Shown here: piece by piece, positions 1-64,000 of the stretch
Layout: each line of letters starts with the position of its first letter
How positions within the stretch are numbered: position 1 is the first letter of the stretch
Source of the DNA: Pedobacter lusitanus
GTDB taxonomy: Bacteria > Bacteroidota > Bacteroidia > Sphingobacteriales > Sphingobacteriaceae
Assembly: GCF_040026395.1 (NCBI RefSeq)
Contig: NZ_CP157278.1
Span: forward strand, 1,240,001-1,304,000
Direction of reading: 5' to 3'
DNA length: 64,000 nt
Translations under genes and position numbers: made by a program
Notes under the pieces: generated by a model
Seen by the model: only the letters and a program-made list of their open reading frames with translations
Told to the model about the DNA's origin: nothing
Databases searched by the model: none

Positions 1-1038
1 TAACAATATTCTATACCCGTTAACAAAGGGCATCATCGGGAAAACATAGGCAAATAATCTTGCTGCCCATCCGGTCTGATCAAATGGCCAGCTATAACCC
101 GATACGATATAAACTGTCATCGACAAAACCATTAAGAATTGTACTGCTCTTAACTGGGTTTTAAAAATGATACTCGCTACCATTCCCATAAAGGTGGCTG
201 CAGCTATAAAAAGACAGAAAATAACGGCTGCATCTCCAATATGCTGAGGAAAGGGCTCTTTGAAAATCACATAAAAACAAGCCAGAATACCTGCCAGAAC
301 AAGAGAGATCATCCAGTAAGGAACAACTTTGATGGCCATCATCATAGCTACAGATTTACTTTGATTGCATAACTGACCAAAAGTACCTGCCTCAAATTCT
401 GAAGTAAAACTCAAAGCCATAACCACAATGGTCACTGTCTGCAAAATAATAGCCAGATAAGATGGCCAGGAATATATCATGTAGTTTGAGGCCGGATTAT
501 ACAAGCGAAAAATATTGGAATGAAATGCTTCATACTGATCTGCTGCTACTGTTCCGGGTAGTCCCTGTTTCTGCATTGCCCCTATTTTAATTCCTGCATT
601 TAACGTCCCTGCTGCAGTCAGTAATGCCCGGGATACATAACTCGAGGTCATCAGGTTTGCATTGTTCACATATGCGTTGATTTCAGGATGTCTGTTTTGT
701 AAAATGTCTGCTTCAAATCCATCGGGTATAATCACTGCGCCCATCGCTTTATCATTCATGAGTACTGTACGCATCTCTACATTTTCATGCTTAACTGCAA
801 CAACCTTCAAGACATCCATATCATTCAGCATATCAATAAATCTGGTACTTAAGGCAGAATTATCCTTGTCTACAACCTTAACCGGTAAATCTGTGAACTT
901 ACCTTTCTGATACATTGCCCCGAATATAATGCCATACAGAATCGGGCCGCCAATAAACAGCATCACCATAACCGGATTGTTCTTAAACAACCTGAATTCC
1001 CGGCCGGTCAATGATAAAAATGTCTTCAGTCTGCTCAT
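1..1038 (-). CDS. ABC-2 type transporter permease, 3' end beyond the left edge
   Basis: An open frame runs from an ATG at 1038 to the window edge, 346 codons with no stop. It starts MSRLKTFLSLTGREFRLF, has one hydrophobic segment at the N-terminus, a large non-membrane domain (about residues 45-200), then several hydrophobic segments. This is the ABC-2 permease layout (YhiH/YbhR-like, PF12698). It is clearly a paralogue of the next gene upstream: both share phrases such as VVDKDN and LYNP at matching places. It is the fourth gene of an efflux operon (TolC, HlyD, permease, permease), 16 bases after the previous stop. No ATPase gene is visible; it may lie left of the window or be encoded elsewhere. 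The C-terminus is missing here only because of the window edge. Confidence 0.85.
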   Translation of the reverse strand, partial: MSRLKTFLSLTGREFRLFKNNPVMVMLFIGGPILYGIIFGAMYQKGKFTDLPVKVVDKDNSALSTRFIDMLNDMDVLKVVAVKHENVEMRTVLMNDKAMGAVIIPDGFEADILQNRHPEINAYVNNANLMTSSYVSRALLTAAGTLNAGIKIGAMQKQGLPGTVAADQYEAFHSNIFRLYNPASNYMIYSWPSYLAIILQTVTIVVMALSFTSEFEAGTFGQLCNQSKSVAMMMAIKVVPYWMISLVLAGILACFYVIFKEPFPQHIGDAAVIFCLFIAAATFMGMVASIIFKTQLRAVQFLMVLSMTVYIVSGYSWPFDQTGWAARLFAYVFPMMPFVNGYRILL

Positions 1039-1054
1039 AATTATTCTCCGGAAT

Positions 1055-2236
1055 TTAATCTTTTGGAACCCGAAGGCTTTTCCTGATTTTCAACTTCAAT
1101 AGTACAAAACTTAACAAAAAATATACAGCGATCAGTATAAGCTGATGCTGAATAAAAGGTATCACATCACTAAAATTTGCGCCTTCCAGTAACAGGGCTC
1201 TTAAGCTTTTTAAGTACGGTGTTAAAGGAATAATTTTACCAAATCCTTCCAGGATAGCTGGTGCCTGATCGGCCGGCCAGGTAAAACCAGAAACCGTAAA
1301 TGCCGGTGAGGCAATACATAAAAGCAGTTCAGTAGCTTTCAGCTGAGATGGAAAAATAATGCTGTACAGTCCACCCAGCAGACAAGTACTGATGACCATT
1401 AAAAGCTGTGATAAAAATAAAACCTCAGGATGAACCGAATGTGGTAATTTAAAATGTAAACTAAACAAATAGAAAACTGCCAGTGTAATCATCGACAAGA
1501 GCAGATACGGAAATATTTTAACCATGATGAGCTGAAAGGCCGAAGTTGTCCGCCCCAAAAGACCTGCCTGGTTAAATGTGTTATTTTCTATTTCCTGCGA
1601 AAAACTAACCGCCATTGCCAGTAAAAGCAATTGATGCAAAATAGAAAAAATAAGAGCCGGCCATAAAAACACGAGATAACTTTGCCCGGGATTATACAGC
1701 TGGAAAAGATTGAGCTGAAAGGGCTGAATCCGCTGCGTGGCAACAGCTGCAGGTAACCCTGCTTTTTTCATCGCTTCTATCCCTATCCCCGCATTCAGCG
1801 TACCATTGCATTGTGTTATTGCAGTTCCGACTGCGCCCGCAGCAACTGTATTACTCATGTTCAGATAAGTATTTACTTCTGGTCTGCGTTTGTTAAAAAT
1901 ATCAGATTCAAAACGTTCGGGTATGACTACTATTGCAATTGCCCGGGTATCCAGCATAGTCTGATCCAGATTTACGGTTTCATGTTTTACAGCGATTACA
2001 TGTAAAGTTGGATGTTCAGCAAACATCTCTGTCAGCTTATTACTCATAGGCGTATTGTCCTTGTCTACCACGACAATTTTCAGGTGCTTTACCGCACCAT
2101 CCATATAGACGTTACCCAGTAAAAAGGCAAGAATAACGGGCATGATTAGAAATGCAACCACAAATACCTTGTTGCTCCAGAAAAGGCCAAACTCCCGTTT
2201 AACTAAAAAGACGAAATTATTTATCCGTTGCTGCAT
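1055..2236 (-). CDS. ABC-2 type transporter permease
   Basis: A 393-residue inner-membrane protein with an N-terminal membrane helix (about residues 22-44), an extracytoplasmic domain to about residue 190, then five or six hydrophobic segments (for example around FSILHQLLLLAMAVSF and LILIAVYFLLSFVLL). This is the ABC-2 membrane family used in drug and lipid export. It follows the HlyD-type adaptor by 14 bases and precedes a paralogous permease by 16 bases, so the two probably form a heterodimeric channel that works with TolC and the adaptor. The substrate cannot be told from sequence. No nucleotide-binding subunit is seen in the operon. Confidence 0.88.
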   Translation of the reverse strand: MQQRINNFVFLVKREFGLFWSNKVFVVAFLIMPVILAFLLGNVYMDGAVKHLKIVVVDKDNTPMSNKLTEMFAEHPTLHVIAVKHETVNLDQTMLDTRAIAIVVIPERFESDIFNKRRPEVNTYLNMSNTVAAGAVGTAITQCNGTLNAGIGIEAMKKAGLPAAVATQRIQPFQLNLFQLYNPGQSYLVFLWPALIFSILHQLLLLAMAVSFSQEIENNTFNQAGLLGRTTSAFQLIMVKIFPYLLLSMITLAVFYLFSLHFKLPHSVHPEVLFLSQLLMVISTCLLGGLYSIIFPSQLKATELLLCIASPAFTVSGFTWPADQAPAILEGFGKIIPLTPYLKSLRALLLEGANFSDVIPFIQHQLILIAVYFLLSFVLLKLKIRKSLRVPKD

Positions 2237-2250
2237 CTGGCTGATTTAAC

Positions 2251-3231
2251 TTATTTCGATTTCACAGCAGATCCGGGTAATAAGACAGCTGCATTAAAAA
2301 GCAATTCTTCTGCCTTTTTAATATCCTCCGGAATTATTTTTATTTCATAAACAGCTTCATCCATTTTATATTCAGGGTAAGCTGTAGTGATATCAGCGTA
2401 TTTAGGCATTTGTTTAATGGTCACTACTTTTCCATTGAAACTCTCTTTGTTGTAAGGAACGTTAACTGTCACTGCACTGCCCTTTTGTACTGTTGAAATC
2501 TGACTTTCCGGAACAGTAAAACGGAACCAGGTACTTCTGGGTATATAACCGCTAAAAATGGCATAACCCGGAGTAGCCAGCTCCCCCTCATGCAAGGTAA
2601 TGGTCTCTACTGCCATATCATTGGTCGCAATAATATATCTTTCAGAATACGCAACTTCAGCCTCCTGCAATACCCCTTCTGCCTGCTGCTGTTGTCCTTT
2701 TGCAGCATCCTTAGTTTCATAACGAGGTCCTTTTTTTGCTTCATTCAGTTCTGCAGCAGTTGCGTCAAGCTGCGCTTTTGCTCCCTGATATTTTGCAAAT
2801 GCTTCATCATAGGCCTGAGGTGCCATCATACTGTCAGCATACATTGCACTTGCTCTTTTAAAAGACTTCTGTGCAAAAGCAAACTGCTCTGAACTGGCTT
2901 TATATTTAGCCTGTATCTGTTTAAGCTGATTTTGTGTGGCGCCATTATCTGCCATAGTATGCTGCGCAGAAGCCGCTTTGACTACGCCGCTTGCCTGAGC
3001 AATTTTAGCTGTAACCTCTGGCAGGTTCAACATAGCCAGGGTATCACCACGATGTACCAGATCACCTTCTTTCACGTAAATCTTTAAAATCCGCCCTGCC
3101 ACTTTCGTCGTAAAAGCAATTGTTTCTCTCTTTATTTTTCCTTCGAATGCGTGATCCAGTTTCTTCTGATTACAGGAAGTAAGTCCAAAGAAAATCATAG
3201 CCAGCGGCAATAAGATTTTGATATCGTTCAT
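2251..3231 (-). CDS. HlyD-family periplasmic adaptor (membrane fusion protein)
   Basis: A 326-residue protein with a lipoprotein-type signal (LPLAMIFFGLTSCNQ, lipid Cys near residue 20). A biotinyl/lipoyl-like segment follows (VAGRILKIYVKEGDLVHRGD), then a long Ala/Gln/Lys-rich coiled coil (about residues 80-190) and a beta-barrel region. This is the usual plan of adaptors that link an inner-membrane transporter to TolC in the periplasm. It sits 22 bases downstream of the TolC gene and 14 bases upstream of the first permease. Lipid anchoring is inferred from the lipobox. Confidence 0.9.
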   Translation of the reverse strand: MNDIKILLPLAMIFFGLTSCNQKKLDHAFEGKIKRETIAFTTKVAGRILKIYVKEGDLVHRGDTLAMLNLPEVTAKIAQASGVVKAASAQHTMADNGATQNQLKQIQAKYKASSEQFAFAQKSFKRASAMYADSMMAPQAYDEAFAKYQGAKAQLDATAAELNEAKKGPRYETKDAAKGQQQQAEGVLQEAEVAYSERYIIATNDMAVETITLHEGELATPGYAIFSGYIPRSTWFRFTVPESQISTVQKGSAVTVNVPYNKESFNGKVVTIKQMPKYADITTAYPEYKMDEAVYEIKIIPEDIKKAEELLFNAAVLLPGSAVKSK

Positions 3232-3253
3232 CTTGATAAAATATTTAATTCTA

Positions 3254-4651
3254 TTATTTGAATTTGTCTATAGTAAGGTTACCGCCGGCTTTGTACACTT
3301 CAACGGCAGCGCGTCTTTGATTAAATACGGTTTCCAGATATCCTAATTCTGCTTTTTCACTGTCGGTGATTGCAGCAATCAGGTCAGCGGGTTTGATCAG
3401 TCCGGTTCTGAATTCTTTGGAGGCAATATGAAGTGCATCAAGCGAGACCTCTTTTTCCTTACCTTTTGCAGTAATCTGAGCATTGGCAATACTATAATCG
3501 GTATTCGCTTTGATCAGCCCCAGAGATAAAAGTTCCTTCGCTTCTTCTTTTTTATTTCTTACCTGCTGTAATTCAATCTTTATCTTCTTAATCTCGTGTT
3601 TACTTTCAAATCCGTCAAAGATGTCCCACTTTACACCTACTCCTACAATAAATGCCGGGAACATTTGCAGCTTATTCATCTGCAGTTTAACATCACCAGT
3701 ATTGGGGCCCAGTGTACCTGCTTTATTCTGAAAAACCAGATTGGACAGATTCATATAGGATACCGAACCAAAGGCTGCTGCAGTAGGTATCAAATGATTT
3801 CTTTTGGCTTTTAACTGATAATTATAGGCCTTATCTGTAGCATCAAGCGCTGCGAATTCAGGACGGTTACTTACATCCTGACCAGGAACTACATTTAAAT
3901 ATGGAATAAGGTTATTGTCAATTAAACGGAGTGTATCCATACCGATACCAGTCAGCTGTTCCAGGCGTTTAAGAACCAGATTCCGTTTGCCATCGTATTC
4001 TGCCAGTTTAGCCTGTAACTGAGCACGGGCTACTTCAATCTTTTTATGTTCATATTTTGTAATCAGGCCATAGGAAAGTGCTTTATCAGCAATTTTTGAC
4101 TGGGCGTCCAGCTGTTTATCACTCTGATCGAGTACTACTTTACTTTGTTTGAGCAGAGCCAGCATATCATAAGTTTCACTTACTTTACTGATAATATCCT
4201 GACGGTCATTCTCCAGGATTACAGTCTGCGCCTTTATTTTTTCGGTTAATGCTTTTTTATAATTACCGATTTTCAGACCGTCAAAAAGCAGGGCTTTTGC
4301 GCTTACATTAGCCAGCCAGGTATTATTATGCATGTTAAAACTTCCATCCAGTGCCGGAATAGGAATATTTAAAATCGGAAACGTTGAGGACGGTAAACTG
4401 GCATTAATGCTGCTATTTAAATAAGCATAACTGGCTAAACTGCTTACCCTTGGCAAATAAGCATCTGACAGGGATTGTCTTGAGTTTTTACTTTGTTCCA
4501 CATCAAGCTGCTTATTGGCCAGCCCCATATCTTTGCTGACCGCACGCTGCATCAACGCAGGTAAATCGGGTATTTGCTGAGCCTGGACCGATGTTAGGGA
4601 GATCAACAGGGAACCAGTAAATAATAATAGCTTTTGGCAGTAGTTTTTCAT
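3254..4651 (-). CDS. TolC-family outer membrane efflux protein
   Basis: A 465-residue protein with a cleavable signal peptide (ending near SVQAQ). Two related halves rich in long amphipathic helices and Ala/Lys/Gln heptads follow, as in TolC/OprM channels (PF02321). It is the first gene of the operon and would provide the outer-membrane duct for the HlyD adaptor and the two ABC-2 permeases downstream. The 126-base gap to the thioesterase gene upstream suggests its own promoter. No dedicated regulator is directly adjacent. Confidence 0.9.
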   Translation of the reverse strand: MKNYCQKLLLFTGSLLISLTSVQAQQIPDLPALMQRAVSKDMGLANKQLDVEQSKNSRQSLSDAYLPRVSSLASYAYLNSSINASLPSSTFPILNIPIPALDGSFNMHNNTWLANVSAKALLFDGLKIGNYKKALTEKIKAQTVILENDRQDIISKVSETYDMLALLKQSKVVLDQSDKQLDAQSKIADKALSYGLITKYEHKKIEVARAQLQAKLAEYDGKRNLVLKRLEQLTGIGMDTLRLIDNNLIPYLNVVPGQDVSNRPEFAALDATDKAYNYQLKAKRNHLIPTAAAFGSVSYMNLSNLVFQNKAGTLGPNTGDVKLQMNKLQMFPAFIVGVGVKWDIFDGFESKHEIKKIKIELQQVRNKKEEAKELLSLGLIKANTDYSIANAQITAKGKEKEVSLDALHIASKEFRTGLIKPADLIAAITDSEKAELGYLETVFNQRRAAVEVYKAGGNLTIDKFK

Positions 4652-4777
4652 AGGGTATTTTTAGCTGATGCCTGAACTGAAATTACGGCATACCTCCTCC
4701 GATCCGGAGCTGGATCTATCGCAATCATTCTAATTTACATTTTTATTTACCCAATTCTATGGGTTTGAGCTTTTAGT

Positions 4778-5221
4778 CTAAAAACTATCGTTCAAAGTTT
4801 TTTCGATTTTGGGTAACAGATTAAAAGCGTCCTGGGCAACCTGAGGTACAGGTCTGGCCAGTTTACGCAGTTTTGTATCGATCCAGGAACCTTCTACGGT
4901 AAGAATAGCTCTCACCTTGTCTTTATCATCTGTAAATTCCTGTAAAATAGACCATTTTGATCCGTCAGCACTCATTTTCTCAACTTTTATATTGATATAG
5001 ATGATATCTTCAGATTTGATTTCCCTGATGAAAGTACATGATTCTTTGAAAATTACAGGGCCAAAATGCTGTTCCTGCATGACAGTCATCGTCAGGCCCA
5101 GTTCACCTAAAATCTCTAACCTGGCCTGTGCAGCCAGATCATAAAAACTGCTGTGTCTGAGGTGAAAATTTGGATCTAAATCCGCCCAGCGTAACGCTAA
5201 TCTTTTTTGGAAATGTACCAT
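4778..5221 (-). CDS. Hotdog-fold acyl-CoA thioesterase
   Basis: A 147-residue cytoplasmic protein. The N-terminal phrase RWADLDPNFHLRHSSFYDLA matches the R/Y-x-x-D-x-D-x-x-x-H pattern of 4-hydroxybenzoyl-CoA thioesterase-like proteins, with the Asp and His-Leu-Arg-His block in the expected place. It would hydrolyse a small or medium acyl-CoA; the substrate is not evident. It lies 64 bases downstream of a Crp/Fnr regulator gene on the same strand and could be cotranscribed with it. Confidence 0.8.
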   Translation of the reverse strand: MVHFQKRLALRWADLDPNFHLRHSSFYDLAAQARLEILGELGLTMTVMQEQHFGPVIFKESCTFIREIKSEDIIYINIKVEKMSADGSKWSILQEFTDDKDKVRAILTVEGSWIDTKLRKLARPVPQVAQDAFNLLPKIEKTLNDSF

Positions 5222-5285
5222 GATCTATTCATTATTGATTGGGTCAAAGGTAGAAAAACAGCCGTTTTTTATATACTGACCTATG

Positions 5286-5837
5286 TTAGGAAATTGATTT
5301 ACGCAATCTGCTCAGACTTTCGGGATGTATACCAAGATACCGGGCTATCCGGTGAACGGGGATTTCTTTGATAACTTCCGGTCTGTATTTAATCAGCTCC
5401 AGATACCGCTGCTCTGCATTTTTAGTCAGTGTATCTTTCTCTTTTCTAACCCTTTTCATATAAAGACTTTCTGTCGCCATTCTTCCAAACTGATTGGATA
5501 GCAGGCTTGTTTTGTAGGCTTCTTTTAACTGAATATAAGGCACAACTTCAACAATACAATCGGTTAAACAATACAGGTATACATCAGATACTTCCTGTGA
5601 TAAAACAGAAGTATAAGAGGAAACCAGGTCATTGGAAAAGCAAAAATCAATGATTTTATTCCCGGCTGCTGTTTCCATACCAATCTCTATAATACCTTCC
5701 TGAAGGAAATAAATATTTCTTTCCATCTGGCCTATACTGGTAATGACTGATTTTTTAGCATACTCCAGAGTGACAGTCGGAAAGGGTAAAGTTTCAGTGG
5801 TATTTAATATGCCGGCTATGTATTCATTCAGGATCAT
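5286..5837 (-). CDS. Crp/Fnr-family transcriptional regulator
   Basis: A 183-residue protein with an N-terminal cyclic-nucleotide-binding-like beta roll (about residues 20-125) and a C-terminal helix-turn-helix (VHRIARYLGIHPESLSRLRK). It is short, like many Bacteroidota members of this family. There is no Fnr-type Cys cluster, so redox sensing by Fe-S is unlikely. The ligand is unknown. It is transcribed towards the thioesterase and is divergent from efp. Confidence 0.85.
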   Translation of the reverse strand: MILNEYIAGILNTTETLPFPTVTLEYAKKSVITSIGQMERNIYFLQEGIIEIGMETAAGNKIIDFCFSNDLVSSYTSVLSQEVSDVYLYCLTDCIVEVVPYIQLKEAYKTSLLSNQFGRMATESLYMKRVRKEKDTLTKNAEQRYLELIKYRPEVIKEIPVHRIARYLGIHPESLSRLRKSIS

Positions 5838-5965
5838 ATCTAAGGATTGCTTTTACGGTTATAATTATACGATGTTTTCAAAAATAGCCTTTTTTGATTA
5901 AGGTGCTCAAATTACAGGTCATGTGCTCCTTTCCGGCTTTAAATTATTATCTTATAAGTTTCAGC

Positions 5966-5996
5966 TTTAAATACACAAAAAAAGCACATATATTTG
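5966..5996 (+). promoter_or_regulatory. Predicted Bacteroidota sigma-ABfr-type promoter for efp
   Basis: TTTA at 5966-5969, a 19-base gap, then TATATTTG at 5989-5996. This fits the TTTG-N19-21-TAnnTTTG consensus of Bacteroidota house-keeping promoters, with one mismatch in the -33 box. Transcription would begin near 6003, giving a leader of about 20 bases before the efp ATG at 6023. It also argues against the longer upstream start at 5894. Confidence 0.6.
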
Positions 5997-6022
5997 GACT
6001 CAAATTTTACAATTATATTTTT

Positions 6023-6583
6023 ATGGCAAAGGCATCCGAAATCAAAGTAGGAAATATTTTACGTTTCAACGGCGAACTGGTAACAGTTACAGAAATCCTG
6101 CATCGTACACCAGGTAAAGGTGGAGCTTTCTATTTGGGAAAGTTTCGTAATATTAAAACCGGAAAAATTGTAGAGGCACGTTTAGCAACTGATGAGCAGG
6201 TTGAAATCTGTCGCGTAGAGACTAATGATTTCCAGTATTTATATGAAGAAGGTGACTACTTTGTAGTAATGGATAATGTTTCTTTTGAGCAGTTCAATGT
6301 TGCTAAAACATTATTCGGCCCTGCTGCGAAATTTATAAAAGAAGGTATGGATGTAATTGTTTCTTTTGAAAGTGAAGAACCAATCATGGCTCAGGCTCCT
6401 AACTTCGTAGAATTAGAAATTACTTATGCGGAACCGGCTGTTAAAGGTGATACTTCTTCTGGTGCATTAAAATATGCGACAACAGAAATCGGTGTGGAGA
6501 TTAAAGTACCTTTATTTGTGAACGTAGGTGATAAAATAAAATTAGATACCCGTACTGGTGAGTATGTTGAGCGTGTGAAATAA
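6023..6583 (+). CDS. efp: Elongation factor P
   Basis: A 186-residue translation factor that relieves ribosome stalling at proline runs. The start is MAKASEIKVGNILRFNG. The KOW-like domain I carries the loop TPGKGGAF, whose Lys32 is at the tip that enters the peptidyl-transferase centre. The OB-like domains II and III follow, ending GEYVERVK. An in-frame start exists at 5894, but the extra 43 residues are unlike EF-P and lie upstream of the predicted promoter, so I use 6023. The gene is monocistronic and ends at a strong bidirectional terminator. Confidence 0.96.
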   Translation: MAKASEIKVGNILRFNGELVTVTEILHRTPGKGGAFYLGKFRNIKTGKIVEARLATDEQVEICRVETNDFQYLYEEGDYFVVMDNVSFEQFNVAKTLFGPAAKFIKEGMDVIVSFESEEPIMAQAPNFVELEITYAEPAVKGDTSSGALKYATTEIGVEIKVPLFVNVGDKIKLDTRTGEYVERVK

Positions 6584-6607
6584 CTGACAGCTTATCTTTT
6601 TAATCAT

Positions 6608-6647
6608 AAAAAAACACCCGGTCTTTTAAAGAACCGGGTGTTTTTTT
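6608..6647. terminator. Bidirectional intrinsic terminator between efp and the YwqK-like gene
   Basis: Eight-base stem CACCCGGT (6615-6622) pairs with ACCGGGTG (6633-6640). It is flanked by seven A on the left and seven T on the right, so the element works in both directions. It lies between two convergent genes. Confidence 0.92.
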
Positions 6648-6667
6648 GAATCCTGTGTTCAATTGCT

Positions 6668-7369
6668 TTATATTTTCTCCAGCTGCTGTTCCTTACCATC
6701 AACAAAAACACGCGTAGCTGAAACTTTCATCGGGTTGAAATCAAACTCAATCATAGTCCCGTTATTAGGATTACCATACAGATCAAAAATCAGCTCTCCC
6801 AAAAGCTTTCCGTCTGGTCCGTAATACTTCGCCTTGCCTTCACTCAGATAACTCTCCTGTCTGATTCCTTTTGGATCGCCATCATAAATAATTTGTTTAA
6901 CCCGCTCATCATGATCAAAGAATGTCATCAGGTCGTATAAGGAAAGACTACCATTGATGTCTGTTCCTTTGTATGTATAAAGTACTGCACTTTCTTCTTC
7001 ACCATTTTTCACCGTGGCATCTTGTCTGAGTCTTCCATCTTCAAAATAGGTTTTAACTGAACCATCCAGTACTCCGTTCCTGAATTCTGATGTTCCGCTG
7101 ATTTTGCCGTTCTCTGCAAAATATTTAACCTCCCCGTCAAATTTCTCTTCTGTTTTGGATAGAGAAAATCCTTCGAACTGAAGTTTACCTGATTTATAAT
7201 AATCTTTAAACAAATATTTACCATTTACAGCTTTAGGTTCTGGTCTGTAATAAACCATATCTTCCTGAATAACTGGTTTCCAGTTTTCATCAAAATATTG
7301 TGTCTTGACCTGGGCAAAGGCATTGGTTAATGCAAAAAACAAAACCAGCAGTAGTGTGTACTTTTTCAT
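6668..7369 (-). CDS. Secreted YwqK/MORN-like repeat protein
   Basis: A 233-residue protein with a signal peptide (MKKYTLLLVLFFALTNAFAQ). Repeats of about 20 residues follow, with G-x-Y and Y-x-x-G-K motifs (KDYYKSGKLQFEG, KYFAENGKISG, TYFEDGRLRQD). These are the pattern annotated as MORN or YwqK-family repeats, common in Bacteroidota; the molecular role is unknown. An upstream in-frame ATG at 7393 would add eight residues before the signal peptide, so I prefer 7369. It is convergent with efp and ends at the shared terminator. Confidence 0.75.
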   Translation of the reverse strand: MKKYTLLLVLFFALTNAFAQVKTQYFDENWKPVIQEDMVYYRPEPKAVNGKYLFKDYYKSGKLQFEGFSLSKTEEKFDGEVKYFAENGKISGTSEFRNGVLDGSVKTYFEDGRLRQDATVKNGEEESAVLYTYKGTDINGSLSLYDLMTFFDHDERVKQIIYDGDPKGIRQESYLSEGKAKYYGPDGKLLGELIFDLYGNPNNGTMIEFDFNPMKVSATRVFVDGKEQQLEKI

Positions 7370-7577
7370 AAAATTGTTTTTAATCGACAACACAAATTTA
7401 TGAAAATAATATAATGGATATAAAAAATGATTCTACCGATAGTTTATTTACAGCATATAAATAATTGCCTGTTCATAGATTTCAGGCTACCAAAGGCTTA
7501 GAAAAAAACAGCTCAGTCTTTATAGTGATTTTCACTAACTTGCCGGTACGAGCGCCTTAAATAAGAGCAGACAACAA

Positions 7578-7940
7578 ATGAAAATAGAAGTACATCATTC
7601 GGGAAACATCCATATTGCCGAAGTAATTGCAGATGAGATATTAATTAAAACACCAGAAGACGGGCTTCAGGTATTGGTTGATCTCTATTATCAGGATTTT
7701 GACAAAATCATCGTTCACGAAAAAAATATCACCCCTGATTTCTTTGAGCTGAAAAACGGTATTGCCGGAGAAATCCTTCAAAAGTTTTCAAATTACAGAG
7801 TAAGGCTGGTAATTATTGGCGAATTTTCAAAGTATCCTGGTAAGAGTATCAGAGATTTTATTTACGAAAGCAATCAGGGAAAACAAATCAATTTCCTGAA
7901 TTCTTTGCAAGAGGCAATTGACCAGTTATCAAGCCGATAA
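7578..7940 (+). CDS. DUF4180 domain protein
   Basis: A 120-residue soluble protein that fits the DUF4180 family over its whole length: beta strands around IAEVIADEILIKTPEDGLQ, the phrase IIVHEKNITPDFFELKNGIAGEILQKFSNY, and RLVIIGEF followed by SIRDFIYESN. The family has no assigned biochemical function that I know of. It is a single gene, tail-to-tail with the serine hydrolase gene seven bases away. Confidence 0.8.
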   Translation: MKIEVHHSGNIHIAEVIADEILIKTPEDGLQVLVDLYYQDFDKIIVHEKNITPDFFELKNGIAGEILQKFSNYRVRLVIIGEFSKYPGKSIRDFIYESNQGKQINFLNSLQEAIDQLSSR

Positions 7941-7947
7941 ATCCATA

Positions 7948-9000
7948 TTAACGTTCCCGCAGTATTTTTAAAATCCGATCTGCGACAGGCCACATTTGCA
8001 GGGCACGCCCCTGATTGGTCAAAATGATTATTGTATGGTGCCTGTTGATATCCCTGTAGATGAAAGTCTGATAACCATTAAGCTCTCCGGTGTGATATAC
8101 GGCATGATCAGCCTGATTCTCTTTGATATTCCATCCGAAACCGTAATCAGAATAATTACCATTTTTCAACTTTGCTTTTTGATATGCCTCGCTGAGTTTA
8201 GATTGGTTAATTAAAACACCTGAATAAAGAGCCTGATCCCATTTGAAAAGATCATGAGTGGTTGAAAAAATCCCTCCGTCACCACTGGTAAGAATAGCGT
8301 AGTCATCGATCTTTTTATTGGCATCAAAACCTAATGCCCTGTTTCTGATTACTATTTTTTGCTGATCAAAAACTAATGTATGCTGCATTTCAAGAGGCTC
8401 AAATATCATTTGCTTCATAAATTGACTAAAGCTTTTATGACTTAATTTTTCTATAATCATAGCTAATAAAACATAGCCGGTATTACTGTACAGATATTTT
8501 GATCCGGGAGAGAAATTAAGTTTTCGCTGTTTACCAAGCCAGGAAAATACCTGAACATTGGAAAGACCGGGTTTGACCAGGTTAGCTGATTCAAAATAAT
8601 CTGGTAGACCGGAAGTATGATTCAGCAGATTACGAATACTGATCTGATGAGTAAAAGCCGGAAGCTCCGGAAAATATTTTCCTAATGTATCCTGATAAGC
8701 AAGTTTTCCCTCTTGTTCGAGCAACATAATACCCATCGCAGTAAATTGTTTAGACAAAGAAGCCAGATAAAATACAGCGCTGGTATCTAAATGTCTTTTT
8801 TTTATAAAATCGGCAGAACCCATAGCGGTATCATATACGATTCTCCCCCGTTCTGCAACCAGTATCGCACCATTAAAAGCTCCCTTGTCATAGAAATTTT
8901 TAATCGTCCGGTCTATCTGTTCATGCTTACTCCTGTTCGTACAGGATACATACCATAATATAGTCGCTAAAAAGCAAAATGACATGATCTTTTTTCTCAT
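7948..9000 (-). CDS. Beta-lactamase-family serine hydrolase, lipoprotein
   Basis: A 350-residue protein with a lipobox ending at Cys20 (ILWYVSC) and a class C beta-lactamase/DD-peptidase-like domain. The catalytic motif SLSK puts Ser81 and Lys84 in the active site, and YSN (in KYLYSNTGYVL) is the second motif. The third motif region is HTGELNGYQTF. Such proteins hydrolyse D-amino-acid peptides or esters; true beta-lactamase activity should not be assumed. It is anchored in the envelope and transcribed alone. Confidence 0.85.
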   Translation of the reverse strand: MRKKIMSFCFLATILWYVSCTNRSKHEQIDRTIKNFYDKGAFNGAILVAERGRIVYDTAMGSADFIKKRHLDTSAVFYLASLSKQFTAMGIMLLEQEGKLAYQDTLGKYFPELPAFTHQISIRNLLNHTSGLPDYFESANLVKPGLSNVQVFSWLGKQRKLNFSPGSKYLYSNTGYVLLAMIIEKLSHKSFSQFMKQMIFEPLEMQHTLVFDQQKIVIRNRALGFDANKKIDDYAILTSGDGGIFSTTHDLFKWDQALYSGVLINQSKLSEAYQKAKLKNGNYSDYGFGWNIKENQADHAVYHTGELNGYQTFIYRDINRHHTIIILTNQGRALQMWPVADRILKILRER

Positions 9001-9148
9001 AGCGGGAAGATTTAGATACCTTGTTATTAAGAGCTCAAATCAGTATTAATTGTTACAGCCATCCTATGCTATTTAATTTAGAAAACAAGAGACTTTTTCT
9101 TGCTATTGAATACACCACAATTAAGATTGGTTCTAATTTATTTTAATG

Positions 9149-9165
9149 CAATCTTATTTAGATTG
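9149..9165. promoter_or_regulatory. Short inverted repeat upstream of the aspartate kinase gene
   Basis: CAATCT (9149-9154) and AGATTG (9160-9165) form a perfect six-base inverted repeat around TATTT, 75 bases before the aspartate kinase start. It could be an operator or a weak hairpin. The rest of 9001-9239 shows nothing else that I can name. Confidence 0.25.
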
Positions 9166-9239
9166 GGAAAAATCCTGTAGTTTTAGACAGAAAATTAAAT
9201 CAAAAAACCAGTGCAATACTGGCATTCATAAAATATCAG

Positions 9240-10616
9240 ATGTTAACAGTAGAAAAAATTGGCGGCACTTCCATGAGTGCCTTGCAGGATGTCATTAAAA
9301 ATATTATTCTGTTTGAACGTACAGGAGATCAGTTATACAATAGAATATTTGTCGTTTCGGCTTTTTCGGGCGTTACAGATCTTCTGCTTGAAAATAAGAA
9401 AACAGGTGCACCCGGTGTATATCATCGCATTGCCAAGCACCAGAACTTTCATCGTCCTTTAAAGGATTTGATTGTTAAACTTAAAACTATTAATAAGAAA
9501 TATGCGGATCTGGGTTTAGACCTGGCTGTTGCGGATCAGTTTATTGAAAACCATGTCAATCAGGCGCAGAAATACCTGGAAAATCTGGCCAATATACTGG
9601 CTTCGGGTTATGTAAGCAAGGAAGGTATCCTGCAGGCTGCCCGTGAAATACTTGCGTCTATTGGTGAAACTCATTCTGCATTTAACTTCACCAATATTCT
9701 GCAGAATATGAACATCAATACCGCCCTGATTGATCTGAGTGGCTTTGACGATAGTCGTGCGCTTACTATAGATCAGCGTATTAAATATGCATTTAAACAA
9801 GTAGATCTTAAACAGACAATTTGTATTGTAACAGGTTACGCCAAAGGTACTGAAGGAATTATGCGGGAATTTGACAGAGGTTACTCGGAAGTTACTTTCA
9901 GTAAAATCGCCGAATACCTAAAACCTGCAGAAGCAATTATCCATAAAGAATATCATTTATCAACTGCTGATCCTGGTGTAGTGGGTCTGGAAAACTGTAC
10001 CCCGGTAGGATTTACCAATTATGATATTGCGGATCAGCTGGCAGATGTAGGCATGGAGGCTATCCATCCAAAAGCATCCAAGCCTCTGGAAGTAAGTGGT
10101 ATTAATCTGCGTATTAAAAACACATTTGAACCCTCACATCCGGGTACATTGATTACCCGTGAATTTGTCTGTGAACATAAGCGTGTAGAAGTAATTACCG
10201 GAACTGATAAACTCATGATGATTGACGTTTACGATCCTTCAATGGTTGGCAATGTTGGTAGCGATCTGCAGATTATGCAGGCATTTTATGACCATAAGGT
10301 TAGTTATACATTTAAATCGACCAGTGCAAACAGTATCTCCATAGTGATATGGGCACGTGACTTTAGTAAAAAACTAATCAGCCAGTTAGAAGACGATTTT
10401 GAAAAGGTTACGATAGAAAATGTGGCTATGGTTTGTCTGCTGGGCACCAATATGGATGAGCCCGGATTACTCGCTAAAAGTGCTTCTGCACTGACTGAAA
10501 ATAATATAAATATTAAAAGTGCCGGTTTTGCGTTAAGAAAAGTAAACATTCAGTTTCTGATTGCTCCTGAGCATTTCAAAACTGCTGTGATAGCACTGAA
10601 TAAAGCGTTGAAGTAA
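9240..10616 (+). CDS. Aspartate kinase, resembling the ectoine-type branch
   Basis: A 458-residue enzyme that would phosphorylate aspartate for the Lys/Thr/Met or related pathways. It starts MLTVEKIGGTSMS, where most aspartate kinases have KFGGTSV; EKIGGTSM is what I recall from the Ask_Ect group of ectoine clusters. The kinase domain runs to about residue 300. Two ACT domains follow (EVITGTDKLMMIDVYDP and VAMVCLLGTNMDEPGLLAKSA). No ectABC genes are nearby, so ectoine synthesis is not implied. A lipoprotein gene follows after 25 bases. Confidence 0.85.
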   Translation: MLTVEKIGGTSMSALQDVIKNIILFERTGDQLYNRIFVVSAFSGVTDLLLENKKTGAPGVYHRIAKHQNFHRPLKDLIVKLKTINKKYADLGLDLAVADQFIENHVNQAQKYLENLANILASGYVSKEGILQAAREILASIGETHSAFNFTNILQNMNINTALIDLSGFDDSRALTIDQRIKYAFKQVDLKQTICIVTGYAKGTEGIMREFDRGYSEVTFSKIAEYLKPAEAIIHKEYHLSTADPGVVGLENCTPVGFTNYDIADQLADVGMEAIHPKASKPLEVSGINLRIKNTFEPSHPGTLITREFVCEHKRVEVITGTDKLMMIDVYDPSMVGNVGSDLQIMQAFYDHKVSYTFKSTSANSISIVIWARDFSKKLISQLEDDFEKVTIENVAMVCLLGTNMDEPGLLAKSASALTENNINIKSAGFALRKVNIQFLIAPEHFKTAVIALNKALK

Positions 10617-10641
10617 TCCATTTTTTATAAAAAACCATTAA

Positions 10642-11304
10642 GTGAATCGTCTGAAAATCTCAACTTCCGGAATGCTGCAAATAGTAATTTGTCAGCTTAT
10701 ACTATTGTCTTTTTCGTGTAAGCAGGCAAAGCAATCTGAATCTGACGGATCTGATCAGCAGCAGGAAAATCAGGTTCATCCTGATACTGTTATTCAGCAA
10801 ATGTCACTGGATTACAAATTGACATATCTGTATAAACTACCGGCTAACGCTGATAGTACAGTTGTATTCTCCAGAGCAGGACAAGGTGACGTTACTATTC
10901 AGAAACGGTATTGTGATGAGCTGGATGAACCAACCCGTGCAATTTTGTTCTATTATGCTTCAAAATTCAGCACCGGATTTGATACTGCCGGACATCCCCT
11001 GCTGATCAAAGCATTGAATTCTGATACGAAAAATTATAATGGTGATGAGCTGATTCAAAAATGGTTTCAGGGACCTGATCAAATCAAATTAAAGAACGCG
11101 AATATAAGTGCTGTTTTACCTGACGGTGCTTCAAATTCAACCTGGTTCACATTTATTGCTGTTAAAAAGGAAAAAGATATACGTAAAGTATATTTCAGAA
11201 CGCTGGATACCGGAGATGAAGAAAAATATAAAGCTGCTACAGATGTGTTTAAAATCACAGGTAATCATATAGAGGTCCTGGATATTCATGAATTCGGAGA
11301 ATAA
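10642..11304 (+). CDS. Putative lipoprotein of unknown function
   Basis: Up to 220 residues. The longest frame starts at a GTG (10642); an ATG at 10672 gives a cleaner signal, MLQIVICQLILLSFSC, with the lipid Cys 16 residues in. The mature part is acidic and has a Ser/Gln-rich stretch (SESDGSDQQQ) just after the Cys. I recognise no domain. It follows the aspartate kinase by 25 bases, so it may be cotranscribed, and ends at a strong hairpin. Confidence 0.65.
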   Translation: MNRLKISTSGMLQIVICQLILLSFSCKQAKQSESDGSDQQQENQVHPDTVIQQMSLDYKLTYLYKLPANADSTVVFSRAGQGDVTIQKRYCDELDEPTRAILFYYASKFSTGFDTAGHPLLIKALNSDTKNYNGDELIQKWFQGPDQIKLKNANISAVLPDGASNSTWFTFIAVKKEKDIRKVYFRTLDTGDEEKYKAATDVFKITGNHIEVLDIHEFGE

Positions 11305-11310
11305 CCAAAG

Positions 11311-11357
11311 CCATGTTCTAAAGGGAGAATTCTATCACCTTTAAAACATGGTTTTTT
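11311..11357. terminator. Terminator between the lipoprotein gene and the epimerase gene
   Basis: A 14-base arm at 11311-11324 (CCATGTTCTAAAGG) pairs with 11338-11351 with one mismatch and is followed by six T. It follows the plus-strand lipoprotein gene and lies before the end of the convergent epimerase gene. Confidence 0.85.
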
Positions 11358-11391
11358 AAGCTGAACATTAACCCGATTCAGGCATCAGTTC

Positions 11392-12549
11392 TTACCGAAC
11401 TGAAAACCTGTAAATAGAACTCGTTTTATAAGTCTGACCCGGCTTAAGTATGGTGGATGGAAAAGACGCCTGATTCGGAGAATCCGGAAAATGCTGAGTT
11501 TCCAGTGCTATTGCAGTTCTGAAATCATCTCTGGCACCACTTTTAAATATATTTTTACCCTGCATAAAATTACCACTGTAAAACTGCAGACCAGGTTCCA
11601 TAGTATAGACATCCATTACGATACCTGATTTATCGCCCTGCACAGTAGCCGCATGAAACAGACCTGTTTCTTTTGCCCTGCTCAGAACATAGTTATGATC
11701 ATAGCCTTTACCATAACTTAACTGTTCATTTTTATCATTAATTCTGGCTCCTATAGTTGTTGGTTTAGAAAAATCGAATGGTGTTCCTGCTACCTTTTCA
11801 ATCTTACCGGTTGGGATTAATGTAGAATCTACCGGAGTATAACTATCTGCATAGATTTGCAGCAGATGCCCCAGAATGTTTCCGCTTCCTTCTCCGTTCA
11901 GATTAAAGAATGCATGATTGGTTAAGTTCACAACAGTTGGCTTATCTGTTGTTGCAACATAATCCATTTTCAATTCATTCTCGTCTGTTAATATATAGGT
12001 TACTTTAACCACTAAATTTCCCGGAAAGCCCTCCTCCATATCTTTCGATAAATATTGCAGTTCCAGCGTATGACTATCAGGTTGTTTTGCGTCCCAAACC
12101 ACATATTGATAGCCATTTTTACCTCCATGTAAAGTATTCCGGCCATTATTGGTAAATAAAGTATATTGTTTGCCATCAAGACTAAACTTCCCTCCGGCAA
12201 TGCGGTTCCCATAACGCCCTATTGTTGCTCCAAAATAAGGTTCTGTAGATTTTTCATAAGCATTAACACTATTGAAACCAACCACTACGTCAGTTAATTT
12301 ACCGGAATTATCCGGAATCAGCAGACTAACCAATCTTCCTCCATAATTAGTAAATACGGCTTCAGCATGTTTGGAATTTTTCAAAACATAAAGCCCCGTT
12401 TCCCTACCATCTGTAGTTCTTTTAAAAGAATCTGCCGAAAGTTTTACTGTTTGCAGGCTGTCTGAGACAGTTCCCTGTTTGGTCGCTGAATTACAGGAAG
12501 TAAGAATTACCGCCGAAATGGCTAAACCTGTGAGATATTTGATTTTCAT
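11392..12549 (-). CDS. galM: Aldose 1-epimerase (galactose mutarotase), lipoprotein
   Basis: A 385-residue protein with a lipoprotein signal (ISAVILTSC) and a full aldose epimerase domain. Visible motifs are RYGNRIAGGKF, NTLHGG, the catalytic His in TNHAFFNL, and the catalytic Glu in ALETQHFPDSPN. It interconverts alpha and beta anomers of aldohexoses, here probably in the periplasm. It is the last gene of the polysaccharide locus, eight bases after the GtaA-like gene, which fits release of galactose or a related sugar by the GH2 enzyme. Confidence 0.92.
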   Translation of the reverse strand: MKIKYLTGLAISAVILTSCNSATKQGTVSDSLQTVKLSADSFKRTTDGRETGLYVLKNSKHAEAVFTNYGGRLVSLLIPDNSGKLTDVVVGFNSVNAYEKSTEPYFGATIGRYGNRIAGGKFSLDGKQYTLFTNNGRNTLHGGKNGYQYVVWDAKQPDSHTLELQYLSKDMEEGFPGNLVVKVTYILTDENELKMDYVATTDKPTVVNLTNHAFFNLNGEGSGNILGHLLQIYADSYTPVDSTLIPTGKIEKVAGTPFDFSKPTTIGARINDKNEQLSYGKGYDHNYVLSRAKETGLFHAATVQGDKSGIVMDVYTMEPGLQFYSGNFMQGKNIFKSGARDDFRTAIALETQHFPDSPNQASFPSTILKPGQTYKTSSIYRFSVR

Positions 12550-12557
12550 AATCTTTA

Positions 12558-15002
12558 TTAATGATGTAACTTATAGTCCAGAAGTTTAATTGCATATCCT
12601 CCCACCACACTTCTTGCCTGAAAGCCAACCTGTTTAGCATCTGTTGTTTCATGCCAGTCACTTAGCGGAACTCTGGAAGGTGTTTCTGTAGCATACTTAT
12701 AAACCGGGTTTATAAACTTTTCAAAGTCTGCACGGTTATCTGTGAGTGCTGCTGTCCACATAATCCAATCTGACTTCGTATAACTGCGACGGCTATCCAG
12801 CGGCAGACCAAAAGTATTTTGCCTGGTTAAATAATACCTGATTTCCTTTTTGAATACTTCCTTTGGAAAAATGTTCATATCCAACACTTTATCCCAAACC
12901 AGATTATATTTCTGGCTCCAGGTATTTTTCTGATCAAAAGTTAAGGCATAATGGTCTCCATCATTGGCCATTTCCACCCATTTCAAAGCCATTTGTTTAG
13001 CCATCGTTTTATATTTCAAGGCCTCAGTTTTCATTCCCAGTTTATCGGCAAGCATTCCATACCCACCCAAAGCAACAATTGCTTTAACTGATAAGTTTGC
13101 ATTACGGGCCAGATGTCCGGCAAAATCATCTGTACAAAGTTGATTTGCAGGATCAAATCCTTCCTTACTCAGGTAATCTGCCCAGACAGAAAGTGTTTTC
13201 CAGTGTTTTTCAGCATAATCCGCATTACCTTCCACCTTTGCAATTGCAGCGGTAAGAATAATCATATTACCAGCTTCTTCCACTGGCATATCTTCTCCAT
13301 AAGTCTGCCCGTTTGCCAGCGGATAAGTTCCCAGATCATGGGCTGGAAATGGTTTTTTCCATTTGCCACTTTCACTATAATAGAAGATACCGTTCAACAT
13401 GCCTTTTAACAAATCAGTATTATAGACAAGAAACAGCGGTGCGGACGGATAAGTTATATCAACTGTATTAATTGAACCATTACTAAAATTTTCTTTAGAC
13501 ATAAACAGGATTTCCCCTTGTGGACTCTCTACCAGTTTATGTGCAGCAATAGCCTGACGATAAGATAGGTCTGAAAGCTCAGCATATTTTACTCCTCCTG
13601 CTTTTACATTATCAGTATGAAACTTCTTGTCAAAATCATTACATTTTTTCAGTATAGCAGCATATTCCGTATCTGCCAGCTCTAACTGCTTTTCTATCGT
13701 CTGGTCATTTCTCCTATTCCACCAGGGTCTGAGATTCTGCCCGAAATATTGCACAGCGTACTTATCATCATACCCTATTAAGATATGTTTTTCAACTGGT
13801 AATGCTCCGATCTGATTAAAAGGCAGCCATGTTGAAAGCACTAATTTTTTTCCATCCGCACTGGTCTTTCCATTTACTTTTCCTGTAACAAATGAAGAAA
13901 TAGTTTCATCAGGAGTACCAATAAATTGCTTTGCCCAGGTATCTCCGGCCGCAGCAACATACAAATAACCCCAATCTATACGCACATCATCGCCCCGTTT
14001 TTTTAACACAGCCTGTTCTTTTGTACCTGCCTTTAAAACAGATAATTGCCCCGTTTTATAAGACTTAGCAGTAACTTCCTGAAATTCTGTATTCACAGCT
14101 AAATCTGTACTTGCGCCAAAATAAACTTCTGCATTATGTTTTTTTCCATCTTTAGACTTCACTTTGAAAGACACATAAGAAACCGGACGTGATAAAAGGT
14201 TCAAATCACTCATGAGTAAAGGTGAAGTGAAATCCACATCCAGATTCACATGACCGCAATCAAAACTATAAGAAGTCTGCGTAGCACTTATTCCTGTTTT
14301 TATCTGTTTTGCCAGCAAGACATCTGATGAAGCCAAAGCAGGTTTATCGGATACGAGGCCTACATCCAGCCATTGACCACCAACATTATTTTTAACATGA
14401 ACAGCCAGTAGATTTTGTCCATTTTTCAAAAGCCTGGTATCTGCAGGTACATAGATAAATTTACCATTGAAACATTCACAGTTAAAAATCTTAATTCCGT
14501 TTAAATAGACCTCTACGTCATCATCGTTCATTAATTTAAGTTTTAACCCTTTAAAATCTGTCTGGTCCAGGTTGAATGTCCGGCGCATCCACAAATCTTT
14601 AGTTCTCCATTGCGTGGTTGCCGCACCATCCCCAAAAGGAGCTGAGCCCGTTTTCCAGCCGTTGTGTATAAAACCCGGTTGATTCCAGCCTTTTTCAGGT
14701 TCTGATTCCACATATTCAGCGGTATAGGCTTTTTCATCTGAAGCAGGAAGAACAGTCTGGAAGCTTTCCTCTTGCCCGCCCAGAAAGCGGTAAACCCGAC
14801 CATCTACTTTTAACAAACCTGTCAGAGACTGATTTGCTCCGGTCCAGTGCCTGGTAGCTGAGGTATTTAATTGATCTGTAAATGACCAGACGCTGAAATA
14901 TGGATCATGTGTAAGCAGCGGATATGCCGGAGCGATACGCTGCTGAGCCGAAGACCTGAGCAGCAAAACCACTAAAGCCAGAGAGATAAATAATCGTTTC
15001 AT
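12558..15002 (-). CDS. GtaA-like glutaminase-family protein (DUF4964/5127/4965/1793 type)
   Basis: An 814-residue secreted protein with a signal peptide ending near RSSAQQ. The opening block APAYPLLTHDPYFSVWSFTD is the usual start of this family. A jelly-roll-like insertion lies at about residues 80-215 (DLWMRRTFNL, EVYLNGIKIF). The C-terminal part is an alpha/alpha toroid with SDLSYRQAIAAHKLV and LTDNRADFEKFI. Fungal GtaA is described as a glutaminase, but in Bacteroidota these proteins sit in glycan loci and their real substrate is unclear. It lies 25 bases after the GH2 gene and 8 before galM, so it is part of that operon. Confidence 0.8.
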   Translation of the reverse strand: MKRLFISLALVVLLLRSSAQQRIAPAYPLLTHDPYFSVWSFTDQLNTSATRHWTGANQSLTGLLKVDGRVYRFLGGQEESFQTVLPASDEKAYTAEYVESEPEKGWNQPGFIHNGWKTGSAPFGDGAATTQWRTKDLWMRRTFNLDQTDFKGLKLKLMNDDDVEVYLNGIKIFNCECFNGKFIYVPADTRLLKNGQNLLAVHVKNNVGGQWLDVGLVSDKPALASSDVLLAKQIKTGISATQTSYSFDCGHVNLDVDFTSPLLMSDLNLLSRPVSYVSFKVKSKDGKKHNAEVYFGASTDLAVNTEFQEVTAKSYKTGQLSVLKAGTKEQAVLKKRGDDVRIDWGYLYVAAAGDTWAKQFIGTPDETISSFVTGKVNGKTSADGKKLVLSTWLPFNQIGALPVEKHILIGYDDKYAVQYFGQNLRPWWNRRNDQTIEKQLELADTEYAAILKKCNDFDKKFHTDNVKAGGVKYAELSDLSYRQAIAAHKLVESPQGEILFMSKENFSNGSINTVDITYPSAPLFLVYNTDLLKGMLNGIFYYSESGKWKKPFPAHDLGTYPLANGQTYGEDMPVEEAGNMIILTAAIAKVEGNADYAEKHWKTLSVWADYLSKEGFDPANQLCTDDFAGHLARNANLSVKAIVALGGYGMLADKLGMKTEALKYKTMAKQMALKWVEMANDGDHYALTFDQKNTWSQKYNLVWDKVLDMNIFPKEVFKKEIRYYLTRQNTFGLPLDSRRSYTKSDWIMWTAALTDNRADFEKFINPVYKYATETPSRVPLSDWHETTDAKQVGFQARSVVGGYAIKLLDYKLHH

Positions 15003-15027
15003 ACTATATATTTGCTATTACTATTCA

Positions 15028-16869
15028 TTAAGGGGCAGGTATTAGATAAAGTCTATCGTTAACACGCTTTAGCTCATTTACTGGCATTTTAATCACCTTT
15101 CTATCATAGGTCATAAAGCCATTTATTTCTCCTTCTACGTCTGTCGTCTGTGTATATACTGCGGCTGACAGCCCCAGTGGTATTAGTTCCTCTATCCTTT
15201 TGGCAAAAGTTGCATACTTATTAAACAGGTCACCGGCATTTTTAAAAGACTGATACCCCCAGTTATTTTTTTGTTGCCAGGTATGCCCTTCTACCGGTAA
15301 AGCCAGGCCTCCAAACTCACCCAGAACAACAATCTGTTTCCTCCCAAACAAATCCGGTCGTGGCATAGCCGGATGCGGGTAATTGTGCAGATCCACAATA
15401 TGGCCAGTGGTATAAAAATTACCTCCACTTGCGCTGTTTACTAATCTGGAAGGATCCTTTTTCATCGTCCACTCTGTAATTTCAACAGTTTTAAACTGTC
15501 CCCAGGCTTCATTAAACGGCACCCAAACTACAATCGATGGGAAATTATACAAGCTGGTCATAATTGCATCCCATTCTTTGCGGTAATAACCTTCAGATTC
15601 AGCAGTCCTGTTTTTATCTGTCGCACGATCCAGTACTCCGGGATTGTTTTCCCATCCATTCCCGAGATCGCCGCTTGGCATATCCTGCCATAACAAGATA
15701 CCAACTCTGTCGCAATAGTTGTAATACCTTGCAGGCTCCACTTTGATATGCTTACGAATCATGTTGAACCCCATTTTTTTAAGTTCATCGATATCATAGA
15801 TCATAGCTTCTTCGGTAGGCGCGGTATATAAGCCATCGGGCCACCAGCCCTGATCAAGAGGACCATACTGAAATACGAAATGGTTATTCAACAGCATTCG
15901 CTGAATACCGCTGGCATCCTGGCCCATAGAAATTTTACGCATGGCGAAATAACTTTTTATTTCATCCACAGGCTTTCCATTTCTTAGCAGTGCGATTTTC
16001 AGATCATATAGAAATGGTTTTTCCGGAGACCATAATTTTTCATTTTTAACCGGAATCACGGCTGTAGAATTAACAGCAATCTTTTCTTCTGCAATGATAT
16101 CCGTACCATCCAGCACAGTGATTTTCAGCTGATCTCCCGGCCGATGGTTTTGAACCACAGCGCTTACTGAAATATGGTGTGCATCAATATCAGGCGTCTG
16201 TCTGGTAGACAGAATATAAGATTTTGGTACAGCTTCCAGCCAGACAGTCTGCCAGATACCTGTTACTGGTGTATACCAGATACTTTCAGGCTTTTTCACC
16301 TGTTTACCTCTTGGTTGTGGTCCCTGATCAGTCGGGTCCCATACCCGTACTTTAATTTCCTGCTTATTTCCCTTTTTGAGTAAGGAAGTAATGTTAAATG
16401 TGAAAGGATCAAAGCCACCTTCATGTTTACCTGCACTTTTACCATTGACAAAAACTTCCGTTTGCCAGTCTACTGCTCCAAAATGCAGCAGCAATTCTTT
16501 ATTACTGGCTGACGCAGGTAGTGTTATGGTATTTTTATACCATAACACGCTGTCTTTACCAACTGTTTTCCCAACTCCCGACAAGGCGGACTCTGCGGCA
16601 AAAGGAACCAGTATTTTGCCCTGGTAGTCAGCCGGATGCTGCTGATCCTTCGGTATAATGGCATACTCCCATAATCCGTTCAGGTTTTTCCAGTTATTCT
16701 CACGTACGAGTTGTGGCCTCGGATATTCCGGCAAAGGTGCTGAAGGATTTACCTTTTCTGCCCATGGAGAAACAATCCTGTCCTTAATCAAAGTCCATTT
16801 TGTCTGCTGGGCAATTGCAGAATAACCCAATAAAAAGAGCATTGTTCCTGTTAGAATTTTTTTCATCAT
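15028..16869 (-). CDS. Glycoside hydrolase family 2
   Basis: A 613-residue secreted enzyme (signal ending SAIAQQ). Domains are the sugar-binding jelly roll (about 45-210), an immunoglobulin-like domain (about 215-310) and a TIM barrel to the end. The acid/base Glu is in WVPFNEAWGQF and the probable nucleophile Glu is in IVVLGEFGG. LLWQDMPSGDLGNGW is typical of Bacteroidota GH2 proteins annotated as beta-galactosidase or beta-glucuronidase-like. At 613 residues it is shorter than LacZ and lacks its C-terminal domain. The neighbouring aldose epimerase favours a galactoside, but the linkage is not decided by sequence. Confidence 0.88.
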   Translation of the reverse strand: MMKKILTGTMLFLLGYSAIAQQTKWTLIKDRIVSPWAEKVNPSAPLPEYPRPQLVRENNWKNLNGLWEYAIIPKDQQHPADYQGKILVPFAAESALSGVGKTVGKDSVLWYKNTITLPASASNKELLLHFGAVDWQTEVFVNGKSAGKHEGGFDPFTFNITSLLKKGNKQEIKVRVWDPTDQGPQPRGKQVKKPESIWYTPVTGIWQTVWLEAVPKSYILSTRQTPDIDAHHISVSAVVQNHRPGDQLKITVLDGTDIIAEEKIAVNSTAVIPVKNEKLWSPEKPFLYDLKIALLRNGKPVDEIKSYFAMRKISMGQDASGIQRMLLNNHFVFQYGPLDQGWWPDGLYTAPTEEAMIYDIDELKKMGFNMIRKHIKVEPARYYNYCDRVGILLWQDMPSGDLGNGWENNPGVLDRATDKNRTAESEGYYRKEWDAIMTSLYNFPSIVVWVPFNEAWGQFKTVEITEWTMKKDPSRLVNSASGGNFYTTGHIVDLHNYPHPAMPRPDLFGRKQIVVLGEFGGLALPVEGHTWQQKNNWGYQSFKNAGDLFNKYATFAKRIEELIPLGLSAAVYTQTTDVEGEINGFMTYDRKVIKMPVNELKRVNDRLYLIPAP

Positions 16870-16883
16870 TGTATTATTTTGTT

Positions 16884-17588
16884 TTATAACTGGATTTTTT
16901 GAAGAGGTGAAAAGACCATATCCTCTACCCCTTCTATTTTGACGCCTATACGGGCGAAAACGTAATTTTGTGCCGGTACAATGGCCGGTACATTCACTTT
17001 AAGACTTAAGCTGGCAGGATCGGCCATAGATCCTCCCGGTAGCACTGCACTGATAATATTGTCCGCGCCTGAAACAAACTGAGTTTTATTCACATATAAG
17101 TTAATACGCTCAATATTTTTAGCTTCATTGCCAGTAATAATCTGATCTACCCGAAAAGTAGCCGTCAATTCTTTTCCAGCTACCTTATAAACTGTATTTC
17201 TGATCAGATAATAAGGAATTGCCTGCAGGTCAAGTGTCTGGTTTCCATTAACGGCAACGGATAAAGTGTCATTTACTCCTGCTGTATTCTGATGCCATTT
17301 AAAAGGTCCCTGTCCATTAGGAATAATCAGTTTATAATTACCATCAAATAAAAGCGTTGAATAACTTCCATCCTGAGCAAAACTTGCGGCAATTGCTCCT
17401 TTCTTTCCAAAACCAGGCTGGTATATTTCCAGCGGAACACGGTCATATTCCAGGCCAATCTCTTCATTGTTATAAAGAATCCTGCCTTTTAAAGTAGATG
17501 ACGGTGCATCATAATTATCCTTCTTACAGGACAACAGACTAAATGGGAGGAAACAGAAAAGTATATATTTAGGTTTTAACTTCATCAT
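16884..17588 (-). CDS. DUF3823 surface lipoprotein
   Basis: About 234 residues from MMKLKPKYILFCFLPFSLLSC, whose lipobox Cys anchors it in the outer membrane. Two beta-sandwich regions follow (GRILYNNEEIGLEYDRVPLE and AGKELTATFRVDQIITG), as in DUF3823 proteins encoded just after SusD. The frame is open further upstream to 17828, but that part overlaps the SusD gene and has no signal, so I start at 17588, 22 bases after the SusD stop. By position it is probably a surface glycan-binding partner of SusCD. Confidence 0.8.
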   Translation of the reverse strand: MMKLKPKYILFCFLPFSLLSCKKDNYDAPSSTLKGRILYNNEEIGLEYDRVPLEIYQPGFGKKGAIAASFAQDGSYSTLLFDGNYKLIIPNGQGPFKWHQNTAGVNDTLSVAVNGNQTLDLQAIPYYLIRNTVYKVAGKELTATFRVDQIITGNEAKNIERINLYVNKTQFVSGADNIISAVLPGGSMADPASLSLKVNVPAIVPAQNYVFARIGVKIEGVEDMVFSPLQKIQL

Positions 17589-17610
17589 TGCTGTATTTTT
17601 AATACCAGGA

Positions 17611-19509
17611 TTACTGGTTTGGTTGTTTAACAATTTTTGGATTTGCAGATAAAATATCATTGCCAATATTTGAATAATAATTCCCCATCTGGAACATATT
17701 TGCTCCGGTGACTGCTGAAGGCAGTACTTCCTTAAAAAGCCATTTCCCATGATTTGGGTTCCCCGGATTATAGTATCGGTATGGCCATAGCCCGTAAGGC
17801 TGTGTGTTTTTCTTGGTAGCCAGTCCAATATTACTAACCAGTTGTTCTACGGTCATTTTACTTCCATCCCAAACAATATGCGCCAGACGCCATCTTTTCA
17901 TATCAAATAGCGTATGTCCTTCAAAAACAAGCTCCACCCGGCGTTCATGAACAATCTGGTCAAATGTAACTCCCTGTAAAGCTCTGGTTAAGCCCGCCCT
18001 GGCACGAACCTGATTAATGTATCCATCGGCAACACCGCTCATCCCCAACTCAAAAGCTGCTTCAGCGGCATTCAATAAAACCTCTGCATAGCGGTAACGG
18101 ATAAAGGCCACATCACTTTGTCTCCCTCTTCTTCCAGAACCTACCTGCGGATCCAGATATTTCCGAATATAAAAACCTGTTTGTGACCTGAACTCCTGCC
18201 CGTTAACCGGTCCGTCTTTCCCAACTACCTGAACTGCAACATCCGTTCCGGGTAATTTGACCAGATGACTGGCATCGTCACTGGTTAAAATACTGCCATC
18301 AGCCAGCTGATAACCAGCCCAGATATCAACGTTTTTACCCTTAAACTTTCCATCAGGCAACAAGATAGTTCCCGCGAGCCTGGCATCTCTGCCTGCAAAA
18401 GCATCAAGCTGATTGTTATAAAACACGGGATTACCCTGCGCATCCTTTGTAGTGATAGGTGCATAAGTATTGTCGAGCTTTTCAAAAGCCTGTACCAGAT
18501 TTAAAGAAGGATTAAGCCGTCCTGCATCCAGGCCTTCGTCCGAAATAGAAAATGGTTGATTGTTGGTCGTAAAGCCATGTACCTTTGCTGTATTTACTTT
18601 AAAGTCTTCAATAAAAATGGATTCCTGATTCACGCTGCTTTTATCAAGAAAAACTGCTGCAAAGTTTTCTGACAGATCTGGTAAAACTTTGTACAGCTGA
18701 TAAGAACCAGCCTGCCCTCTGATAATCTGCTCTGCTGCTGCAAGTGCTTTCTGGTAATAACCACTGGCCATGCCAGCGGGTATTCCTATCTCAGCACCAG
18801 GCAGGGTAACCTGTGGAGTCCTTAAACCATATCTGGCAATAGATCCCGCATATAGAGCTGCCCTTGTTTCCATAGCCAGTGCAGCTCCTTTTGACGCTCT
18901 TGATTTTTGATTCGCATCTGCAGGCAACAGATCTTTTATAGCTTCAGCCTCGCTGATTACAAAATCATAGATTTCTGATTCTTTGGATCTGGCAACTTGT
19001 AAATTGGATACATTACCTGAATAATCATACTGCATGGGTTCTGTAATCAGAGGTACTCCTCCCATTCGCTTTACCATCTCGAAATAAAAATTAGCTCTGA
19101 GAAAACGTGCTTCTGCAATAAACCTGGTTTTATCTGCTTCAATAAGCTTAGTTGCAACAGTCGCACGTTTTACAAAAAGATTCAGATCGCGGATATAACC
19201 ATAATCCCAGGTTCCCCATTCTCCATAACCCCAGCCTGTCCGCTGAACGATATTATAGCTTCCGTTTTCTGAGGGAAATGCTTCGCTAAAATCAACAAAC
19301 GATCTCCAGCCGTCACCATCCAGACTTGAAAAGTCCTGTTGTCTGTTATATAAATCTCCTAAAACAGAGAGCACGAGAGCCTGATCTGAAAACGCGACTT
19401 CTTCAGGAATGATCTGTTTAGGAGGTACATCTAAAAATTTACTGTCTTTTTTGCAGGCCTCTGTAAATAAAAGGACAGCAAACATTAGTATTATAGCTAT
19501 CTTCTTCAT
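17611..19509 (-). CDS. RagB/SusD-family nutrient-binding lipoprotein
   Basis: A 632-residue outer-membrane lipoprotein (lipobox Cys19 in LLFTEAC). The helical TPR-like N-terminal part contains the stretch EARFLRANFYFEMVKRMGGVPL, and the C-terminal block VAFIRYRYAEVLLNAAEAAFE is a SusD signature. It binds glycan at the cell surface and acts as a lid on the SusC channel encoded 18 bases upstream. Confidence 0.95.
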   Translation of the reverse strand: MKKIAIILMFAVLLFTEACKKDSKFLDVPPKQIIPEEVAFSDQALVLSVLGDLYNRQQDFSSLDGDGWRSFVDFSEAFPSENGSYNIVQRTGWGYGEWGTWDYGYIRDLNLFVKRATVATKLIEADKTRFIAEARFLRANFYFEMVKRMGGVPLITEPMQYDYSGNVSNLQVARSKESEIYDFVISEAEAIKDLLPADANQKSRASKGAALAMETRAALYAGSIARYGLRTPQVTLPGAEIGIPAGMASGYYQKALAAAEQIIRGQAGSYQLYKVLPDLSENFAAVFLDKSSVNQESIFIEDFKVNTAKVHGFTTNNQPFSISDEGLDAGRLNPSLNLVQAFEKLDNTYAPITTKDAQGNPVFYNNQLDAFAGRDARLAGTILLPDGKFKGKNVDIWAGYQLADGSILTSDDASHLVKLPGTDVAVQVVGKDGPVNGQEFRSQTGFYIRKYLDPQVGSGRRGRQSDVAFIRYRYAEVLLNAAEAAFELGMSGVADGYINQVRARAGLTRALQGVTFDQIVHERRVELVFEGHTLFDMKRWRLAHIVWDGSKMTVEQLVSNIGLATKKNTQPYGLWPYRYYNPGNPNHGKWLFKEVLPSAVTGANMFQMGNYYSNIGNDILSANPKIVKQPNQ

Positions 19510-19527
19510 AATTATATAATGAAAATA

Positions 19528-22500
19528 TTAAAAGGTTAAATTGAGTCCGACGTTAATCACCTTATTCTGTGGAAACTGAAGACCATTGTCATCAGCTATT
19601 TCCGGATCAACGTTATACTGTTTCATATTATCAATAGAGAACAGATTGTATCCGTTTACATAAATCCGAGCCCGCTTAATCTTGATTCTGGACAACATTG
19701 CAGGTGATAAGGTATAGCCAAATTCTATAGTTCTTGCCCGCAGATATCTCACACTATGCAGCCAGAAGGTAGAGTTTGAACCATAGTCACTGTGTCCCGT
19801 CCCAGGATTATAGCGGTTTGCAGGATACTTACCAGGAATCCATGCACTATTCAGATCAAATGGATCAGCCCGGTGCCATCTGTCTTCAAAAATGCTGTTC
19901 AGGTTACCATTGTTCTGAAAGGCCCATCTTGTTTCATAATTCTGAAACCAGGTATAGCCAGCTCCACCAGAAAAATCCGCATGAAAATCAAATGATTTAT
20001 AGCTTGCTCCAAAGCTTAAACCAAAATTAATATTGGGTTGCCTGCCATAACCAAAGCCAATTGGCCGTTGGTCATACTCATCAATTTTCCCGTCTCCATT
20101 CTGATCTTTATAGATCAGGTCACCAGGTAAAAGGCTCCTGTTTCCTTTACCATCAATATTTACCCGGTAATTATTGATCTGTTCCTGAGAAGTAAACTGA
20201 CCGGTAACCTCATAACCCCAGTCTATACTGGTAAACCTGTTTTCTGAAGAGTTACGGTACTGATCCCAGGAATTAAAAAATAAAGGATTATAGGATTGCA
20301 GGTTTTTAGACCGGGTATAGGAGAAATTACCACCAATATTAAAATTTACCTGACCGATTTTGCTGTTATAATTTAAAGAGACCTCCTGTCCGTACTGTGC
20401 ATCACTGTTCACATTCTCATCAGGTAGCCGGTAACCCAGTTCAACAGGGATAATGATATCATTCCTTCCACCCAGCAAACCTGTACGTTTTCTGTAAAAA
20501 TAATCTATAGTCCCGGTCAGCTTATTCCCAAACATACTGAAGTCCGCACCTGCATCAAAAGTCCTGCTCTTCAGCCAGGATATTCTGTTTAAAGGAATTC
20601 CCTTATCTCTGGAAACGATTACAGGATTTCCATCCAGAATTACCGTTCCCTGGTTATAGTTATATCCCGGCAGATAAGCATAAGGGGGCACAATAGACTG
20701 ATTCGGATCATTTGGGTTCCGGTCATCTCCGAGTATACCGTAAGAAGCACGGAATTTCAGATCACTCAGGACTTTCTTTTCTCCTAAAAGCTTTTTCATA
20801 AAGCCTTCTTCTGTAATTCTCCATCCGGCAGAAACGCCGGGAAAATACCCTACCCGTTTATCAGGTGCAAATAAATAAGAGGCATCCCGTCTTGCTGAAG
20901 CTTCCAGATAATACTTATTGTTGTAGTTATAATTTAATCTGGCAATATATCCGATACGCGCTTCGCCATCATCACTGTCATCATATCTGTCTGCAGTTGG
21001 GAAGTAAATTAAAGGTAAGTTATTGGAAATTGGAGAAGAATGTATATAATTCCGCTGGTGTTTCAGGTCAATCCGTTCCGCAACCAGCGTAGCACCCACA
21101 GTATGTTTACCAAAAGTATTGTTATAATTCAGCTGTCCCTGAAACGTAGTGGCAAACTCTTTTTTCTGTTCACGTTCCCTGTATGGATTATTACTACCAC
21201 CGGTAATGTCGTAGGCACCTGTAGCAGGCCTGTAGGTATAGGTATTATAAGTATATTCATGGTTATTGAGCACATAATCTGCCAGATAATAAGAATATAC
21301 ACCCTTAACGACCAGGCCCTTTATCCCTGGAATCTGATATTCTGCATTGAAATTGGTTTGCAGAACCCTCCAGTCGTTACGGTATGTTCCTGAGAGTTTT
21401 TTATTCAAAAAAGCATAGTTGGTTTCGGTATGTCCGATATCATTCAGATAGTCTGGATTATCATTTGCATAAGGACGCTCCAGAGGATTGTTTCGCAATA
21501 CCGCAAGACGGGCCAGCAGATAATCATCCAAACCTGGAACACCAGGATTTTCCCGGCTTTCAATTCTTCCGTTAATATTTACACCAACTTTAAGTCCGTT
21601 TGCTACCGTAGCTGTAATATTAGACTGGATATTGGTTCGTTTAAACTCATATTCTTTCCCTAATACAGAATTCTGATACAGATTAGTAGCAGAAACATAA
21701 TAACTCATTTTATCAGTTCCTCCTGTAAAATTCATGTTAATGGAATTCTGAGGTGCATTATTATTACTTTTCAGGATATAATCCCTCCAATCAAAACTCC
21801 TGTAGGCAGGATCAGTTCCGGCTTTATATTTCTCCAGTTCAGCCGGAGTGATACTGGTGCTCCCATTAGAGTTTAATTCAGCATCTGCTTTATAGCGCAT
21901 ATAATCGTAAGAACTACGCACAACATCAGGAAACCTCGACCAGTTCTGAAAACCCAGGTAAGCATCTATATTTATCCGGCTCTCACCTGCTGTCCCTTTT
22001 TTAGTGGTCACTACGACTACTCCATTGGCTGCGCGAACCCCATAGATAGCAGCAGAAGCATCTTTCAGAACCGAAATACTTTCAATATCGTTAGGTGCGA
22101 TATTGTTAAACTGTGTCTCATCCTGCTGTATTCCATCAATAACATAAAGGGGCCGTCCCATATTACGGATTTGTATACTGGCACTTGCTCCCGGCCTGCC
22201 GTCTGTCATCCGGAAGGTCACTCCGGGAATCTTTCCAGCCAGAGCGGTACTTACTGTAGCTCCTCCATGTACCCGTTCTATATCTTTACTGGTTACAGCT
22301 GAAATAGCTCCGGTAATTGATTCTCTTTTTTGGGTACCGTAACCCGTGACCACAATTTCCTTAAGGTCATTATCATAATCTTTTAGTTTAACAATTAAAT
22401 TAGTTTGCCCGTTTAAGGGAATTTCTGCTGTGACATATCCGATGTAAGCAAATACCAGGACAGCATTCTTATCCGGAACGGTGATCTTAAATTTTCCGTT

Positions 22501-22713
22501 CGTATCAGACATCCCGCCAATTTTTGTATTCTTCACTTTTACCGTGACACCGATCAGCGTTTGTCCTTTATCATCAGTTACTGTTCCGCTTATACTGCCC
22601 GGCTGCGCGATACTGGTTAAGGAGAAAAAAAGAGAAATAAAAAAGATAAAAGCTTTAAGCTGATAATGCTTTAAGTGCACACTTCTGCAATGAGCATGTA
22701 GACTTTTTTCCAT
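19528..22713 (-). CDS. SusC/RagA-family TonB-linked outer membrane transporter
   Basis: A 1061-residue receptor. After a signal region ending TSIAQPG comes a carboxypeptidase-D-like domain (GSISGTVTDDKGQTLIGVTV), then the TonB box region (EIVVTGYGTQKRES), the plug (PLYVIDGIQ, SISVLKDASAAIYGVRAANGVV) and a 22-strand barrel. It imports oligosaccharides together with the SusD protein. First gene of the locus, divergent from the sensor gene; the 204-base gap between them should hold both promoters. Confidence 0.96.
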   Translation of the reverse strand: MEKSLHAHCRSVHLKHYQLKAFIFFISLFFSLTSIAQPGSISGTVTDDKGQTLIGVTVKVKNTKIGGMSDTNGKFKITVPDKNAVLVFAYIGYVTAEIPLNGQTNLIVKLKDYDNDLKEIVVTGYGTQKRESITGAISAVTSKDIERVHGGATVSTALAGKIPGVTFRMTDGRPGASASIQIRNMGRPLYVIDGIQQDETQFNNIAPNDIESISVLKDASAAIYGVRAANGVVVVTTKKGTAGESRINIDAYLGFQNWSRFPDVVRSSYDYMRYKADAELNSNGSTSITPAELEKYKAGTDPAYRSFDWRDYILKSNNNAPQNSINMNFTGGTDKMSYYVSATNLYQNSVLGKEYEFKRTNIQSNITATVANGLKVGVNINGRIESRENPGVPGLDDYLLARLAVLRNNPLERPYANDNPDYLNDIGHTETNYAFLNKKLSGTYRNDWRVLQTNFNAEYQIPGIKGLVVKGVYSYYLADYVLNNHEYTYNTYTYRPATGAYDITGGSNNPYREREQKKEFATTFQGQLNYNNTFGKHTVGATLVAERIDLKHQRNYIHSSPISNNLPLIYFPTADRYDDSDDGEARIGYIARLNYNYNNKYYLEASARRDASYLFAPDKRVGYFPGVSAGWRITEEGFMKKLLGEKKVLSDLKFRASYGILGDDRNPNDPNQSIVPPYAYLPGYNYNQGTVILDGNPVIVSRDKGIPLNRISWLKSRTFDAGADFSMFGNKLTGTIDYFYRKRTGLLGGRNDIIIPVELGYRLPDENVNSDAQYGQEVSLNYNSKIGQVNFNIGGNFSYTRSKNLQSYNPLFFNSWDQYRNSSENRFTSIDWGYEVTGQFTSQEQINNYRVNIDGKGNRSLLPGDLIYKDQNGDGKIDEYDQRPIGFGYGRQPNINFGLSFGASYKSFDFHADFSGGAGYTWFQNYETRWAFQNNGNLNSIFEDRWHRADPFDLNSAWIPGKYPANRYNPGTGHSDYGSNSTFWLHSVRYLRARTIEFGYTLSPAMLSRIKIKRARIYVNGYNLFSIDNMKQYNVDPEIADDNGLQFPQNKVINVGLNLTF

Positions 22714-22917
22714 AAAGATTTAATATTTGGTTAGGTGTACCGGGATAATCAGGTGGTTCTATCCGGGCACAATCAAATATTGAATTTTTAGCTTTTGGTT
22801 GTTGCACACGTTTGTATCAATAATTCTACATTTTGTCTCTATTTTCTGTTCTGTTCAGCGATGAAGGTTTATCTGCTCCGGGTTTATAATTATTGATATA
22901 TTTGAGATAATGACCCT
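22714..22917. promoter_or_regulatory. Divergent promoter region between susC-like and sensor genes
   Basis: This gap separates the SusC gene from its likely sensor. TATATTTG at 22897-22904 fits the Bacteroidota -7 box on the plus strand, but I see no -33 box at the right distance. GGATA (22743-22747) and TATCC (22760-22764) form a small hairpin in the presumed susC leader. Nothing else is identifiable. Confidence 0.35.
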
Positions 22918-25900
22918 TTGAAATTGAAAATTCTAACCTTATTTCTTTTCTTGCTCTCTGCCACATTCCTGAAGGCACAACCCTATTATTTTAAACATTA
23001 TCAGGTAGAGAACGCCTTATCCAATAATAGTGTGTTTTGCATTACTCAGGATCACAGCGGTTTTATCTGGATGGGAACAAAAGACGGACTTAACAGGTTT
23101 GATGGTTATACTTTCCAGACTTATCGTCATGATCCGGCAAATCAGAAAAGTCTGGGTAATGACAAGATCCATTCCCTGCTTAGTGATCAGCCAGCCAGTC
23201 TGTGGATAGGTACTGATCAGGGATTATATCACTATAATACCCTGAACGATTATTTTACATTGATAAAAGAAACAAAAAACATGGGTGTAGGTGTACTTAC
23301 ACTTGATCATTCAAATAATCTCTGGATGCTTTCTTCAGGTAAAGTATATACTTATAATCTGGTTCAAAAAAGGTTTTCTGCTGTACAGCTTAGTAAGTCA
23401 TTTGTACCAACCTATATCTATTGCCGTTCAAATGGTGAAGTCCTGGTAAGCAGTCCAGATGGTTATCTTGCCAGATACAATCAGACATCCCGGACTTTTG
23501 AGATGCTCAATCTATCCGGTAAAAAGAAGCCTGTAGAAATAGGCTGGATCTCAGCGATCGAAGAAACCAATGATCAGCAGCTGATTATTGGGACTGTCAA
23601 CCAGGGTATCAAAATATTTGATCTTAAAACCAGGGTGCTCAAAGATCTGATTGTAATGAATAGAGACAAAACCCATATTTTTGTCCGGGCGATAAAAAAG
23701 TCTAAGGATCAGGAGTACTGGATCGGCACTGAATCGGGATTGTATATTTATAACCATCAAAGTAAAAATCTTGTCCACCTGCAAAAACGAAACAGTGATC
23801 CCTATTCCTTATCCGATAATGCAATTTATTCCCTTTGCCGTGATACAGAAGGTGGAATGTGGGCAGGAACCTATTTTGGCGGAGTGAATTATTATGCTAC
23901 CGAATCCTCCATCTTTACTAAATACTTCCCAACTCAGCAGGAAAATTCCATTAGCGGAAACGATATCAGGGAAATCTGCAAAGATCAGCGAGGCAATTTA
24001 TGGATCGGAACCGAAGATGCCGGCCTTAACAAATTAGCTCCTGGAAGTGCTCAATTCGTCTCTTACTTTCCAGACGGAAATAAACATACTATCTCACATT
24101 ACAATATCCATGGCCTTCTTGCGGATGGCGACAAACTTTGGATAGGTACTTTTGAACACGGCCTGGATGTAATGGACGTCAATACCGGTTTGATTTTCAA
24201 GCATTTTCACATGCGTAAGGGAAGTTTACTCCGATCGGATTTCATTTTAAGTTTGTATAAAACCAGGGCTGGTGAGATTATTATTGCAACTACATCCGGG
24301 ATTTATACCTACAACCGCAAAAAAGACGACTTCGATCCTGTTCCAGGCTTGCCTTTTCTGTTCTATAATAACCTCAAAGAAGATGCGGATGGAACAATCT
24401 GGGCGGGAAGTTTCAATGACGGACTTTTCAGCTTCAGGCTTGATAGCCCCAGTTATAAGAATTACAGAAATGATAATAAAGACGCTGGTAGTCTACCCAA
24501 TAACACGGTAAACTGTATTTTTCAGGACAGTAAAAAGAACCTGTGGATTACCACAGATGGTGGTGGTTTATCTCTGTTTGATCAAAAAACAGGCAATTTC
24601 AAATCCTTTACAGTAAAAGATGGGATGCCAGCCAATTTTCTTTTTAATATCCTGGAAGATAACCAATACAAATTATGGATTAGCAGTACACGCGGGCTGG
24701 TTTGCTTTGATCCGCTTAAAAGGAACGTTAAAGTTTATACAAAAACTGATGGTCTGCTTACCGATCAGTTCAATTATAGCTCATCTTATAAAGATACGAA
24801 TGGCAGGATGTATTTTGGAAGTGTAAAAGGTCTGATCAGTTTTCTACCGGACCAATTGAATACCACAGTTAAAACTGCTCCCTTATTTTTAACCGGCTTT
24901 AAAATTGACTATACACAAACTCAGTCAAAAAAAGATGCTGTTGTGCTACAGAAATCCATATTATATACAGATAAAATTATCCTGAATAACAATCAGTCTT
25001 CCTTTAATATTGATTTTGCCGCATTGAGCTATTTTTCGCCGGAAAAAACTGAATATGCCTATAAGATAAGCGGCCTTTATAACAATTGGCAATATCTAAA
25101 GACAAACAGAAAAATATACTTCACCAAACTCTCCCCGGGTGAATATATATTTGAAGCTAAAGCTATGATCCAGGGCAGTAAAGAATGGAGTAAAAATAAC
25201 ATCAGGCTGGTTATTGTAGTGCTCCCTCCGTTTTGGAAAAGCCCCATGGCCTGGTTATTATATACGTTTTTATTTATAGGTTTAACTACACTGCTAATCA
25301 GACTGTATCACAAAAGAATCCAGCAGAAAAATAACCGGCGCATGGAAATCTTTGAACATGAGAAAGAAAAGGAGATCTATCAGGCAAAAATCGGATTCTT
25401 TACGAATGTAGCTCATGAAATCAGGACGCCGCTTACCCTGATTAAGGGACCAATGGAGAAAATGATCAGATCTGCAGGAGAAGTTCCTGCATTTGAAAAG
25501 AATCTTAAAATTATGGATCGCAATACGGAGCGCTTGCTCAATCTGACTAATCAACTTCTGGATTTCAGAAAAACAGAGATCAACGGTTTTTCTTTAAATT
25601 TTGTCAAATCAAATATATCTGAGATCCTTCACGATGTAAATTTGCAATTCCTGCTTGCTGCCGAGCAGAAAGAGATCCGATACGAAACTATTTTACCAGC
25701 AGTACCACTTTATGCCTATATAGACCTGGAGGCATTTTATAAAATAATGAGTAATCTGGTGGATAACGCCATCAAGTATGGAAAACAGACTGTAAAAGTA
25801 ATACTTACGGTAAATGAGCAGCAGGATCAGTTCAGAATACAAATTCTAAACGATGGAAATAAAATTGCACCAGAACTGAAAGATAAGATTTTTGAACCCT

Positions 25901-26094
25901 TTTTCAGGGTAAAAGAGACCGAAATGAAGCAGGGAACAGGTATTGGCCTTTCCATTGCAAAATCACTTACCGAACTACATAAAGGCTCCCTTAAACTGGA
26001 AGAAAGTGATACTGATAACAATATACTGCTTGCTGTGTTCCCTATTCATCAAATGATAGAATTCAATTTAAAAGGAAAATGGAAAAAGATTTAA
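22918..26094 (+). CDS. Two-component sensor with propeller domains (HTCS N-terminal part)
   Basis: A 1058-residue protein with a TTG start and signal peptide (LTLFLFLLSATFLKAQ). Domains: two-component propeller repeats (about 30-690, many GLNRFDG- and WIGT-type units), Y_Y_Y domain (about 700-770), one membrane helix (about 780-800), HisKA with phospho-acceptor His833 in VAHEIRTPLTLIKG, and HATPase with NLVDNAIKYG and GTGIGLSIAKSL. It would sense an oligosaccharide in the periplasm and control the divergent susCD locus. Canonical hybrid sensors continue into a receiver and AraC domain; here the protein ends after the HATPase and the rest is a separate overlapping gene. The translation start could also be the TTG at 22924. 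Confidence 0.9.
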   Translation: MKLKILTLFLFLLSATFLKAQPYYFKHYQVENALSNNSVFCITQDHSGFIWMGTKDGLNRFDGYTFQTYRHDPANQKSLGNDKIHSLLSDQPASLWIGTDQGLYHYNTLNDYFTLIKETKNMGVGVLTLDHSNNLWMLSSGKVYTYNLVQKRFSAVQLSKSFVPTYIYCRSNGEVLVSSPDGYLARYNQTSRTFEMLNLSGKKKPVEIGWISAIEETNDQQLIIGTVNQGIKIFDLKTRVLKDLIVMNRDKTHIFVRAIKKSKDQEYWIGTESGLYIYNHQSKNLVHLQKRNSDPYSLSDNAIYSLCRDTEGGMWAGTYFGGVNYYATESSIFTKYFPTQQENSISGNDIREICKDQRGNLWIGTEDAGLNKLAPGSAQFVSYFPDGNKHTISHYNIHGLLADGDKLWIGTFEHGLDVMDVNTGLIFKHFHMRKGSLLRSDFILSLYKTRAGEIIIATTSGIYTYNRKKDDFDPVPGLPFLFYNNLKEDADGTIWAGSFNDGLFSFRLDSPSYKNYRNDNKDAGSLPNNTVNCIFQDSKKNLWITTDGGGLSLFDQKTGNFKSFTVKDGMPANFLFNILEDNQYKLWISSTRGLVCFDPLKRNVKVYTKTDGLLTDQFNYSSSYKDTNGRMYFGSVKGLISFLPDQLNTTVKTAPLFLTGFKIDYTQTQSKKDAVVLQKSILYTDKIILNNNQSSFNIDFAALSYFSPEKTEYAYKISGLYNNWQYLKTNRKIYFTKLSPGEYIFEAKAMIQGSKEWSKNNIRLVIVVLPPFWKSPMAWLLYTFLFIGLTTLLIRLYHKRIQQKNNRRMEIFEHEKEKEIYQAKIGFFTNVAHEIRTPLTLIKGPMEKMIRSAGEVPAFEKNLKIMDRNTERLLNLTNQLLDFRKTEINGFSLNFVKSNISEILHDVNLQFLLAAEQKEIRYETILPAVPLYAYIDLEAFYKIMSNLVDNAIKYGKQTVKVILTVNEQQDQFRIQILNDGNKIAPELKDKIFEPFFRVKETEMKQGTGIGLSIAKSLTELHKGSLKLEESDTDNNILLAVFPIHQMIEFNLKGKWKKI

Positions 26095-26906
26095 ACTTCG
26101 TACCACATACAACAGATGATATCCGGGAGAAACCCGTTATTCTTCTTGTTGATGATCATGAAGAAATTCTCGACTTTATATCAGATGACCTGAGCGAAAA
26201 ATTCAAAGTACTTATCGCATCAGATGGTCTTGAAGGCCTCGCCATTCTGGAGAAAGAAATCGTCCATCTGGTAATCAGCGATGTGATGATGCCCAGAATG
26301 GACGGCTTTGAATTTTGCAGAAGAATAAAATCCGGGATAGAATTCAGTCATATCCCTGTGATCCTCCTTACTGCCAAAAACACTTTACAATCTAAGATTG
26401 AAGGATTAGAACTCGGTGCAGATGTCTACATTGAGAAGCCATTTTCGCCGGAATTCTTACAGGTACAGGCTTCCAGCTTAATTGCCAACCGGAATAAAAT
26501 TAAAGCCTATTTTTCAAGTTCTCCGCTCCTCCATATTAAAAGCCTTGCCTACTCTAAAGCGGATGAGCAATTTTTAAAAAAACTACAGGTCATCATAGAT
26601 CAGACTATCAGTAACCCGCAGTTAGATGTAGAATTACTTACCGATCATATGCATATGAGCAGGCCAACGCTCTACCGGAAAATAAAATCCATTTCAAATC
26701 TATCCCCTAATGAGCTTATCAACCTCGCCAGGTTGAAAAAGGCAGCAGAACTACTCAATGATGGTACTCTTAAAATATACGAGATAGCAGAAATGGTCGG
26801 CTATAGCTCCCAAAATCATTTCGGTAGAATTTTCTCTAAGCAATTTGGAATGACCCCGACCGATTATGCAGCGAGTATGCACGCAAAGCAAAAAAAGAAT
26901 CTATAA
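26079..26906 (+). CDS. Response regulator with AraC-type DNA-binding domain
   Basis: A 275-residue protein: receiver domain with ILLVDDHEE and the phospho-acceptor Asp68 in LVISDVMMPRMDGFE, Lys in YIEKPFSPE, and a C-terminal AraC-type double helix-turn-helix (SRPTLYRKIKSISNLSPNELI, IAEMVGYSSQNHFGRIF). It begins with ATG 16 bases before the sensor stop, in the -1 frame relative to it, with AAAAGGA just upstream. Together the two genes (1058 + 275) match one canonical hybrid sensor of about 1330 residues. Target: most likely the divergent susCD operon. Confidence 0.92.
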   Translation: MEKDLNFVPHTTDDIREKPVILLVDDHEEILDFISDDLSEKFKVLIASDGLEGLAILEKEIVHLVISDVMMPRMDGFEFCRRIKSGIEFSHIPVILLTAKNTLQSKIEGLELGADVYIEKPFSPEFLQVQASSLIANRNKIKAYFSSSPLLHIKSLAYSKADEQFLKKLQVIIDQTISNPQLDVELLTDHMHMSRPTLYRKIKSISNLSPNELINLARLKKAAELLNDGTLKIYEIAEMVGYSSQNHFGRIFSKQFGMTPTDYAASMHAKQKKNL

Positions 26907-26913
26907 GCGCAAC

Positions 26914-27399
26914 TCAGCTTCGCCATTTAAAAGATTGTTGATCTATAGCCCGCATTGTACATAAAACACCATTGAGATGATCATATTCGTGCTGTAAAAG
27001 TTCAGATAAGTCATTATGTACCAGCCATTCCTGAGGCTGCCAATGCTCATCCAGGTATTTAACTTTGATCTGGCTGTGTCTTTTTACTCTGACCAGTAGA
27101 TTAGGGAAACTCATACAGTCATCCCACAATTCAAACTCATCCTCACTCTGCTCACTAATTTCAGGGTTGATTATGATTACCGGCCGGTCAATGTTCAGAT
27201 AGATCAATCTTTTCATAATACCTAATTGTGGTGCGGCTATACCTCTTCCAAAGTTGTATTTATGTCTGATCTCTTCCATAACATTGTGCATATCTGCTAC
27301 CCACTCCTGAACCAATGGAAGTTCGGTTTCTGATACCGGCGCGGAAACTTCATATAACCGCGGATCCCCCAGCAGCAGTAAATCCTTTAATGTTTTCAT
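26914..27399 (-). CDS. Peptide deformylase-like protein
   Basis: A 161-residue protein with the three deformylase motifs: GRGIAAPQ (residues 51-58), DDCMS around the metal Cys95, and QHEYDH with His137, Glu138 and His141. All metal and catalytic residues are kept, but EGCLS has become DDCMS, which suggests a paralogue that may not be the house-keeping enzyme. It removes formyl groups from N-formyl peptides or similar amides. It is 21 bases downstream of the diaminopropionate ammonia-lyase gene and probably cotranscribed with it. Confidence 0.8.
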   Translation of the reverse strand: MKTLKDLLLLGDPRLYEVSAPVSETELPLVQEWVADMHNVMEEIRHKYNFGRGIAAPQLGIMKRLIYLNIDRPVIIINPEISEQSEDEFELWDDCMSFPNLLVRVKRHSQIKVKYLDEHWQPQEWLVHNDLSELLQHEYDHLNGVLCTMRAIDQQSFKWRS

Positions 27400-27420
27400 C
27401 TCTTTTCTATAATTTAAATA

Positions 27421-28557
27421 TTAATTAGCTTGTTCCGTATTAATAACCAGCACACAGGAATTTAAATCCAGTCCAATAGCTGAACGCATCTGCTCATGAT
27501 GTATTGCTTTAACTAATCCGGTCAGGCCTGCACTACCGCTTTCGCTTGATTTGATAACAGGATCATTTCCCAATGGTTTGCCCAGCAATGCCAGGGCCTC
27601 TTTATTTTCACTTTCATTAATCTTCATAAAACTATCACCAGTCCTGGTTAGAATACGCCAGGCCGCCAGTGAGGGCTGAAGACAATCCAGCATTGACATC
27701 GCGGTTGGCAGACCATGCCTGATCTTTTTCAATTCTCCTGCTTCGATGCTATCATAGATACAGGCAGCACCAACAGGTTCAACAATAACAATATAAGGAC
27801 AGTTTTTTCCATAGCGAATTCGTAACTGAGCTGCAAGTGCTCCGGCAAGTCCACCGACCCCTGCCTGAATAAATATGTGCGTTGGTACCTGCACTGACTG
27901 CTCCAACGCTTCCTTTAAAATGAGGAGATAACCCTGCATTACCCAGGAAGTAACTTCGTCGTTCTCAATAAACGAAATATCGGATATTAAAAACCAGTCG
28001 TTTTTTTTAGCATCAGCGTTAATTGCCACAAGAGTCTGATCATAACTTCCCGGGAATTTTCTGACCAGTGCACCATACTTCGTTATCGCCTCAACATATT
28101 CACTTTTAGTCTGCTCAGGAAGATAGATATATACTGTAGCTCCGAGCATCTGGACTGCCGCTGCAACTCCCCGGCCGTGATTTCCTGCAGAGGCAGCGCA
28201 AAATGCCATCTTACTGGCGACAGACCTGACTTCAGGATCGGCTATATCCTGGATCCGGACTTCCCGGCCAAGTATTACGCTTGCTTCTTTTAAAAATTTA
28301 CGCATAACAGCGTGGTACCCACCAAGTCCCTTGAAACTACCTATCCCTAAACGGGCCCCTTCATCTTTGACCAGGAGCCGGCCTATTTGCAGTTTTTCTG
28401 CCAGACCACTCAATGAAATTAACGGCGTAACATTGTAATGGTCATGATGTGATAAAAATACAACCGCATCTTCCTCTGCCTTTTGACCAAATAATTTTTC
28501 ATCAGCAAGATCTATTTCTGTACGGTAATGTTCGTGTTTATTGTGTATTAACATCAT
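27421..28557 (-). CDS. Diaminopropionate ammonia-lyase
   Basis: A 378-residue fold-type II PLP enzyme. The PLP Lys is Lys76 in KDEGARLGIGSFKGLGG, SAGNHGRGVAAA binds the cofactor phosphate, and GVGGLAGALAA is the glycine loop. The pattern fits 2,3-diaminopropionate ammonia-lyase (YgeX type), which converts diaminopropionate to pyruvate and ammonia. It is slightly shorter than the roughly 400-residue E. coli enzyme. Other PLP lyases of the same fold cannot be excluded. It is divergent from an Lrp regulator, its likely controller. Confidence 0.75.
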   Translation of the reverse strand: MMLIHNKHEHYRTEIDLADEKLFGQKAEEDAVVFLSHHDHYNVTPLISLSGLAEKLQIGRLLVKDEGARLGIGSFKGLGGYHAVMRKFLKEASVILGREVRIQDIADPEVRSVASKMAFCAASAGNHGRGVAAAVQMLGATVYIYLPEQTKSEYVEAITKYGALVRKFPGSYDQTLVAINADAKKNDWFLISDISFIENDEVTSWVMQGYLLILKEALEQSVQVPTHIFIQAGVGGLAGALAAQLRIRYGKNCPYIVIVEPVGAACIYDSIEAGELKKIRHGLPTAMSMLDCLQPSLAAWRILTRTGDSFMKINESENKEALALLGKPLGNDPVIKSSESGSAGLTGLVKAIHHEQMRSAIGLDLNSCVLVINTEQAN

Positions 28558-28613
28558 TCTCTTATTTCATCTTATAAATTACTGACGCAAAAATATTACG
28601 CTTTACACGAATT

Positions 28614-28638
28614 ATTTACTGTATTTTTAGTGGTAAAT
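28614..28638. promoter_or_regulatory. Inverted repeat between ammonia-lyase and lrp genes, possible Lrp site
   Basis: ATTTAC (28614-28619) and GTAAAT (28633-28638) are perfect six-base arms around an AT-rich 13-base centre. It lies 29 bases before the Lrp start and 57 bases before the divergent ammonia-lyase start, which suits a shared operator. Short arms make chance possible. Confidence 0.3.
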
Positions 28639-28666
28639 TGCAATTTTTCCTCGATTTTAGTCCTAT

Positions 28667-29158
28667 ATGCGTTTAAAAAGTTCATTATCACAATTCAATC
28701 CAGACGATCTGGATCTCAAAATCCTTGAAATACTTCAGTCTGACAATTCAACTCCGCAGCGTATAATCGGTGAAGCCGTAAATCTTTCAGCAGCAGCCGT
28801 TCAGCGCCGTATTAAGCGGATGGAAGAAGCCGGTACTATTCAGTTCAACATTGCTGCAGTCAATCCACTCAAGGTTGGCCGTTTAATTACACTGATTGTT
28901 GAAATCAGTATGGAAAGTGAGAAATTACAACAGGTTGACTCCATGAAAAAAAGATTCAGTGAGCAACCAGAGATACAGCAATGTTATTATGTCACCGGAG
29001 GAGCTGATTTTGTCTTAATACTCACCGTAAAAGATATGTCTGATTACGAATCCTTTACAAGGCGGGTCTTTTTCAGCGATCCGAATATTAAAAAATTCAA
29101 AACCTTAGTGACCATAGATCGCGTTAAAGTTGGTCTCTCCGTCCCATTAAATATTTAA
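28667..29158 (+). CDS. Lrp/AsnC-family transcriptional regulator
   Basis: A 163-residue protein: N-terminal helix-turn-helix (LDLKILEILQSDNSTPQRIIGEAVNLSAAAVQRRIKRME) and a C-terminal RAM ligand-binding domain (about 75-155, YYVTGGADFVLILTVKDM). It is divergent from the ammonia-lyase gene and likely controls it in response to an amino acid. Its stop shares the bases TTAA (29155-29158) with the stop of the convergent NRPS gene. Confidence 0.9.
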   Translation: MRLKSSLSQFNPDDLDLKILEILQSDNSTPQRIIGEAVNLSAAAVQRRIKRMEEAGTIQFNIAAVNPLKVGRLITLIVEISMESEKLQQVDSMKKRFSEQPEIQQCYYVTGGADFVLILTVKDMSDYESFTRRVFFSDPNIKKFKTLVTIDRVKVGLSVPLNI

Positions 29159-32100
29159 TCATCTATTTCCTTTAACCAAATACCACAAAATGGCGGTTTA
29201 ACTATCGACAGGTGATCTCCCTTTGCATAGCAAACATCAACTTTATTAAAATACGGACTCCATGAATCAGGATTTAGCCATTTTTTACTCTTCTCGGCAA
29301 TGATCAATTTCAAAGTGTATGGTAATCTGCCATAAGGATAGGCGTATTTTACAGATAAAGCAGCTTTCACAACTTTCCAGCATTTAGCAAAAATCAGTGC
29401 TTCCTGATGAAACCCCTTTTCGGCAATTAACCGTTCAATGCGATTTTCCAATGTTGATTCTGGTTCTTCTCTTAAAATTTCCTGAATCTTTTGAAGAATC
29501 TCCTTTCGTTCGTTTATATCTGCTTCCTGAAACAGTGTGTTACAAAAAAGTATAACCTCGTCTATAGGTAATCCATTAATATCAGTCAATATACCACTAT
29601 CAATCATGACTATTTCTGTAACAGAGATCTCATCTGATTCCAGCTTTTTGAGCATTTCATAAAGAATTGTCCCCCCGTAGCTATGGGCGAAAAATTTTAC
29701 AGGCCCGGCTTTAACAATTTGCTTAACCAGTGCAACATGATGTTCTGCCATCTCTCTGATACCTTGACAGGGTGATTCACCATGATGGCCCGGCATTTCT
29801 AGACCATAGACCGGTCCTGTTCCATACAGACTTTTAGCCAGCCCATAATAGCCGTCACAAAGTCCAGGCAAACCCGGAATAACAAAAATTGGGATGTTAT
29901 CTGAATCTTTAACCGGTTCACGCAGAGAAATCAGATTTCCTGCAGGAATATTCTTCTGCTCACTACAATCCATCCCTTTATCCGGACTATTCCGGGTATC
30001 TTTATGATTGCTTCTCCCTGCACTTTCTATAGTGGCTGATAACTCCCGGATATTCCCTGCCTTTAGAAAAGTACCAAGCGACAAAGCTGCTTTCCAGGTT
30101 TTATTAATTCGCAGCAGCATTCTGATCGCTGCCAGAGAATGTCCTCCCAGGTCAAAAAAGTTATCCAGAACACCTATATTTCCTATAACCAGCTCTTCTT
30201 CCCAGATTTTCACCATAGACCTCTCTGCTGCTGTGCCGGGCGCGACATAATTCTTTCGTACAATAGAGTTTACAGCTAGTTCAGCAAGGGCTTTGCGATC
30301 AGCTTTACCGTTGGGCGTAAGCGGTATATTGTCCAGTTTTGTGAAAGTTGCCGGAACCATATATGCCGGTATCTTTTTTAACAGATGGATACGAAGTTCG
30401 ACCGGATCATATTCCATTTCAGAGAGATAAAAAGCGATCAGTATGTTTTCCCCGGATATATTTTTCGTGGTTACTACCGTTTTCTTTATCCCCGGATATT
30501 CAGCTAATACATTTTCTACTTCACCTGATTCCACTCTGTATCCCCGAATTTTGACCTGATCATCCATACGGCTGATGAATTGTAGATTTCCATCTTCCAG
30601 CCAGCGTCCCTGATCACCTGTACGATAGATTTTACCTTTACCATATGGATTAATAAAGAATTTTTCAGCATTAAGTTCATCTCTGTTAAGATAACCCCTG
30701 GTAAGTCCCGCCCCGGCTATATAAAGCTCTCCTTTTACACCAACAGGCAGGAGTTCTCTGTTTTTACCCAGCACATATACCTGCGTATTTGCGATGGGTT
30801 TACCGATCACGGGTTGTCCGCATTCCCGGATTTCAGCAATGGCTGCATTAACCGTGTATTCTGTAGGTCCATAGGCATTAAATGTTTGTACACCTTCCAA
30901 TGCCTGCAACTTGCTCCACGTCTTGTCAGACATAGCCTCCCCTCCCACTGAAATCAGCCTGATCTGAGCGAACAGAGCCGTCTGCTGTTCATCATCCAGT
31001 GTTTCTATAACAGGATAAAACAAAGGAGGAATATTGAGGATAGTGATATTTTTACTGAGAATCAACTGATAAAAGTTATCAGGATTTATATCGCGTTCAG
31101 CTCTGATTACAACACCGGCACCAGCAATCAGATAAGGAAAAATCTCTTCAACAGACATGTCAAAACTCAAAGCAGCAAACTGAAGAATTCTGTCTGAAGG
31201 AACAATTTTAAACTGTTGCATCAGGTGAATTGAAAGGTTGACCAGCGAATGATGTTCAATCATCACCCCCTTGGGCCTGCCTGTACTTCCGGAAGTATAA
31301 ATAACATAAGCAAGATGAGCTGGAAGTACCATTTTTTTCAGGACTGAACCTGGGGCGGGCGGAGTTTTTAGTATCTGGTTTATCGTCCATAAAACACAGG
31401 TTTCGCCTACTGCCGGTATTAACCTGTTCATCAACTGTTCCTGTGTAAGAAGTATGTTTATTGCTGCATCTCTTAACAGGAAACGGACTCTATCTTCTTC
31501 ATAAAGCGGATCTATAAAAAGATAGGCCCCACCAGCTTTTAATATCCCTAGTATGGCGATGACTGCATCAGACGAGCGTTCCATAGACAACGCAACCAGG
31601 ACATCCGGCTTAACACCATGGTTTTGCAAAAAACGGGCAATATGTGTGCTCTGCTCTTCTAAAGACTGATAAGTCATGGTTTTCCCGGACTCACTGTCAA
31701 TTAAGGCAACCTGATCCGGAAAACGTCGTGCCTGTGCTTCAATCATGTCATGAATACAGAGATCAGGTATAGCTGTATGGTGAAACTTACCGGTCAGCAA
31801 ATGCTTTTCTGCATATTCCAATATATCATAATCTTTAATCTTAGCCTGAGGCATTTTTACAACATCGTCTATCAACTTATTCAGATAACCCAGATGCCGC
31901 TGAATGGTCTTTTCCTGAAACAGACTTTGCTGATACTTGATCTGTATTTCTATTGAACTCCTGAAATCATATACTTCCAGCGTATAATGATCTTCCGTTT
32001 CCTGATAAACCTCAAAAAAAGGCTGAATACCATTTTGAAAGTCTTTGTTTTCCAGGATTTCATCAAATATATTCTGGTAAGTATAAGATACCGGTAAAGG

Positions 32101-35088
32101 AGATTCTATGCTGCTATTTATTTTGATACCTAAGCTGGAAGTGAGTTGAGTAAAAGGATAAAATGCATGACTAAGTCCCTGATTAAAGTTATCACGAACC
32201 TCCTTTAATAAAGCGTCAAAACTTTTTTCTTCCGCAACCTGATTACGGCTAACCATCAGATTAATATAACATCCTATACTTTGTTCGTGGGTCTGCTTTG
32301 GCCTGCCGCCTACCGGGGTACTAACCAGGATATCTTCATCTCCGGTAATTTTATACAACAGTACATTAAATACGGCCAGTATAAGCGTAGAAATATTTAC
32401 CTGTAATTCTCTGGCTGTATCCTTCAGCTTTGCCAGCCGCTCTCCTTTCAGTATGATTTTTTCACAGCCTACACCAGTTACCTCCAATTGGTTTCTGAAG
32501 TCGTAAGGAAGAGAAGAAGGCTGACCTATTCCGGCCAGTTTTTCCTTCCACCAGGCCAGATCTTCTATAGCCTGGTTACTGTTCAGATAGATGCGTTCCC
32601 AGTTTACAAAATCAAAAAAAGCGTAATCAGGCAATTCTGTGAAATGTATATTGCCTTCACAAAGCAGACGATAGTTCTCCCAGAAAACCTGCATAAACAG
32701 GATTCCCGAAAATCCATCAATTATGATATGGTGAATAATAAAATAAAGATAAGTAATACCGGAATTCTCCTCTGTGAGCAGGTACCATTTGATCAATGGC
32801 TCAGATTTCAGTTCAAATGGTTGTCTGAGCAGGGAAAACATGAGCTCCGTAATTACTTGTCCCGGTTTCAAAACTATTTCTACCGGAGCCTTAGCAATCT
32901 GTTCTGCTGATGAAAACTGATGAACCAGTTCATCTGTAGCATGATGCTGAACCAGATTGGCAGTTAAGATGGGATACTTTTGCAATACCAACTTAAAAGC
33001 GAGGGGAAGCAAATCCAGATCTAAAGACTTTTCAATCTTAAATGCTATCGGGACATTGAATCCACCCGAAGCAGGATTACTTTCCTGTATATACCATAAA
33101 CCTTTCTGCACTTCTGAAATAGGATACCCCTGTAATGTCTTATCCAGGAAACTATTCCCTGAGAATGAACTTTCATTTCTCCTGTCCCTGAGTTCATATT
33201 TTTTTCCTACCAGCTCAAAAAAGTCCTGAAAACTCTCCAGTGACAGGGCTTCTCCCAATTTAATAGTTATACCCAGACTTTGATTGATCCTGCGAATCAG
33301 CCGGACTGTTTTGATAGAATCAAAGCCATAATATACCGGGGAGCGCGACCGGTCAATTGTCTCCAGGTTCAAATGAAAAATAGTAAGTATATGCTGACGC
33401 AATATATCTTCGACTACAGCATCAAGAGGTTTATTATATGCACTAACCTGGAGTGGAATATCATCACCGTTAACCGGTAATTCCTGCTTCCGCGTAAAAT
33501 TATCCGGTATATATTGTTCCAGGATAATATGCGCATTGACACCACCTATAGCAAAACTATTCAGGGCAGCTCTTCGTGGAAACTGAGCTGCCTTCCAATC
33601 TGCTGCTGACTGGTCGATAATCAGGGAATGACCATCAGGCAATTCCTGATTCAGAGTTGTTAAACCTGCATTACCAGGAATTATGCCTTGTTCCATTGCC
33701 TGAATAACTTTCAATAGAGAACCTGCGCCAGCCGCAACTTCAGGATGACCTATACTTGGCTTTACACTGCTAACTCTCCATTTTTTGTCTTTCAGTTTTG
33801 AAAAGGAACGGTACACCTGATCAATTGCACCAAGCTCCAGCGCGTCTGCTAATGGATTAGCAATACCATGGGCTTCTACATAATCAATCGTATCTACATG
33901 GATACCAGAATCCTGTATACATTTTTGCATAGCGACCTTCATTCCCTTCACATGTGGTGCTTCTATTGAAAAACCACTGCCTCCATGATGAACTGCAGTT
34001 CCCCTGATCAAAGCCAGTATTTTATTTCCATCTCTTCTTGCAAGTGCCAGTGGTTTAAGGATAAACAGACCGACACCTTCTGTACGGACAAAACCATCTG
34101 CATCCTGACAAAAGCTTTTGGTTTGGTTTTCCGGACTTAACAAGTCATCATATAATCCACTTGCAGCTGCCCTTTTAAAAGTCTTCTCATCAATAAGATT
34201 TATGCCTCCTACTATTGCGTGGGTAATTTCTGCCAGCCTGATACTCTGCACAGCTCTGTGCAGTGCAACATATACACTCGTACAAAAAGTATTTACCTGT
34301 TCGCTTGGTCCCTGAAAGTTCAGGCGAAAAGAAAGTGCATTGGACAATGTTATCTGATAAGGCTTTACAGGAAAATCGTCAGAACGGTCTACAGCGGAAG
34401 CTATAAATATGCCGGTCATCTGAGCAGATAATTCTTTCAGGCTTATCGCATGATCATTCATTGCTCTGGCCAGCACTTTATATAACAACCGCAGCGATCT
34501 TTCCATAGTATAATACTCCAGGGAGCTTATCCCCAGATGATCGAGCAAGGTATCCCATTCAGGATCAGCTATCTCCCCATAAGTGAGTTTGATATCCTTA
34601 TCTTTAGGAGGAAATTCTGCAATTTTACCTGAACAAACCCGTTCCCATAAGGCGTCGCTATCCGTTATGCCTGAGAAAGTACCTTCCATTGCAACAATAG
34701 CAATGGTATGCTGATCTTCCTGAGCAACAATCTCAGTTGCAGAATTTACCGGAGTGTTTACCTGTACCTGATCTCTGATCTCTTCCTTCTGCCCCATTTC
34801 AATTAACAGATAATCAACCAGTACATCCAGAGAGGGGTAATCAAATAAAAGCGTAGTGCGAAAAGAACAGGCTAACAAATCTTCCAGCTTTATCTTGAAT
34901 GCAACAGCTTCAGTAGAACTGGTACCCAGAGCAATAAAATCCTGATCTAAAGCAACGTCCTCCACTGAGTCCAGTTCCAGAAACTCTACCAGTAAATTCC
35001 GGATAATATCAGTTAGTAACTGTCGCCTTCTATCTGCAGATTCGCCTTTGATCAGCTCTGCTACTGATTTTGAATTTTGTGACTTCAT
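29155..35088 (-). CDS. Hybrid synthase ACP-KS-ACP-C-A-PCP-TE of an isonitrile-lipopeptide-type cluster
   Basis: A 1977-residue single-protein assembly line. ACP1 (about 20-105) has phosphopantetheine Ser58. A ketosynthase follows (about 127-530) with Cys269, His407 and His448, a full triad. ACP2 (about 560-630) has Ser591. The condensation domain (about 650-1090) has HHIIIDG at 786-792. The A domain (about 1130-1610) has YTSGSTGRPKG and NAYGPTE; by eye its pocket residues read D-M-E-N-I-V-A-V-N-K, close to a known ornithine code. PCP has LGGHSL near 1680 and the terminal thioesterase has AHSYGG and GDHLSIV. There is no acyltransferase and no reductase. Last gene of the operon, nine bases after the FcoT gene. 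Known isonitrile synthases (ScoC, Rv0101) use a separate ACP and a reductase, so this architecture differs. Confidence 0.9.
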   Translation of the reverse strand: MKSQNSKSVAELIKGESADRRRQLLTDIIRNLLVEFLELDSVEDVALDQDFIALGTSSTEAVAFKIKLEDLLACSFRTTLLFDYPSLDVLVDYLLIEMGQKEEIRDQVQVNTPVNSATEIVAQEDQHTIAIVAMEGTFSGITDSDALWERVCSGKIAEFPPKDKDIKLTYGEIADPEWDTLLDHLGISSLEYYTMERSLRLLYKVLARAMNDHAISLKELSAQMTGIFIASAVDRSDDFPVKPYQITLSNALSFRLNFQGPSEQVNTFCTSVYVALHRAVQSIRLAEITHAIVGGINLIDEKTFKRAAASGLYDDLLSPENQTKSFCQDADGFVRTEGVGLFILKPLALARRDGNKILALIRGTAVHHGGSGFSIEAPHVKGMKVAMQKCIQDSGIHVDTIDYVEAHGIANPLADALELGAIDQVYRSFSKLKDKKWRVSSVKPSIGHPEVAAGAGSLLKVIQAMEQGIIPGNAGLTTLNQELPDGHSLIIDQSAADWKAAQFPRRAALNSFAIGGVNAHIILEQYIPDNFTRKQELPVNGDDIPLQVSAYNKPLDAVVEDILRQHILTIFHLNLETIDRSRSPVYYGFDSIKTVRLIRRINQSLGITIKLGEALSLESFQDFFELVGKKYELRDRRNESSFSGNSFLDKTLQGYPISEVQKGLWYIQESNPASGGFNVPIAFKIEKSLDLDLLPLAFKLVLQKYPILTANLVQHHATDELVHQFSSAEQIAKAPVEIVLKPGQVITELMFSLLRQPFELKSEPLIKWYLLTEENSGITYLYFIIHHIIIDGFSGILFMQVFWENYRLLCEGNIHFTELPDYAFFDFVNWERIYLNSNQAIEDLAWWKEKLAGIGQPSSLPYDFRNQLEVTGVGCEKIILKGERLAKLKDTARELQVNISTLILAVFNVLLYKITGDEDILVSTPVGGRPKQTHEQSIGCYINLMVSRNQVAEEKSFDALLKEVRDNFNQGLSHAFYPFTQLTSSLGIKINSSIESPLPVSYTYQNIFDEILENKDFQNGIQPFFEVYQETEDHYTLEVYDFRSSIEIQIKYQQSLFQEKTIQRHLGYLNKLIDDVVKMPQAKIKDYDILEYAEKHLLTGKFHHTAIPDLCIHDMIEAQARRFPDQVALIDSESGKTMTYQSLEEQSTHIARFLQNHGVKPDVLVALSMERSSDAVIAILGILKAGGAYLFIDPLYEEDRVRFLLRDAAINILLTQEQLMNRLIPAVGETCVLWTINQILKTPPAPGSVLKKMVLPAHLAYVIYTSGSTGRPKGVMIEHHSLVNLSIHLMQQFKIVPSDRILQFAALSFDMSVEEIFPYLIAGAGVVIRAERDINPDNFYQLILSKNITILNIPPLFYPVIETLDDEQQTALFAQIRLISVGGEAMSDKTWSKLQALEGVQTFNAYGPTEYTVNAAIAEIRECGQPVIGKPIANTQVYVLGKNRELLPVGVKGELYIAGAGLTRGYLNRDELNAEKFFINPYGKGKIYRTGDQGRWLEDGNLQFISRMDDQVKIRGYRVESGEVENVLAEYPGIKKTVVTTKNISGENILIAFYLSEMEYDPVELRIHLLKKIPAYMVPATFTKLDNIPLTPNGKADRKALAELAVNSIVRKNYVAPGTAAERSMVKIWEEELVIGNIGVLDNFFDLGGHSLAAIRMLLRINKTWKAALSLGTFLKAGNIRELSATIESAGRSNHKDTRNSPDKGMDCSEQKNIPAGNLISLREPVKDSDNIPIFVIPGLPGLCDGYYGLAKSLYGTGPVYGLEMPGHHGESPCQGIREMAEHHVALVKQIVKAGPVKFFAHSYGGTILYEMLKKLESDEISVTEIVMIDSGILTDINGLPIDEVILFCNTLFQEADINERKEILQKIQEILREEPESTLENRIERLIAEKGFHQEALIFAKCWKVVKAALSVKYAYPYGRLPYTLKLIIAEKSKKWLNPDSWSPYFNKVDVCYAKGDHLSIVKPPFCGIWLKEIDD

Positions 35089-35097
35089 AGGGTTGAA

Positions 35098-35655
35098 TCA
35101 GCTTTTTTCTTTTGCGGGTAATATGCCCAATACGACCTCACCTTTAGAAGATCCTCCATATATATCCTGGAAATTACAATAGGTATAGAGAAATGTACAT
35201 TGCGTAGTTTTCTTAACGGCTGTAATACCCCAGGTACCGGAAAAATCCTTAGCATTGATCAGCTGACTGAAAGAGGAACTGATCTTTACAATCAGTACAT
35301 GACTAAGCTGTTTATGGAAAAAGGTTTCTTCTGTATAATCTGCCAGCTCCGGTATCAGTTGATTCTTAATACAGTGCCCCAGAAATACATAACCAAGCTG
35401 GTTATAGCAAATATTGTATTCTACTGCATTAAAATGGCCCGTATCATCAATATAACAGGATTCTGCTATAGCAAACTGTCCATTTATCTTCAATCCCTGA
35501 ACTTTTTTGCCAGGTTCAACATGAAAAACAGCTTGTTTAAGATAGCTGGCATGATCCCTGTAAGGATTTAAAATGCTATGAATAAAGTCCGGATCTATAA
35601 TTACAGATCCGGACTCCATATTTGATGGATGTCTTTCAGTTTTCATGATTTTCAT
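35098..35655 (-). CDS. FcoT/ScoD-type thioesterase of isonitrile biosynthesis
   Basis: A 185-residue hotdog-type protein that I recognise as a relative of Mycobacterium tuberculosis FcoT (Rv0098, 183 residues). The block TGHFNAVEYNICYNQLGY matches FcoT's TGHFNAVELILCFNQLAY almost residue for residue, and the region before (GQFAIAESCYI) and after (QLSHVLIVKISSSF) also aligns. In the Sco pathway this enzyme promotes glycine addition to an enoyl-ACP and releases the N-carboxymethyl amino acid that the dioxygenase then oxidises. Starts at 35655, 35646 or 35619 are possible; the first two overlap the dioxygenase stop, which implies coupling. Confidence 0.87.
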   Translation of the reverse strand: MKIMKTERHPSNMESGSVIIDPDFIHSILNPYRDHASYLKQAVFHVEPGKKVQGLKINGQFAIAESCYIDDTGHFNAVEYNICYNQLGYVFLGHCIKNQLIPELADYTEETFFHKQLSHVLIVKISSSFSQLINAKDFSGTWGITAVKKTTQCTFLYTYCNFQDIYGGSSKGEVVLGILPAKEKS

Positions 35656-36538
35656 TCTTTATTCCGATATAAAATGGATATGCATCATAAATTCCAATAC
35701 GATAACTTTTGCTTTTTTCTCCGGGAGGCAGCTGAGAAGATTTATGGAGTAAAAAGCGGTTATCCCAAATGATGATATCGCCCTTATCCCAGGAATGCAT
35801 ATGTACATGTTCTTCTCTTTCGGTAAAATCAAATAAAGCCCGCATGGCTTTTTGATTTTCCTCATAGGTCAGACCTTCAATTCCCATAGTGAACCCACTG
35901 CTCATATAGAGAGCTTTTTCTTTGGTAACAGGATGTGTTATCACAGCAGGATGTTTTACCGGCGGAACGATTTCATTCATATAATCTATTAGCTGCTGCA
36001 ATGATTTGTCAACATCCGAAGGCTGAACTTTGTACCGGTTATTTCCTCCATGAATCATAGTCGATCCGTCTACAAGTATTTTAAGTTCATCTGGTAAAGC
36101 ACGGTATACCTTGGCCATATCTATATAATAAGTTGCCCTGACGGATTGAGGGATAACCACCGGAGATATCGAAGTCAGCGATAATGGCTGCTGCTGAAAC
36201 TGGCAGTCTGTATGCCAGTAATGTCCCGTACCGGCAACACCTACTTTTTTACCTTCCTCATTGACATTGGAAGAAACAAAGATCTCCGGAAAGTCAGGGT
36301 GATGATAATTATCCTGAAAATAAACCTGTGGTGTACCCAGTTTCCTGGTAAAATCTACATATTCTGCCGGAGTTAATTCCTGATTGCGGATAACAATTAG
36401 TTTATTCCGATAAATGGCAGCTCTGATTTCCTCCAGTTCAGCAGATTCAGGAGTTAAACTCCGAAGATCAAGACCTGAAATCTCACCTCCTATTTCGCCA
36501 TTTTTAGCATCTCTTATTTCGAATATTTCTGTTTTCAT
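35636..36538 (-). CDS. TauD/TfdA-type Fe(II)/2-oxoglutarate dioxygenase (ScoE-like isonitrile-forming)
   Basis: A 300-residue non-haem iron enzyme. The facial triad is His109 and Asp111 in GHYWHTDC plus a distal His in NRFLLHKSS; the Arg for 2-oxoglutarate follows in KSYRIGIYD. Placed between an acyl-AMP ligase and an FcoT-type gene, it matches ScoE and Rv0097, which convert an N-carboxymethyl-beta-amino fatty acid to the beta-isocyano acid by oxidative decarboxylation. On its own the sequence would only say TauD family; the specific role rests on context. It starts 24 bases after the ligase stop and overlaps the FcoT start. Confidence 0.85.
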   Translation of the reverse strand: MKTEIFEIRDAKNGEIGGEISGLDLRSLTPESAELEEIRAAIYRNKLIVIRNQELTPAEYVDFTRKLGTPQVYFQDNYHHPDFPEIFVSSNVNEEGKKVGVAGTGHYWHTDCQFQQQPLSLTSISPVVIPQSVRATYYIDMAKVYRALPDELKILVDGSTMIHGGNNRYKVQPSDVDKSLQQLIDYMNEIVPPVKHPAVITHPVTKEKALYMSSGFTMGIEGLTYEENQKAMRALFDFTEREEHVHMHSWDKGDIIIWDNRFLLHKSSQLPPGEKSKSYRIGIYDAYPFYIGIKNENHEN

Positions 36539-36562
36539 GATTATTTTTTTTTATTGTAAATA

Positions 36563-38140
36563 TTAATTCACTGCTCGTTTTCTTCCTGTCCAGTAAGGCT
36601 CCCGGAGTACCCGTTTCAGAATTTTCCCACTTGGGTTCCTCGGCAGCTCTTCAATGAAGCTGACAGAATTGGGGCCTTTGAAGTTTGCCAGTCTTGCTCT
36701 TACAAAGCCGATGAGTGCTCTGGATTTCAACACTGCACCAGGTTTTAACACCACGAAAGCTTTTACAGATTCTCCGAGTAAATCGTCCGGAATTCCGATT
36801 ACTGCAGCTTCGGCTACGTCTTCATGTTCGCATAAAACAGCTTCAATCTCGGCTGGAAATATATTCTCACCTGCACAGATGATCATGTCCTTGATACGAT
36901 CACATACATACAGATAACCATCCTGATCCTGGTACCCGCCATCTCCGGTTCTGATCCAGCCGTCAACAAGAGTTCCGTCAGTTTCTTCCTGATTTTTCCA
37001 GTAAGCCAGCATTACTGAAGGTGACTTTATATAAATTTCTCCTACCTCTGTAGCTTTTAACTGTCGTCCGGACGGGTCTATGATTTTAACTTCTACACCC
37101 GGCAAGGGTCTTCCTGCAGCATTCAATCTTTTCACCCCATTCACATGGTGATCTTCCGGACGCAGACAAACTGCCATATTTCCTGTTTCAGTCATCCCAT
37201 AAATCTGGAAGAAATCACACCCAAACTTCCCGGCTGCTTTGCTCATCAGCACATCAGATATAGGTGATCCACCATATAGAATTGCCTTAACTGAGGAAAA
37301 ATCAGTAGTCTGGAAGGCTGGTTCGGAAAGACAAAAACCCAGCATCGCCGGAACTAATTCAATTTTGGTTATCTTATGTTTTTCAATGAGTTGCAAAACC
37401 TTCCATGCAATAAAAACATCGATAAGAACATTGGTACTTCCTGAGATAAATCCCTGAACAGCCCACCACAAGCCGCCTATATGAAACATTGGAAGAGATA
37501 CAAGCAGCACATCCTGATCATTTAAATCCATCCATTTATCCCCTGCGTTGTACATATGGTGCAGTAATCTGAAAAAGGTATAATGAGCCAGCTGTACTCC
37601 TTTCGGTTTACCTGTAGTTCCACTGGTGTAAAGCTGAAGAACAGCATCTTCTTCTCCAGGTGTAAAAGACGGAGGATTAAGGGCAGAAAAACCATCACGC
37701 CAGGACTGGTAATCAGGGTACTTAGATCCATCACCTTCTATTGTTATTATATTCCTGACCAATGGCAACTCTGGAAGTATTTCCTTAATTAAATCAACAA
37801 ATTCCTGCTGCACAAACAAGAGTTCTGCATCTCCATCTTCCAGTATATATTTAAGCTCCCGCGCAGATAACCTCCAGTTCATGCTGATTAATACAGCTCC
37901 GGATTTTGCACAGCCGAATAAGATTTCATACCCATAATCGATGTCTTTACTTAAAATTGCGACTCTGCTTCCGGCTTTCACATTTAAGGAATCCAGACCT
38001 GCAGCAACCTGACTTGAATACTTGTCAAATTCACCATAGGTTGTGCTTCTATCTTCATAGATTAAAGCGGTTTGATTCGTTCTGTTCGCGGCGTTCCATG
38101 CAGAAACTTCCAGAAGATTATTTAAGAATAGATTTCTCAT
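36563..38140 (-). CDS. Acyl-AMP ligase (FadD10/ScoA-like)
   Basis: A 525-residue AMP-binding enzyme. Motifs: LQLYTSGTTGKPKG (ATP loop), QIYGMTETGN, the DGWIRTGDGGY hinge region and the C-terminal Lys in PRNPSGKILKR. It would adenylate a fatty or isocyano-fatty acid and load it on the carrier protein, as FadD10 and ScoA do in isonitrile lipopeptide pathways. Genes follow in tight order: 12 bases after the TonB receptor stop, 24 bases before the dioxygenase. By sequence alone a general acyl-CoA ligase is possible. Confidence 0.87.
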   Translation of the reverse strand: MRNLFLNNLLEVSAWNAANRTNQTALIYEDRSTTYGEFDKYSSQVAAGLDSLNVKAGSRVAILSKDIDYGYEILFGCAKSGAVLISMNWRLSARELKYILEDGDAELLFVQQEFVDLIKEILPELPLVRNIITIEGDGSKYPDYQSWRDGFSALNPPSFTPGEEDAVLQLYTSGTTGKPKGVQLAHYTFFRLLHHMYNAGDKWMDLNDQDVLLVSLPMFHIGGLWWAVQGFISGSTNVLIDVFIAWKVLQLIEKHKITKIELVPAMLGFCLSEPAFQTTDFSSVKAILYGGSPISDVLMSKAAGKFGCDFFQIYGMTETGNMAVCLRPEDHHVNGVKRLNAAGRPLPGVEVKIIDPSGRQLKATEVGEIYIKSPSVMLAYWKNQEETDGTLVDGWIRTGDGGYQDQDGYLYVCDRIKDMIICAGENIFPAEIEAVLCEHEDVAEAAVIGIPDDLLGESVKAFVVLKPGAVLKSRALIGFVRARLANFKGPNSVSFIEELPRNPSGKILKRVLREPYWTGRKRAVN

Positions 38141-38152
38141 AACTGATCTGGT

Positions 38153-40513
38153 TTAAAATTTCAGGATTAAAGTTGTTCCGTAAGTTCTTGGGGTTCCAAG
38201 AATAAAAGTGCTGAAAGAGCCATAGGCTACATACCTTTTATCCGTAATGTTGCGCGCCCAGAAATTGAGTTCAAAATTCTTACCCGTTACACCGGTTTTA
38301 GCATTAAATAAACTATAACCAGGCTGATTTAAACCATTGACAAAATCAAAGTAATACTTATCCAGGCAACGATACTCTCCTCTGAGAAATGCTGTTAATC
38401 TTTGTTTGCTTCGACCAAAATCGTAATTATACTGTGCTGCCAGCATCGAACTGAATGGCGGATTATAAATTGGCTGATTACCCTTATTATCCACAACTGC
38501 TTTCGCCTCTTTGCTATACAGGAATAAAGAAGCATACCTGGCATGAGAATAACTGGCGTTCAAATCGATCTGCAAACCTTTTAAAGGCAAGGCCGACAGT
38601 TCAAGTTCTATCCCTTTATTATGCATTTCTCCTACGTTTAAAATGAGCTGATTAACCCCATCCTGCGAAGTCCCTACCTGCTGATTATGTTGCTCCAGAT
38701 AGAAGGCCGTCAGATTGAGTTTCAACTTATTATTCAGGAAAGTATTTTTCCATCCGATCTCATAATTATCTGAATGTTCCGGATCATAGGCCACCTGATC
38801 TGGCGTTGGGGCTGTCGTATTTAATCCACCAGCGCGAAAACCTCTTGCATAAGAAGCATAAATCAGCATTTGATCTTTAGGTTTATAACTTAGGGTCAGC
38901 TTTGGTGTTACGGCATTGAAACTGGCCCGGTAATCTCTGTTTGGCGTTAGTAATATTGGTGGATCAGGGTCTTTCTGATAGTCCGTATACTTTCCTAACC
39001 TCCTCACTTCATGATCGTACCGGATACCTGCTGTCAGATCCCATTGGCTTTCCACAGCATAGGTAGCCTGTCCAAAAAAAGCAAAACCTTTATTCTTTGC
39101 AGCACTATAAGCAATAGTATTAAATGGTGCACCAGATTTAGGGTCTAACAGTAAATAATCGGGGCCATAACTTGATAAAGAGGCATTACTGTTATTTTGC
39201 AGGAATCCATATGCTCCGGCAACCCATTGTAGTTTACTGCGATTGGAAGAAGGAGAAGAAAAACGGATCTCCTGGGTGTAAATATGCTGGCGGATATCCG
39301 GACTTCCGCTTAAAATATTTAAAGGACTAAAATCAAAGTCATAGCCCCCGGGGTAATCCAGGTGATAATTAATGTAAGAGGAAACAGAAGTGAAATTGAA
39401 GTCTTTACCATAGTAATTCGCCTGTAAGGAAGTGTTAAAGTTATTCCTCCGTTCCATATTAGCATTATTTGAAGATACTTCATATGGCTTTTCAAAAACC
39501 TGGGTAATTGATTTAACCCATGGATAACTACCTCTGTCATTATCCTTTTCCATCTTCACATTTAAAGACAGTGCCCAGCGTGCTGAGGGCAGATAGCGTA
39601 AATTAAAATTGCCTGAATAATCTTCCCGCCTGTCATACCCGCTCTTTGTATAGGTATTATAATAAATTGACCCTCTGTGATTATAGGTCAAAGCTCCGCT
39701 GGCAAAAAGTTTATTTTTCACCACAGGTCCGGAAAGACTAACAGTGTAACGTTGTTGTCCATAATTCCCTAAACTAACTTCAGCATAACCTGAAGCTATA
39801 TTACCAGGTTGTCTGGTGGTAATATTGACCACCCCACCAAATGCATTACGGCCATAAAGTGTCCCCTGTGGCCCACGCAAAATCTCTATGCTTTGTATAT
39901 CATTAAACACTGGTGGTGCCGAAAAAAACTCATATTGATATACACCGTCAACATAAGTAGCTACCGCCTGCTCATTGGTATAGCCTAATACTCCACGTAT
40001 ATTTATAAAATTGGCTGCAGTACTATTACCATGTTCAACAGTGAACAGACCTGGAGCTATCGATGTAAGATTTGTAATATCCCATAAACGGTAATCCTTA
40101 ATCTGTTTTGCATCCAGGGATGTAATTGCGGCAGGGATACGCTGAATACTTTCCTGCCTCTTTTCGGATGACACCGTTACTTCATTCAATTGCTGATTAC
40201 TTTCTGCCAGTTTAAAATCCAGGATCAGCGCCTGCCCCGTACCAACGGTTATCTTTTTAAGTTTCGATGCATAGCCAATGGCCGAAATACTTATGGTATA
40301 ATTTCCACCTTCTAAATTACTGATGCTGTATTTCCCGTCTGCATCAGTCAGTACACCATAATTTGTATTTAACAGCTTAACTGTTGCTTTAAAGATAGCC
40401 TGTCCCCGGGATGTAGTAATTGTACCTTGTATATTGCCGGATTGAGCAAATACAGGTGTACAATGAAGTGTAAATAATATAATTGTAAGTCTTAAAATTG
40501 TTCTCATGTTCAT
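38153..40513 (-). CDS. TonB-dependent receptor of the isonitrile cluster, likely metallophore receptor
   Basis: A 786-residue outer-membrane receptor. Signal peptide ending PVFAQSG, carboxypeptidase-D-like domain (GNIQGTITTSRGQAIFKATV), plug (IQSIEILRGPQGTLYGRNAFGGVVNITTRQPG) and a siderophore-type barrel ending in TLILKF. It is not SusC-like: it is shorter and no SusD follows. Cotranscription with the biosynthetic genes (12 bases to the ligase) suggests it takes up the metal-loaded product. A structured 174-base gap lies just upstream. Confidence 0.9.
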   Translation of the reverse strand: MNMRTILRLTIILFTLHCTPVFAQSGNIQGTITTSRGQAIFKATVKLLNTNYGVLTDADGKYSISNLEGGNYTISISAIGYASKLKKITVGTGQALILDFKLAESNQQLNEVTVSSEKRQESIQRIPAAITSLDAKQIKDYRLWDITNLTSIAPGLFTVEHGNSTAANFINIRGVLGYTNEQAVATYVDGVYQYEFFSAPPVFNDIQSIEILRGPQGTLYGRNAFGGVVNITTRQPGNIASGYAEVSLGNYGQQRYTVSLSGPVVKNKLFASGALTYNHRGSIYYNTYTKSGYDRREDYSGNFNLRYLPSARWALSLNVKMEKDNDRGSYPWVKSITQVFEKPYEVSSNNANMERRNNFNTSLQANYYGKDFNFTSVSSYINYHLDYPGGYDFDFSPLNILSGSPDIRQHIYTQEIRFSSPSSNRSKLQWVAGAYGFLQNNSNASLSSYGPDYLLLDPKSGAPFNTIAYSAAKNKGFAFFGQATYAVESQWDLTAGIRYDHEVRRLGKYTDYQKDPDPPILLTPNRDYRASFNAVTPKLTLSYKPKDQMLIYASYARGFRAGGLNTTAPTPDQVAYDPEHSDNYEIGWKNTFLNNKLKLNLTAFYLEQHNQQVGTSQDGVNQLILNVGEMHNKGIELELSALPLKGLQIDLNASYSHARYASLFLYSKEAKAVVDNKGNQPIYNPPFSSMLAAQYNYDFGRSKQRLTAFLRGEYRCLDKYYFDFVNGLNQPGYSLFNAKTGVTGKNFELNFWARNITDKRYVAYGSFSTFILGTPRTYGTTLILKF

Positions 40514-40687
40514 TTTCTGGTTATCTGGCTAAAAGCCAATCTTGTAATCTCAAAGGGATATCTTCCTGAAGCATATAGCTGCCAGACATCTATTTTAATA
40601 GCACAGCTATTACCCTGCTTAAAAAAACAGCAGCAAGGCACAATCAAAAAATGATGTTGTCAGCAGGATCAGGAAGATATTTGAAAA
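40514..40687 (-). ncRNA. Candidate structured leader RNA before the TonB receptor gene
   Basis: The gap holds a perfect 12-base inverted repeat, ATATCTTCCTGA (40558-40569) with 40669-40680, that would close a 123-base domain. Inside are a perfect seven-base hairpin (40596-40602 with 40606-40612) and CTGCT/AGCAG arms (40615-40619, 40629-40633) around an A run. Outside, TGGCT/AGCCA (40526-40538) forms another hairpin close to the start codon. This looks like a multi-branch RNA in the minus-strand transcript. I found no known riboswitch signature; it could also be a processing or attenuation element. Confidence 0.5.
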
Positions 40688-41077
40688 TCAGGCGAATAAC
40701 CGGGGTGGCCTGAAAATGTTCCGGATATAAGGATTGGTGTATAGATAAGCGTAAACAGAAAATGAGGGATCGCTAATACTTAAGGCAGAGGGATCAAGGA
40801 AAGAAAAGGTAAAAGGCTCCTGGCAAAAAGAAACTTCCAGCTGACTCAGGTTATTCCTTGCGGCCTCTTTCTTTTCATTTTCCTCTGCCTGTTTGATTTT
40901 TTTCATCAGGTAGCATTTCCCATTACAATGCAGCTCAGGTCTGTTCCGGTTAATACAAAGATTACTGGCAATATATTCCTTATTGAATTCAAATCCCGCA
41001 AAAATGAAAAACCGCGAACAGTTCGCCATCAGCGTAATCAGCATATAAAAAAATAAAACTGCCTTCCGGAACATCAT
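40688..41077 (-). CDS. Small membrane-associated protein with CNGKC motif
   Basis: A 129-residue protein: one N-terminal hydrophobic segment (KAVLFFYMLITLMA), then a Cys-rich central phrase LHCNGKCYLMKKIKQAEE, and a conserved tail ending YIRNIFRPPRLFA. The C-N-G-K-C pair plus an earlier Cys (NLCINRNRP) could bind a metal; that is inference. Small proteins like this occur beside TonB receptors in Bacteroidota, with no function that I know of. It begins six bases after the DJ-1/YHS gene stop, so it is in the same transcript. A paralogue lies at 42366-42753. Confidence 0.7.
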   Translation of the reverse strand: MMFRKAVLFFYMLITLMANCSRFFIFAGFEFNKEYIASNLCINRNRPELHCNGKCYLMKKIKQAEENEKKEAARNNLSQLEVSFCQEPFTFSFLDPSALSISDPSFSVYAYLYTNPYIRNIFRPPRLFA

Positions 41078-41083
41078 ATTGCC

Positions 41084-42046
41084 TTATTTTTTTGAAGTAT
41101 ATAGTGCTGCGTTTTTATTGAATAAGTTCCTGCAGGTGGCTGAACAAAAGTGATAGTCCTTCCCCTTGTATTGAAGATGATATTTTGAACTCCCTTTGGG
41201 AACTGTCATCCCGCAAACAACATCTTTCTCCTCCTCATTTATGGTCTTCGGCAACGGGCTTTTCATCTCTGATACAGCAGTCGTATTTTCATGATGCATC
41301 ATATTCATGTCCATCCCTTTATCGTTCTCCATAGCACCCATAACTTTCCCGTCTGCAGGATTCCATTTATCGTATTCCATAACAGCGGTCACGAAAAGCG
41401 CTTCTTTCAGTCCCTTTAATTTTTCTACAATATGCAAAGCACCGTCAATACCTGCTGATACACCGGCTGTAGTCAGAATCTTTCCGTCTTCAACAAATCG
41501 CACATTGCTGATAAATTTGGCTTTAGGTGTCAGCTTTTGTAAAGTATCTATAGCGCCAAAATGGGTAGTTACTGTTTTTCCATCCAGCAGTCCGGCTCTG
41601 GATAATAAACCAGCACCAGTACAAACTGACATAGTTAGCTTAGTTTGAGCACTTATTTTATTGATCCAGCTGATCACCTGATGATCTGAAGCAACACCTC
41701 CAACAGTATTCATCGGTGCACCGGGAATAACCAGAACATCTGGTTGGGGTGCATTGGAAATTGTAAAATCAGGATTTATACTCAACGTATTACCTTCGGT
41801 ATTGATTTGAGCTGAGCCAGTGGAGACTGTATAAACCTGGAAATATTTACTATCGCTAAAGACTTCTGCAGGTCCTGCAAAATCCAGAAGTTCTACACCA
41901 GGGTAGATTAGTACAGCAACTTTAATCTTTCCCTTTTGCATAACTGGCTGAGTAGTCCGGCTTTTTTCATTTTGCCGGCAGCCCATGGCAAAGATCCCCC
42001 CTAATAATAAAAGAAGACCGAAAGTTTTGATTTTTAAATTAATCAT
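41084..42046 (-). CDS. Lipoprotein with isonitrile-hydratase-like DJ-1/PfpI domain and YHS domain
   Basis: A 320-residue lipoprotein (lipid Cys23 in GGIFAMGC). Residues about 40-225 form a DJ-1/PfpI domain with the nucleophile elbow SVCTG at Cys142 and the blocks LLDFAGPAEVF, TVTTHFGAID and TTAGVSAGIDGALH, which parallel those of Pseudomonas isonitrile hydratase InhA. A linker leads to a YHS domain at about 273-320 (VVCGMTV, YHFCSATC), a metal-binding module seen in copper and other metal proteins. The expected reaction is hydration of an isonitrile to a formamide, outside the cytoplasm. DJ-1 domains have many activities, so the isonitrile role rests on subfamily resemblance plus the cluster. 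First gene of the unit with the CNGKC gene. Confidence 0.85.
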   Translation of the reverse strand: MINLKIKTFGLLLLLGGIFAMGCRQNEKSRTTQPVMQKGKIKVAVLIYPGVELLDFAGPAEVFSDSKYFQVYTVSTGSAQINTEGNTLSINPDFTISNAPQPDVLVIPGAPMNTVGGVASDHQVISWINKISAQTKLTMSVCTGAGLLSRAGLLDGKTVTTHFGAIDTLQKLTPKAKFISNVRFVEDGKILTTAGVSAGIDGALHIVEKLKGLKEALFVTAVMEYDKWNPADGKVMGAMENDKGMDMNMMHHENTTAVSEMKSPLPKTINEEEKDVVCGMTVPKGSSKYHLQYKGKDYHFCSATCRNLFNKNAALYTSKK

Positions 42047-42365
42047 GTTTTTAATATTTTTAGAATAAGCTGATTTATTGACACTTCAGGTTTTACTGCT
42101 TTCTTTTGCTGCCACCAGATTCCGCTCAGTATCAAGGCTCTCAATATCTTCTTTTGCCGGGCGTGATTAACAGGACACAGCTCAATACTCCTGGAACAAG
42201 TAGTAAGTGCTGTTAAACACACCTGAATAAGGCTACAGAATAAAATTTACACGCATACCTGACTATTGATGAAATCAGCCCTGTCATCAATGACGGGGAT
42301 ATACATCAATAGCAAACAACTGAATCTTCAGACATTCACGAATAGTATAAAAGAATAACAGGAAA
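42047..42365. other. Intergenic stretch with nested inverted repeats, no gene
   Basis: These 319 bases carry no convincing gene on either strand. The one feature is a nested repeat: CTATTGATG (42263-42271) pairs with CATCAATAG (42304-42312), and inside it 42280-42287 pairs with 42290-42297 with one wobble. There is no T run, so a plain terminator is unlikely. It lies between the two CNGKC-linked units on the same strand. Confidence 0.5.
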
Positions 42366-42753
42366 TTAAGCCGCGATCTTAGGCGGTCTGAAGATCTGGT
42401 CGCAATAATTACTGGTATAATTATAGCTGTAGCGGGAATATCCTGACAGGTCTTCAATTATAAATACAGTAGTATTTAATGAGGGTACAGCATGATGCTG
42501 ATAGAATGATATGGATAACTGGTTAAGGACATTTTTAACAGCCTTATTATTTTCGTCTTTTTCTGCTTCTCTGACTTTTCTCATCAGATAACATTTACCG
42601 TTACAATTCATCCATGGCTTGTCCCGGTTCATACATAACTTAGAAGTGATATAATCCTGATTTAATTTAAAGCCTGCATAAACAAATAATCCTGAGAAAT
42701 CACTTGTAAATACAGCCAGAAAAAAAAAGCCAGATGATATACTTTTTGTACAT
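42366..42753 (-). pseudogene. Second CNGKC small protein, frameshifted in an A9 run
   Basis: The frame encodes VYAGFKLNQDYITSKLC, then MNCNGKCYLMRKVREAEK, and ends QIFRPPKIAA, a clear paralogue of the 129-residue protein at 40688-41077. From the first in-frame ATG only 88 residues are made. A good start, ATG at 42753 (MYKKYIIW), lies in another frame. The two frames join if the nine A at 42720-42728 were eight, giving a 128-residue protein with a normal N-terminal helix. This may be a real mutation, a sequencing error in the homopolymer, or slippage-dependent expression. Confidence 0.7.
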
Positions 42754-42820
42754 ATACGGCAAATATAGGATTAAACTATTTTAAAGATAATTATTTAACG
42801 CACTATTTTGATTAAATGTT

Positions 42821-43273
42821 TTACAGGATAATATTTCTTTTAAACGCACAGCCAAGTTCCATAATAGAATCTGTTTTGGCAATGCCCTGAATATTATCAA
42901 TTTTCTCATAGAGTACCTTTCTCATATGCTCATGGTTTTTAGCAATGATTTTAAGGTACAGCGTATAAGTACCGGAAATATAATAACACTCGGTAACCTC
43001 CGGAATTTTCTTTAATTCTTCAATAATACGGTTGGAGTCCTGATCTTTTTCAAGCGTGATTCCGGTAAAAGCTCCCCAGTCATAACCAATCTTTTTTTCA
43101 TCCAGAACAGGCTTGATCCCTGCCAGTATACCTTGCTCAGTTAACCTGGATATGCGCTGATGCACCATCGTATTAGATACACCCAATGCAGTAGCAATAG
43201 CTGAATAGGCCATTCGCCCATCTATTTCCAGTTGTTTTAATATCTGGATATCAAATTCATCAATATGGTCCAT
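42821..43273 (-). CDS. Lrp/AsnC-family regulator, likely of arginine/ornithine catabolism
   Basis: About 150 residues from MDHIDEFDIQILKQLEIDGR, the usual Lrp opening, with helix-turn-helix ATALGVSNTMVHQRISRL and a RAM domain (ITECYYISGTYTLYLKI-type region near 85-100). The frame is open to an earlier ATG at 43336, which would add 21 atypical residues. It is divergent from rocD and arginase genes, an arrangement typical of Lrp regulators that sense the substrate amino acid. A perfect inverted repeat lies in the shared promoter. Confidence 0.9.
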   Translation of the reverse strand: MDHIDEFDIQILKQLEIDGRMAYSAIATALGVSNTMVHQRISRLTEQGILAGIKPVLDEKKIGYDWGAFTGITLEKDQDSNRIIEELKKIPEVTECYYISGTYTLYLKIIAKNHEHMRKVLYEKIDNIQGIAKTDSIMELGCAFKRNIIL

Positions 43274-43337
43274 TCCTTTAAATAAGATTAGTTTTTTAAA
43301 CTGGCTCATCAGAGCTAAATACACTTTCAAAATCAAT

Positions 43338-43360
43338 TAAAAAGTCAAATTAACTTTTTA
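43338..43360. promoter_or_regulatory. Candidate Lrp operator between the Lrp gene and rocD
   Basis: TAAAAAGT (43338-43345) and ACTTTTTA (43353-43360) form a perfect eight-base inverted repeat around CAAATTA. AT-rich dyads of this size are typical of Lrp/AsnC sites. It is 52 bases before the rocD start and 64 bases before the preferred Lrp start. Confidence 0.55.
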
Positions 43361-43412
43361 TCACGCTAAAAATAATAAATATTACTATCTTGTCGGCAAG
43401 AAACAATCAATT

Positions 43413-44672
43413 ATGGAAATTTCAACAAACTTAAGTAAAACCGAGGAGCTAATAGAGAAAGAAGAAAGATATGGTGCACATAATTACCATCCCTTACCTG
43501 TTGTTCTTGAAAAAGGAGAAGGTGTCTTCGTTTGGGATGTTGAAGAAATGAGATATTATGATTTTCTTTCTGCCTATTCAGCGGTTAACCAGGGACATTG
43601 TCACCCAAGGATTATCAACGCACTTAAGGATCAGGCTGAAAAACTTACGCTGACCTCCAGAGCGTTTCATAGTGATCAATTGGGTCATTTTGAAGAATTT
43701 GTCTGTAATCTATTTGGTTATGACAAGTCACTGATCATGAATTCCGGAGTGGAAGCAGTGGAAACAGCAATGAAACTTTGCAGAAAATGGGCATACCAGA
43801 TCAAAGGTATTAGTCCTAATGAGGCTAAAATAGTCTTTGCTGATGGAAATTTCCATGGCAGAACCATTTCTGTAATTTCAGCATCCAATGATGAAAGCGC
43901 AAGAAAAGACTTCGGCCCCTTTGTTAGCGGAATAGCCCACGTCCCATACAATGACGTTGATGCTTTTGAAGCTCTTTTAAAAACAGACAAAAATATTGCA
44001 GGCTTTATTGTTGAACCTATCCAGGGTGAAGCTGGTGTAGTTGTTCCCGATAGTGATTACCTGGTGCGTATTAAGGCACTTTGCCAGGCATATAATGTCT
44101 TATTCATTGCTGATGAAATCCAAACCGGAATTGCCCGTACAGGAAGCATGCTGGCTACCTACGAAGTCAATTCTGAAGATAAAAGTAACCAGCCTGATAT
44201 TCTGATATTAGGTAAAGCGGTTTCGGGTGGTGTATTACCGGTTTCAGTAGTACTGGCTAATGATGAAATTATGCTGACCATAAAACCAGGAGAACATGGT
44301 TCAACTTATGGAGGGAATCCTTTGGCCTGTGCCGTATCCAGAGAAGCTATACAAGTCGTTATTGACGAAAATCTTGCCGAAAATGCAGAAAAAATGGGTA
44401 AGTTATTCAGAGCAGGCTTAGAAAAGATTGCAACAAAAACAGACATTATCCAGTCAGTAAGAGGTAAAGGACTATTGAATGCAATTGTCATCAATTGTAC
44501 CGAAGAGTCTGATATGGCCTGGGATATCTGCATGAAGTTTAAAGAGAACGGCTTGCTTGCCAAACCTACTCATGGAAATAAAATACGTTTCGCTCCTCCT
44601 CTGGTGATCACAGAAGAACAGATTATCGAAAGTCTGGGCATTATTGAGAGATCATTGCTGAGTGTTGCTTAA
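43413..44672 (+). CDS. rocD: Ornithine--oxo-acid aminotransferase
   Basis: A 419-residue class III PLP aminotransferase. PLP Lys268 is in ILGKAVSGG, the aspartate that holds the pyridine N is in FIADEIQTG, and [26 protein letters not shown] is the ornithine aminotransferase opening. It converts ornithine and 2-oxoglutarate to glutamate semialdehyde and glutamate. Arginase follows six bases later, so the pair degrades arginine by way of ornithine. It could also set the ornithine level available to the NRPS at 29155-35088. Confidence 0.94.
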
Positions 44673-44678
44673 GACTTT

Positions 44679-45638
44679 ATGAAGAGAACAATAAATCTGG
44701 TTAAAAACAGATCTGATATTGGCGCGGGAACCCGGGGATCTGATATGGGAATCGATGCCATCGAAATTGCAGCAATTAATAAAGGAAGCGAGTATTTTAA
44801 CAATTTCAGCACGCTGGATGTTCAGACGCATAACGAAACCATTTATAATAAAGACAGGAATACTTTTGCGATAAGAATTGAACACGTGCTGCAGCAATGT
44901 ACCCGGCTTGCTGATGCTGTAGAACAAAGCTTATCTGCAAACCATTTTCCCCTGGTATTTTCAGGAGATCATTCTTCAGCACTGGGTACAATCAGCGGAA
45001 TAAAAAGTGCCTACCCGGATAAAGTACTGGGTGTAGTCTGGATAGATGCTCATTCAGATTTGCATTCCCCATATACTTCTCCGTCCGGAAACATACATGG
45101 TATGCCGCTGGCCGCTGCCCTGGCTAATGATAATCTGGATTGTCAGCAGAACGAAATTACCGGAGATACTTTACTGTTCTGGAATAATCTGAAAACCATT
45201 GGCACGGCAGAACCTAAATTGAAGCCTGAACACCTGATATATTTTGGTGTTCGTGATACGGAAGAACAGGAAGATAAACTCATTGAAAATTTAGGCATTA
45301 AAAATTACAAGGTCGAAGAGGTACGTTTCAGGGGCTTAAAGACATGCGTAGAAGAAGCATTGACTAAATTAAACGGAGCTGAAATCATTTACATTTCTTT
45401 CGATGTAGACAGTATGGATTGTGATCTGATTTCACTGGGTACCGGTACTCCGGTTTCCAAAGGTTTTGATCAGGACGAGGTTGTTGCGATTATTCAAACC
45501 ATAGTAGCCTCAGAAAAAGTGTTATGTATTGAGATTGTAGAGGTCAATCCATTACTGGACAATAAAGGGAACAGAATGGCAGAAACTGCTTTTGCTATCG
45601 TGGAGCAGGTAACTGAGTCTGTAATGGCGGGTCTTTAA
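44679..45638 (+). CDS. rocF: Arginase
   Basis: A 319-residue ureohydrolase with all manganese-binding motifs: GDHSSALG, WIDAHSDLHSP and SFDVDSMD. It splits arginine to ornithine and urea. Agmatinase or formimidoglutamase are alternatives within the fold, but tight pairing with ornithine aminotransferase (six bases) favours arginase. A perfect nine-base hairpin follows the stop. Confidence 0.9.
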   Translation: MKRTINLVKNRSDIGAGTRGSDMGIDAIEIAAINKGSEYFNNFSTLDVQTHNETIYNKDRNTFAIRIEHVLQQCTRLADAVEQSLSANHFPLVFSGDHSSALGTISGIKSAYPDKVLGVVWIDAHSDLHSPYTSPSGNIHGMPLAAALANDNLDCQQNEITGDTLLFWNNLKTIGTAEPKLKPEHLIYFGVRDTEEQEDKLIENLGIKNYKVEEVRFRGLKTCVEEALTKLNGAEIIYISFDVDSMDCDLISLGTGTPVSKGFDQDEVVAIIQTIVASEKVLCIEIVEVNPLLDNKGNRMAETAFAIVEQVTESVMAGL

Positions 45639-45640
45639 AC

Positions 45641-45666
45641 TCCAGGAGCTTAATCAGGCTCCTGGA
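45641..45666 (+). terminator. Hairpin after the arginase gene
   Basis: TCCAGGAGC (45641-45649) pairs perfectly with GCTCCTGGA (45658-45666). It starts two bases after the arginase stop. No T run follows, so it may end transcription weakly or protect the 3' end of the mRNA. Confidence 0.6.
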
Positions 45667-45699
45667 AATCAGATGAACCTTATTCTCATCAGACAATAT

Positions 45700-46167
45700 T
45701 CAACTCTTTACCTGAAAATGCATCCAGTCATAATTCCGCTCCCTTCCCAAACTTTCAAAACCGTATCTGTAGAAGATATCGATCATAGGTTTATATTCTG
45801 GTTGCGCAAATTTTGCAGTTTCCGAAGTTTCTCTTAAGGTATTATGCTCCGGATCTAAATCTACGGCCAACCCCCATGAATGAATGGACAGCGACGTACC
45901 CTCCCTCATTTCTCTGTAATTGAAACACCCTCCATACAGATCAATTCCTAAACGCTGTATTTCAGAAAATCCATACTGGTGGAGAATAGCTGTGAAGATC
46001 TGAATAAGCTGCGTAGCTACTGATTCGTGACACTGAAAGCTTTTAATAGTTTTTTTAGGTAACCAGCTTAATCTCATTGGAAATGGAAGGATCATAGATA
46101 CTAAATATCCGGATCCGGTTTCATTAGGTAGTCCATATTTTGCTATTGCTACATCTGCTGTTAACAT
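45700..46167 (-). CDS. M15-family peptidase (D-Ala-D-Ala carboxypeptidase/endolysin type)
   Basis: A 155-residue protein with the zinc motifs of peptidase family M15: SIHSWGLAVDLDPEHN supplies His and Asp, and DWMHFQV the last His. The Gly/Tyr block YGGCFNYREMREG before it is as in phage-type endolysins of this family. There is no signal peptide and no wall-binding domain, so it may be a phage-derived remnant. VanY-type wall editing is a less likely alternative. It is convergent with the arginase gene. Confidence 0.75.
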   Translation of the reverse strand: MLTADVAIAKYGLPNETGSGYLVSMILPFPMRLSWLPKKTIKSFQCHESVATQLIQIFTAILHQYGFSEIQRLGIDLYGGCFNYREMREGTSLSIHSWGLAVDLDPEHNTLRETSETAKFAQPEYKPMIDIFYRYGFESLGRERNYDWMHFQVKS

Positions 46168-46394
46168 AAATATTGCTTAAGTAAAATATTTGATCATAAT
46201 CAGAAAACATTATATTTAAGACAGGTTAGAAGATTAGTCAGCCTTAACCAATACAATTAACTGGTCTTCGAATACCCATAAAGTTTAAACAGTTCTCTAT
46301 TTAAATAGTTTTTTTTCCGGTTATTATCCGGTAACACCTAAAAATAGCCTGTGTTATCTGATTCATTAATCCATCACAATTTAAACCAGACAAA

Positions 46395-46991
46395 GTGACT
46401 ACTAACTCTCCAAAAAGAAAAACATCAATTGAAAATGAGATGGGATGGGATGCCGATTACACCAGAGGAATCTGGGACTACCTTAGAGACAATCTTGAGG
46501 TAGAAAGATTTCAAACTGTGGCTGAGAAAGCAGAATTATATTCCAACGACGGAGCCATTCTTGAAGTGGGTTGCGGAGAAGGAATATTACAATCCAGGAT
46601 GAGACGACCGAGTTATACAAAATACCTTGGCATTGACATCTCAAAGGTGGCAATTACCAGAGCAGCACATTTGTGTAATGAATTTATAAATTACAGCTAT
46701 GCCGATATGGAAAGATTTGAACCTCAGCAGAAATTCGATTTAATTATATTCAATGAGTCACTATATTATGCAAAAGACCCCATAAGTTTATTATTAAACT
46801 ACGCCGGTTATCTGGAATCTGACGGGCATATAATCCTCTCCATATATGAAACGGAGGAAAACCGAAAATTAATGAATTCGATTCACAAAACTTATGCATT
46901 AAAAGATCAGCAGATCTCTACAAATACGAGAGGAACTTGGCATTGCCTGATTTATCAAAGACAATCCATAATCCTGCCTGCAAAAAGCTAG
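46395..46991 (+). CDS. Class I SAM-dependent methyltransferase
   Basis: A 198-residue protein. Motif I is ILEVGCGEGILQSRM, the acidic post-I residue is in YLGIDISKVA, and motif II is FDLIIFNESLYYAKD. The layout resembles NodS/UbiE-type small-molecule methyltransferases. The start is a GTG at 46395; an ATG at 46440 is a shorter alternative. The substrate is unknown. The gap after it (46992-47242) is AT-rich and shows nothing I can name. Confidence 0.75.
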   Translation: MTTNSPKRKTSIENEMGWDADYTRGIWDYLRDNLEVERFQTVAEKAELYSNDGAILEVGCGEGILQSRMRRPSYTKYLGIDISKVAITRAAHLCNEFINYSYADMERFEPQQKFDLIIFNESLYYAKDPISLLLNYAGYLESDGHIILSIYETEENRKLMNSIHKTYALKDQQISTNTRGTWHCLIYQRQSIILPAKS

Positions 46992-47242
46992 ACTGATATT
47001 AAAAGAATCCTACAGTGCCCATTGACAGACTTTTTCTTACTTATTACCTTTTAGCAATCCCCCAGCCCCTGACGGACATGATTAAAGATATTACATGGCA
47101 ATAAAAAATTCATGCCTTTCATTAATAAAAGAGAAATATAAATTCTATTTTAAAATTTAAATACACTAAATTCAGATATTTATTTCCATAACATTCAATA
47201 AAACCATTAGTTCAAAGATATTTTTAATCGATCCTTACTTAA

Positions 47243-48037
47243 ATGAGAACAGAGACACAATCTAACTTTTTGTTTAAATTAAAACACCGAATAAAATTAT
47301 TATGGAATACAGGGTCACGTTTCAAATGCCCTTTCTGTAATTATTCCAGTAGAGGTCATGCGCTTATGGGTTCAAATAGTGCAGTCCTTGCAGAGAAAGA
47401 AGTTATTGGCGGACAACGTCGCCGGGCCCGTTGCCTCAAATGTGGTTCGACCGACCGGGAACGTTTAATGTTCGCTTATCTTGGGAATGAAAGGGATTTT
47501 CTAACCAAAGGCCACGATAAGAAAATTTTGCATATCGCTCCAGAATCCAATCTAAATTCCAAATTCAGATCGGCTTCTCTTCCTGGATACGTTTGTGGAG
47601 ACAAATTCACTTTTGGTTATAATTATCCTGAATATGTGAAACATATAGATATTCTGGACCTTTCATTTCCTGAAAATCATTTTGACCTGATTATCTGTAA
47701 TCATGTACTTGAACATATTCCTGATGATAATCTGGCCATAAAAGAATTATTTCGTGTATTGAAACCGGAAGGTGAAGCTATTCTACAGGTCCCTATTTCA
47801 GCCAACACCAAATATACTGTCGAAGATCATACTATAATGAGTGACGAAAAGAGAAAAGAGTTGTTTGGGCAGGAAGATCATATGAGAATATACGGCCAGG
47901 ACTATACAGACAGACTTAGTCACGTTGGTTTTAAGGTAACCAGGGTCAACATTTCAAAAAAATACAATTTATACGGCTTAAATCAACAGGAAGATATTTT
48001 TATTGCTACAAAGGGATCAAAAACACCTAATCCCTGA
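47243..48037 (+). CDS. SAM-dependent methyltransferase with N-terminal zinc ribbon
   Basis: A 264-residue protein. Two Cys pairs at the N-terminus (CPFC near residue 30 and CLKC near 72, the latter in CLKCGSTDRERL) look like a split zinc ribbon. A type 11 methyltransferase fold follows (ILHIAPESN, LSFPENHFDLIICNHVLEHIPDD, ELFRVLKPEGEAILQVP). Similar proteins occur in glycan and specialised-metabolite clusters. It ends 19 bases before the outer membrane barrel gene, so cotranscription is possible. Confidence 0.78.
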   Translation: MRTETQSNFLFKLKHRIKLLWNTGSRFKCPFCNYSSRGHALMGSNSAVLAEKEVIGGQRRRARCLKCGSTDRERLMFAYLGNERDFLTKGHDKKILHIAPESNLNSKFRSASLPGYVCGDKFTFGYNYPEYVKHIDILDLSFPENHFDLIICNHVLEHIPDDNLAIKELFRVLKPEGEAILQVPISANTKYTVEDHTIMSDEKRKELFGQEDHMRIYGQDYTDRLSHVGFKVTRVNISKKYNLYGLNQQEDIFIATKGSKTPNP

Positions 48038-48056
48038 GAATTTAAATAAATAATAG

Positions 48057-50519
48057 ATGATTAATAGTAAAACTATTCGACAGGATATTAAAAATTATGT
48101 AGCACTTATAATATTATCATTCTTTATTACTGGAAATTTATATGGACAATCAGGTACGACTATTACTGGTAGAGTAACTGACAGTTTACAAATCCCATTA
48201 GAATTTGTGACAGTGGCATTATTAAGCACTACCGATTCCAGCATCGTAAAAAGTACGATTACAAATGTGGAGGGAAATTTCAGTTTCAATAATTGTGTCA
48301 ACAGCAAGTATACCATTGTCGTTAGTGCAATGGGGTTTAAAAAGACCTATAGTAATGAATTAATTATCTCATCACAATCAAAGGTGATCTGCAATATCAG
48401 TTTGATTCCTGAGGGTAGGTTAATCAAAGAAGTAGTCATTGTTGGTAAGCAGCCCGTAATTGAGATGAAGGCTGATAAAACCATAATTAATGTGAGCAGT
48501 AATATCAATGCCACCGGAACAAATGCTTTGGAAATACTACGTAAATCACCAGGTATCAGAGTCATGAATGAAGATGGGATTCAAATTAACGGAAAAAACG
48601 GCATGCTTTTATATCTGGATGGAAATCAGGTTAATCTTAGCGCTAAAGAACAAACAGAATTATTAAAAAATATCCAGTCTTCAAATATCGGCACAATTGA
48701 AATCATTACAAATCCTTCATCGCGATACGATGCAGCTGGAAATGCAGGAATCATACATATCAGAACGAAGAAAAATGGCAATAATGGTTTTAATGGTAAT
48801 CTGACCACCACAGGAGCATTAAGTAACTACAATCCGAAATACGATGCAGCTGCGGCACTCAACTATCGCAATAAGGGGATAAATATATATGGCAATTATG
48901 GTTATTATACAGGCAAAAACCAGAATAAGACCACGTATTTCAGAAAACAGGTTACACCAGATGGTCTGTTAACTAACTTTGATCAATACTTCACTAATAA
49001 CTCAGATAATAAGAACAATAACTTTAAAGCGGGTCTGGACCTGATCATATCACCTCTTAGTAGTTTCGGTATTATTGTGGATGGAAACCTTGCCAAAAGA
49101 AATGCAATTAGTAATAGTAATACATTGATTTCTCATACACCGGGTCTAACCGATTCCTCTTTAGTGGCGAGTAATAACCAAAACCGAACAAGCAATATTC
49201 TCAGCTATAATACTAATTACAGATATGCTGATTCCACAGGAAAAGAATTTACAATAAATGGCAATTATCTAACTTTTAAGCTTCGTGATGGGAGTTATCA
49301 GCCAAATACTTATTATAATGGAAATTCACAATTTTTACACAGCAACATATATGCTAATAACGCTGCTACTGACATAGGCATTATATCTCTTAAAAGTGAT
49401 TATCAGCAAAAACTCTGGAACGGTGTATTCTCTGCAGGAGCAAAATGGATGAGAACTCAGGCAGATAATGATTTTATCTTTTATAATGTTATTAATGACA
49501 ACTATATTCCTGACCAGGGAAAAACAAATCGGTTTTTATATAAGGAATATGTTACCGCTGCTTATATAGATTATCATATCAAGAATAAAAAATGGGAACT
49601 TCAGACGGGTCTGCGCGCTGAACAAACGATTGCCAGAGGTAATCTGAAAAGCTTATCAGAAAATCAGGGAGAAGTAGTTAATAATTCCTATTTAAACCTG
49701 TTTCCAAACATCATATTTACTTATTACCCCAATACAAATAATACCGTTACGCTTTTGTACAATAAACGGATTGACAGGCCAGCCTATCAGGATTTAAATC
49801 CTTTTGTATATGTACAAGATGAATATTCCTTTCTAAAAGGTAATCCCTTTCTTTTACCCCAGGTCACAGAAACCTATAAAATCGCCCACATTTTTAAGCA
49901 AATGTTAACCACTTCTTTTAGTTATTCAGAAACGAAGGATTATATTGTAAGTTACCGTGATACTATTATGGGAGGCCGGACTTACCAAACAAATATCAAT
50001 ATTGATAACCAGAGGAATTACAACTTATCTGTTTTCCTTCAGCTTTCACCGAAAACATGGTGGGATTTCAACTCCAGCCTGAATGCTTTTCATCAAACTG
50101 TAAATGGGAAAGCCGGCAACACCCGTTTAAATATGTCACAGAATTCATGGAGTTTTACCGGCAGCAATAATTTCCGTCTGCCAGATAACTGGAGTGCAGA
50201 AATATCATTCTATTATAATTCAAAATACCTCGATGCCCCTGCTATTGTAAATAGTCAGTGGTCTACCGATTTGGGTATACAAAAAAAAATATTAAAGTCT
50301 TCAGGTACAATCCGATTGACAGTATCCGATTTATTTAACACCTTAGACTTCAGTTTAAAGAGAGATTTTGGCGGCCTGTTTTATACAAATAGAATAAAAT
50401 GGGAAACACAGCAGATAAAACTATCCTTCAACTATCGTTTCGGAAATAAAAAAATCAAGGGTCCTAAAGAGTTTGAAACCGGAGTAAAAGATGAGAAGAA
50501 AAGGATGAAACAGAGATAA
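48057..50519 (+). CDS. Outer membrane beta-barrel family protein (TonB-receptor-like)
   Basis: An 820-residue protein with a signal peptide (ending NLYGQSG), a carboxypeptidase-D-like domain (TTITGRVTDSLQIPLEFVTV), a short plug-like region (ALEILRKSPGIRVMNEDGIQINGKNGMLLYLDGNQV) and a large barrel of the OMP_b-brl_3 kind. These relatives of TonB receptors are frequent in Bacteroidota and have no fixed substrate. It is followed 30 bases later by the MbtH-like gene, so it may belong to the biosynthetic locus, for example in product export or uptake. Confidence 0.85.
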   Translation: MINSKTIRQDIKNYVALIILSFFITGNLYGQSGTTITGRVTDSLQIPLEFVTVALLSTTDSSIVKSTITNVEGNFSFNNCVNSKYTIVVSAMGFKKTYSNELIISSQSKVICNISLIPEGRLIKEVVIVGKQPVIEMKADKTIINVSSNINATGTNALEILRKSPGIRVMNEDGIQINGKNGMLLYLDGNQVNLSAKEQTELLKNIQSSNIGTIEIITNPSSRYDAAGNAGIIHIRTKKNGNNGFNGNLTTTGALSNYNPKYDAAAALNYRNKGINIYGNYGYYTGKNQNKTTYFRKQVTPDGLLTNFDQYFTNNSDNKNNNFKAGLDLIISPLSSFGIIVDGNLAKRNAISNSNTLISHTPGLTDSSLVASNNQNRTSNILSYNTNYRYADSTGKEFTINGNYLTFKLRDGSYQPNTYYNGNSQFLHSNIYANNAATDIGIISLKSDYQQKLWNGVFSAGAKWMRTQADNDFIFYNVINDNYIPDQGKTNRFLYKEYVTAAYIDYHIKNKKWELQTGLRAEQTIARGNLKSLSENQGEVVNNSYLNLFPNIIFTYYPNTNNTVTLLYNKRIDRPAYQDLNPFVYVQDEYSFLKGNPFLLPQVTETYKIAHIFKQMLTTSFSYSETKDYIVSYRDTIMGGRTYQTNINIDNQRNYNLSVFLQLSPKTWWDFNSSLNAFHQTVNGKAGNTRLNMSQNSWSFTGSNNFRLPDNWSAEISFYYNSKYLDAPAIVNSQWSTDLGIQKKILKSSGTIRLTVSDLFNTLDFSLKRDFGGLFYTNRIKWETQQIKLSFNYRFGNKKIKGPKEFETGVKDEKKRMKQR

Positions 50520-50549
50520 ACCATATATTTTAAACTAATAAACAATCGT

Positions 50550-50753
50550 ATGAGTTCTAATACAGCTATTAAAGATGATGAAACAAAAGATCCGTTTACT
50601 GAATATTTTGTTGTAAAAAGTATCAATGAACAATACTCAGTATGGCCATCAGAAAAAGAAATACCTGCAGGCTGGAATAAAATTGAAATTGCAGGCAACA
50701 AGGAAAACTGCCTGGATTGGATAGAAAAAAACTGGGAAGGCCCTAAACTATAA
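50550..50753 (+). CDS. MbtH-family NRPS accessory protein
   Basis: A 67-residue protein with the MbtH signature: FVVKSINEQYSVWPSEKEIPAGWNKI followed by CLDWIEKNW. Such proteins bind NRPS adenylation domains and are needed for their solubility or activity. No NRPS gene is adjacent; candidates are the synthase at 29155-35088 or one beyond the right edge. A strong terminator follows. Confidence 0.92.
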   Translation: MSSNTAIKDDETKDPFTEYFVVKSINEQYSVWPSEKEIPAGWNKIEIAGNKENCLDWIEKNWEGPKL

Positions 50754-50760
50754 GGCAATT

Positions 50761-50785
50761 AAGGTGACTGATATAGTCACCTTTT
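50761..50785. terminator. Terminator after the MbtH gene
   Basis: AAGGTGACT (50761-50769) pairs perfectly with AGTCACCTT (50775-50783) and is followed by TT then AATTT. It lies between convergent MbtH and aminotransferase genes. Confidence 0.82.
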
Positions 50786-50812
50786 AATTTCTTTACCTAT
50801 CAGCAGAAAACA

Positions 50813-52099
50813 TTAAGATTCGTTTGACCTGGCTTTGACATACATTGCAAACCGCTCTGTACCAAGTCTGATGAGATCAGGTTTATTGGCACTAAAACAA
50901 AGTCTGATCTGCTGTTTAAAACTACCGGTAGGTGAAAAAAACTGCATTGGTGTTACAATTACTTTGCTTCTCTTTGCTAGCTCTATGGTTTCTTGCTCAC
51001 CAAATTCAAAAGGCACATTTACAGTAAGAAAAAAGCCGCCATTAGGTACTGACCAGCTAACTCCGCTAACCCCTTCTAAATATTCCTCCAGTGTCGACAA
51101 CATGATATCCCGGTTATTTTTACAAAATGCCTGACGATCAGCATTAAAAGTTGTTGCCGTATTTGCATCCAGTAAGAATCCCCCAACAATAGCCTGGGTA
51201 ATATGTGATGTACAGACGCTAACAAAACTCTTTATTATAGACTTATAATTGGATCCAGATTCACCAGATTCATTACGGGCAATATATCCTATCCTCGTTC
51301 CCGGCATAAAAATTTTAGAAAAGCTTCCAAGTTGTATTACACACCCCGTTTTATCCAATTTTAATAAAGAAGAGTATTGATGAGAATCATAGTTAAATAA
51401 ACGGTAAGTTACATCCTCAAACAAAGTAATGTTATAGGTTGCTGCAATATGTAAAATATCTTTCCTTGACTCTTCTGATAATGATTTTCCAGTAGGATTA
51501 TCAAAATCTGGAATCAGATAGGCACACAAATGGGTAAAACCTTGTTCAATAGCAGTTTTAGCACCTATAGCCAGAGCCTCAGATACATTATCGCTCGCGG
51601 GAACTACAAAAAGAGGCAAACCACATGTTATTGCTGCACCGGTCAAACCTACATAGGTGGGATCAATTGCAATTACAGCAGCTTTTTTATCTCTGGAAAA
51701 ATTCATCAGTTCAATGATCAGAGCCTCTTGAAATCCATTGGTAATCAAAACATTTTTCTCGTTTACCTCCACTTCATTATTACGCTGAATAAATGTTGCA
51801 ACTAAGTCTCTGATAATACCGGCAGTAGGCCCATACTGTCCCAACCCCGCAAATATTTCATCTCTTCCAACTCCACTCCTTTCACTTCGGTACTGAATAT
51901 ATTTATCTATATACAATGATATTTTTGTAGTATCGATAAATTCATTAGGGGGTCGTCCCGCTGCTAATGATATAGCTTCAGGAAAACGATTGGATATATC
52001 GTTCAAAAAATCCATTGCCAATAATGTTGGGCTTGAGTTAAGAGTTTCCGACTCAATCCTAACCGCCGATAATTGTTCTTTATGTTTAATATCCAGCAT
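50813..52099 (-). CDS. PLP-dependent aminotransferase, HpgT-like
   Basis: About 428 residues from MLDIKHKEQL; an earlier ATG at 52126 adds nine residues. Fold-type I motifs: LIPDFDNPTGKSL, and the PLP Lys in GSFSKIFMPGTRIGY. The phrases FPEAISLAAGRP, QYGPTAGIIRDL and AIDPTYVGLTGAA resemble my recollection of 4-hydroxyphenylglycine aminotransferases (HpgT) from glycopeptide clusters. MocR/LysN-type aminotransferases share this fold, so the exact substrate is not settled. Hydroxymandelate-synthase-like and FMN oxidase genes nearby support the HpgT reading. Confidence 0.7.
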   Translation of the reverse strand: MLDIKHKEQLSAVRIESETLNSSPTLLAMDFLNDISNRFPEAISLAAGRPPNEFIDTTKISLYIDKYIQYRSERSGVGRDEIFAGLGQYGPTAGIIRDLVATFIQRNNEVEVNEKNVLITNGFQEALIIELMNFSRDKKAAVIAIDPTYVGLTGAAITCGLPLFVVPASDNVSEALAIGAKTAIEQGFTHLCAYLIPDFDNPTGKSLSEESRKDILHIAATYNITLFEDVTYRLFNYDSHQYSSLLKLDKTGCVIQLGSFSKIFMPGTRIGYIARNESGESGSNYKSIIKSFVSVCTSHITQAIVGGFLLDANTATTFNADRQAFCKNNRDIMLSTLEEYLEGVSGVSWSVPNGGFFLTVNVPFEFGEQETIELAKRSKVIVTPMQFFSPTGSFKQQIRLCFSANKPDLIRLGTERFAMYVKARSNES

Positions 52100-52320
52100 A
52101 TTTGTATTTATCTGTATCAAATACAAGATAAAAAAAATTCACTCCTTTTCAATTAAAAATATATTCAGAATCAATAGTCAAATCGTTTTATCCATCTTAT
52201 ATCTTAATTAAATTATCATTTTCAATTATTCATAGCTGTTTTATTGGTGATCAGCAATATTTTAGCGAAATTCAATTTTTCAACAAGCAATATCAGTTTT
52301 TATGTAAATATCTTATATCT

Positions 52321-54006
52321 ATGTTGCACCCTTCTAAATTTACGTTTTCATTTGGCCTTATCGGAGGGAGTAATCTAACTATATCCTGTGGGGAATGGCT
52401 TTTAGCTAATGGCCACCAAATTATCTGGACATTACCCAGAGGAAAATCAATTGCTGATTGGGCAACTCAGAAACAGATTGCTGTATTTGATTCTCAGGAA
52501 TCAATACAAGCTACCAGCCATTCTGTTGATTTCATCTTTAGTATCGTAAACGACCTGCTGCTTACACCTGAATTTCTAAAACTGCCACGCAGGTTTGCCA
52601 TTAACTATCATAATGCATTATTACCCAGGTATGGAGGTGTATTTGCGACTTCATGGGCAATTCTAAATAAAGAAAAAGAACATGGAATTACATGGCATCA
52701 GATTGAAAGTACAATTGATACCGGAAATCTTTTAGCTCAACGTAAATTTAAGATCAAAAAATCCGACACCGGATATTCTCTGAATCAACATTGTTATGAG
52801 GCTGCTTTTTCTGCATTTAAAGAATTATTGCTTCCTGCTCTTGAAAGTGGAAATCCTGGTTATCAAAAACAAGATTTAAAAAAACGGACTTACTATTCTC
52901 TGCATAAAAAACCACCGTTTGGCGGATTGCTTTTATGGAGCGAACCGACGGAACATCTTGAATTGATGGTACGTGCCCTCAACAGAGGAAATATTGATAA
53001 TTCTTTTGAGCTGGCAAGGATAATTTTTGATGACGACATCTTTATCGTGCATGATCTTGAACCATTAATGATAAAGCATTTACAAGTGCCCGGTACCATT
53101 CTGCAGTGTGATGATAAAGGCATGATTATCGCAACTTCTGATGGAGCAGTTTGCGTCAAAAAATTAATTACAAGAAAAGGAGAAAGCATAAACGCTGATG
53201 AACTGCATAAAAGACATCAATTAAAAGAAAACCATGTCTTATCTGTTCCATCCATAGCCTTTGGACAAAAACTACAGCTTAAATGTGAAGCCACCTCACC
53301 CGATGAAGTCTTTTGTGCCAATGCCTGGCGAAAGGCTGTAGCAGTTCCAAATCGTTTATCCGAATCCGGTCATATCCGGGAGATTTACGCACAACTGTCA
53401 GCTATTCCTAATGAAATTAAAAGGAATTCAGAAAAAGCTCCACTTATCCTGATTGCATTAGCCCTCCTGTTAAAACACATTATTGGAGATACCGTCCCAG
53501 TGTTATATATATCTTCACCCCTAAGAAAAGAAATCAAAGGAATGGAATCGTTTTTCAATAGCGATCTCCCATTTATAGTCATGCTACAAAACAATAAAAA
53601 TGTTAAGGATATGATGGCTGGTTTAACCAAAAAAATGGAGAAAATCAGCCATCGAGGACTTCATAGCAAAGATCTTTTTATTCGAAGAAAAATAGTTCCT
53701 AAGATGCTTCCCCTGGCAATAGAAACAGGTAAAAACATACAAAAGATTCATTTACCCGACGCTCACCTGATTATTCAGTTACACCCTTCTAAAAATACAT
53801 TTTGTATTACTACGCACCCGCTATGCGACAAGGAAATATATAACTATGTATCCCGGCTAAATTTCACTGAAACATTAAACAGTATGATATCCCTCTTGTC
53901 AAATGATAAAAATTCACCAGCAATGGATTTCCTGAAATTACCTGAAGTGACTCTTATGCCAGAGAAAAAGACATACCTCTCACCGACACAACATGATTTA
54001 CATTAA
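52321..54006 (+). CDS. Formyltransferase fused to a half condensation domain (truncated NRPS start module)
   Basis: A 561-residue protein. Residues about 8-205 are a methionyl-tRNA-formyltransferase-like domain with Asn95, His97 and Asp133 in YHNALLPRYGG and STIDTGNLL. A Formyl_trans_C-like part follows (to about 320). The remainder (about 330-555) looks like the C-terminal half of an NRPS condensation domain, with no HHxxxDG motif. Such F-C parts normally begin large NRPS proteins; here the protein stops where the A domain would begin. It could formylate an amine on a sugar or amino acid, or be a decayed synthetase start. Its end overlaps the convergent GT51 gene by 53 bases. Confidence 0.75.
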   Translation: MLHPSKFTFSFGLIGGSNLTISCGEWLLANGHQIIWTLPRGKSIADWATQKQIAVFDSQESIQATSHSVDFIFSIVNDLLLTPEFLKLPRRFAINYHNALLPRYGGVFATSWAILNKEKEHGITWHQIESTIDTGNLLAQRKFKIKKSDTGYSLNQHCYEAAFSAFKELLLPALESGNPGYQKQDLKKRTYYSLHKKPPFGGLLLWSEPTEHLELMVRALNRGNIDNSFELARIIFDDDIFIVHDLEPLMIKHLQVPGTILQCDDKGMIIATSDGAVCVKKLITRKGESINADELHKRHQLKENHVLSVPSIAFGQKLQLKCEATSPDEVFCANAWRKAVAVPNRLSESGHIREIYAQLSAIPNEIKRNSEKAPLILIALALLLKHIIGDTVPVLYISSPLRKEIKGMESFFNSDLPFIVMLQNNKNVKDMMAGLTKKMEKISHRGLHSKDLFIRRKIVPKMLPLAIETGKNIQKIHLPDAHLIIQLHPSKNTFCITTHPLCDKEIYNYVSRLNFTETLNSMISLLSNDKNSPAMDFLKLPEVTLMPEKKTYLSPTQHDLH

Positions 54007-55786
54007 GAGCTGTTTCTTGATCAATATACCCTTGTTGCTGCATTCTGACTACCATATCATCTATATGTTTTTTGAGATTCCTGCGAAGTTGTTCTGAGGA
54101 ATTTTCAAATGCAGCAAGAAAAAATTTAGGTCTTGGAATAATATAGGATAATATAAGGCAATCCTGTAAGGTAAGTTCATCCTGATTTTTAGAAAAATAA
54201 TAATCAATTGCCTTCCTTATTCCATATATACCAGGTGCAAATTCTATAATATTCAGATACAATTCCAATATGCGATCTTTTGAAATAACAAAAACATTTT
54301 CAATCAGATATGAAAACCATATTTCTTCTAATTTTCTAAATATATTTTTATGATGATTTAGAAACAGATTCCTGGCGAGCTGCATGGTTATTGTGCTCCC
54401 ACCGCGGATAAACTTTCCGGCTTTTATATTTTGGATAACTGAATATCCAAAAGCAATATTATCAAAGCCCCAGTGATTATAGAAGTGGCTGTCCTCAGAA
54501 CACACTATGGTATCAATTAACAGCTTAGGCAAAGTTGTTAAAGCAACAAAATGATCAGCAGACAGATTCCGCTCTGATCCTGCTTTATTTGCATTGATTA
54601 GCGGGATGAATTCTTGAGTGAGATCTGCCCATTTTGGAGTTGACGAGACTAATGAAAGTCGTTCTGAATTGATCTTTAAATGAAATGAATGTTGCCAGAA
54701 ATTGGTAGTCATCATGGCAAAATCAAGTTCGAAAGAAACCATTCCTGTCATTTTTAGTTCCGCCAATTTGGAGAAAGTAAAAAAGGGAAGATTGTGGAGT
54801 GCATTAATTCCTGTGTCCCTGACTGAAAGAGATAATTTCAGAATGCCGTCCAGAAAAGAATGATTCATATTTATACTCAACTTAAGGTCATCCAATTTAG
54901 CAAAAGAGGAAGATACTATCTGAAAAGCCTCGTTAGTAAGCTTGCAAGCAATTTTCACCTCAAATGATGATAGTTGTGTAACAGAATTATCCTGATCATA
55001 AATGATAGGATTATCAATCTTTACAATGAAATCTATTGATTTCAAATCCTTAAATGAAAATGTCATTTTTATATCTCTGAACTTTACTTTAGCTCTCTTT
55101 TCTCTATTTGTAAAAAGAAAACCATCGAAATGTTCAGAATATACAATTTCATTTAACGTTACTTTTCTTGTAAGCTGATCTAAAGCTCCCTCTAACTTAT
55201 ATAAATGCCCCCTTAAAGGATCTGAGATTGAAATATTATATTCTCCATTTTTTAACAGGAACTGTTTGCATTGACAACAATAGTATTTTTCTCTGTAAAA
55301 AATTGAAATAACGAGATCATCAATAACCATTTCTTTCGGAAAATAAAGGAATAACAAATCTATTAGCCTGTACATGGTTTTATAGTATTTGTATCCCATT
55401 TTCTGATTTGCACCAGAGCTCTTTCTGTCATCTTCTGGCTTTCTATCGTAAGGAGTTTTTTGAATTTTAAAGACCATATGGGATATCTTTAGAGAGCCTA
55501 GTGCAGGTTTACGCTTAAGCACTTTATTAAACAGAATAAGCCCCTCCATACCTCCAATTTCCAAAGACAAACCTGCTTTTGCTATAACAATTCCTTTAGC
55601 GTTAAATTCCCCATTCCATGATAAATGTAAAAATCCAATTTGAAACGAATAACCTAAAATTTCACTAATATGTTTACACCTTTTCCTGATCTGATTTATA
55701 TAATTTGTTTTTTTAAAAAAACGACAAATAAACAGTATCAAAAGGAGCTCTTTAATCAAAAGAATTTTCCGTTTATCTATAATCAT
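53954..55786 (-). CDS. Peptidoglycan glycosyltransferase (GT51) with AsmA-like N-terminal part
   Basis: A 610-residue membrane protein: N-terminal hydrophobic segment, about 330 residues of beta-rich sequence reminiscent of AsmA-like domains, then GT51 at about 400-580. Motifs: the catalytic Glu in SEDSHFYNHWGFD, RGGSTITMQLARN, RKLEEIW and ILELYLNIIEFAPGIYGI. There is no transpeptidase domain. It polymerises lipid II, or at least has the residues to do so. A position inside a specialised-metabolite locus raises the idea of target duplication for self-protection. No close order partner is seen; GT1 ends 47 bases upstream on the same strand. Confidence 0.85.
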   Translation of the reverse strand: MIIDKRKILLIKELLLILFICRFFKKTNYINQIRKRCKHISEILGYSFQIGFLHLSWNGEFNAKGIVIAKAGLSLEIGGMEGLILFNKVLKRKPALGSLKISHMVFKIQKTPYDRKPEDDRKSSGANQKMGYKYYKTMYRLIDLLFLYFPKEMVIDDLVISIFYREKYYCCQCKQFLLKNGEYNISISDPLRGHLYKLEGALDQLTRKVTLNEIVYSEHFDGFLFTNREKRAKVKFRDIKMTFSFKDLKSIDFIVKIDNPIIYDQDNSVTQLSSFEVKIACKLTNEAFQIVSSSFAKLDDLKLSINMNHSFLDGILKLSLSVRDTGINALHNLPFFTFSKLAELKMTGMVSFELDFAMMTTNFWQHSFHLKINSERLSLVSSTPKWADLTQEFIPLINANKAGSERNLSADHFVALTTLPKLLIDTIVCSEDSHFYNHWGFDNIAFGYSVIQNIKAGKFIRGGSTITMQLARNLFLNHHKNIFRKLEEIWFSYLIENVFVISKDRILELYLNIIEFAPGIYGIRKAIDYYFSKNQDELTLQDCLILSYIIPRPKFFLAAFENSSEQLRRNLKKHIDDMVVRMQQQGYIDQETALNVNHVVSVRGMSFSLA

Positions 55787-55833
55787 AATTTGATATAAAT
55801 ATTTTGCTAATCAACCCTTCTCCAGACACGTAA

Positions 55834-57177
55834 CTAAAAAGATGGGACTATACCTTTTGCCGCATTTTCAAGTACTTTCACACAGATATCTTCGTCATCA
55901 TAACGGAGAAAGGTGCTTCTCATCTCTGATACACTTTTTTTGTAGCAATCATTTTCAAGTAGTTCCAGCAATACTTTTTTCAGATTCTTTTTATTGGGCT
56001 GCAAACATATTTTACCCAAACCATGAAAGACAATCCTTGCTGCCATTCCAGGTTGATCTGCACTATGCGGAATTGCGAGCATTGGTTTTCCGGCAAGAAC
56101 TGCTTCCTTAACAGAATTACTCCCACCATGTGTCACAACCAGATCTGCAATGTGAAGATAACTGGCCCGCACTGTCCAGGTTTTCACCAGAATGCGATCA
56201 CTATATTTATCTGAATATACACTCAATTCCCGGGTAATCGATTTGTCTGCTGTAGCAATAACTGCGCGACAACCTGAAATCTCATATACTGCCTCTATCA
56301 GGGCCCTGTAATAATGTAAGGTGAGACCTTTACGTTGTTTTGCCACAGTGCCGAGGTTTATCCATATCAACGGACCATCTCCTGCCGGAAGATGGTCTGG
56401 CATTATAAAAGGCGGGAGGTCAGTACATGGACCAATAAATGATCCGGCCGAAGCGAGGGAGCCAGAACGGGGAAAATCCATTTCAGCAGCATGTAATACA
56501 AGCTCAGGAACCGATTTAAGACGCATATCATAGAATAATGGTCGTGTAAACCAGTCTTCCGATAGATTATAGCCGGAGTGTTTAGCTATAGCATGCATCA
56601 GGCTGCGATGAGATTCCCCGTATATCAATTCATTTATTACACAGCGTAATCTGTATCTTAAATATTTAATGTGATTTTTACACCATTCCAGCTGCACAAG
56701 AAAACGACCAGTTATAGTATCTTCAGGTATCAGCGGACTTGTATATGGCGGAACTAACCTATCTTTCGTAAATAAAGGTTTCGTACTTACCGATACTGCA
56801 TCAACACCTTCCAATTTAAATGCAGGCCAGTAATGCAGAAGAAAAGGATCAAAAACAATAAGATCCGGATGATAATCAGCCATAATCTTCTGCCCTAATG
56901 TATATATATATGCTGCTTTGTCATTTACGGATTTTTTAACGGCGGCAGCAGTATAAAGGTTCCATCCTTTTCTCTGTATCTGCAAATCGCCATTAAGAAA
57001 ATTAACGCCCGTACAAAAAAAACCTTCTTCAGTAATCTTTCCAGAAAGGTCTTCAGGACAAAAAAAATGCACTTCATGACCTGCTTTGATTAATCTGCCG
57101 GCAACACCCTTTAGTGCATGAAAATGACTAATATGATTATCAACAAAGAATGCGAATTTTAAAAAACAAGTTTTCAT
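55834..57177 (-). CDS. GT1-family (UDP-glycosyltransferase-like) glycosyltransferase
   Basis: A 447-residue GT-B enzyme. The N-terminal half has DNHISHFHALKGVAGRLIKAGHEV, and the C-terminal half has the donor-binding motif VTHGGSNSVKEAVLAGKPMLAIPHSADQPGMAARI. This is the MGT/antibiotic-glycosyltransferase group, which adds sugars to small molecules such as macrolides, glycopeptides or lipids. It is on the same strand as the GT51 and ABC exporter genes. The acceptor is unknown. Confidence 0.85.
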   Translation of the reverse strand: MKTCFLKFAFFVDNHISHFHALKGVAGRLIKAGHEVHFFCPEDLSGKITEEGFFCTGVNFLNGDLQIQRKGWNLYTAAAVKKSVNDKAAYIYTLGQKIMADYHPDLIVFDPFLLHYWPAFKLEGVDAVSVSTKPLFTKDRLVPPYTSPLIPEDTITGRFLVQLEWCKNHIKYLRYRLRCVINELIYGESHRSLMHAIAKHSGYNLSEDWFTRPLFYDMRLKSVPELVLHAAEMDFPRSGSLASAGSFIGPCTDLPPFIMPDHLPAGDGPLIWINLGTVAKQRKGLTLHYYRALIEAVYEISGCRAVIATADKSITRELSVYSDKYSDRILVKTWTVRASYLHIADLVVTHGGSNSVKEAVLAGKPMLAIPHSADQPGMAARIVFHGLGKICLQPNKKNLKKVLLELLENDCYKKSVSEMRSTFLRYDDEDICVKVLENAAKGIVPSF

Positions 57178-57299
57178 TTTGATATCAATTTCAGCGCTAC
57201 AAGCAGGTTATAATACTTTCACCAACAGCATTACAAACAGGTAATTTATTAAACAATATATCAAAAAAAATTAACTTATCAGACCGTCCTGATAAAATC

Positions 57300-59069
57300 T
57301 CATTCTTTCCCTGCTTCTGCCATCACATGATCTCTTTCTCCAATTTGCTGACGCCACATTGCCTGATACAAACCATTGGTTCCGATCAGATCAAGATGTT
57401 TTCCCGCGCCAACAATAAGACCTTTCTCCAATACGAATATACAATCAGCATGCATCACTGTACTTAAGCGATGTGCAACAAGAATAGTAATATGATCTTT
57501 CAGGCTTGAAATTTCATAAATAGTACGGGTAATTTCTTCTTCAGTAATAGAGTCCAGAGATGATGTTGCTTCATCAAAAATAAGGACATTAGGTTTACGT
57601 AATAAAGCACGGGCTATAGATAAGCGTTGTTTTTCACCACCAGAGACTTTCACTCCCCCTTCTCCAATTATAGTGTCCAGTCCCATACCTGCTCTGAAAA
57701 GTAAACTTTGACATGCTGATTTCTGAAGCGCATTCATGCATTCTTCGTCAGTTGCATCTGGTCTCACAAAAAGCAGGTTTTCACGTATAGTACCTGCAAA
57801 TAACTGAATATCCTGGGTCACAAATCCTATATTTTCTCTTAACCGGTCAAGATTCAATTGATTTCCGGCAATATCATTATACCTTATCTCTCCTTCCAAA
57901 GGTTGGTATAAACCTATCAATAATTTGATAAGTGTTGTCTTTCCAGAACCGGATGGCCCTACAAATGCGATTGTTTTACCTGCTCCGACTGAAAACGAAA
58001 TATGGCTTAAAGCGTTACTTTGTGAACTGGAATGCCTGAAAGTAATATTATCAAATTCAAGCTTTTCAATACGGGAAATATGAGTTGCCATAACGGGACC
58101 CGCCTCCAGCGGAACACTTAAAATTTTACCAAAGGCCTCAATAGACACCTGAGTCTCACGCCAGCTCAGCACAACATTTCCAAAACCAGTCAGAGGATTA
58201 AAAAGTGTAAACGAGAACAGTAAAAATGTAAAATATTTTCCCGGAGAAATCTCATTATCAAAAATAAGAATGAGCAGGAAGACCACCATTATGCTACGAA
58301 CCAGATTGACAATAGTGCCCTGAATAAAACTGGTACCACGAATATACTTCACCTTACGTAATTCCAGGTCTAAAATTTTCGAATTAGCCTTATTCAGCCT
58401 GTCGATTTCCTGATTGGCAAGCCCCAATCCTTTTATCAGTTCTATATTACGCAAAGATTCTATTGTTGAGCCAGCCAGGGCAGTAATTTCATGTACAATA
58501 CGCTTATGAATTTTTTTTATCCTTCCACTGACCAGCCAGCTCACAATAGCAATAAAAGGCAAAGCAGTAAGATAGACAAGCGTCACCTTAAGGCTAATAT
58601 TTCTGGAATAAATAACCACAAAAACAATCCCTACAAAAGCTTCAAAAGCAATGCTTATAAATGAGGTGATAAATTTTTCTGTATCAATACGTACTTTTTG
58701 AAGTATAGCTAAAGTTTCTCCGCTGCGCAGATCTTCAAATACCTGATAAGGCATGGCAAGTGAATGTTTCAAGCCATCTGAATACATCTGTGAACCGGTT
58801 TTCTGAACAATAATACTTGTAAAATAATCCTGAAGATTCTTAGCTATCCGGCTTACCATTGCTGCCCCAACAGCCAGCGCAATGAAACCAAATACTCTTT
58901 TTATGAACTCCCCCCTTTCAAGTATTGCTCGCTTTTCCATAAGTTCATCAACAATTTTACCCGTTATTACAGGATCAAGTAAAGAAAAAACCTGACAAAT
59001 GGTAGCAAGAACCAAAACAAGAACAACAGTCCATCGATACGCGCGGAGATAAAACAAGAGTATTTTCAT
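57300..59069 (-). CDS. ABC transporter, fused membrane and ATPase domains
   Basis: A 589-residue exporter half-transporter from MKILLFYLRAYRW. Six membrane helices (about 1-310) are followed by the ATPase: Walker A GPSGSGKT, signature VSGGEKQRLS, Walker B VLIFDEATSSLD and H-loop LVAHRLST. An upstream ATG at 59144 would add 25 residues (Phe/Ile/Cys-rich, separated by poly-A/T DNA), so I prefer 59069. It would work as a homodimer and could export the product of this locus. It is divergent from the deacetylase gene; the gap 59070-59343 is very AT-rich, with TATATTTG at 59215-59222 but no clear -33 box. Confidence 0.9.
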   Translation of the reverse strand: MKILLFYLRAYRWTVVLVLVLATICQVFSLLDPVITGKIVDELMEKRAILERGEFIKRVFGFIALAVGAAMVSRIAKNLQDYFTSIIVQKTGSQMYSDGLKHSLAMPYQVFEDLRSGETLAILQKVRIDTEKFITSFISIAFEAFVGIVFVVIYSRNISLKVTLVYLTALPFIAIVSWLVSGRIKKIHKRIVHEITALAGSTIESLRNIELIKGLGLANQEIDRLNKANSKILDLELRKVKYIRGTSFIQGTIVNLVRSIMVVFLLILIFDNEISPGKYFTFLLFSFTLFNPLTGFGNVVLSWRETQVSIEAFGKILSVPLEAGPVMATHISRIEKLEFDNITFRHSSSQSNALSHISFSVGAGKTIAFVGPSGSGKTTLIKLLIGLYQPLEGEIRYNDIAGNQLNLDRLRENIGFVTQDIQLFAGTIRENLLFVRPDATDEECMNALQKSACQSLLFRAGMGLDTIIGEGGVKVSGGEKQRLSIARALLRKPNVLIFDEATSSLDSITEEEITRTIYEISSLKDHITILVAHRLSTVMHADCIFVLEKGLIVGAGKHLDLIGTNGLYQAMWRQQIGERDHVMAEAGKE

Positions 59070-59343
59070 ATGCTGACATTTGCACTCAAAACAAAAAAAA
59101 ATAAAAAAAATAACCTTTAAACTATTGATACAATTGAAAATCAAGGTAAAAGCTTTTAATCACATCCTAATATCGACTTTAAACTAATTTAATCAAAAAA
59201 ATAAGTTTACAAATTATATTTGTATTGTTAAAAATTTATATATATTATTGCTTTACAATTTAGACAGAACTACTTTGACAATAAGTGAGATCAAATTTCT
59301 TATTATCAACACAAAACAATAACAGAACTTAATTATCATTTGT

Positions 59344-60267
59344 ATGGAAGTCTATTTAACTTTTGATGATGGAATTCAATCTGGTACCGAAGAAGTATTA
59401 AAAGTATTAAAAGCTAATACTGTTAATGCTACGTTTTTTCTGACAGGATTATTTACCGGTTATGAATTTAAAAGAGACTGGAAAAAATCAGCACAGGTAT
59501 TAAAAGATATTTATCTGTATCATGCTATTGGAAATCACAGCTTTTCACATGCAAATGAATATTACACAAGCTATTATAAAGACGGCCTGCTCATCAATAA
59601 TGAAGGAAAAAGGAGAACAGTAACTGAAGATTTTCTGCTTAACAAGCATCAGTTAAATAATTACCTGGCGAGCATCTGCACACCTACTACGATAAACCAC
59701 GATTTTTTGCTCGCCGCTAACCAGCAAACACAACTTGCGCGGCTTCCAGGCCGGAATGTCTGGCGTTGCGGTATAAAATCATCACACACAACTAACTGCA
59801 ACAGACCAATCTGCAGTACAGACGAGTCCGATACCAAACAAGGTGCAGACGAGCTATTTAATACTGGATATCAGATATTTGGATGGCACAAAGAATGGCA
59901 TATGCAGTTTGATTTCTCATCAGAGACCCGTCGCTATCAGCAACAGAGAATAGCTACCGGACAAATGGATTATTCCTCGTCCCTCCATACCAATCCGGAT
60001 TGGGATATGTATTCGCCTGAGCATAATGAGAAAGACAGGTTAACTGAGGATTTTTTAACAGTAGCAGATAAAATTCTGGAAATGAAAAATGAAGGAAAAG
60101 TGATTTTGCTCATGCATGACAGGGCTTTCAGAAAGAGTCCGGATAATAAATTTAAAAATGAGGCACAAAAACTTTCAAAATTAATCCATCAGCTAAAAGC
60201 ACATAAAGTAACGTTTAAAACGCTGGACCACTATTACAAAACAAAACAAACAGTTAGTATACTTTGA
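59344..60267 (+). CDS. Polysaccharide deacetylase family protein (NodB type)
   Basis: A 307-residue protein. The NodB motifs are LTFDDG (Asp8, Asp9) at the very N-terminus and HSFSH (His65, His69); RLPGRNVWR and VILLMHDR match motifs 3 and 5. It would remove an acetyl or similar acyl group from an amino sugar, or another amide. There is no signal peptide, so it acts in the cytoplasm. It is the first of at least four genes on the plus strand that continue beyond the window. A second NodB domain occurs in the fusion gene downstream. Confidence 0.8.
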   Translation: MEVYLTFDDGIQSGTEEVLKVLKANTVNATFFLTGLFTGYEFKRDWKKSAQVLKDIYLYHAIGNHSFSHANEYYTSYYKDGLLINNEGKRRTVTEDFLLNKHQLNNYLASICTPTTINHDFLLAANQQTQLARLPGRNVWRCGIKSSHTTNCNRPICSTDESDTKQGADELFNTGYQIFGWHKEWHMQFDFSSETRRYQQQRIATGQMDYSSSLHTNPDWDMYSPEHNEKDRLTEDFLTVADKILEMKNEGKVILLMHDRAFRKSPDNKFKNEAQKLSKLIHQLKAHKVTFKTLDHYYKTKQTVSIL

Positions 60268-60316
60268 AATTTTAATTATTTATTATTAAATTATTTTCCT
60301 TTTAAACTTATTGATT

Positions 60317-60775
60317 ATGATCGACCACATCGCTATTGCTGTTAATAACCTGCAAGAGTCTATAAAACTTTATAATGAGGTATTAGGATTCGAACTTGTC
60401 GAAAAAAGAACTACACAGGGTGAGTATTCCGGAATGCATTCTGCTGTTTTGAATAAAAACGGAACCGTAATTGTTTTACTGGAGAGCGAGGGAACAAATT
60501 CTCAGATAAGTCAGTTTATCGATGCTTTTGGAACTGGGGTACAACATGTGGCTATCAGTGTCAGTAATATTGAAGATACGCTTAGCAAGCTGGATGCACA
60601 TGAGAATGCCGCAGAAATAGATATTATAGAAGGAGATGGGATAAGACAGGTCTTTCTTCGCAGAGATATTGGCTCTGGTGTACGGCTTGAACTGATTGAA
60701 CGTAATGGAGGTACTTTTAATGATGCATCTATCAATAAAATGTTCAGGTCTTTTGAAGAAAAGAAAATATGTTAA
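60317..60775 (+). CDS. Single-domain VOC dioxygenase resembling the catalytic half of 4-hydroxymandelate synthase/HPPD
   Basis: A 152-residue protein from ATG 60317 (a TTG at 60311 is also in frame). It aligns by eye with the C-terminal half of 4-hydroxyphenylpyruvate dioxygenases: IDHIAIAV, NSQISQFIDAFGTGVQHVAI, RLELIERNGG and the tail INKMFRSFEE, which mimics the GNFKALFEAIE ending. The iron ligands would be His4, His77 and Glu125, all present. Normal enzymes are about 350 residues with two VOC domains; this one has only the catalytic one. Methylmalonyl-CoA epimerase is the alternative, but the C-terminal tail fits HPPD/HmaS better. Nearby HpgT-like and FMN oxidase genes support hydroxymandelate synthase. 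Confidence 0.65.
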   Translation: MIDHIAIAVNNLQESIKLYNEVLGFELVEKRTTQGEYSGMHSAVLNKNGTVIVLLESEGTNSQISQFIDAFGTGVQHVAISVSNIEDTLSKLDAHENAAEIDIIEGDGIRQVFLRRDIGSGVRLELIERNGGTFNDASINKMFRSFEEKKIC

Positions 60776-60898
60776 CAAATTGTATTCAGAAATATCAAAT
60801 TCGATTGACAGCATAAAAAAATCATGAGGTCCCTATGGAGATCATTTATTCTTACTATTCTAATTGTTCTAATGTTGAATTACTAAAAAATACATATT

Positions 60899-63769
60899 TT
60901 GAATATTAAGATCATTCCTGATCAGACAGGATTCAGATATTCAGTTAATGAGGTAGAAGGATCTCTGTTTTCATTTGATTATTTTGCAATTTGCACCGGG
61001 GGCAAACAAATTTTCGGTACTGTAGAAGGAGCGTCGGCAGCAGAATGGGTCTCAGTTCCAATTAGCGAACCCATTATGCATATTGGTATTACATGTCTGA
61101 GAGTTTCTACTGCCGGCACTCTGCAATCTGCAGTTCAACCGACCGCTAATTCACCGGATAAAAAAGCTGAATCGTATTCTGGTACTTCTTATCCTCAATA
61201 TTTTCTCGAACTAATAGAACGTATAGGGCCCGAGAAAATATTCCTTTCGGATAATTATATTCTGATATCAGAAGATGACATCAATGAAAGCCCTGAAGAC
61301 TGGTTACATGGACTCTCCTGGCATAAAATAAAGAATGATACTGCATTAAGATATGAATGGCAATTTCATGCTATTCCTGATACATTTGGAATTATTATTT
61401 ACTGTAATTATAGCCTTCCTGAAATTTCCGTTATTATTCCATTTCACCACAATATATGTGATCTCCAAAGAGCAGTAAATAGCGTCCTCCAACAAACATT
61501 TCAATCCTTCGAAATCATACTCGTTAATGATTTTTCCAGTGATAAAGACATCTTTCTGATTCAGGAACTTCTTCATTCCCCTAAAGTAAAACTTATAGAT
61601 AACCTGAGTAATCTCGGACAGTCTATTTCACTCAATATAGGATTATTACATGCAAAAGGTAAATACGTTGTTCAGCTGGATGCTGATGACTGGCTCACTG
61701 CAGATGCTTTGGAATTTATTGAGAATCTGACTAAAGAACAGAATTATGCAGCAATATCAGGAAACCCTTATGTTGTTACGAACAATAATACACAAATATG
61801 GGATGGGCATGCTGTTGAACAATCTACTGATTATTTCACTTACAAAGGTATAAATGCTCCCCGTATATATAAAACAACCATCCTGAAAGAAATGGGCGGG
61901 TGGTCTGTAAATGACTCGTATAACGGAAGATATTATGAAGACCGGCTTATGTTAAGCCGGATTGCAGAAAAACACAAGATAGGCTATTTCGACAAATCCA
62001 TTTATTATGTATCTGTTCACAGTGAATCCTTAAGCAGAAAAAGGCCACTGGAAACAGCATCTGCTAAATTATCAATTTTAGTAAATGAAGTTAATAAGAG
62101 GAATTTACAGCTCAGACATACATTAAAGGGACACAATATGCTGAGTGCAGAAATAATGTCAAAGACATTTGGCATTAACGCTTATACCTGGAGTATCATT
62201 ATACCTTTTTCCCGAAATGCAGCACATTTACACCTGTCACTAAAAAGCTGGAATGAAGCAATTGGAGACGGGCATACGAATGTCAGACTAATCGTTGTTA
62301 ATGACAATATTAAAATAGATCTGTCTTTCATTGAAAAGCAATTCCATTTTGTAACAGTTATCAAAACTGAAGGCAATAAAGGTCCTGCTCATGCCAGAAA
62401 TCTTGGAGTTGAATTCAGTAACAGCGATTATATTTACTTTTCTGATGAAGACCATATCGTACCTCCGGATATTCTTTACAGACACGAAGAACTTCATGTG
62501 GAGAATAATCATAAGACAATTGTAATTGGTAATGTCTGGGGAAGAAGGGTCGTGTATAATCTTGATCCGGAGATTGAAACAATTACTAAACACAAATTAT
62601 TAAAAAACTTCTGGTTTAGAAAAGAGTTTGAAAGTATTACAAACGCACTTGCAACAGGTGAAGATTATAAATTATTTGAAACTGAAAACAATATTTATCG
62701 TACCTGTTTTGATTATAGTTTTTCAGATCAGTGGCAGAGGGAATGGGGTGAAGTATTTAGTAAACATGGCTTCGGTCTTGAGGAATGGGAACATTCCTGG
62801 CTAAAATGCGGAACAGGCAGTGCTTCCATTTTACGGGAGAATTTTAATTCAATCGGCGGTTTTAATGAAACATTACAGTCTATGGAAGATTGGGAATTCG
62901 GCATCCGTGCAGGATTAATGAATTATAAAATTGTAATGGCACCATTCTCTGAGCCCTTTCATATTATACATCCAAAAAAAGCAGAAGAACGAAAAGATCA
63001 TAATAAAACAGCGATTGCCTCCATTAAATCAAAATTTCCGGGCATAATAGAACGTGCTGTGAACTCTGGCATGTTAGAAAACATTGTTGGTATGATTTTT
63101 AGCGAAGAAACTCACCAGGTTCATCATAGAGTATCACCAGAGAAAAAAAACAAAGTCTGTCTGACATTTGATGACGGCCCTCACGAATACAGTACAAATC
63201 TTCTTCTTGACAGGCTTCAGCATTTAAACCTTAAAGGTACATTCTTCGTTCAGGGTGACAGAAGCCTTTTTTCCAAGCCTGTCCTGGACAGAATAATCAA
63301 TGAAGGCCATGAATTGGGAATTCATAACTGGCATCATCGTTCCCATGAAAACTCCTGTAGTGAGGAAATGATTCGGGATATCAATAAAACCAGAGCACTT
63401 TTAAAACAACTTACAGGAAAAAGTATCGGATTATTCCGTCCTCCATATGGCAGGATCTCTAATTCTTTAACTCAAAAATTAAATGATGAGGGCTATAAAA
63501 TCATAGGGTGGCATAATAATTCTATGGACTGGGCCCGTGGAGTAACAGATATACAAATAATCAGCAATCTCGCTGCAGAAGGTATCATGAATAAAATTTT
63601 GCTTTTTCATGATGGTACCGGCGAACCTGAAAGCCAGTTTAAGGCACTGCAATGGCTCGAACAACTCTGTACAAAAAATGAACTGGAGAGTATTACAGTG
63701 AGTGAATATCTTAAATATAACAGCATTGATCAGGTTCTTTCAGGATTAAAATATATAGATCGCATATAA
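60899..63769 (+). CDS. Trifunctional fusion: two GT2 glycosyltransferase domains and a polysaccharide deacetylase
   Basis: A 956-residue protein with a TTG start and no signal peptide. Residues 1-175 are an unrecognised N-terminal region. GT2 domain A (about 177-395) has ISVIIPFHHN, VNDFSS and LDADDW. GT2 domain B (about 425-700) has WSIIIPFSRN, ARNLGVEFSNSDYIYFSDED and a Gly/Trp-rich acceptor region. The NodB domain (about 750-940) has LTFDDGPHEY, HNWHHRSHE and RPPYGR. It could build and deacetylate an amino-sugar unit in one protein. It is followed one base later by the FMN oxidase gene, so translation is probably coupled. Confidence 0.85.
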   Translation: MNIKIIPDQTGFRYSVNEVEGSLFSFDYFAICTGGKQIFGTVEGASAAEWVSVPISEPIMHIGITCLRVSTAGTLQSAVQPTANSPDKKAESYSGTSYPQYFLELIERIGPEKIFLSDNYILISEDDINESPEDWLHGLSWHKIKNDTALRYEWQFHAIPDTFGIIIYCNYSLPEISVIIPFHHNICDLQRAVNSVLQQTFQSFEIILVNDFSSDKDIFLIQELLHSPKVKLIDNLSNLGQSISLNIGLLHAKGKYVVQLDADDWLTADALEFIENLTKEQNYAAISGNPYVVTNNNTQIWDGHAVEQSTDYFTYKGINAPRIYKTTILKEMGGWSVNDSYNGRYYEDRLMLSRIAEKHKIGYFDKSIYYVSVHSESLSRKRPLETASAKLSILVNEVNKRNLQLRHTLKGHNMLSAEIMSKTFGINAYTWSIIIPFSRNAAHLHLSLKSWNEAIGDGHTNVRLIVVNDNIKIDLSFIEKQFHFVTVIKTEGNKGPAHARNLGVEFSNSDYIYFSDEDHIVPPDILYRHEELHVENNHKTIVIGNVWGRRVVYNLDPEIETITKHKLLKNFWFRKEFESITNALATGEDYKLFETENNIYRTCFDYSFSDQWQREWGEVFSKHGFGLEEWEHSWLKCGTGSASILRENFNSIGGFNETLQSMEDWEFGIRAGLMNYKIVMAPFSEPFHIIHPKKAEERKDHNKTAIASIKSKFPGIIERAVNSGMLENIVGMIFSEETHQVHHRVSPEKKNKVCLTFDDGPHEYSTNLLLDRLQHLNLKGTFFVQGDRSLFSKPVLDRIINEGHELGIHNWHHRSHENSCSEEMIRDINKTRALLKQLTGKSIGLFRPPYGRISNSLTQKLNDEGYKIIGWHNNSMDWARGVTDIQIISNLAAEGIMNKILLFHDGTGEPESQFKALQWLEQLCTKNELESITVSEYLKYNSIDQVLSGLKYIDRI

Positions 63770-63770
63770 A

Positions 63771-64000
63771 ATGAGCGAAAAAAAGTATTATAACTGGCAA
63801 GAAGTACTACATGATGCAAAACTCAGATTGCCTGGCTTCGTTTTCGATTTTATTCATGGAGGAGCAGGCGAAGAGCAATTATTGACACACAGCCGACGGG
63901 TTTTAGATCAGTTATCATTATTACCTCTAGTATTACGTGATACATCCGTACAGTCAACAACTCAGACATTATTTGGCACAAATTACACGCTCCCCATCGC
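63771..64000 (+). CDS. FMN-dependent alpha-hydroxy-acid oxidase, HmO-like, cut by the right edge
   Basis: The first 76 residues of an FMN hydroxy-acid dehydrogenase. The N-terminal pattern LPGFVFDFIHGGAGEE, then RRVLDQLSLLPLVLRD and TTQTLFGTNYTLPI, is that of lactate/mandelate oxidases and 4-hydroxymandelate oxidase (HmO). Active-site residues lie beyond the window. With HpgT-like and HmaS-like genes close by, HmO is the most coherent reading; L-lactate dehydrogenase is the alternative. It starts one base after the fusion gene stop. Confidence 0.75.
   Translation, partial: MSEKKYYNWQEVLHDAKLRLPGFVFDFIHGGAGEEQLLTHSRRVLDQLSLLPLVLRDTSVQSTTQTLFGTNYTLPI

Follow-up and report, generated by a model that had tools for sequence, protein, structure and literature searches.

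A Pedobacter locus related to actinobacterial isonitrile lipopeptide clusters combines candidate biosynthesis, receptor and DJ-1/YHS lipoprotein genes

The closest described systems are the actinobacterial ScoA-E cluster, the SF2768/Sfa cluster and the mycobacterial nrp cluster (Rv0097-Rv0101), which resemble the locus analyzed here in having adjacent genes for an acyl ligase, a FcoT/ScoD-type protein, a ScoE-type oxygenase and an NRPS. ScoA-type NRPSs typically end in a thioester reductase. For mycobacteria, Mehdiratta in 2022 reportedly described an isonitrile hydratase that releases metal; this would set a precedent for the release step considered below. The open-licence literature that we searched yielded no Bacteroidota example of an isonitrile make-import-release gene set. 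In a 64-kb stretch of Pedobacter lusitanus DNA (the window), a single minus-strand run at 29155-42046 holds biosynthesis, receptor and lipoprotein genes together. We read this run, with a probability of roughly 0.6, as a Gram-negative system that makes, imports and releases an isonitrile metallophore, most likely for Cu(I), and whose uptake half is also kept by non-producers.

All of the genes listed in the initial annotation of this DNA were found in the ORF list where it had placed them, and its adjacent set of acyl ligase, ScoE-type oxygenase, FcoT/ScoD-type protein and NRPS was borne out by Pfam and sequence matches (Table 1). That annotation is extended here by the KS domain and two carrier domains with which the synthetase begins, by the YHS domain at the C-terminus of the DJ-1 protein and by the small CNGKCYL protein. 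In the uptake half, 6 nt separate the DJ-1 lipoprotein gene from the small-protein gene and 174 nt separate the latter from the TonB receptor gene; 12 nt then lead to the acyl ligase gene and 24 nt from there to the dioxygenase gene, which overlaps the FcoT gene by 20 nt, and the NRPS gene follows after 9 nt. A promoter and terminator scan returned 45 promoter-like sites (46.4 expected) and 15 terminator-like sites (12.7 expected) and, being so close to expectation, was uninformative.

Table 1. Features of the locus, with positions in the window
Feature	Position	Strand	Basis or remark
DJ-1/PfpI protein with C-terminal YHS domain, predicted lipoprotein, isocyanide-hydratase-like	41084..42046	-	D55/C142 align with ICH D17/C101
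Small protein with hydrophobic N-terminus and motif CINRNRPELHCNGKCYLMKK	40688..41077	-	without Pfam or NCBIfam match
TonB-dependent receptor with CarboxypepD_reg domain	38153..40513	-	Pfam
Acyl-AMP ligase, ScoC/FadD-type position	36563..38140	-	Pfam
ScoE-like Fe(II)/alpha-ketoglutarate oxygenase, sister-branch type	35636..36538	-	sequence searches, alignment, tree
FcoT/ScoD-like (2E)-enoyl-ACP glycine-adding enzyme	35098..35655	-	Pfam, NCBIfam, sequence matches
Hybrid synthetase ACP-KS-ACP-C-A-T-TE	29155..35088	-	Pfam, motifs
Ketosynthase domain of the synthetase, residues 128-536, Cys-His-His motifs	33481..34707	-	Pfam, motifs
Second small protein, with CNGKCYLMRK, encoded upstream of the DJ-1 gene	42366..42632	-	ORF list

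The biosynthetic proteins resemble their actinobacterial counterparts. The acyl ligase (AMP-binding, 284 bits) is 53-56% identical to those of the Aquimarina, Microscilla and Cytophagaceae loci described below. The FcoT-like protein scored 157 bits with Pfam PF10862 (cut-off 27) and matched 5wsx (E=5e-27) and Rv0098 (E=7e-18) with the TGHFNAVE block aligned, in agreement with its initial assignment; its sole NCBIfam match was the ScoD glycyltransferase model, at 127 bits against a cut-off of 250. When contigs of at least 2.5 kb were paired by size, 55 of the 87 FcoT entries on them had a ScoE partner; this is a rough proxy, taken from the top 120 of 656 matches and the top 120 of 728. Database matches extended to methanotroph, planctomycete and cyanobacterial sequences. 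The dioxygenase (TauD, 147 bits) matched ScoE (E=4e-66), as anticipated, and SfaA (6l86; E=6e-68), and its H-x-D triad, already described as intact, was confirmed by alignment as H109, D111 and H265.

The synthetase is a hybrid. Pfam detected Condensation, AMP-binding, three PP-binding and Thioesterase domains, the complete domain order being obtained by adding motifs, and no AT domain was found in the protein; the code positions of its A domain read DMENIVAVN. No free acyl carrier protein (ScoB) was present in the run among ORFs of at least 80 aa, and the intergenic gaps are too short to leave room for such a gene; carrier domains are instead fused to the synthetase. The C-terminus is a TE in the window and in Microscilla, the thioester reductase test being negative for the window protein, whereas the synthetases of A. 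muelleri and of a second genome of its genus set (G604) end in a reductase domain (Pfam NAD_binding_4), and those of A. longa and one A. aquimarini locus have a reductase ending by motif.

The order ligase-dioxygenase-FcoT-synthetase was also found in Pedobacter sp. PAMC26386, Aquimarina longa, A. aquimarini, A. muelleri, G604, a Microscilla sp. and a Cytophagaceae MAG, and this recurrence across Pedobacter, Aquimarina, Microscilla and Cytophagaceae indicates that it is not due to chance. A. aquimarini contributes two such loci, of which the second encodes a synthetase of another, PKS-like type. Hydratase-like DJ-1 and TonB genes adjoin two other Bacteroidota clusters; a TonB receptor gene lies downstream of the cluster in A. 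muelleri and G604 and upstream of it in the Cytophagaceae MAG, the receptors beside other Bacteroidota clusters being only 28-32% identical to that of the window. The fetched stretches around the Microscilla, A. longa and A. aquimarini clusters contained no TonB or DJ-1 match. Outside the Bacteroidota, two Streptomyces plasmid clusters include genes for a heavy-metal P-type ATPase, a PCu(A)C copper chaperone and a DJ-1 protein in the same run, and a Halotia plasmid cluster carries a TonB receptor gene. The original proposal of a make-import-release gene set is thus strengthened, since uptake and DJ-1 genes recur in clusters of other lineages.

The release step would fall to the lipoprotein, which matched DJ-1_PfpI (79 bits) and YHS (45 bits). 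Its description as isonitrile-hydratase-like is supported by the isocyanide hydratase fold and by equivalents of Asp17 and Cys101 (D55 and C142), but the same Asp and Cys occur in 3mgk, a protein without known function that is equally close by sequence (82.0 bits, against 81.6 bits for isonitrile hydratase). Moreover, DJ-1/YHS proteins are widespread in Bacteroidota, and the window protein shares only about 33% identity with the DJ-1 proteins of the receptor cassettes described below. Because it belongs to this common type, the case for a hydratase role is weaker than for the cluster DJ-1 proteins of A. muelleri (isonitrile hydratase 3.7e-33, 3mgk 4.7e-21) and Streptomyces clavifer (1.5e-46 and 1.3e-19), for both of which an unnamed ThiJ/PfpI protein, 3ewn, came second (8.4e-31 and 1.1e-39, respectively). 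The window DJ-1/YHS protein might therefore be a paralogue with another function, the biosynthesis proceeding as proposed; the low identity to the cassette type, the abundance of DJ-1/YHS proteins and the failure of sequence to separate isonitrile hydratase from 3mgk favor this alternative, which is compatible with the biosynthetic part of our reading and which we consider unlikely.

Uptake and DJ-1 genes also occur together apart from biosynthesis. Receptors 64-75% identical to that of the window (TonB barrel, 159 bits) were found in relatives lacking FcoT, and nine FcoT-lacking Bacteroidota genomes carry a receptor plus DJ-1 cassette, the receptor being truncated in two. In the five cassettes whose receptor is full-length, it is preceded by a homologue of the small protein. 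Of the nine cassettes, two adjoin genes for SCO1, MbnP and an MbnH-like di-haem protein, whereas five have no SCO1, MbnP, MbnH-like or PepSY_TM match beside them; SCO1, MbnP, MbnH and PepSY_TM queries found no match in the window, and no copper-homeostasis gene was recognized in its cluster. In two genomes, G589 and G591 (the latter a MAG of 2.8 Mb), the only DJ-1 match (E<=1e-8) lies at the cluster, for which the chance is about 0.6% and 1.0% assuming uniform placement; the corresponding 1.4% for the window is not independent, because the query was taken from it.

Several loci were not counted as cassettes. Receptors of about 40% identity are common in the family, and 14 loci with such receptors (L108-L121, of 46 matching genomes) included none with a cassette-type DJ-1 gene, L109 and L112 having a distant DJ-1 relative (27-28% identity) about 3 kb away. 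The G584 locus (L151) has a small protein and two DJ-1 genes, but its TonB receptor is only 22-25% identical. A search of plasmids with the cassette DJ-1 query matched 287 records, of which two were examined: the Arenibacter algicola DJ-1 gene (47.5%) has no receptor gene within 9 kb downstream, and that of Streptomyces coelicoflavus adjoins an amidohydrolase gene, not an isonitrile cluster.

These cassettes bear on whether the isonitrile could be an antibiotic or signal, with the DJ-1 protein protecting its maker and the receptor a chance neighbor or serving other uptake. Isonitriles are antimicrobial and isocyanide hydratases are thought to be defensive, according to excerpts of PMC10792529, these genomes are rich in TonB receptors, and those near the other clusters are divergent. 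The joint occurrence of receptor and DJ-1 genes in the nine genomes without FcoT, twice beside SCO1/MbnP/MbnH-like genes, and the copper chaperone and ATPase genes in the two Streptomyces clusters argue against this possibility and make it rather improbable. We give little credence to a metallophore whose metal is zinc, or that serves several metals, instead of copper: the mycobacterial product is presented as a zinc metallophore, kupyaphore, in excerpts of PMC9374683 and PMC10961391, a FUR-family gene lies near the A. muelleri cluster and near one cassette (G520), and another cassette (G080) is surrounded by ArsR, SBF-family and RND efflux genes, which are not known copper-uptake genes, but copper is favored by excerpts of PMC9600254 and PMC12140626 and by the SCO1, MbnP/MbnH-like and PCu(A)C neighbors.

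A reading as a copper metallophore system further requires that the oxygenase form an isonitrile. Among 123 sequences, all keep Y96, Y101, D134, R157, K193, D198 and H295 (ScoE numbering), and 122 keep H132 and R310; the window counterparts of the CABA contacts Y96, K193 and R310, and of Y101, are Y73, K170, R280 and Y78 (roles of iron- and CABA-site residues from PMC7949033). By contrast, H299 of the alpha-ketoglutarate site is absent from all 123 sequences (Q269 in the window), R195 is replaced in 122 (Q172), and either H299Q or R195Q abolished product formation by the S. coeruleorubidus enzyme (PMC7949033). In a tree, 30 ScoE-like sequences separated with support 100 from four other TauD-family proteins, which lack Y96, Y101, R157 and K193; these outgroups came from plasmid records, proteins from the window's own genome being too distant from ScoE for rooting, and support values were taken from the unrooted tree. 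Thus, the placement of the dioxygenase with ScoE held at the level of the joint group, but within it the window protein belongs to a 24-tip branch beside the ScoE/SfaA side (support 63). The initial annotation had named a dioxygenase placed outside the ScoE clade as evidence against its interpretation, and this outcome is partly seen. The NCBIfam equivalog NF049937 was the best-scoring model for the protein, yet at 275 bits against a cut-off of 400.

The sister-branch enzyme might hydroxylate only once, or decarboxylate the glycyl adduct, giving a product without isonitrile, as the two replacements would suggest, each being inactivating in ScoE. However, the conserved substrate and iron sites speak against such chemistry, as do Halotia_L142, a sequence with Y at 299 that falls with ScoE in the tree, and the DJ-1 proteins close to isonitrile hydratase that adjoin clusters of the same branch. 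In addition, 120 of the 123 sequences have Lys or Arg at position 307, which could anchor alpha-ketoglutarate. We hold this alternative to be quite improbable. The initial claim that the chemistry equals that of the actinobacterial set stands as regards homology, substrate-site residues and gene order and has to be qualified for H299, R195 and the different NRPS; judging from these sequence features, the same beta-isocyano-acyl chemistry is likely.

If the run is indeed a make-import-release system, the acyl ligase would charge the synthetase's N-terminal carrier domain, which takes the place of the free ACP used elsewhere, with a fatty acid, the FcoT/ScoD-like protein would add glycine to the 2-enoyl-ACP, and the ScoE-like oxygenase would convert the glycyl adduct to a beta-isocyano acyl group. 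The KS domain may perform one chain extension, with malonyl supplied in trans, or merely transfer the chain to the second carrier domain; the amino acid to which the C-A-T module would then couple it is probably Orn or Lys, with the TE releasing the product. The metal complex, most likely of Cu(I), would return through the adjacent TonB receptor, and in the envelope the DJ-1/YHS lipoprotein may convert the isonitrile to a formamide by hydration and so free the metal, which YHS cysteines or other copper proteins could take over. Relatives without synthesis genes would use the receptor plus DJ-1 cassette to take up the isonitrile chalkophores of others. More tentatively, and less likely than not, the Bacteroidota may maintain a complete isonitrile-chalkophore economy. 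Its producers would assemble a diisonitrile-type ligand on an ACP-KS-ACP-NRPS line, with divergent oxygenases in which a fixed Lys/Arg at 307 replaces the mobile His as anchor of alpha-ketoglutarate; a TonB receptor would carry the copper complex to the periplasm, where a lipoprotein hydratase with a metal-type YHS domain would break down the ligand and so liberate copper. Non-producers with receptor and hydratase alone, some of them beside SCO1 or MbnP/MbnH, would steal the metallophore.

If this reading is true, the glycine-derived isonitrile route would extend from actinobacteria to Bacteroidota and, by database matches, also reach methanotrophs, planctomycetes and cyanobacteria. Since methane oxidation depends on copper, the methanotroph-named matches matter here. 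Gram-negative bacteria would have isonitrile-based copper uptake in which copper is freed from a tight ligand by covalent hydration in the periplasm, a testable step, and cheaters with only uptake and release genes are predicted. Natural sequences lacking ScoE H299 also open the alpha-ketoglutarate site in isonitrile synthases to direct tests.

Compared with the actinobacterial isonitrile lipopeptide clusters, the window shares the substrate-site residues of the oxygenase but has a fused ACP-KS-ACP in place of the free ACP, a TE in place of the reductase, and an oxygenase of a sister branch without H299 and R195; its run adds genes for an outer-membrane receptor and a predicted exported DJ-1/YHS protein. 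InhA/ICH, of the DJ-1 superfamily, is about 32% identical to the latter, which differs in being a predicted lipoprotein that carries a YHS domain at its C-terminus; the isonitrile hydratase chains in the PDB have 231 residues. Methanobactin operons (MbnT, MbnP/MbnH; excerpts of PMC3621798) likewise pair a chalkophore with a TonB receptor, and two of the nine cassettes lie beside MbnP/MbnH-like genes, but the ligand here would be an isonitrile made by an NRPS, whereas methanobactin is a modified ribosomal peptide. The CrtA-type TonB copper transporters are similar in that a receptor is proposed for a copper complex, possibly a xenometallophore; according to excerpts of PMC12914433, neither a high-affinity ligand nor biosynthesis genes in common were found for CrtA, whereas the window receptor gene has a biosynthetic cluster attached.

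The proposed isonitrile metallophore cluster is real and conserved. The source contig is a single sequence of 6.05 Mb (the window is G000:C1:1240001-1304000). At the closest named relative of the locus, in Pedobacter sp. PAMC26386, the cluster genes have 75-91% amino acid identity and their order is as in the window.

Genes of the cluster, in order of transcription
Gene	Window position	Strand	Order
DJ-1/YHS lipoprotein	41084-42046	-	first
Small Cys protein	40688-41077	-	second
TonB receptor	38153-40513	-	third
Acyl-AMP ligase	36563-38140	-	fourth
ScoE-like oxygenase	35636-36538	-	fifth
FcoT/ScoD-like protein	35098-35655	-	sixth
Synthetase	29155-35088	-	seventh

The window oxygenase matched the actinobacterial enzymes SfaA at 6e-68 and ScoE at 4e-66, confirming the ScoE likeness proposed in the initial annotation, while (3R)-3-[(carboxymethyl)amino]fatty acid oxygenase/decarboxylase entries matched at about 4e-49 and taurine dioxygenases far more weakly, at 2e-25. 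Its top NCBIfam model was ScoE, at 275 bits, below the cut-off of 400. We aligned 123 sequences (the window oxygenase, the top 120 of 728 relatives from the database and two cyanobacterial loci; ScoE and SfaA not counted). Among these, ScoE residues Y96, Y101, D134, R157, K193, D198 and H295 are kept in all 123, and H132 and R310 in 122. At Y97 the sequences carry F (115) or L (8), and at R195 they carry Q (97), T (23), K (2) or R (1). None has H299. ScoE has V at position 307, where K stands in 110 of the sequences and R in 10. Passages of PMC7949033 report that, in ScoE, Y97F reduces activity but keeps it, R195Q gives no product, and H299Q entirely abolishes both product and succinate. Because the same passages equate ScoE R310 with TauD R270, position 307 adjoins the alpha-ketoglutarate-binding TauD position 266; the residue at 307 could anchor alpha-ketoglutarate in window-type oxygenases.

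An IQ-TREE phylogeny of 34 sequences separated 30 ScoE-like ones from four TauD-family outgroups with support 100. Within the joint ScoE-like group, the window protein sits in a separate branch of 24 tips (support 63). Next to it is the ScoE side, six tips at support 99: ScoE, SfaA, the proteins of two Streptomyces plasmids, one from Halotia and a divergent second copy from G604, a genome of the Aquimarina muelleri genus set. The window protein and seven relatives, Pedobacter, Aquimarina and Cytophagaceae proteins among them, cluster at support 100. H299 is not universal on the ScoE side either, since position 299 is Y in Halotia and E in the G604 second copy. This copy belongs to a second, divergent ScoE-FcoT pair (40% and 41%; L129 8910-10452) with no adjacent NRPS and, by eye, a Rieske-like protein within 1 kb after it.

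A Pfam search of the synthetase gave the layout ACP-KS-ACP-C-A-T-TE (three PP-binding, ketosynthase N and C, Condensation, AMP-binding and Thioesterase) and no AT domain; the KS has its Cys-His-His residues, ACP1 and ACP2 their serines, the C domain HHxxxDG and the TE its serine motif. Its ACP-KS-ACP part and partner acyl ligase resemble Pks13/FadD32 minus the AT; the NCBIfam Pks13 model scored 272 bits, with a cut-off of 2100. Under the mapping that we assume, the window's A-domain specificity code is DMENIVAVN; the corresponding positions are DMENIFAVN in G604, DMENLLAVN in a Cytophagaceae MAG, DTEDVVTVV in Streptomyces clavifer and DFWNVFMVH in three Aquimarina synthetases. Glu at position 239 of an A domain is read as favouring Orn/Lys. 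Ornithine would be a candidate substrate, with arginase as its would-be source. A class III (ornithine-aminotransferase-like) aminotransferase gene and an arginase gene, divergent from an AsnC-type regulator, lie just upstream of the cluster (43413-45638 and 42821-43336 for this neighbourhood), and all three neighbours are kept in PAMC26386. Beyond the synthetase, at 26914-28557, are genes for a peptide deformylase-type protein and a PALP-family enzyme, neither of which had a match in the ~3.5 kb past the PAMC26386 synthetase; a deformylase beside a putative formamide-producing enzyme could be there by chance.

Isonitrile synthesis genes are rare in Bacteroidota. The FcoT family model PF10862 matched in 1 of 395 phylum genomes, and among 201 family genomes the ScoE protein had a match at E<=1e-60 in 1; each time this was the window's own genome only. 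In the A. muelleri genus set, PF10862 matched 4 of 52 genomes. FcoT-family and ScoE-branch matches were found, under the sources' names, in Bacteroidota, Marinibactrum, planctomycetes (Roseimaritima, Rhodopirellula, Roseiconus, Aquisphaera), cyanobacterial MAGs and methanotroph-named entries (FcoT: Methylococcales, Methylobacter, Methylocucumis; ScoE: Methylococcales, Methylomonas, Methylomicrobium). Both lists contain methanotroph-named entries. The patchy distribution suggests horizontal spread or repeated loss.

In A. muelleri (L006/L131), the order is ligase-ScoE-FcoT-synthetase, the synthetase ending in a reductase. A DJ-1 gene encoding a signal-like N-terminus starts 22 nt later (to the first ATG), followed by a small-protein-like stretch, a lipoprotein-like gene and a TonB receptor, with a FUR-family gene farther downstream and an AraC-type gene upstream of the cluster. 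G604 (L130) has ligase-ScoE-FcoT-synthetase-small Cys protein-TonB receptor on one strand throughout, and the Cytophagaceae MAG (L008) has TonB receptor-DJ-1-ligase-ScoE-FcoT-synthetase-second NRPS. No receptor or DJ-1 matched in the stretches fetched at the A. longa, A. aquimarini and Microscilla loci (L004 starts at a contig end). A second isonitrile-type locus in A. aquimarini (L005/L140) encodes a larger, PKS-like synthetase and has a KS motif of the canonical form. The best three of 24 plasmid matches were from S. clavifer, Streptomyces sp. NBC_01201 and Halotia branconii; the other 21 are TauD-family proteins at 30-33%, four of which served as tree outgroups. Both Streptomyces plasmids encode a P-type ATPase, PCu(A)C copper chaperone, DJ-1, beta-hydroxylase-type protein, MFS, KAS III and ACP, then ScoE-type, FcoT, ligase, ACP, NRPS, substrate-binding protein and ABC permease. 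The Halotia plasmid has MFS, TonB receptor, ligase, MFS, ScoE-type, FcoT, ACP and NRPS.

Receptor and DJ-1 also occur as cassettes apart from synthesis genes. A TonB receptor at E<=1e-100 was present in 46 of 202 family genomes; besides the window's own, receptors of at least 65% over nearly full length occurred in only four (G520, G099, G555, G460). In G080 and G572 the receptor is reduced to its C-terminal part (67%), and G779, found via the DJ-1 search, has a receptor at 66%. Cassette-type DJ-1 follows the receptor in all seven, and the small Cys protein precedes it in all five with a full-length receptor. DJ-1 of this type was found in 4 of 395 phylum genomes (G080, G099, G126, G340), G126 and G340 adding two cassettes with adjoining TonB receptors at 36% and 32%. 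A TonB receptor was in reach at 11 of the 13 examined loci with this DJ-1 type, the exceptions being A. longa (L134) and an Arenibacter plasmid (L161, downstream side seen). PF10862, which does match the window genome, matched in none of nine genomes (G779, G555, G460, G099, G520, G080, G572, G584, G551), nor in G126 and G340, the phylum set holding both having matched only in the window's genome. The truncated receptors of G080 and G572 (L057, L107) are 257-residue parts in open frame beside metal-efflux-type genes; the G080 cassette lies amid ArsR, SBF-family and RND efflux genes, and the G572 surroundings look alike by eye. Their state suggests decaying cassettes.

Within the stretches fetched, copper-related neighbours of the G779 cassette are two SCO1/SenC, MbnH-like di-haem and MbnP proteins (NCBIfam MbnH and MbnP below cut-offs, Pfam MbnP above); those of G126 are SCO1, MbnP and a di-haem protein, that of G340 a di-haem MauG-type protein, and those of G520 a second TonB receptor, PepSY_TM and FUR. 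SCO1, MbnP, MbnH and PepSY_TM queries found no match in the stretches fetched beside the other five of the nine cassettes. In G551, a relative of the window DJ-1/YHS protein (53%) lies amid two SCO1 genes and PepSY_TM. Other exported-looking Bacteroidota DJ-1 proteins (L043, L044, L045, L048, L049) carry an N-terminal CPPC/CGPC...CPHC-type Cys domain, so fusion of DJ-1 to a metal-type Cys domain has occurred at least twice. On a Streptomyces coelicoflavus plasmid (L162 6425-8663), a hydratase-like DJ-1 adjoins an amidohydrolase; the two may together break isonitriles down to amines. For the mycobacterial system, a zinc counter-view is reportedly due to Mehdiratta, as cited in passages of later papers. 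Passages of mycobacterial work favour copper (PMC9600254, PMC12140626).

The initial annotation knew of no described Bacteroidota example, and none was found in the literature searched (isonitrile + Bacteroidota: 0). No Bacteroidota case was apparent in titles and abstract beginnings on isonitrile lipopeptides, ScoE, diisonitrile, chalkophore/TonB, isonitrile hydratase or kupyaphore, and the available portion of a 2026 peptide metallophore survey (PMC12971057) contains neither "isonitrile" nor "Bacteroid-".

The best reading of the cluster is that of a Gram-negative isonitrile metallophore system that carries its own uptake gene and, probably, a release gene. Like the ScoA-E systems, it appears to work by the same route. 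Unlike them, it is without two ScoE-essential residues, a free ACP and a reductase, and it misses two curated cut-offs; for these reasons, it should not be treated as an ordinary ScoA-E member.
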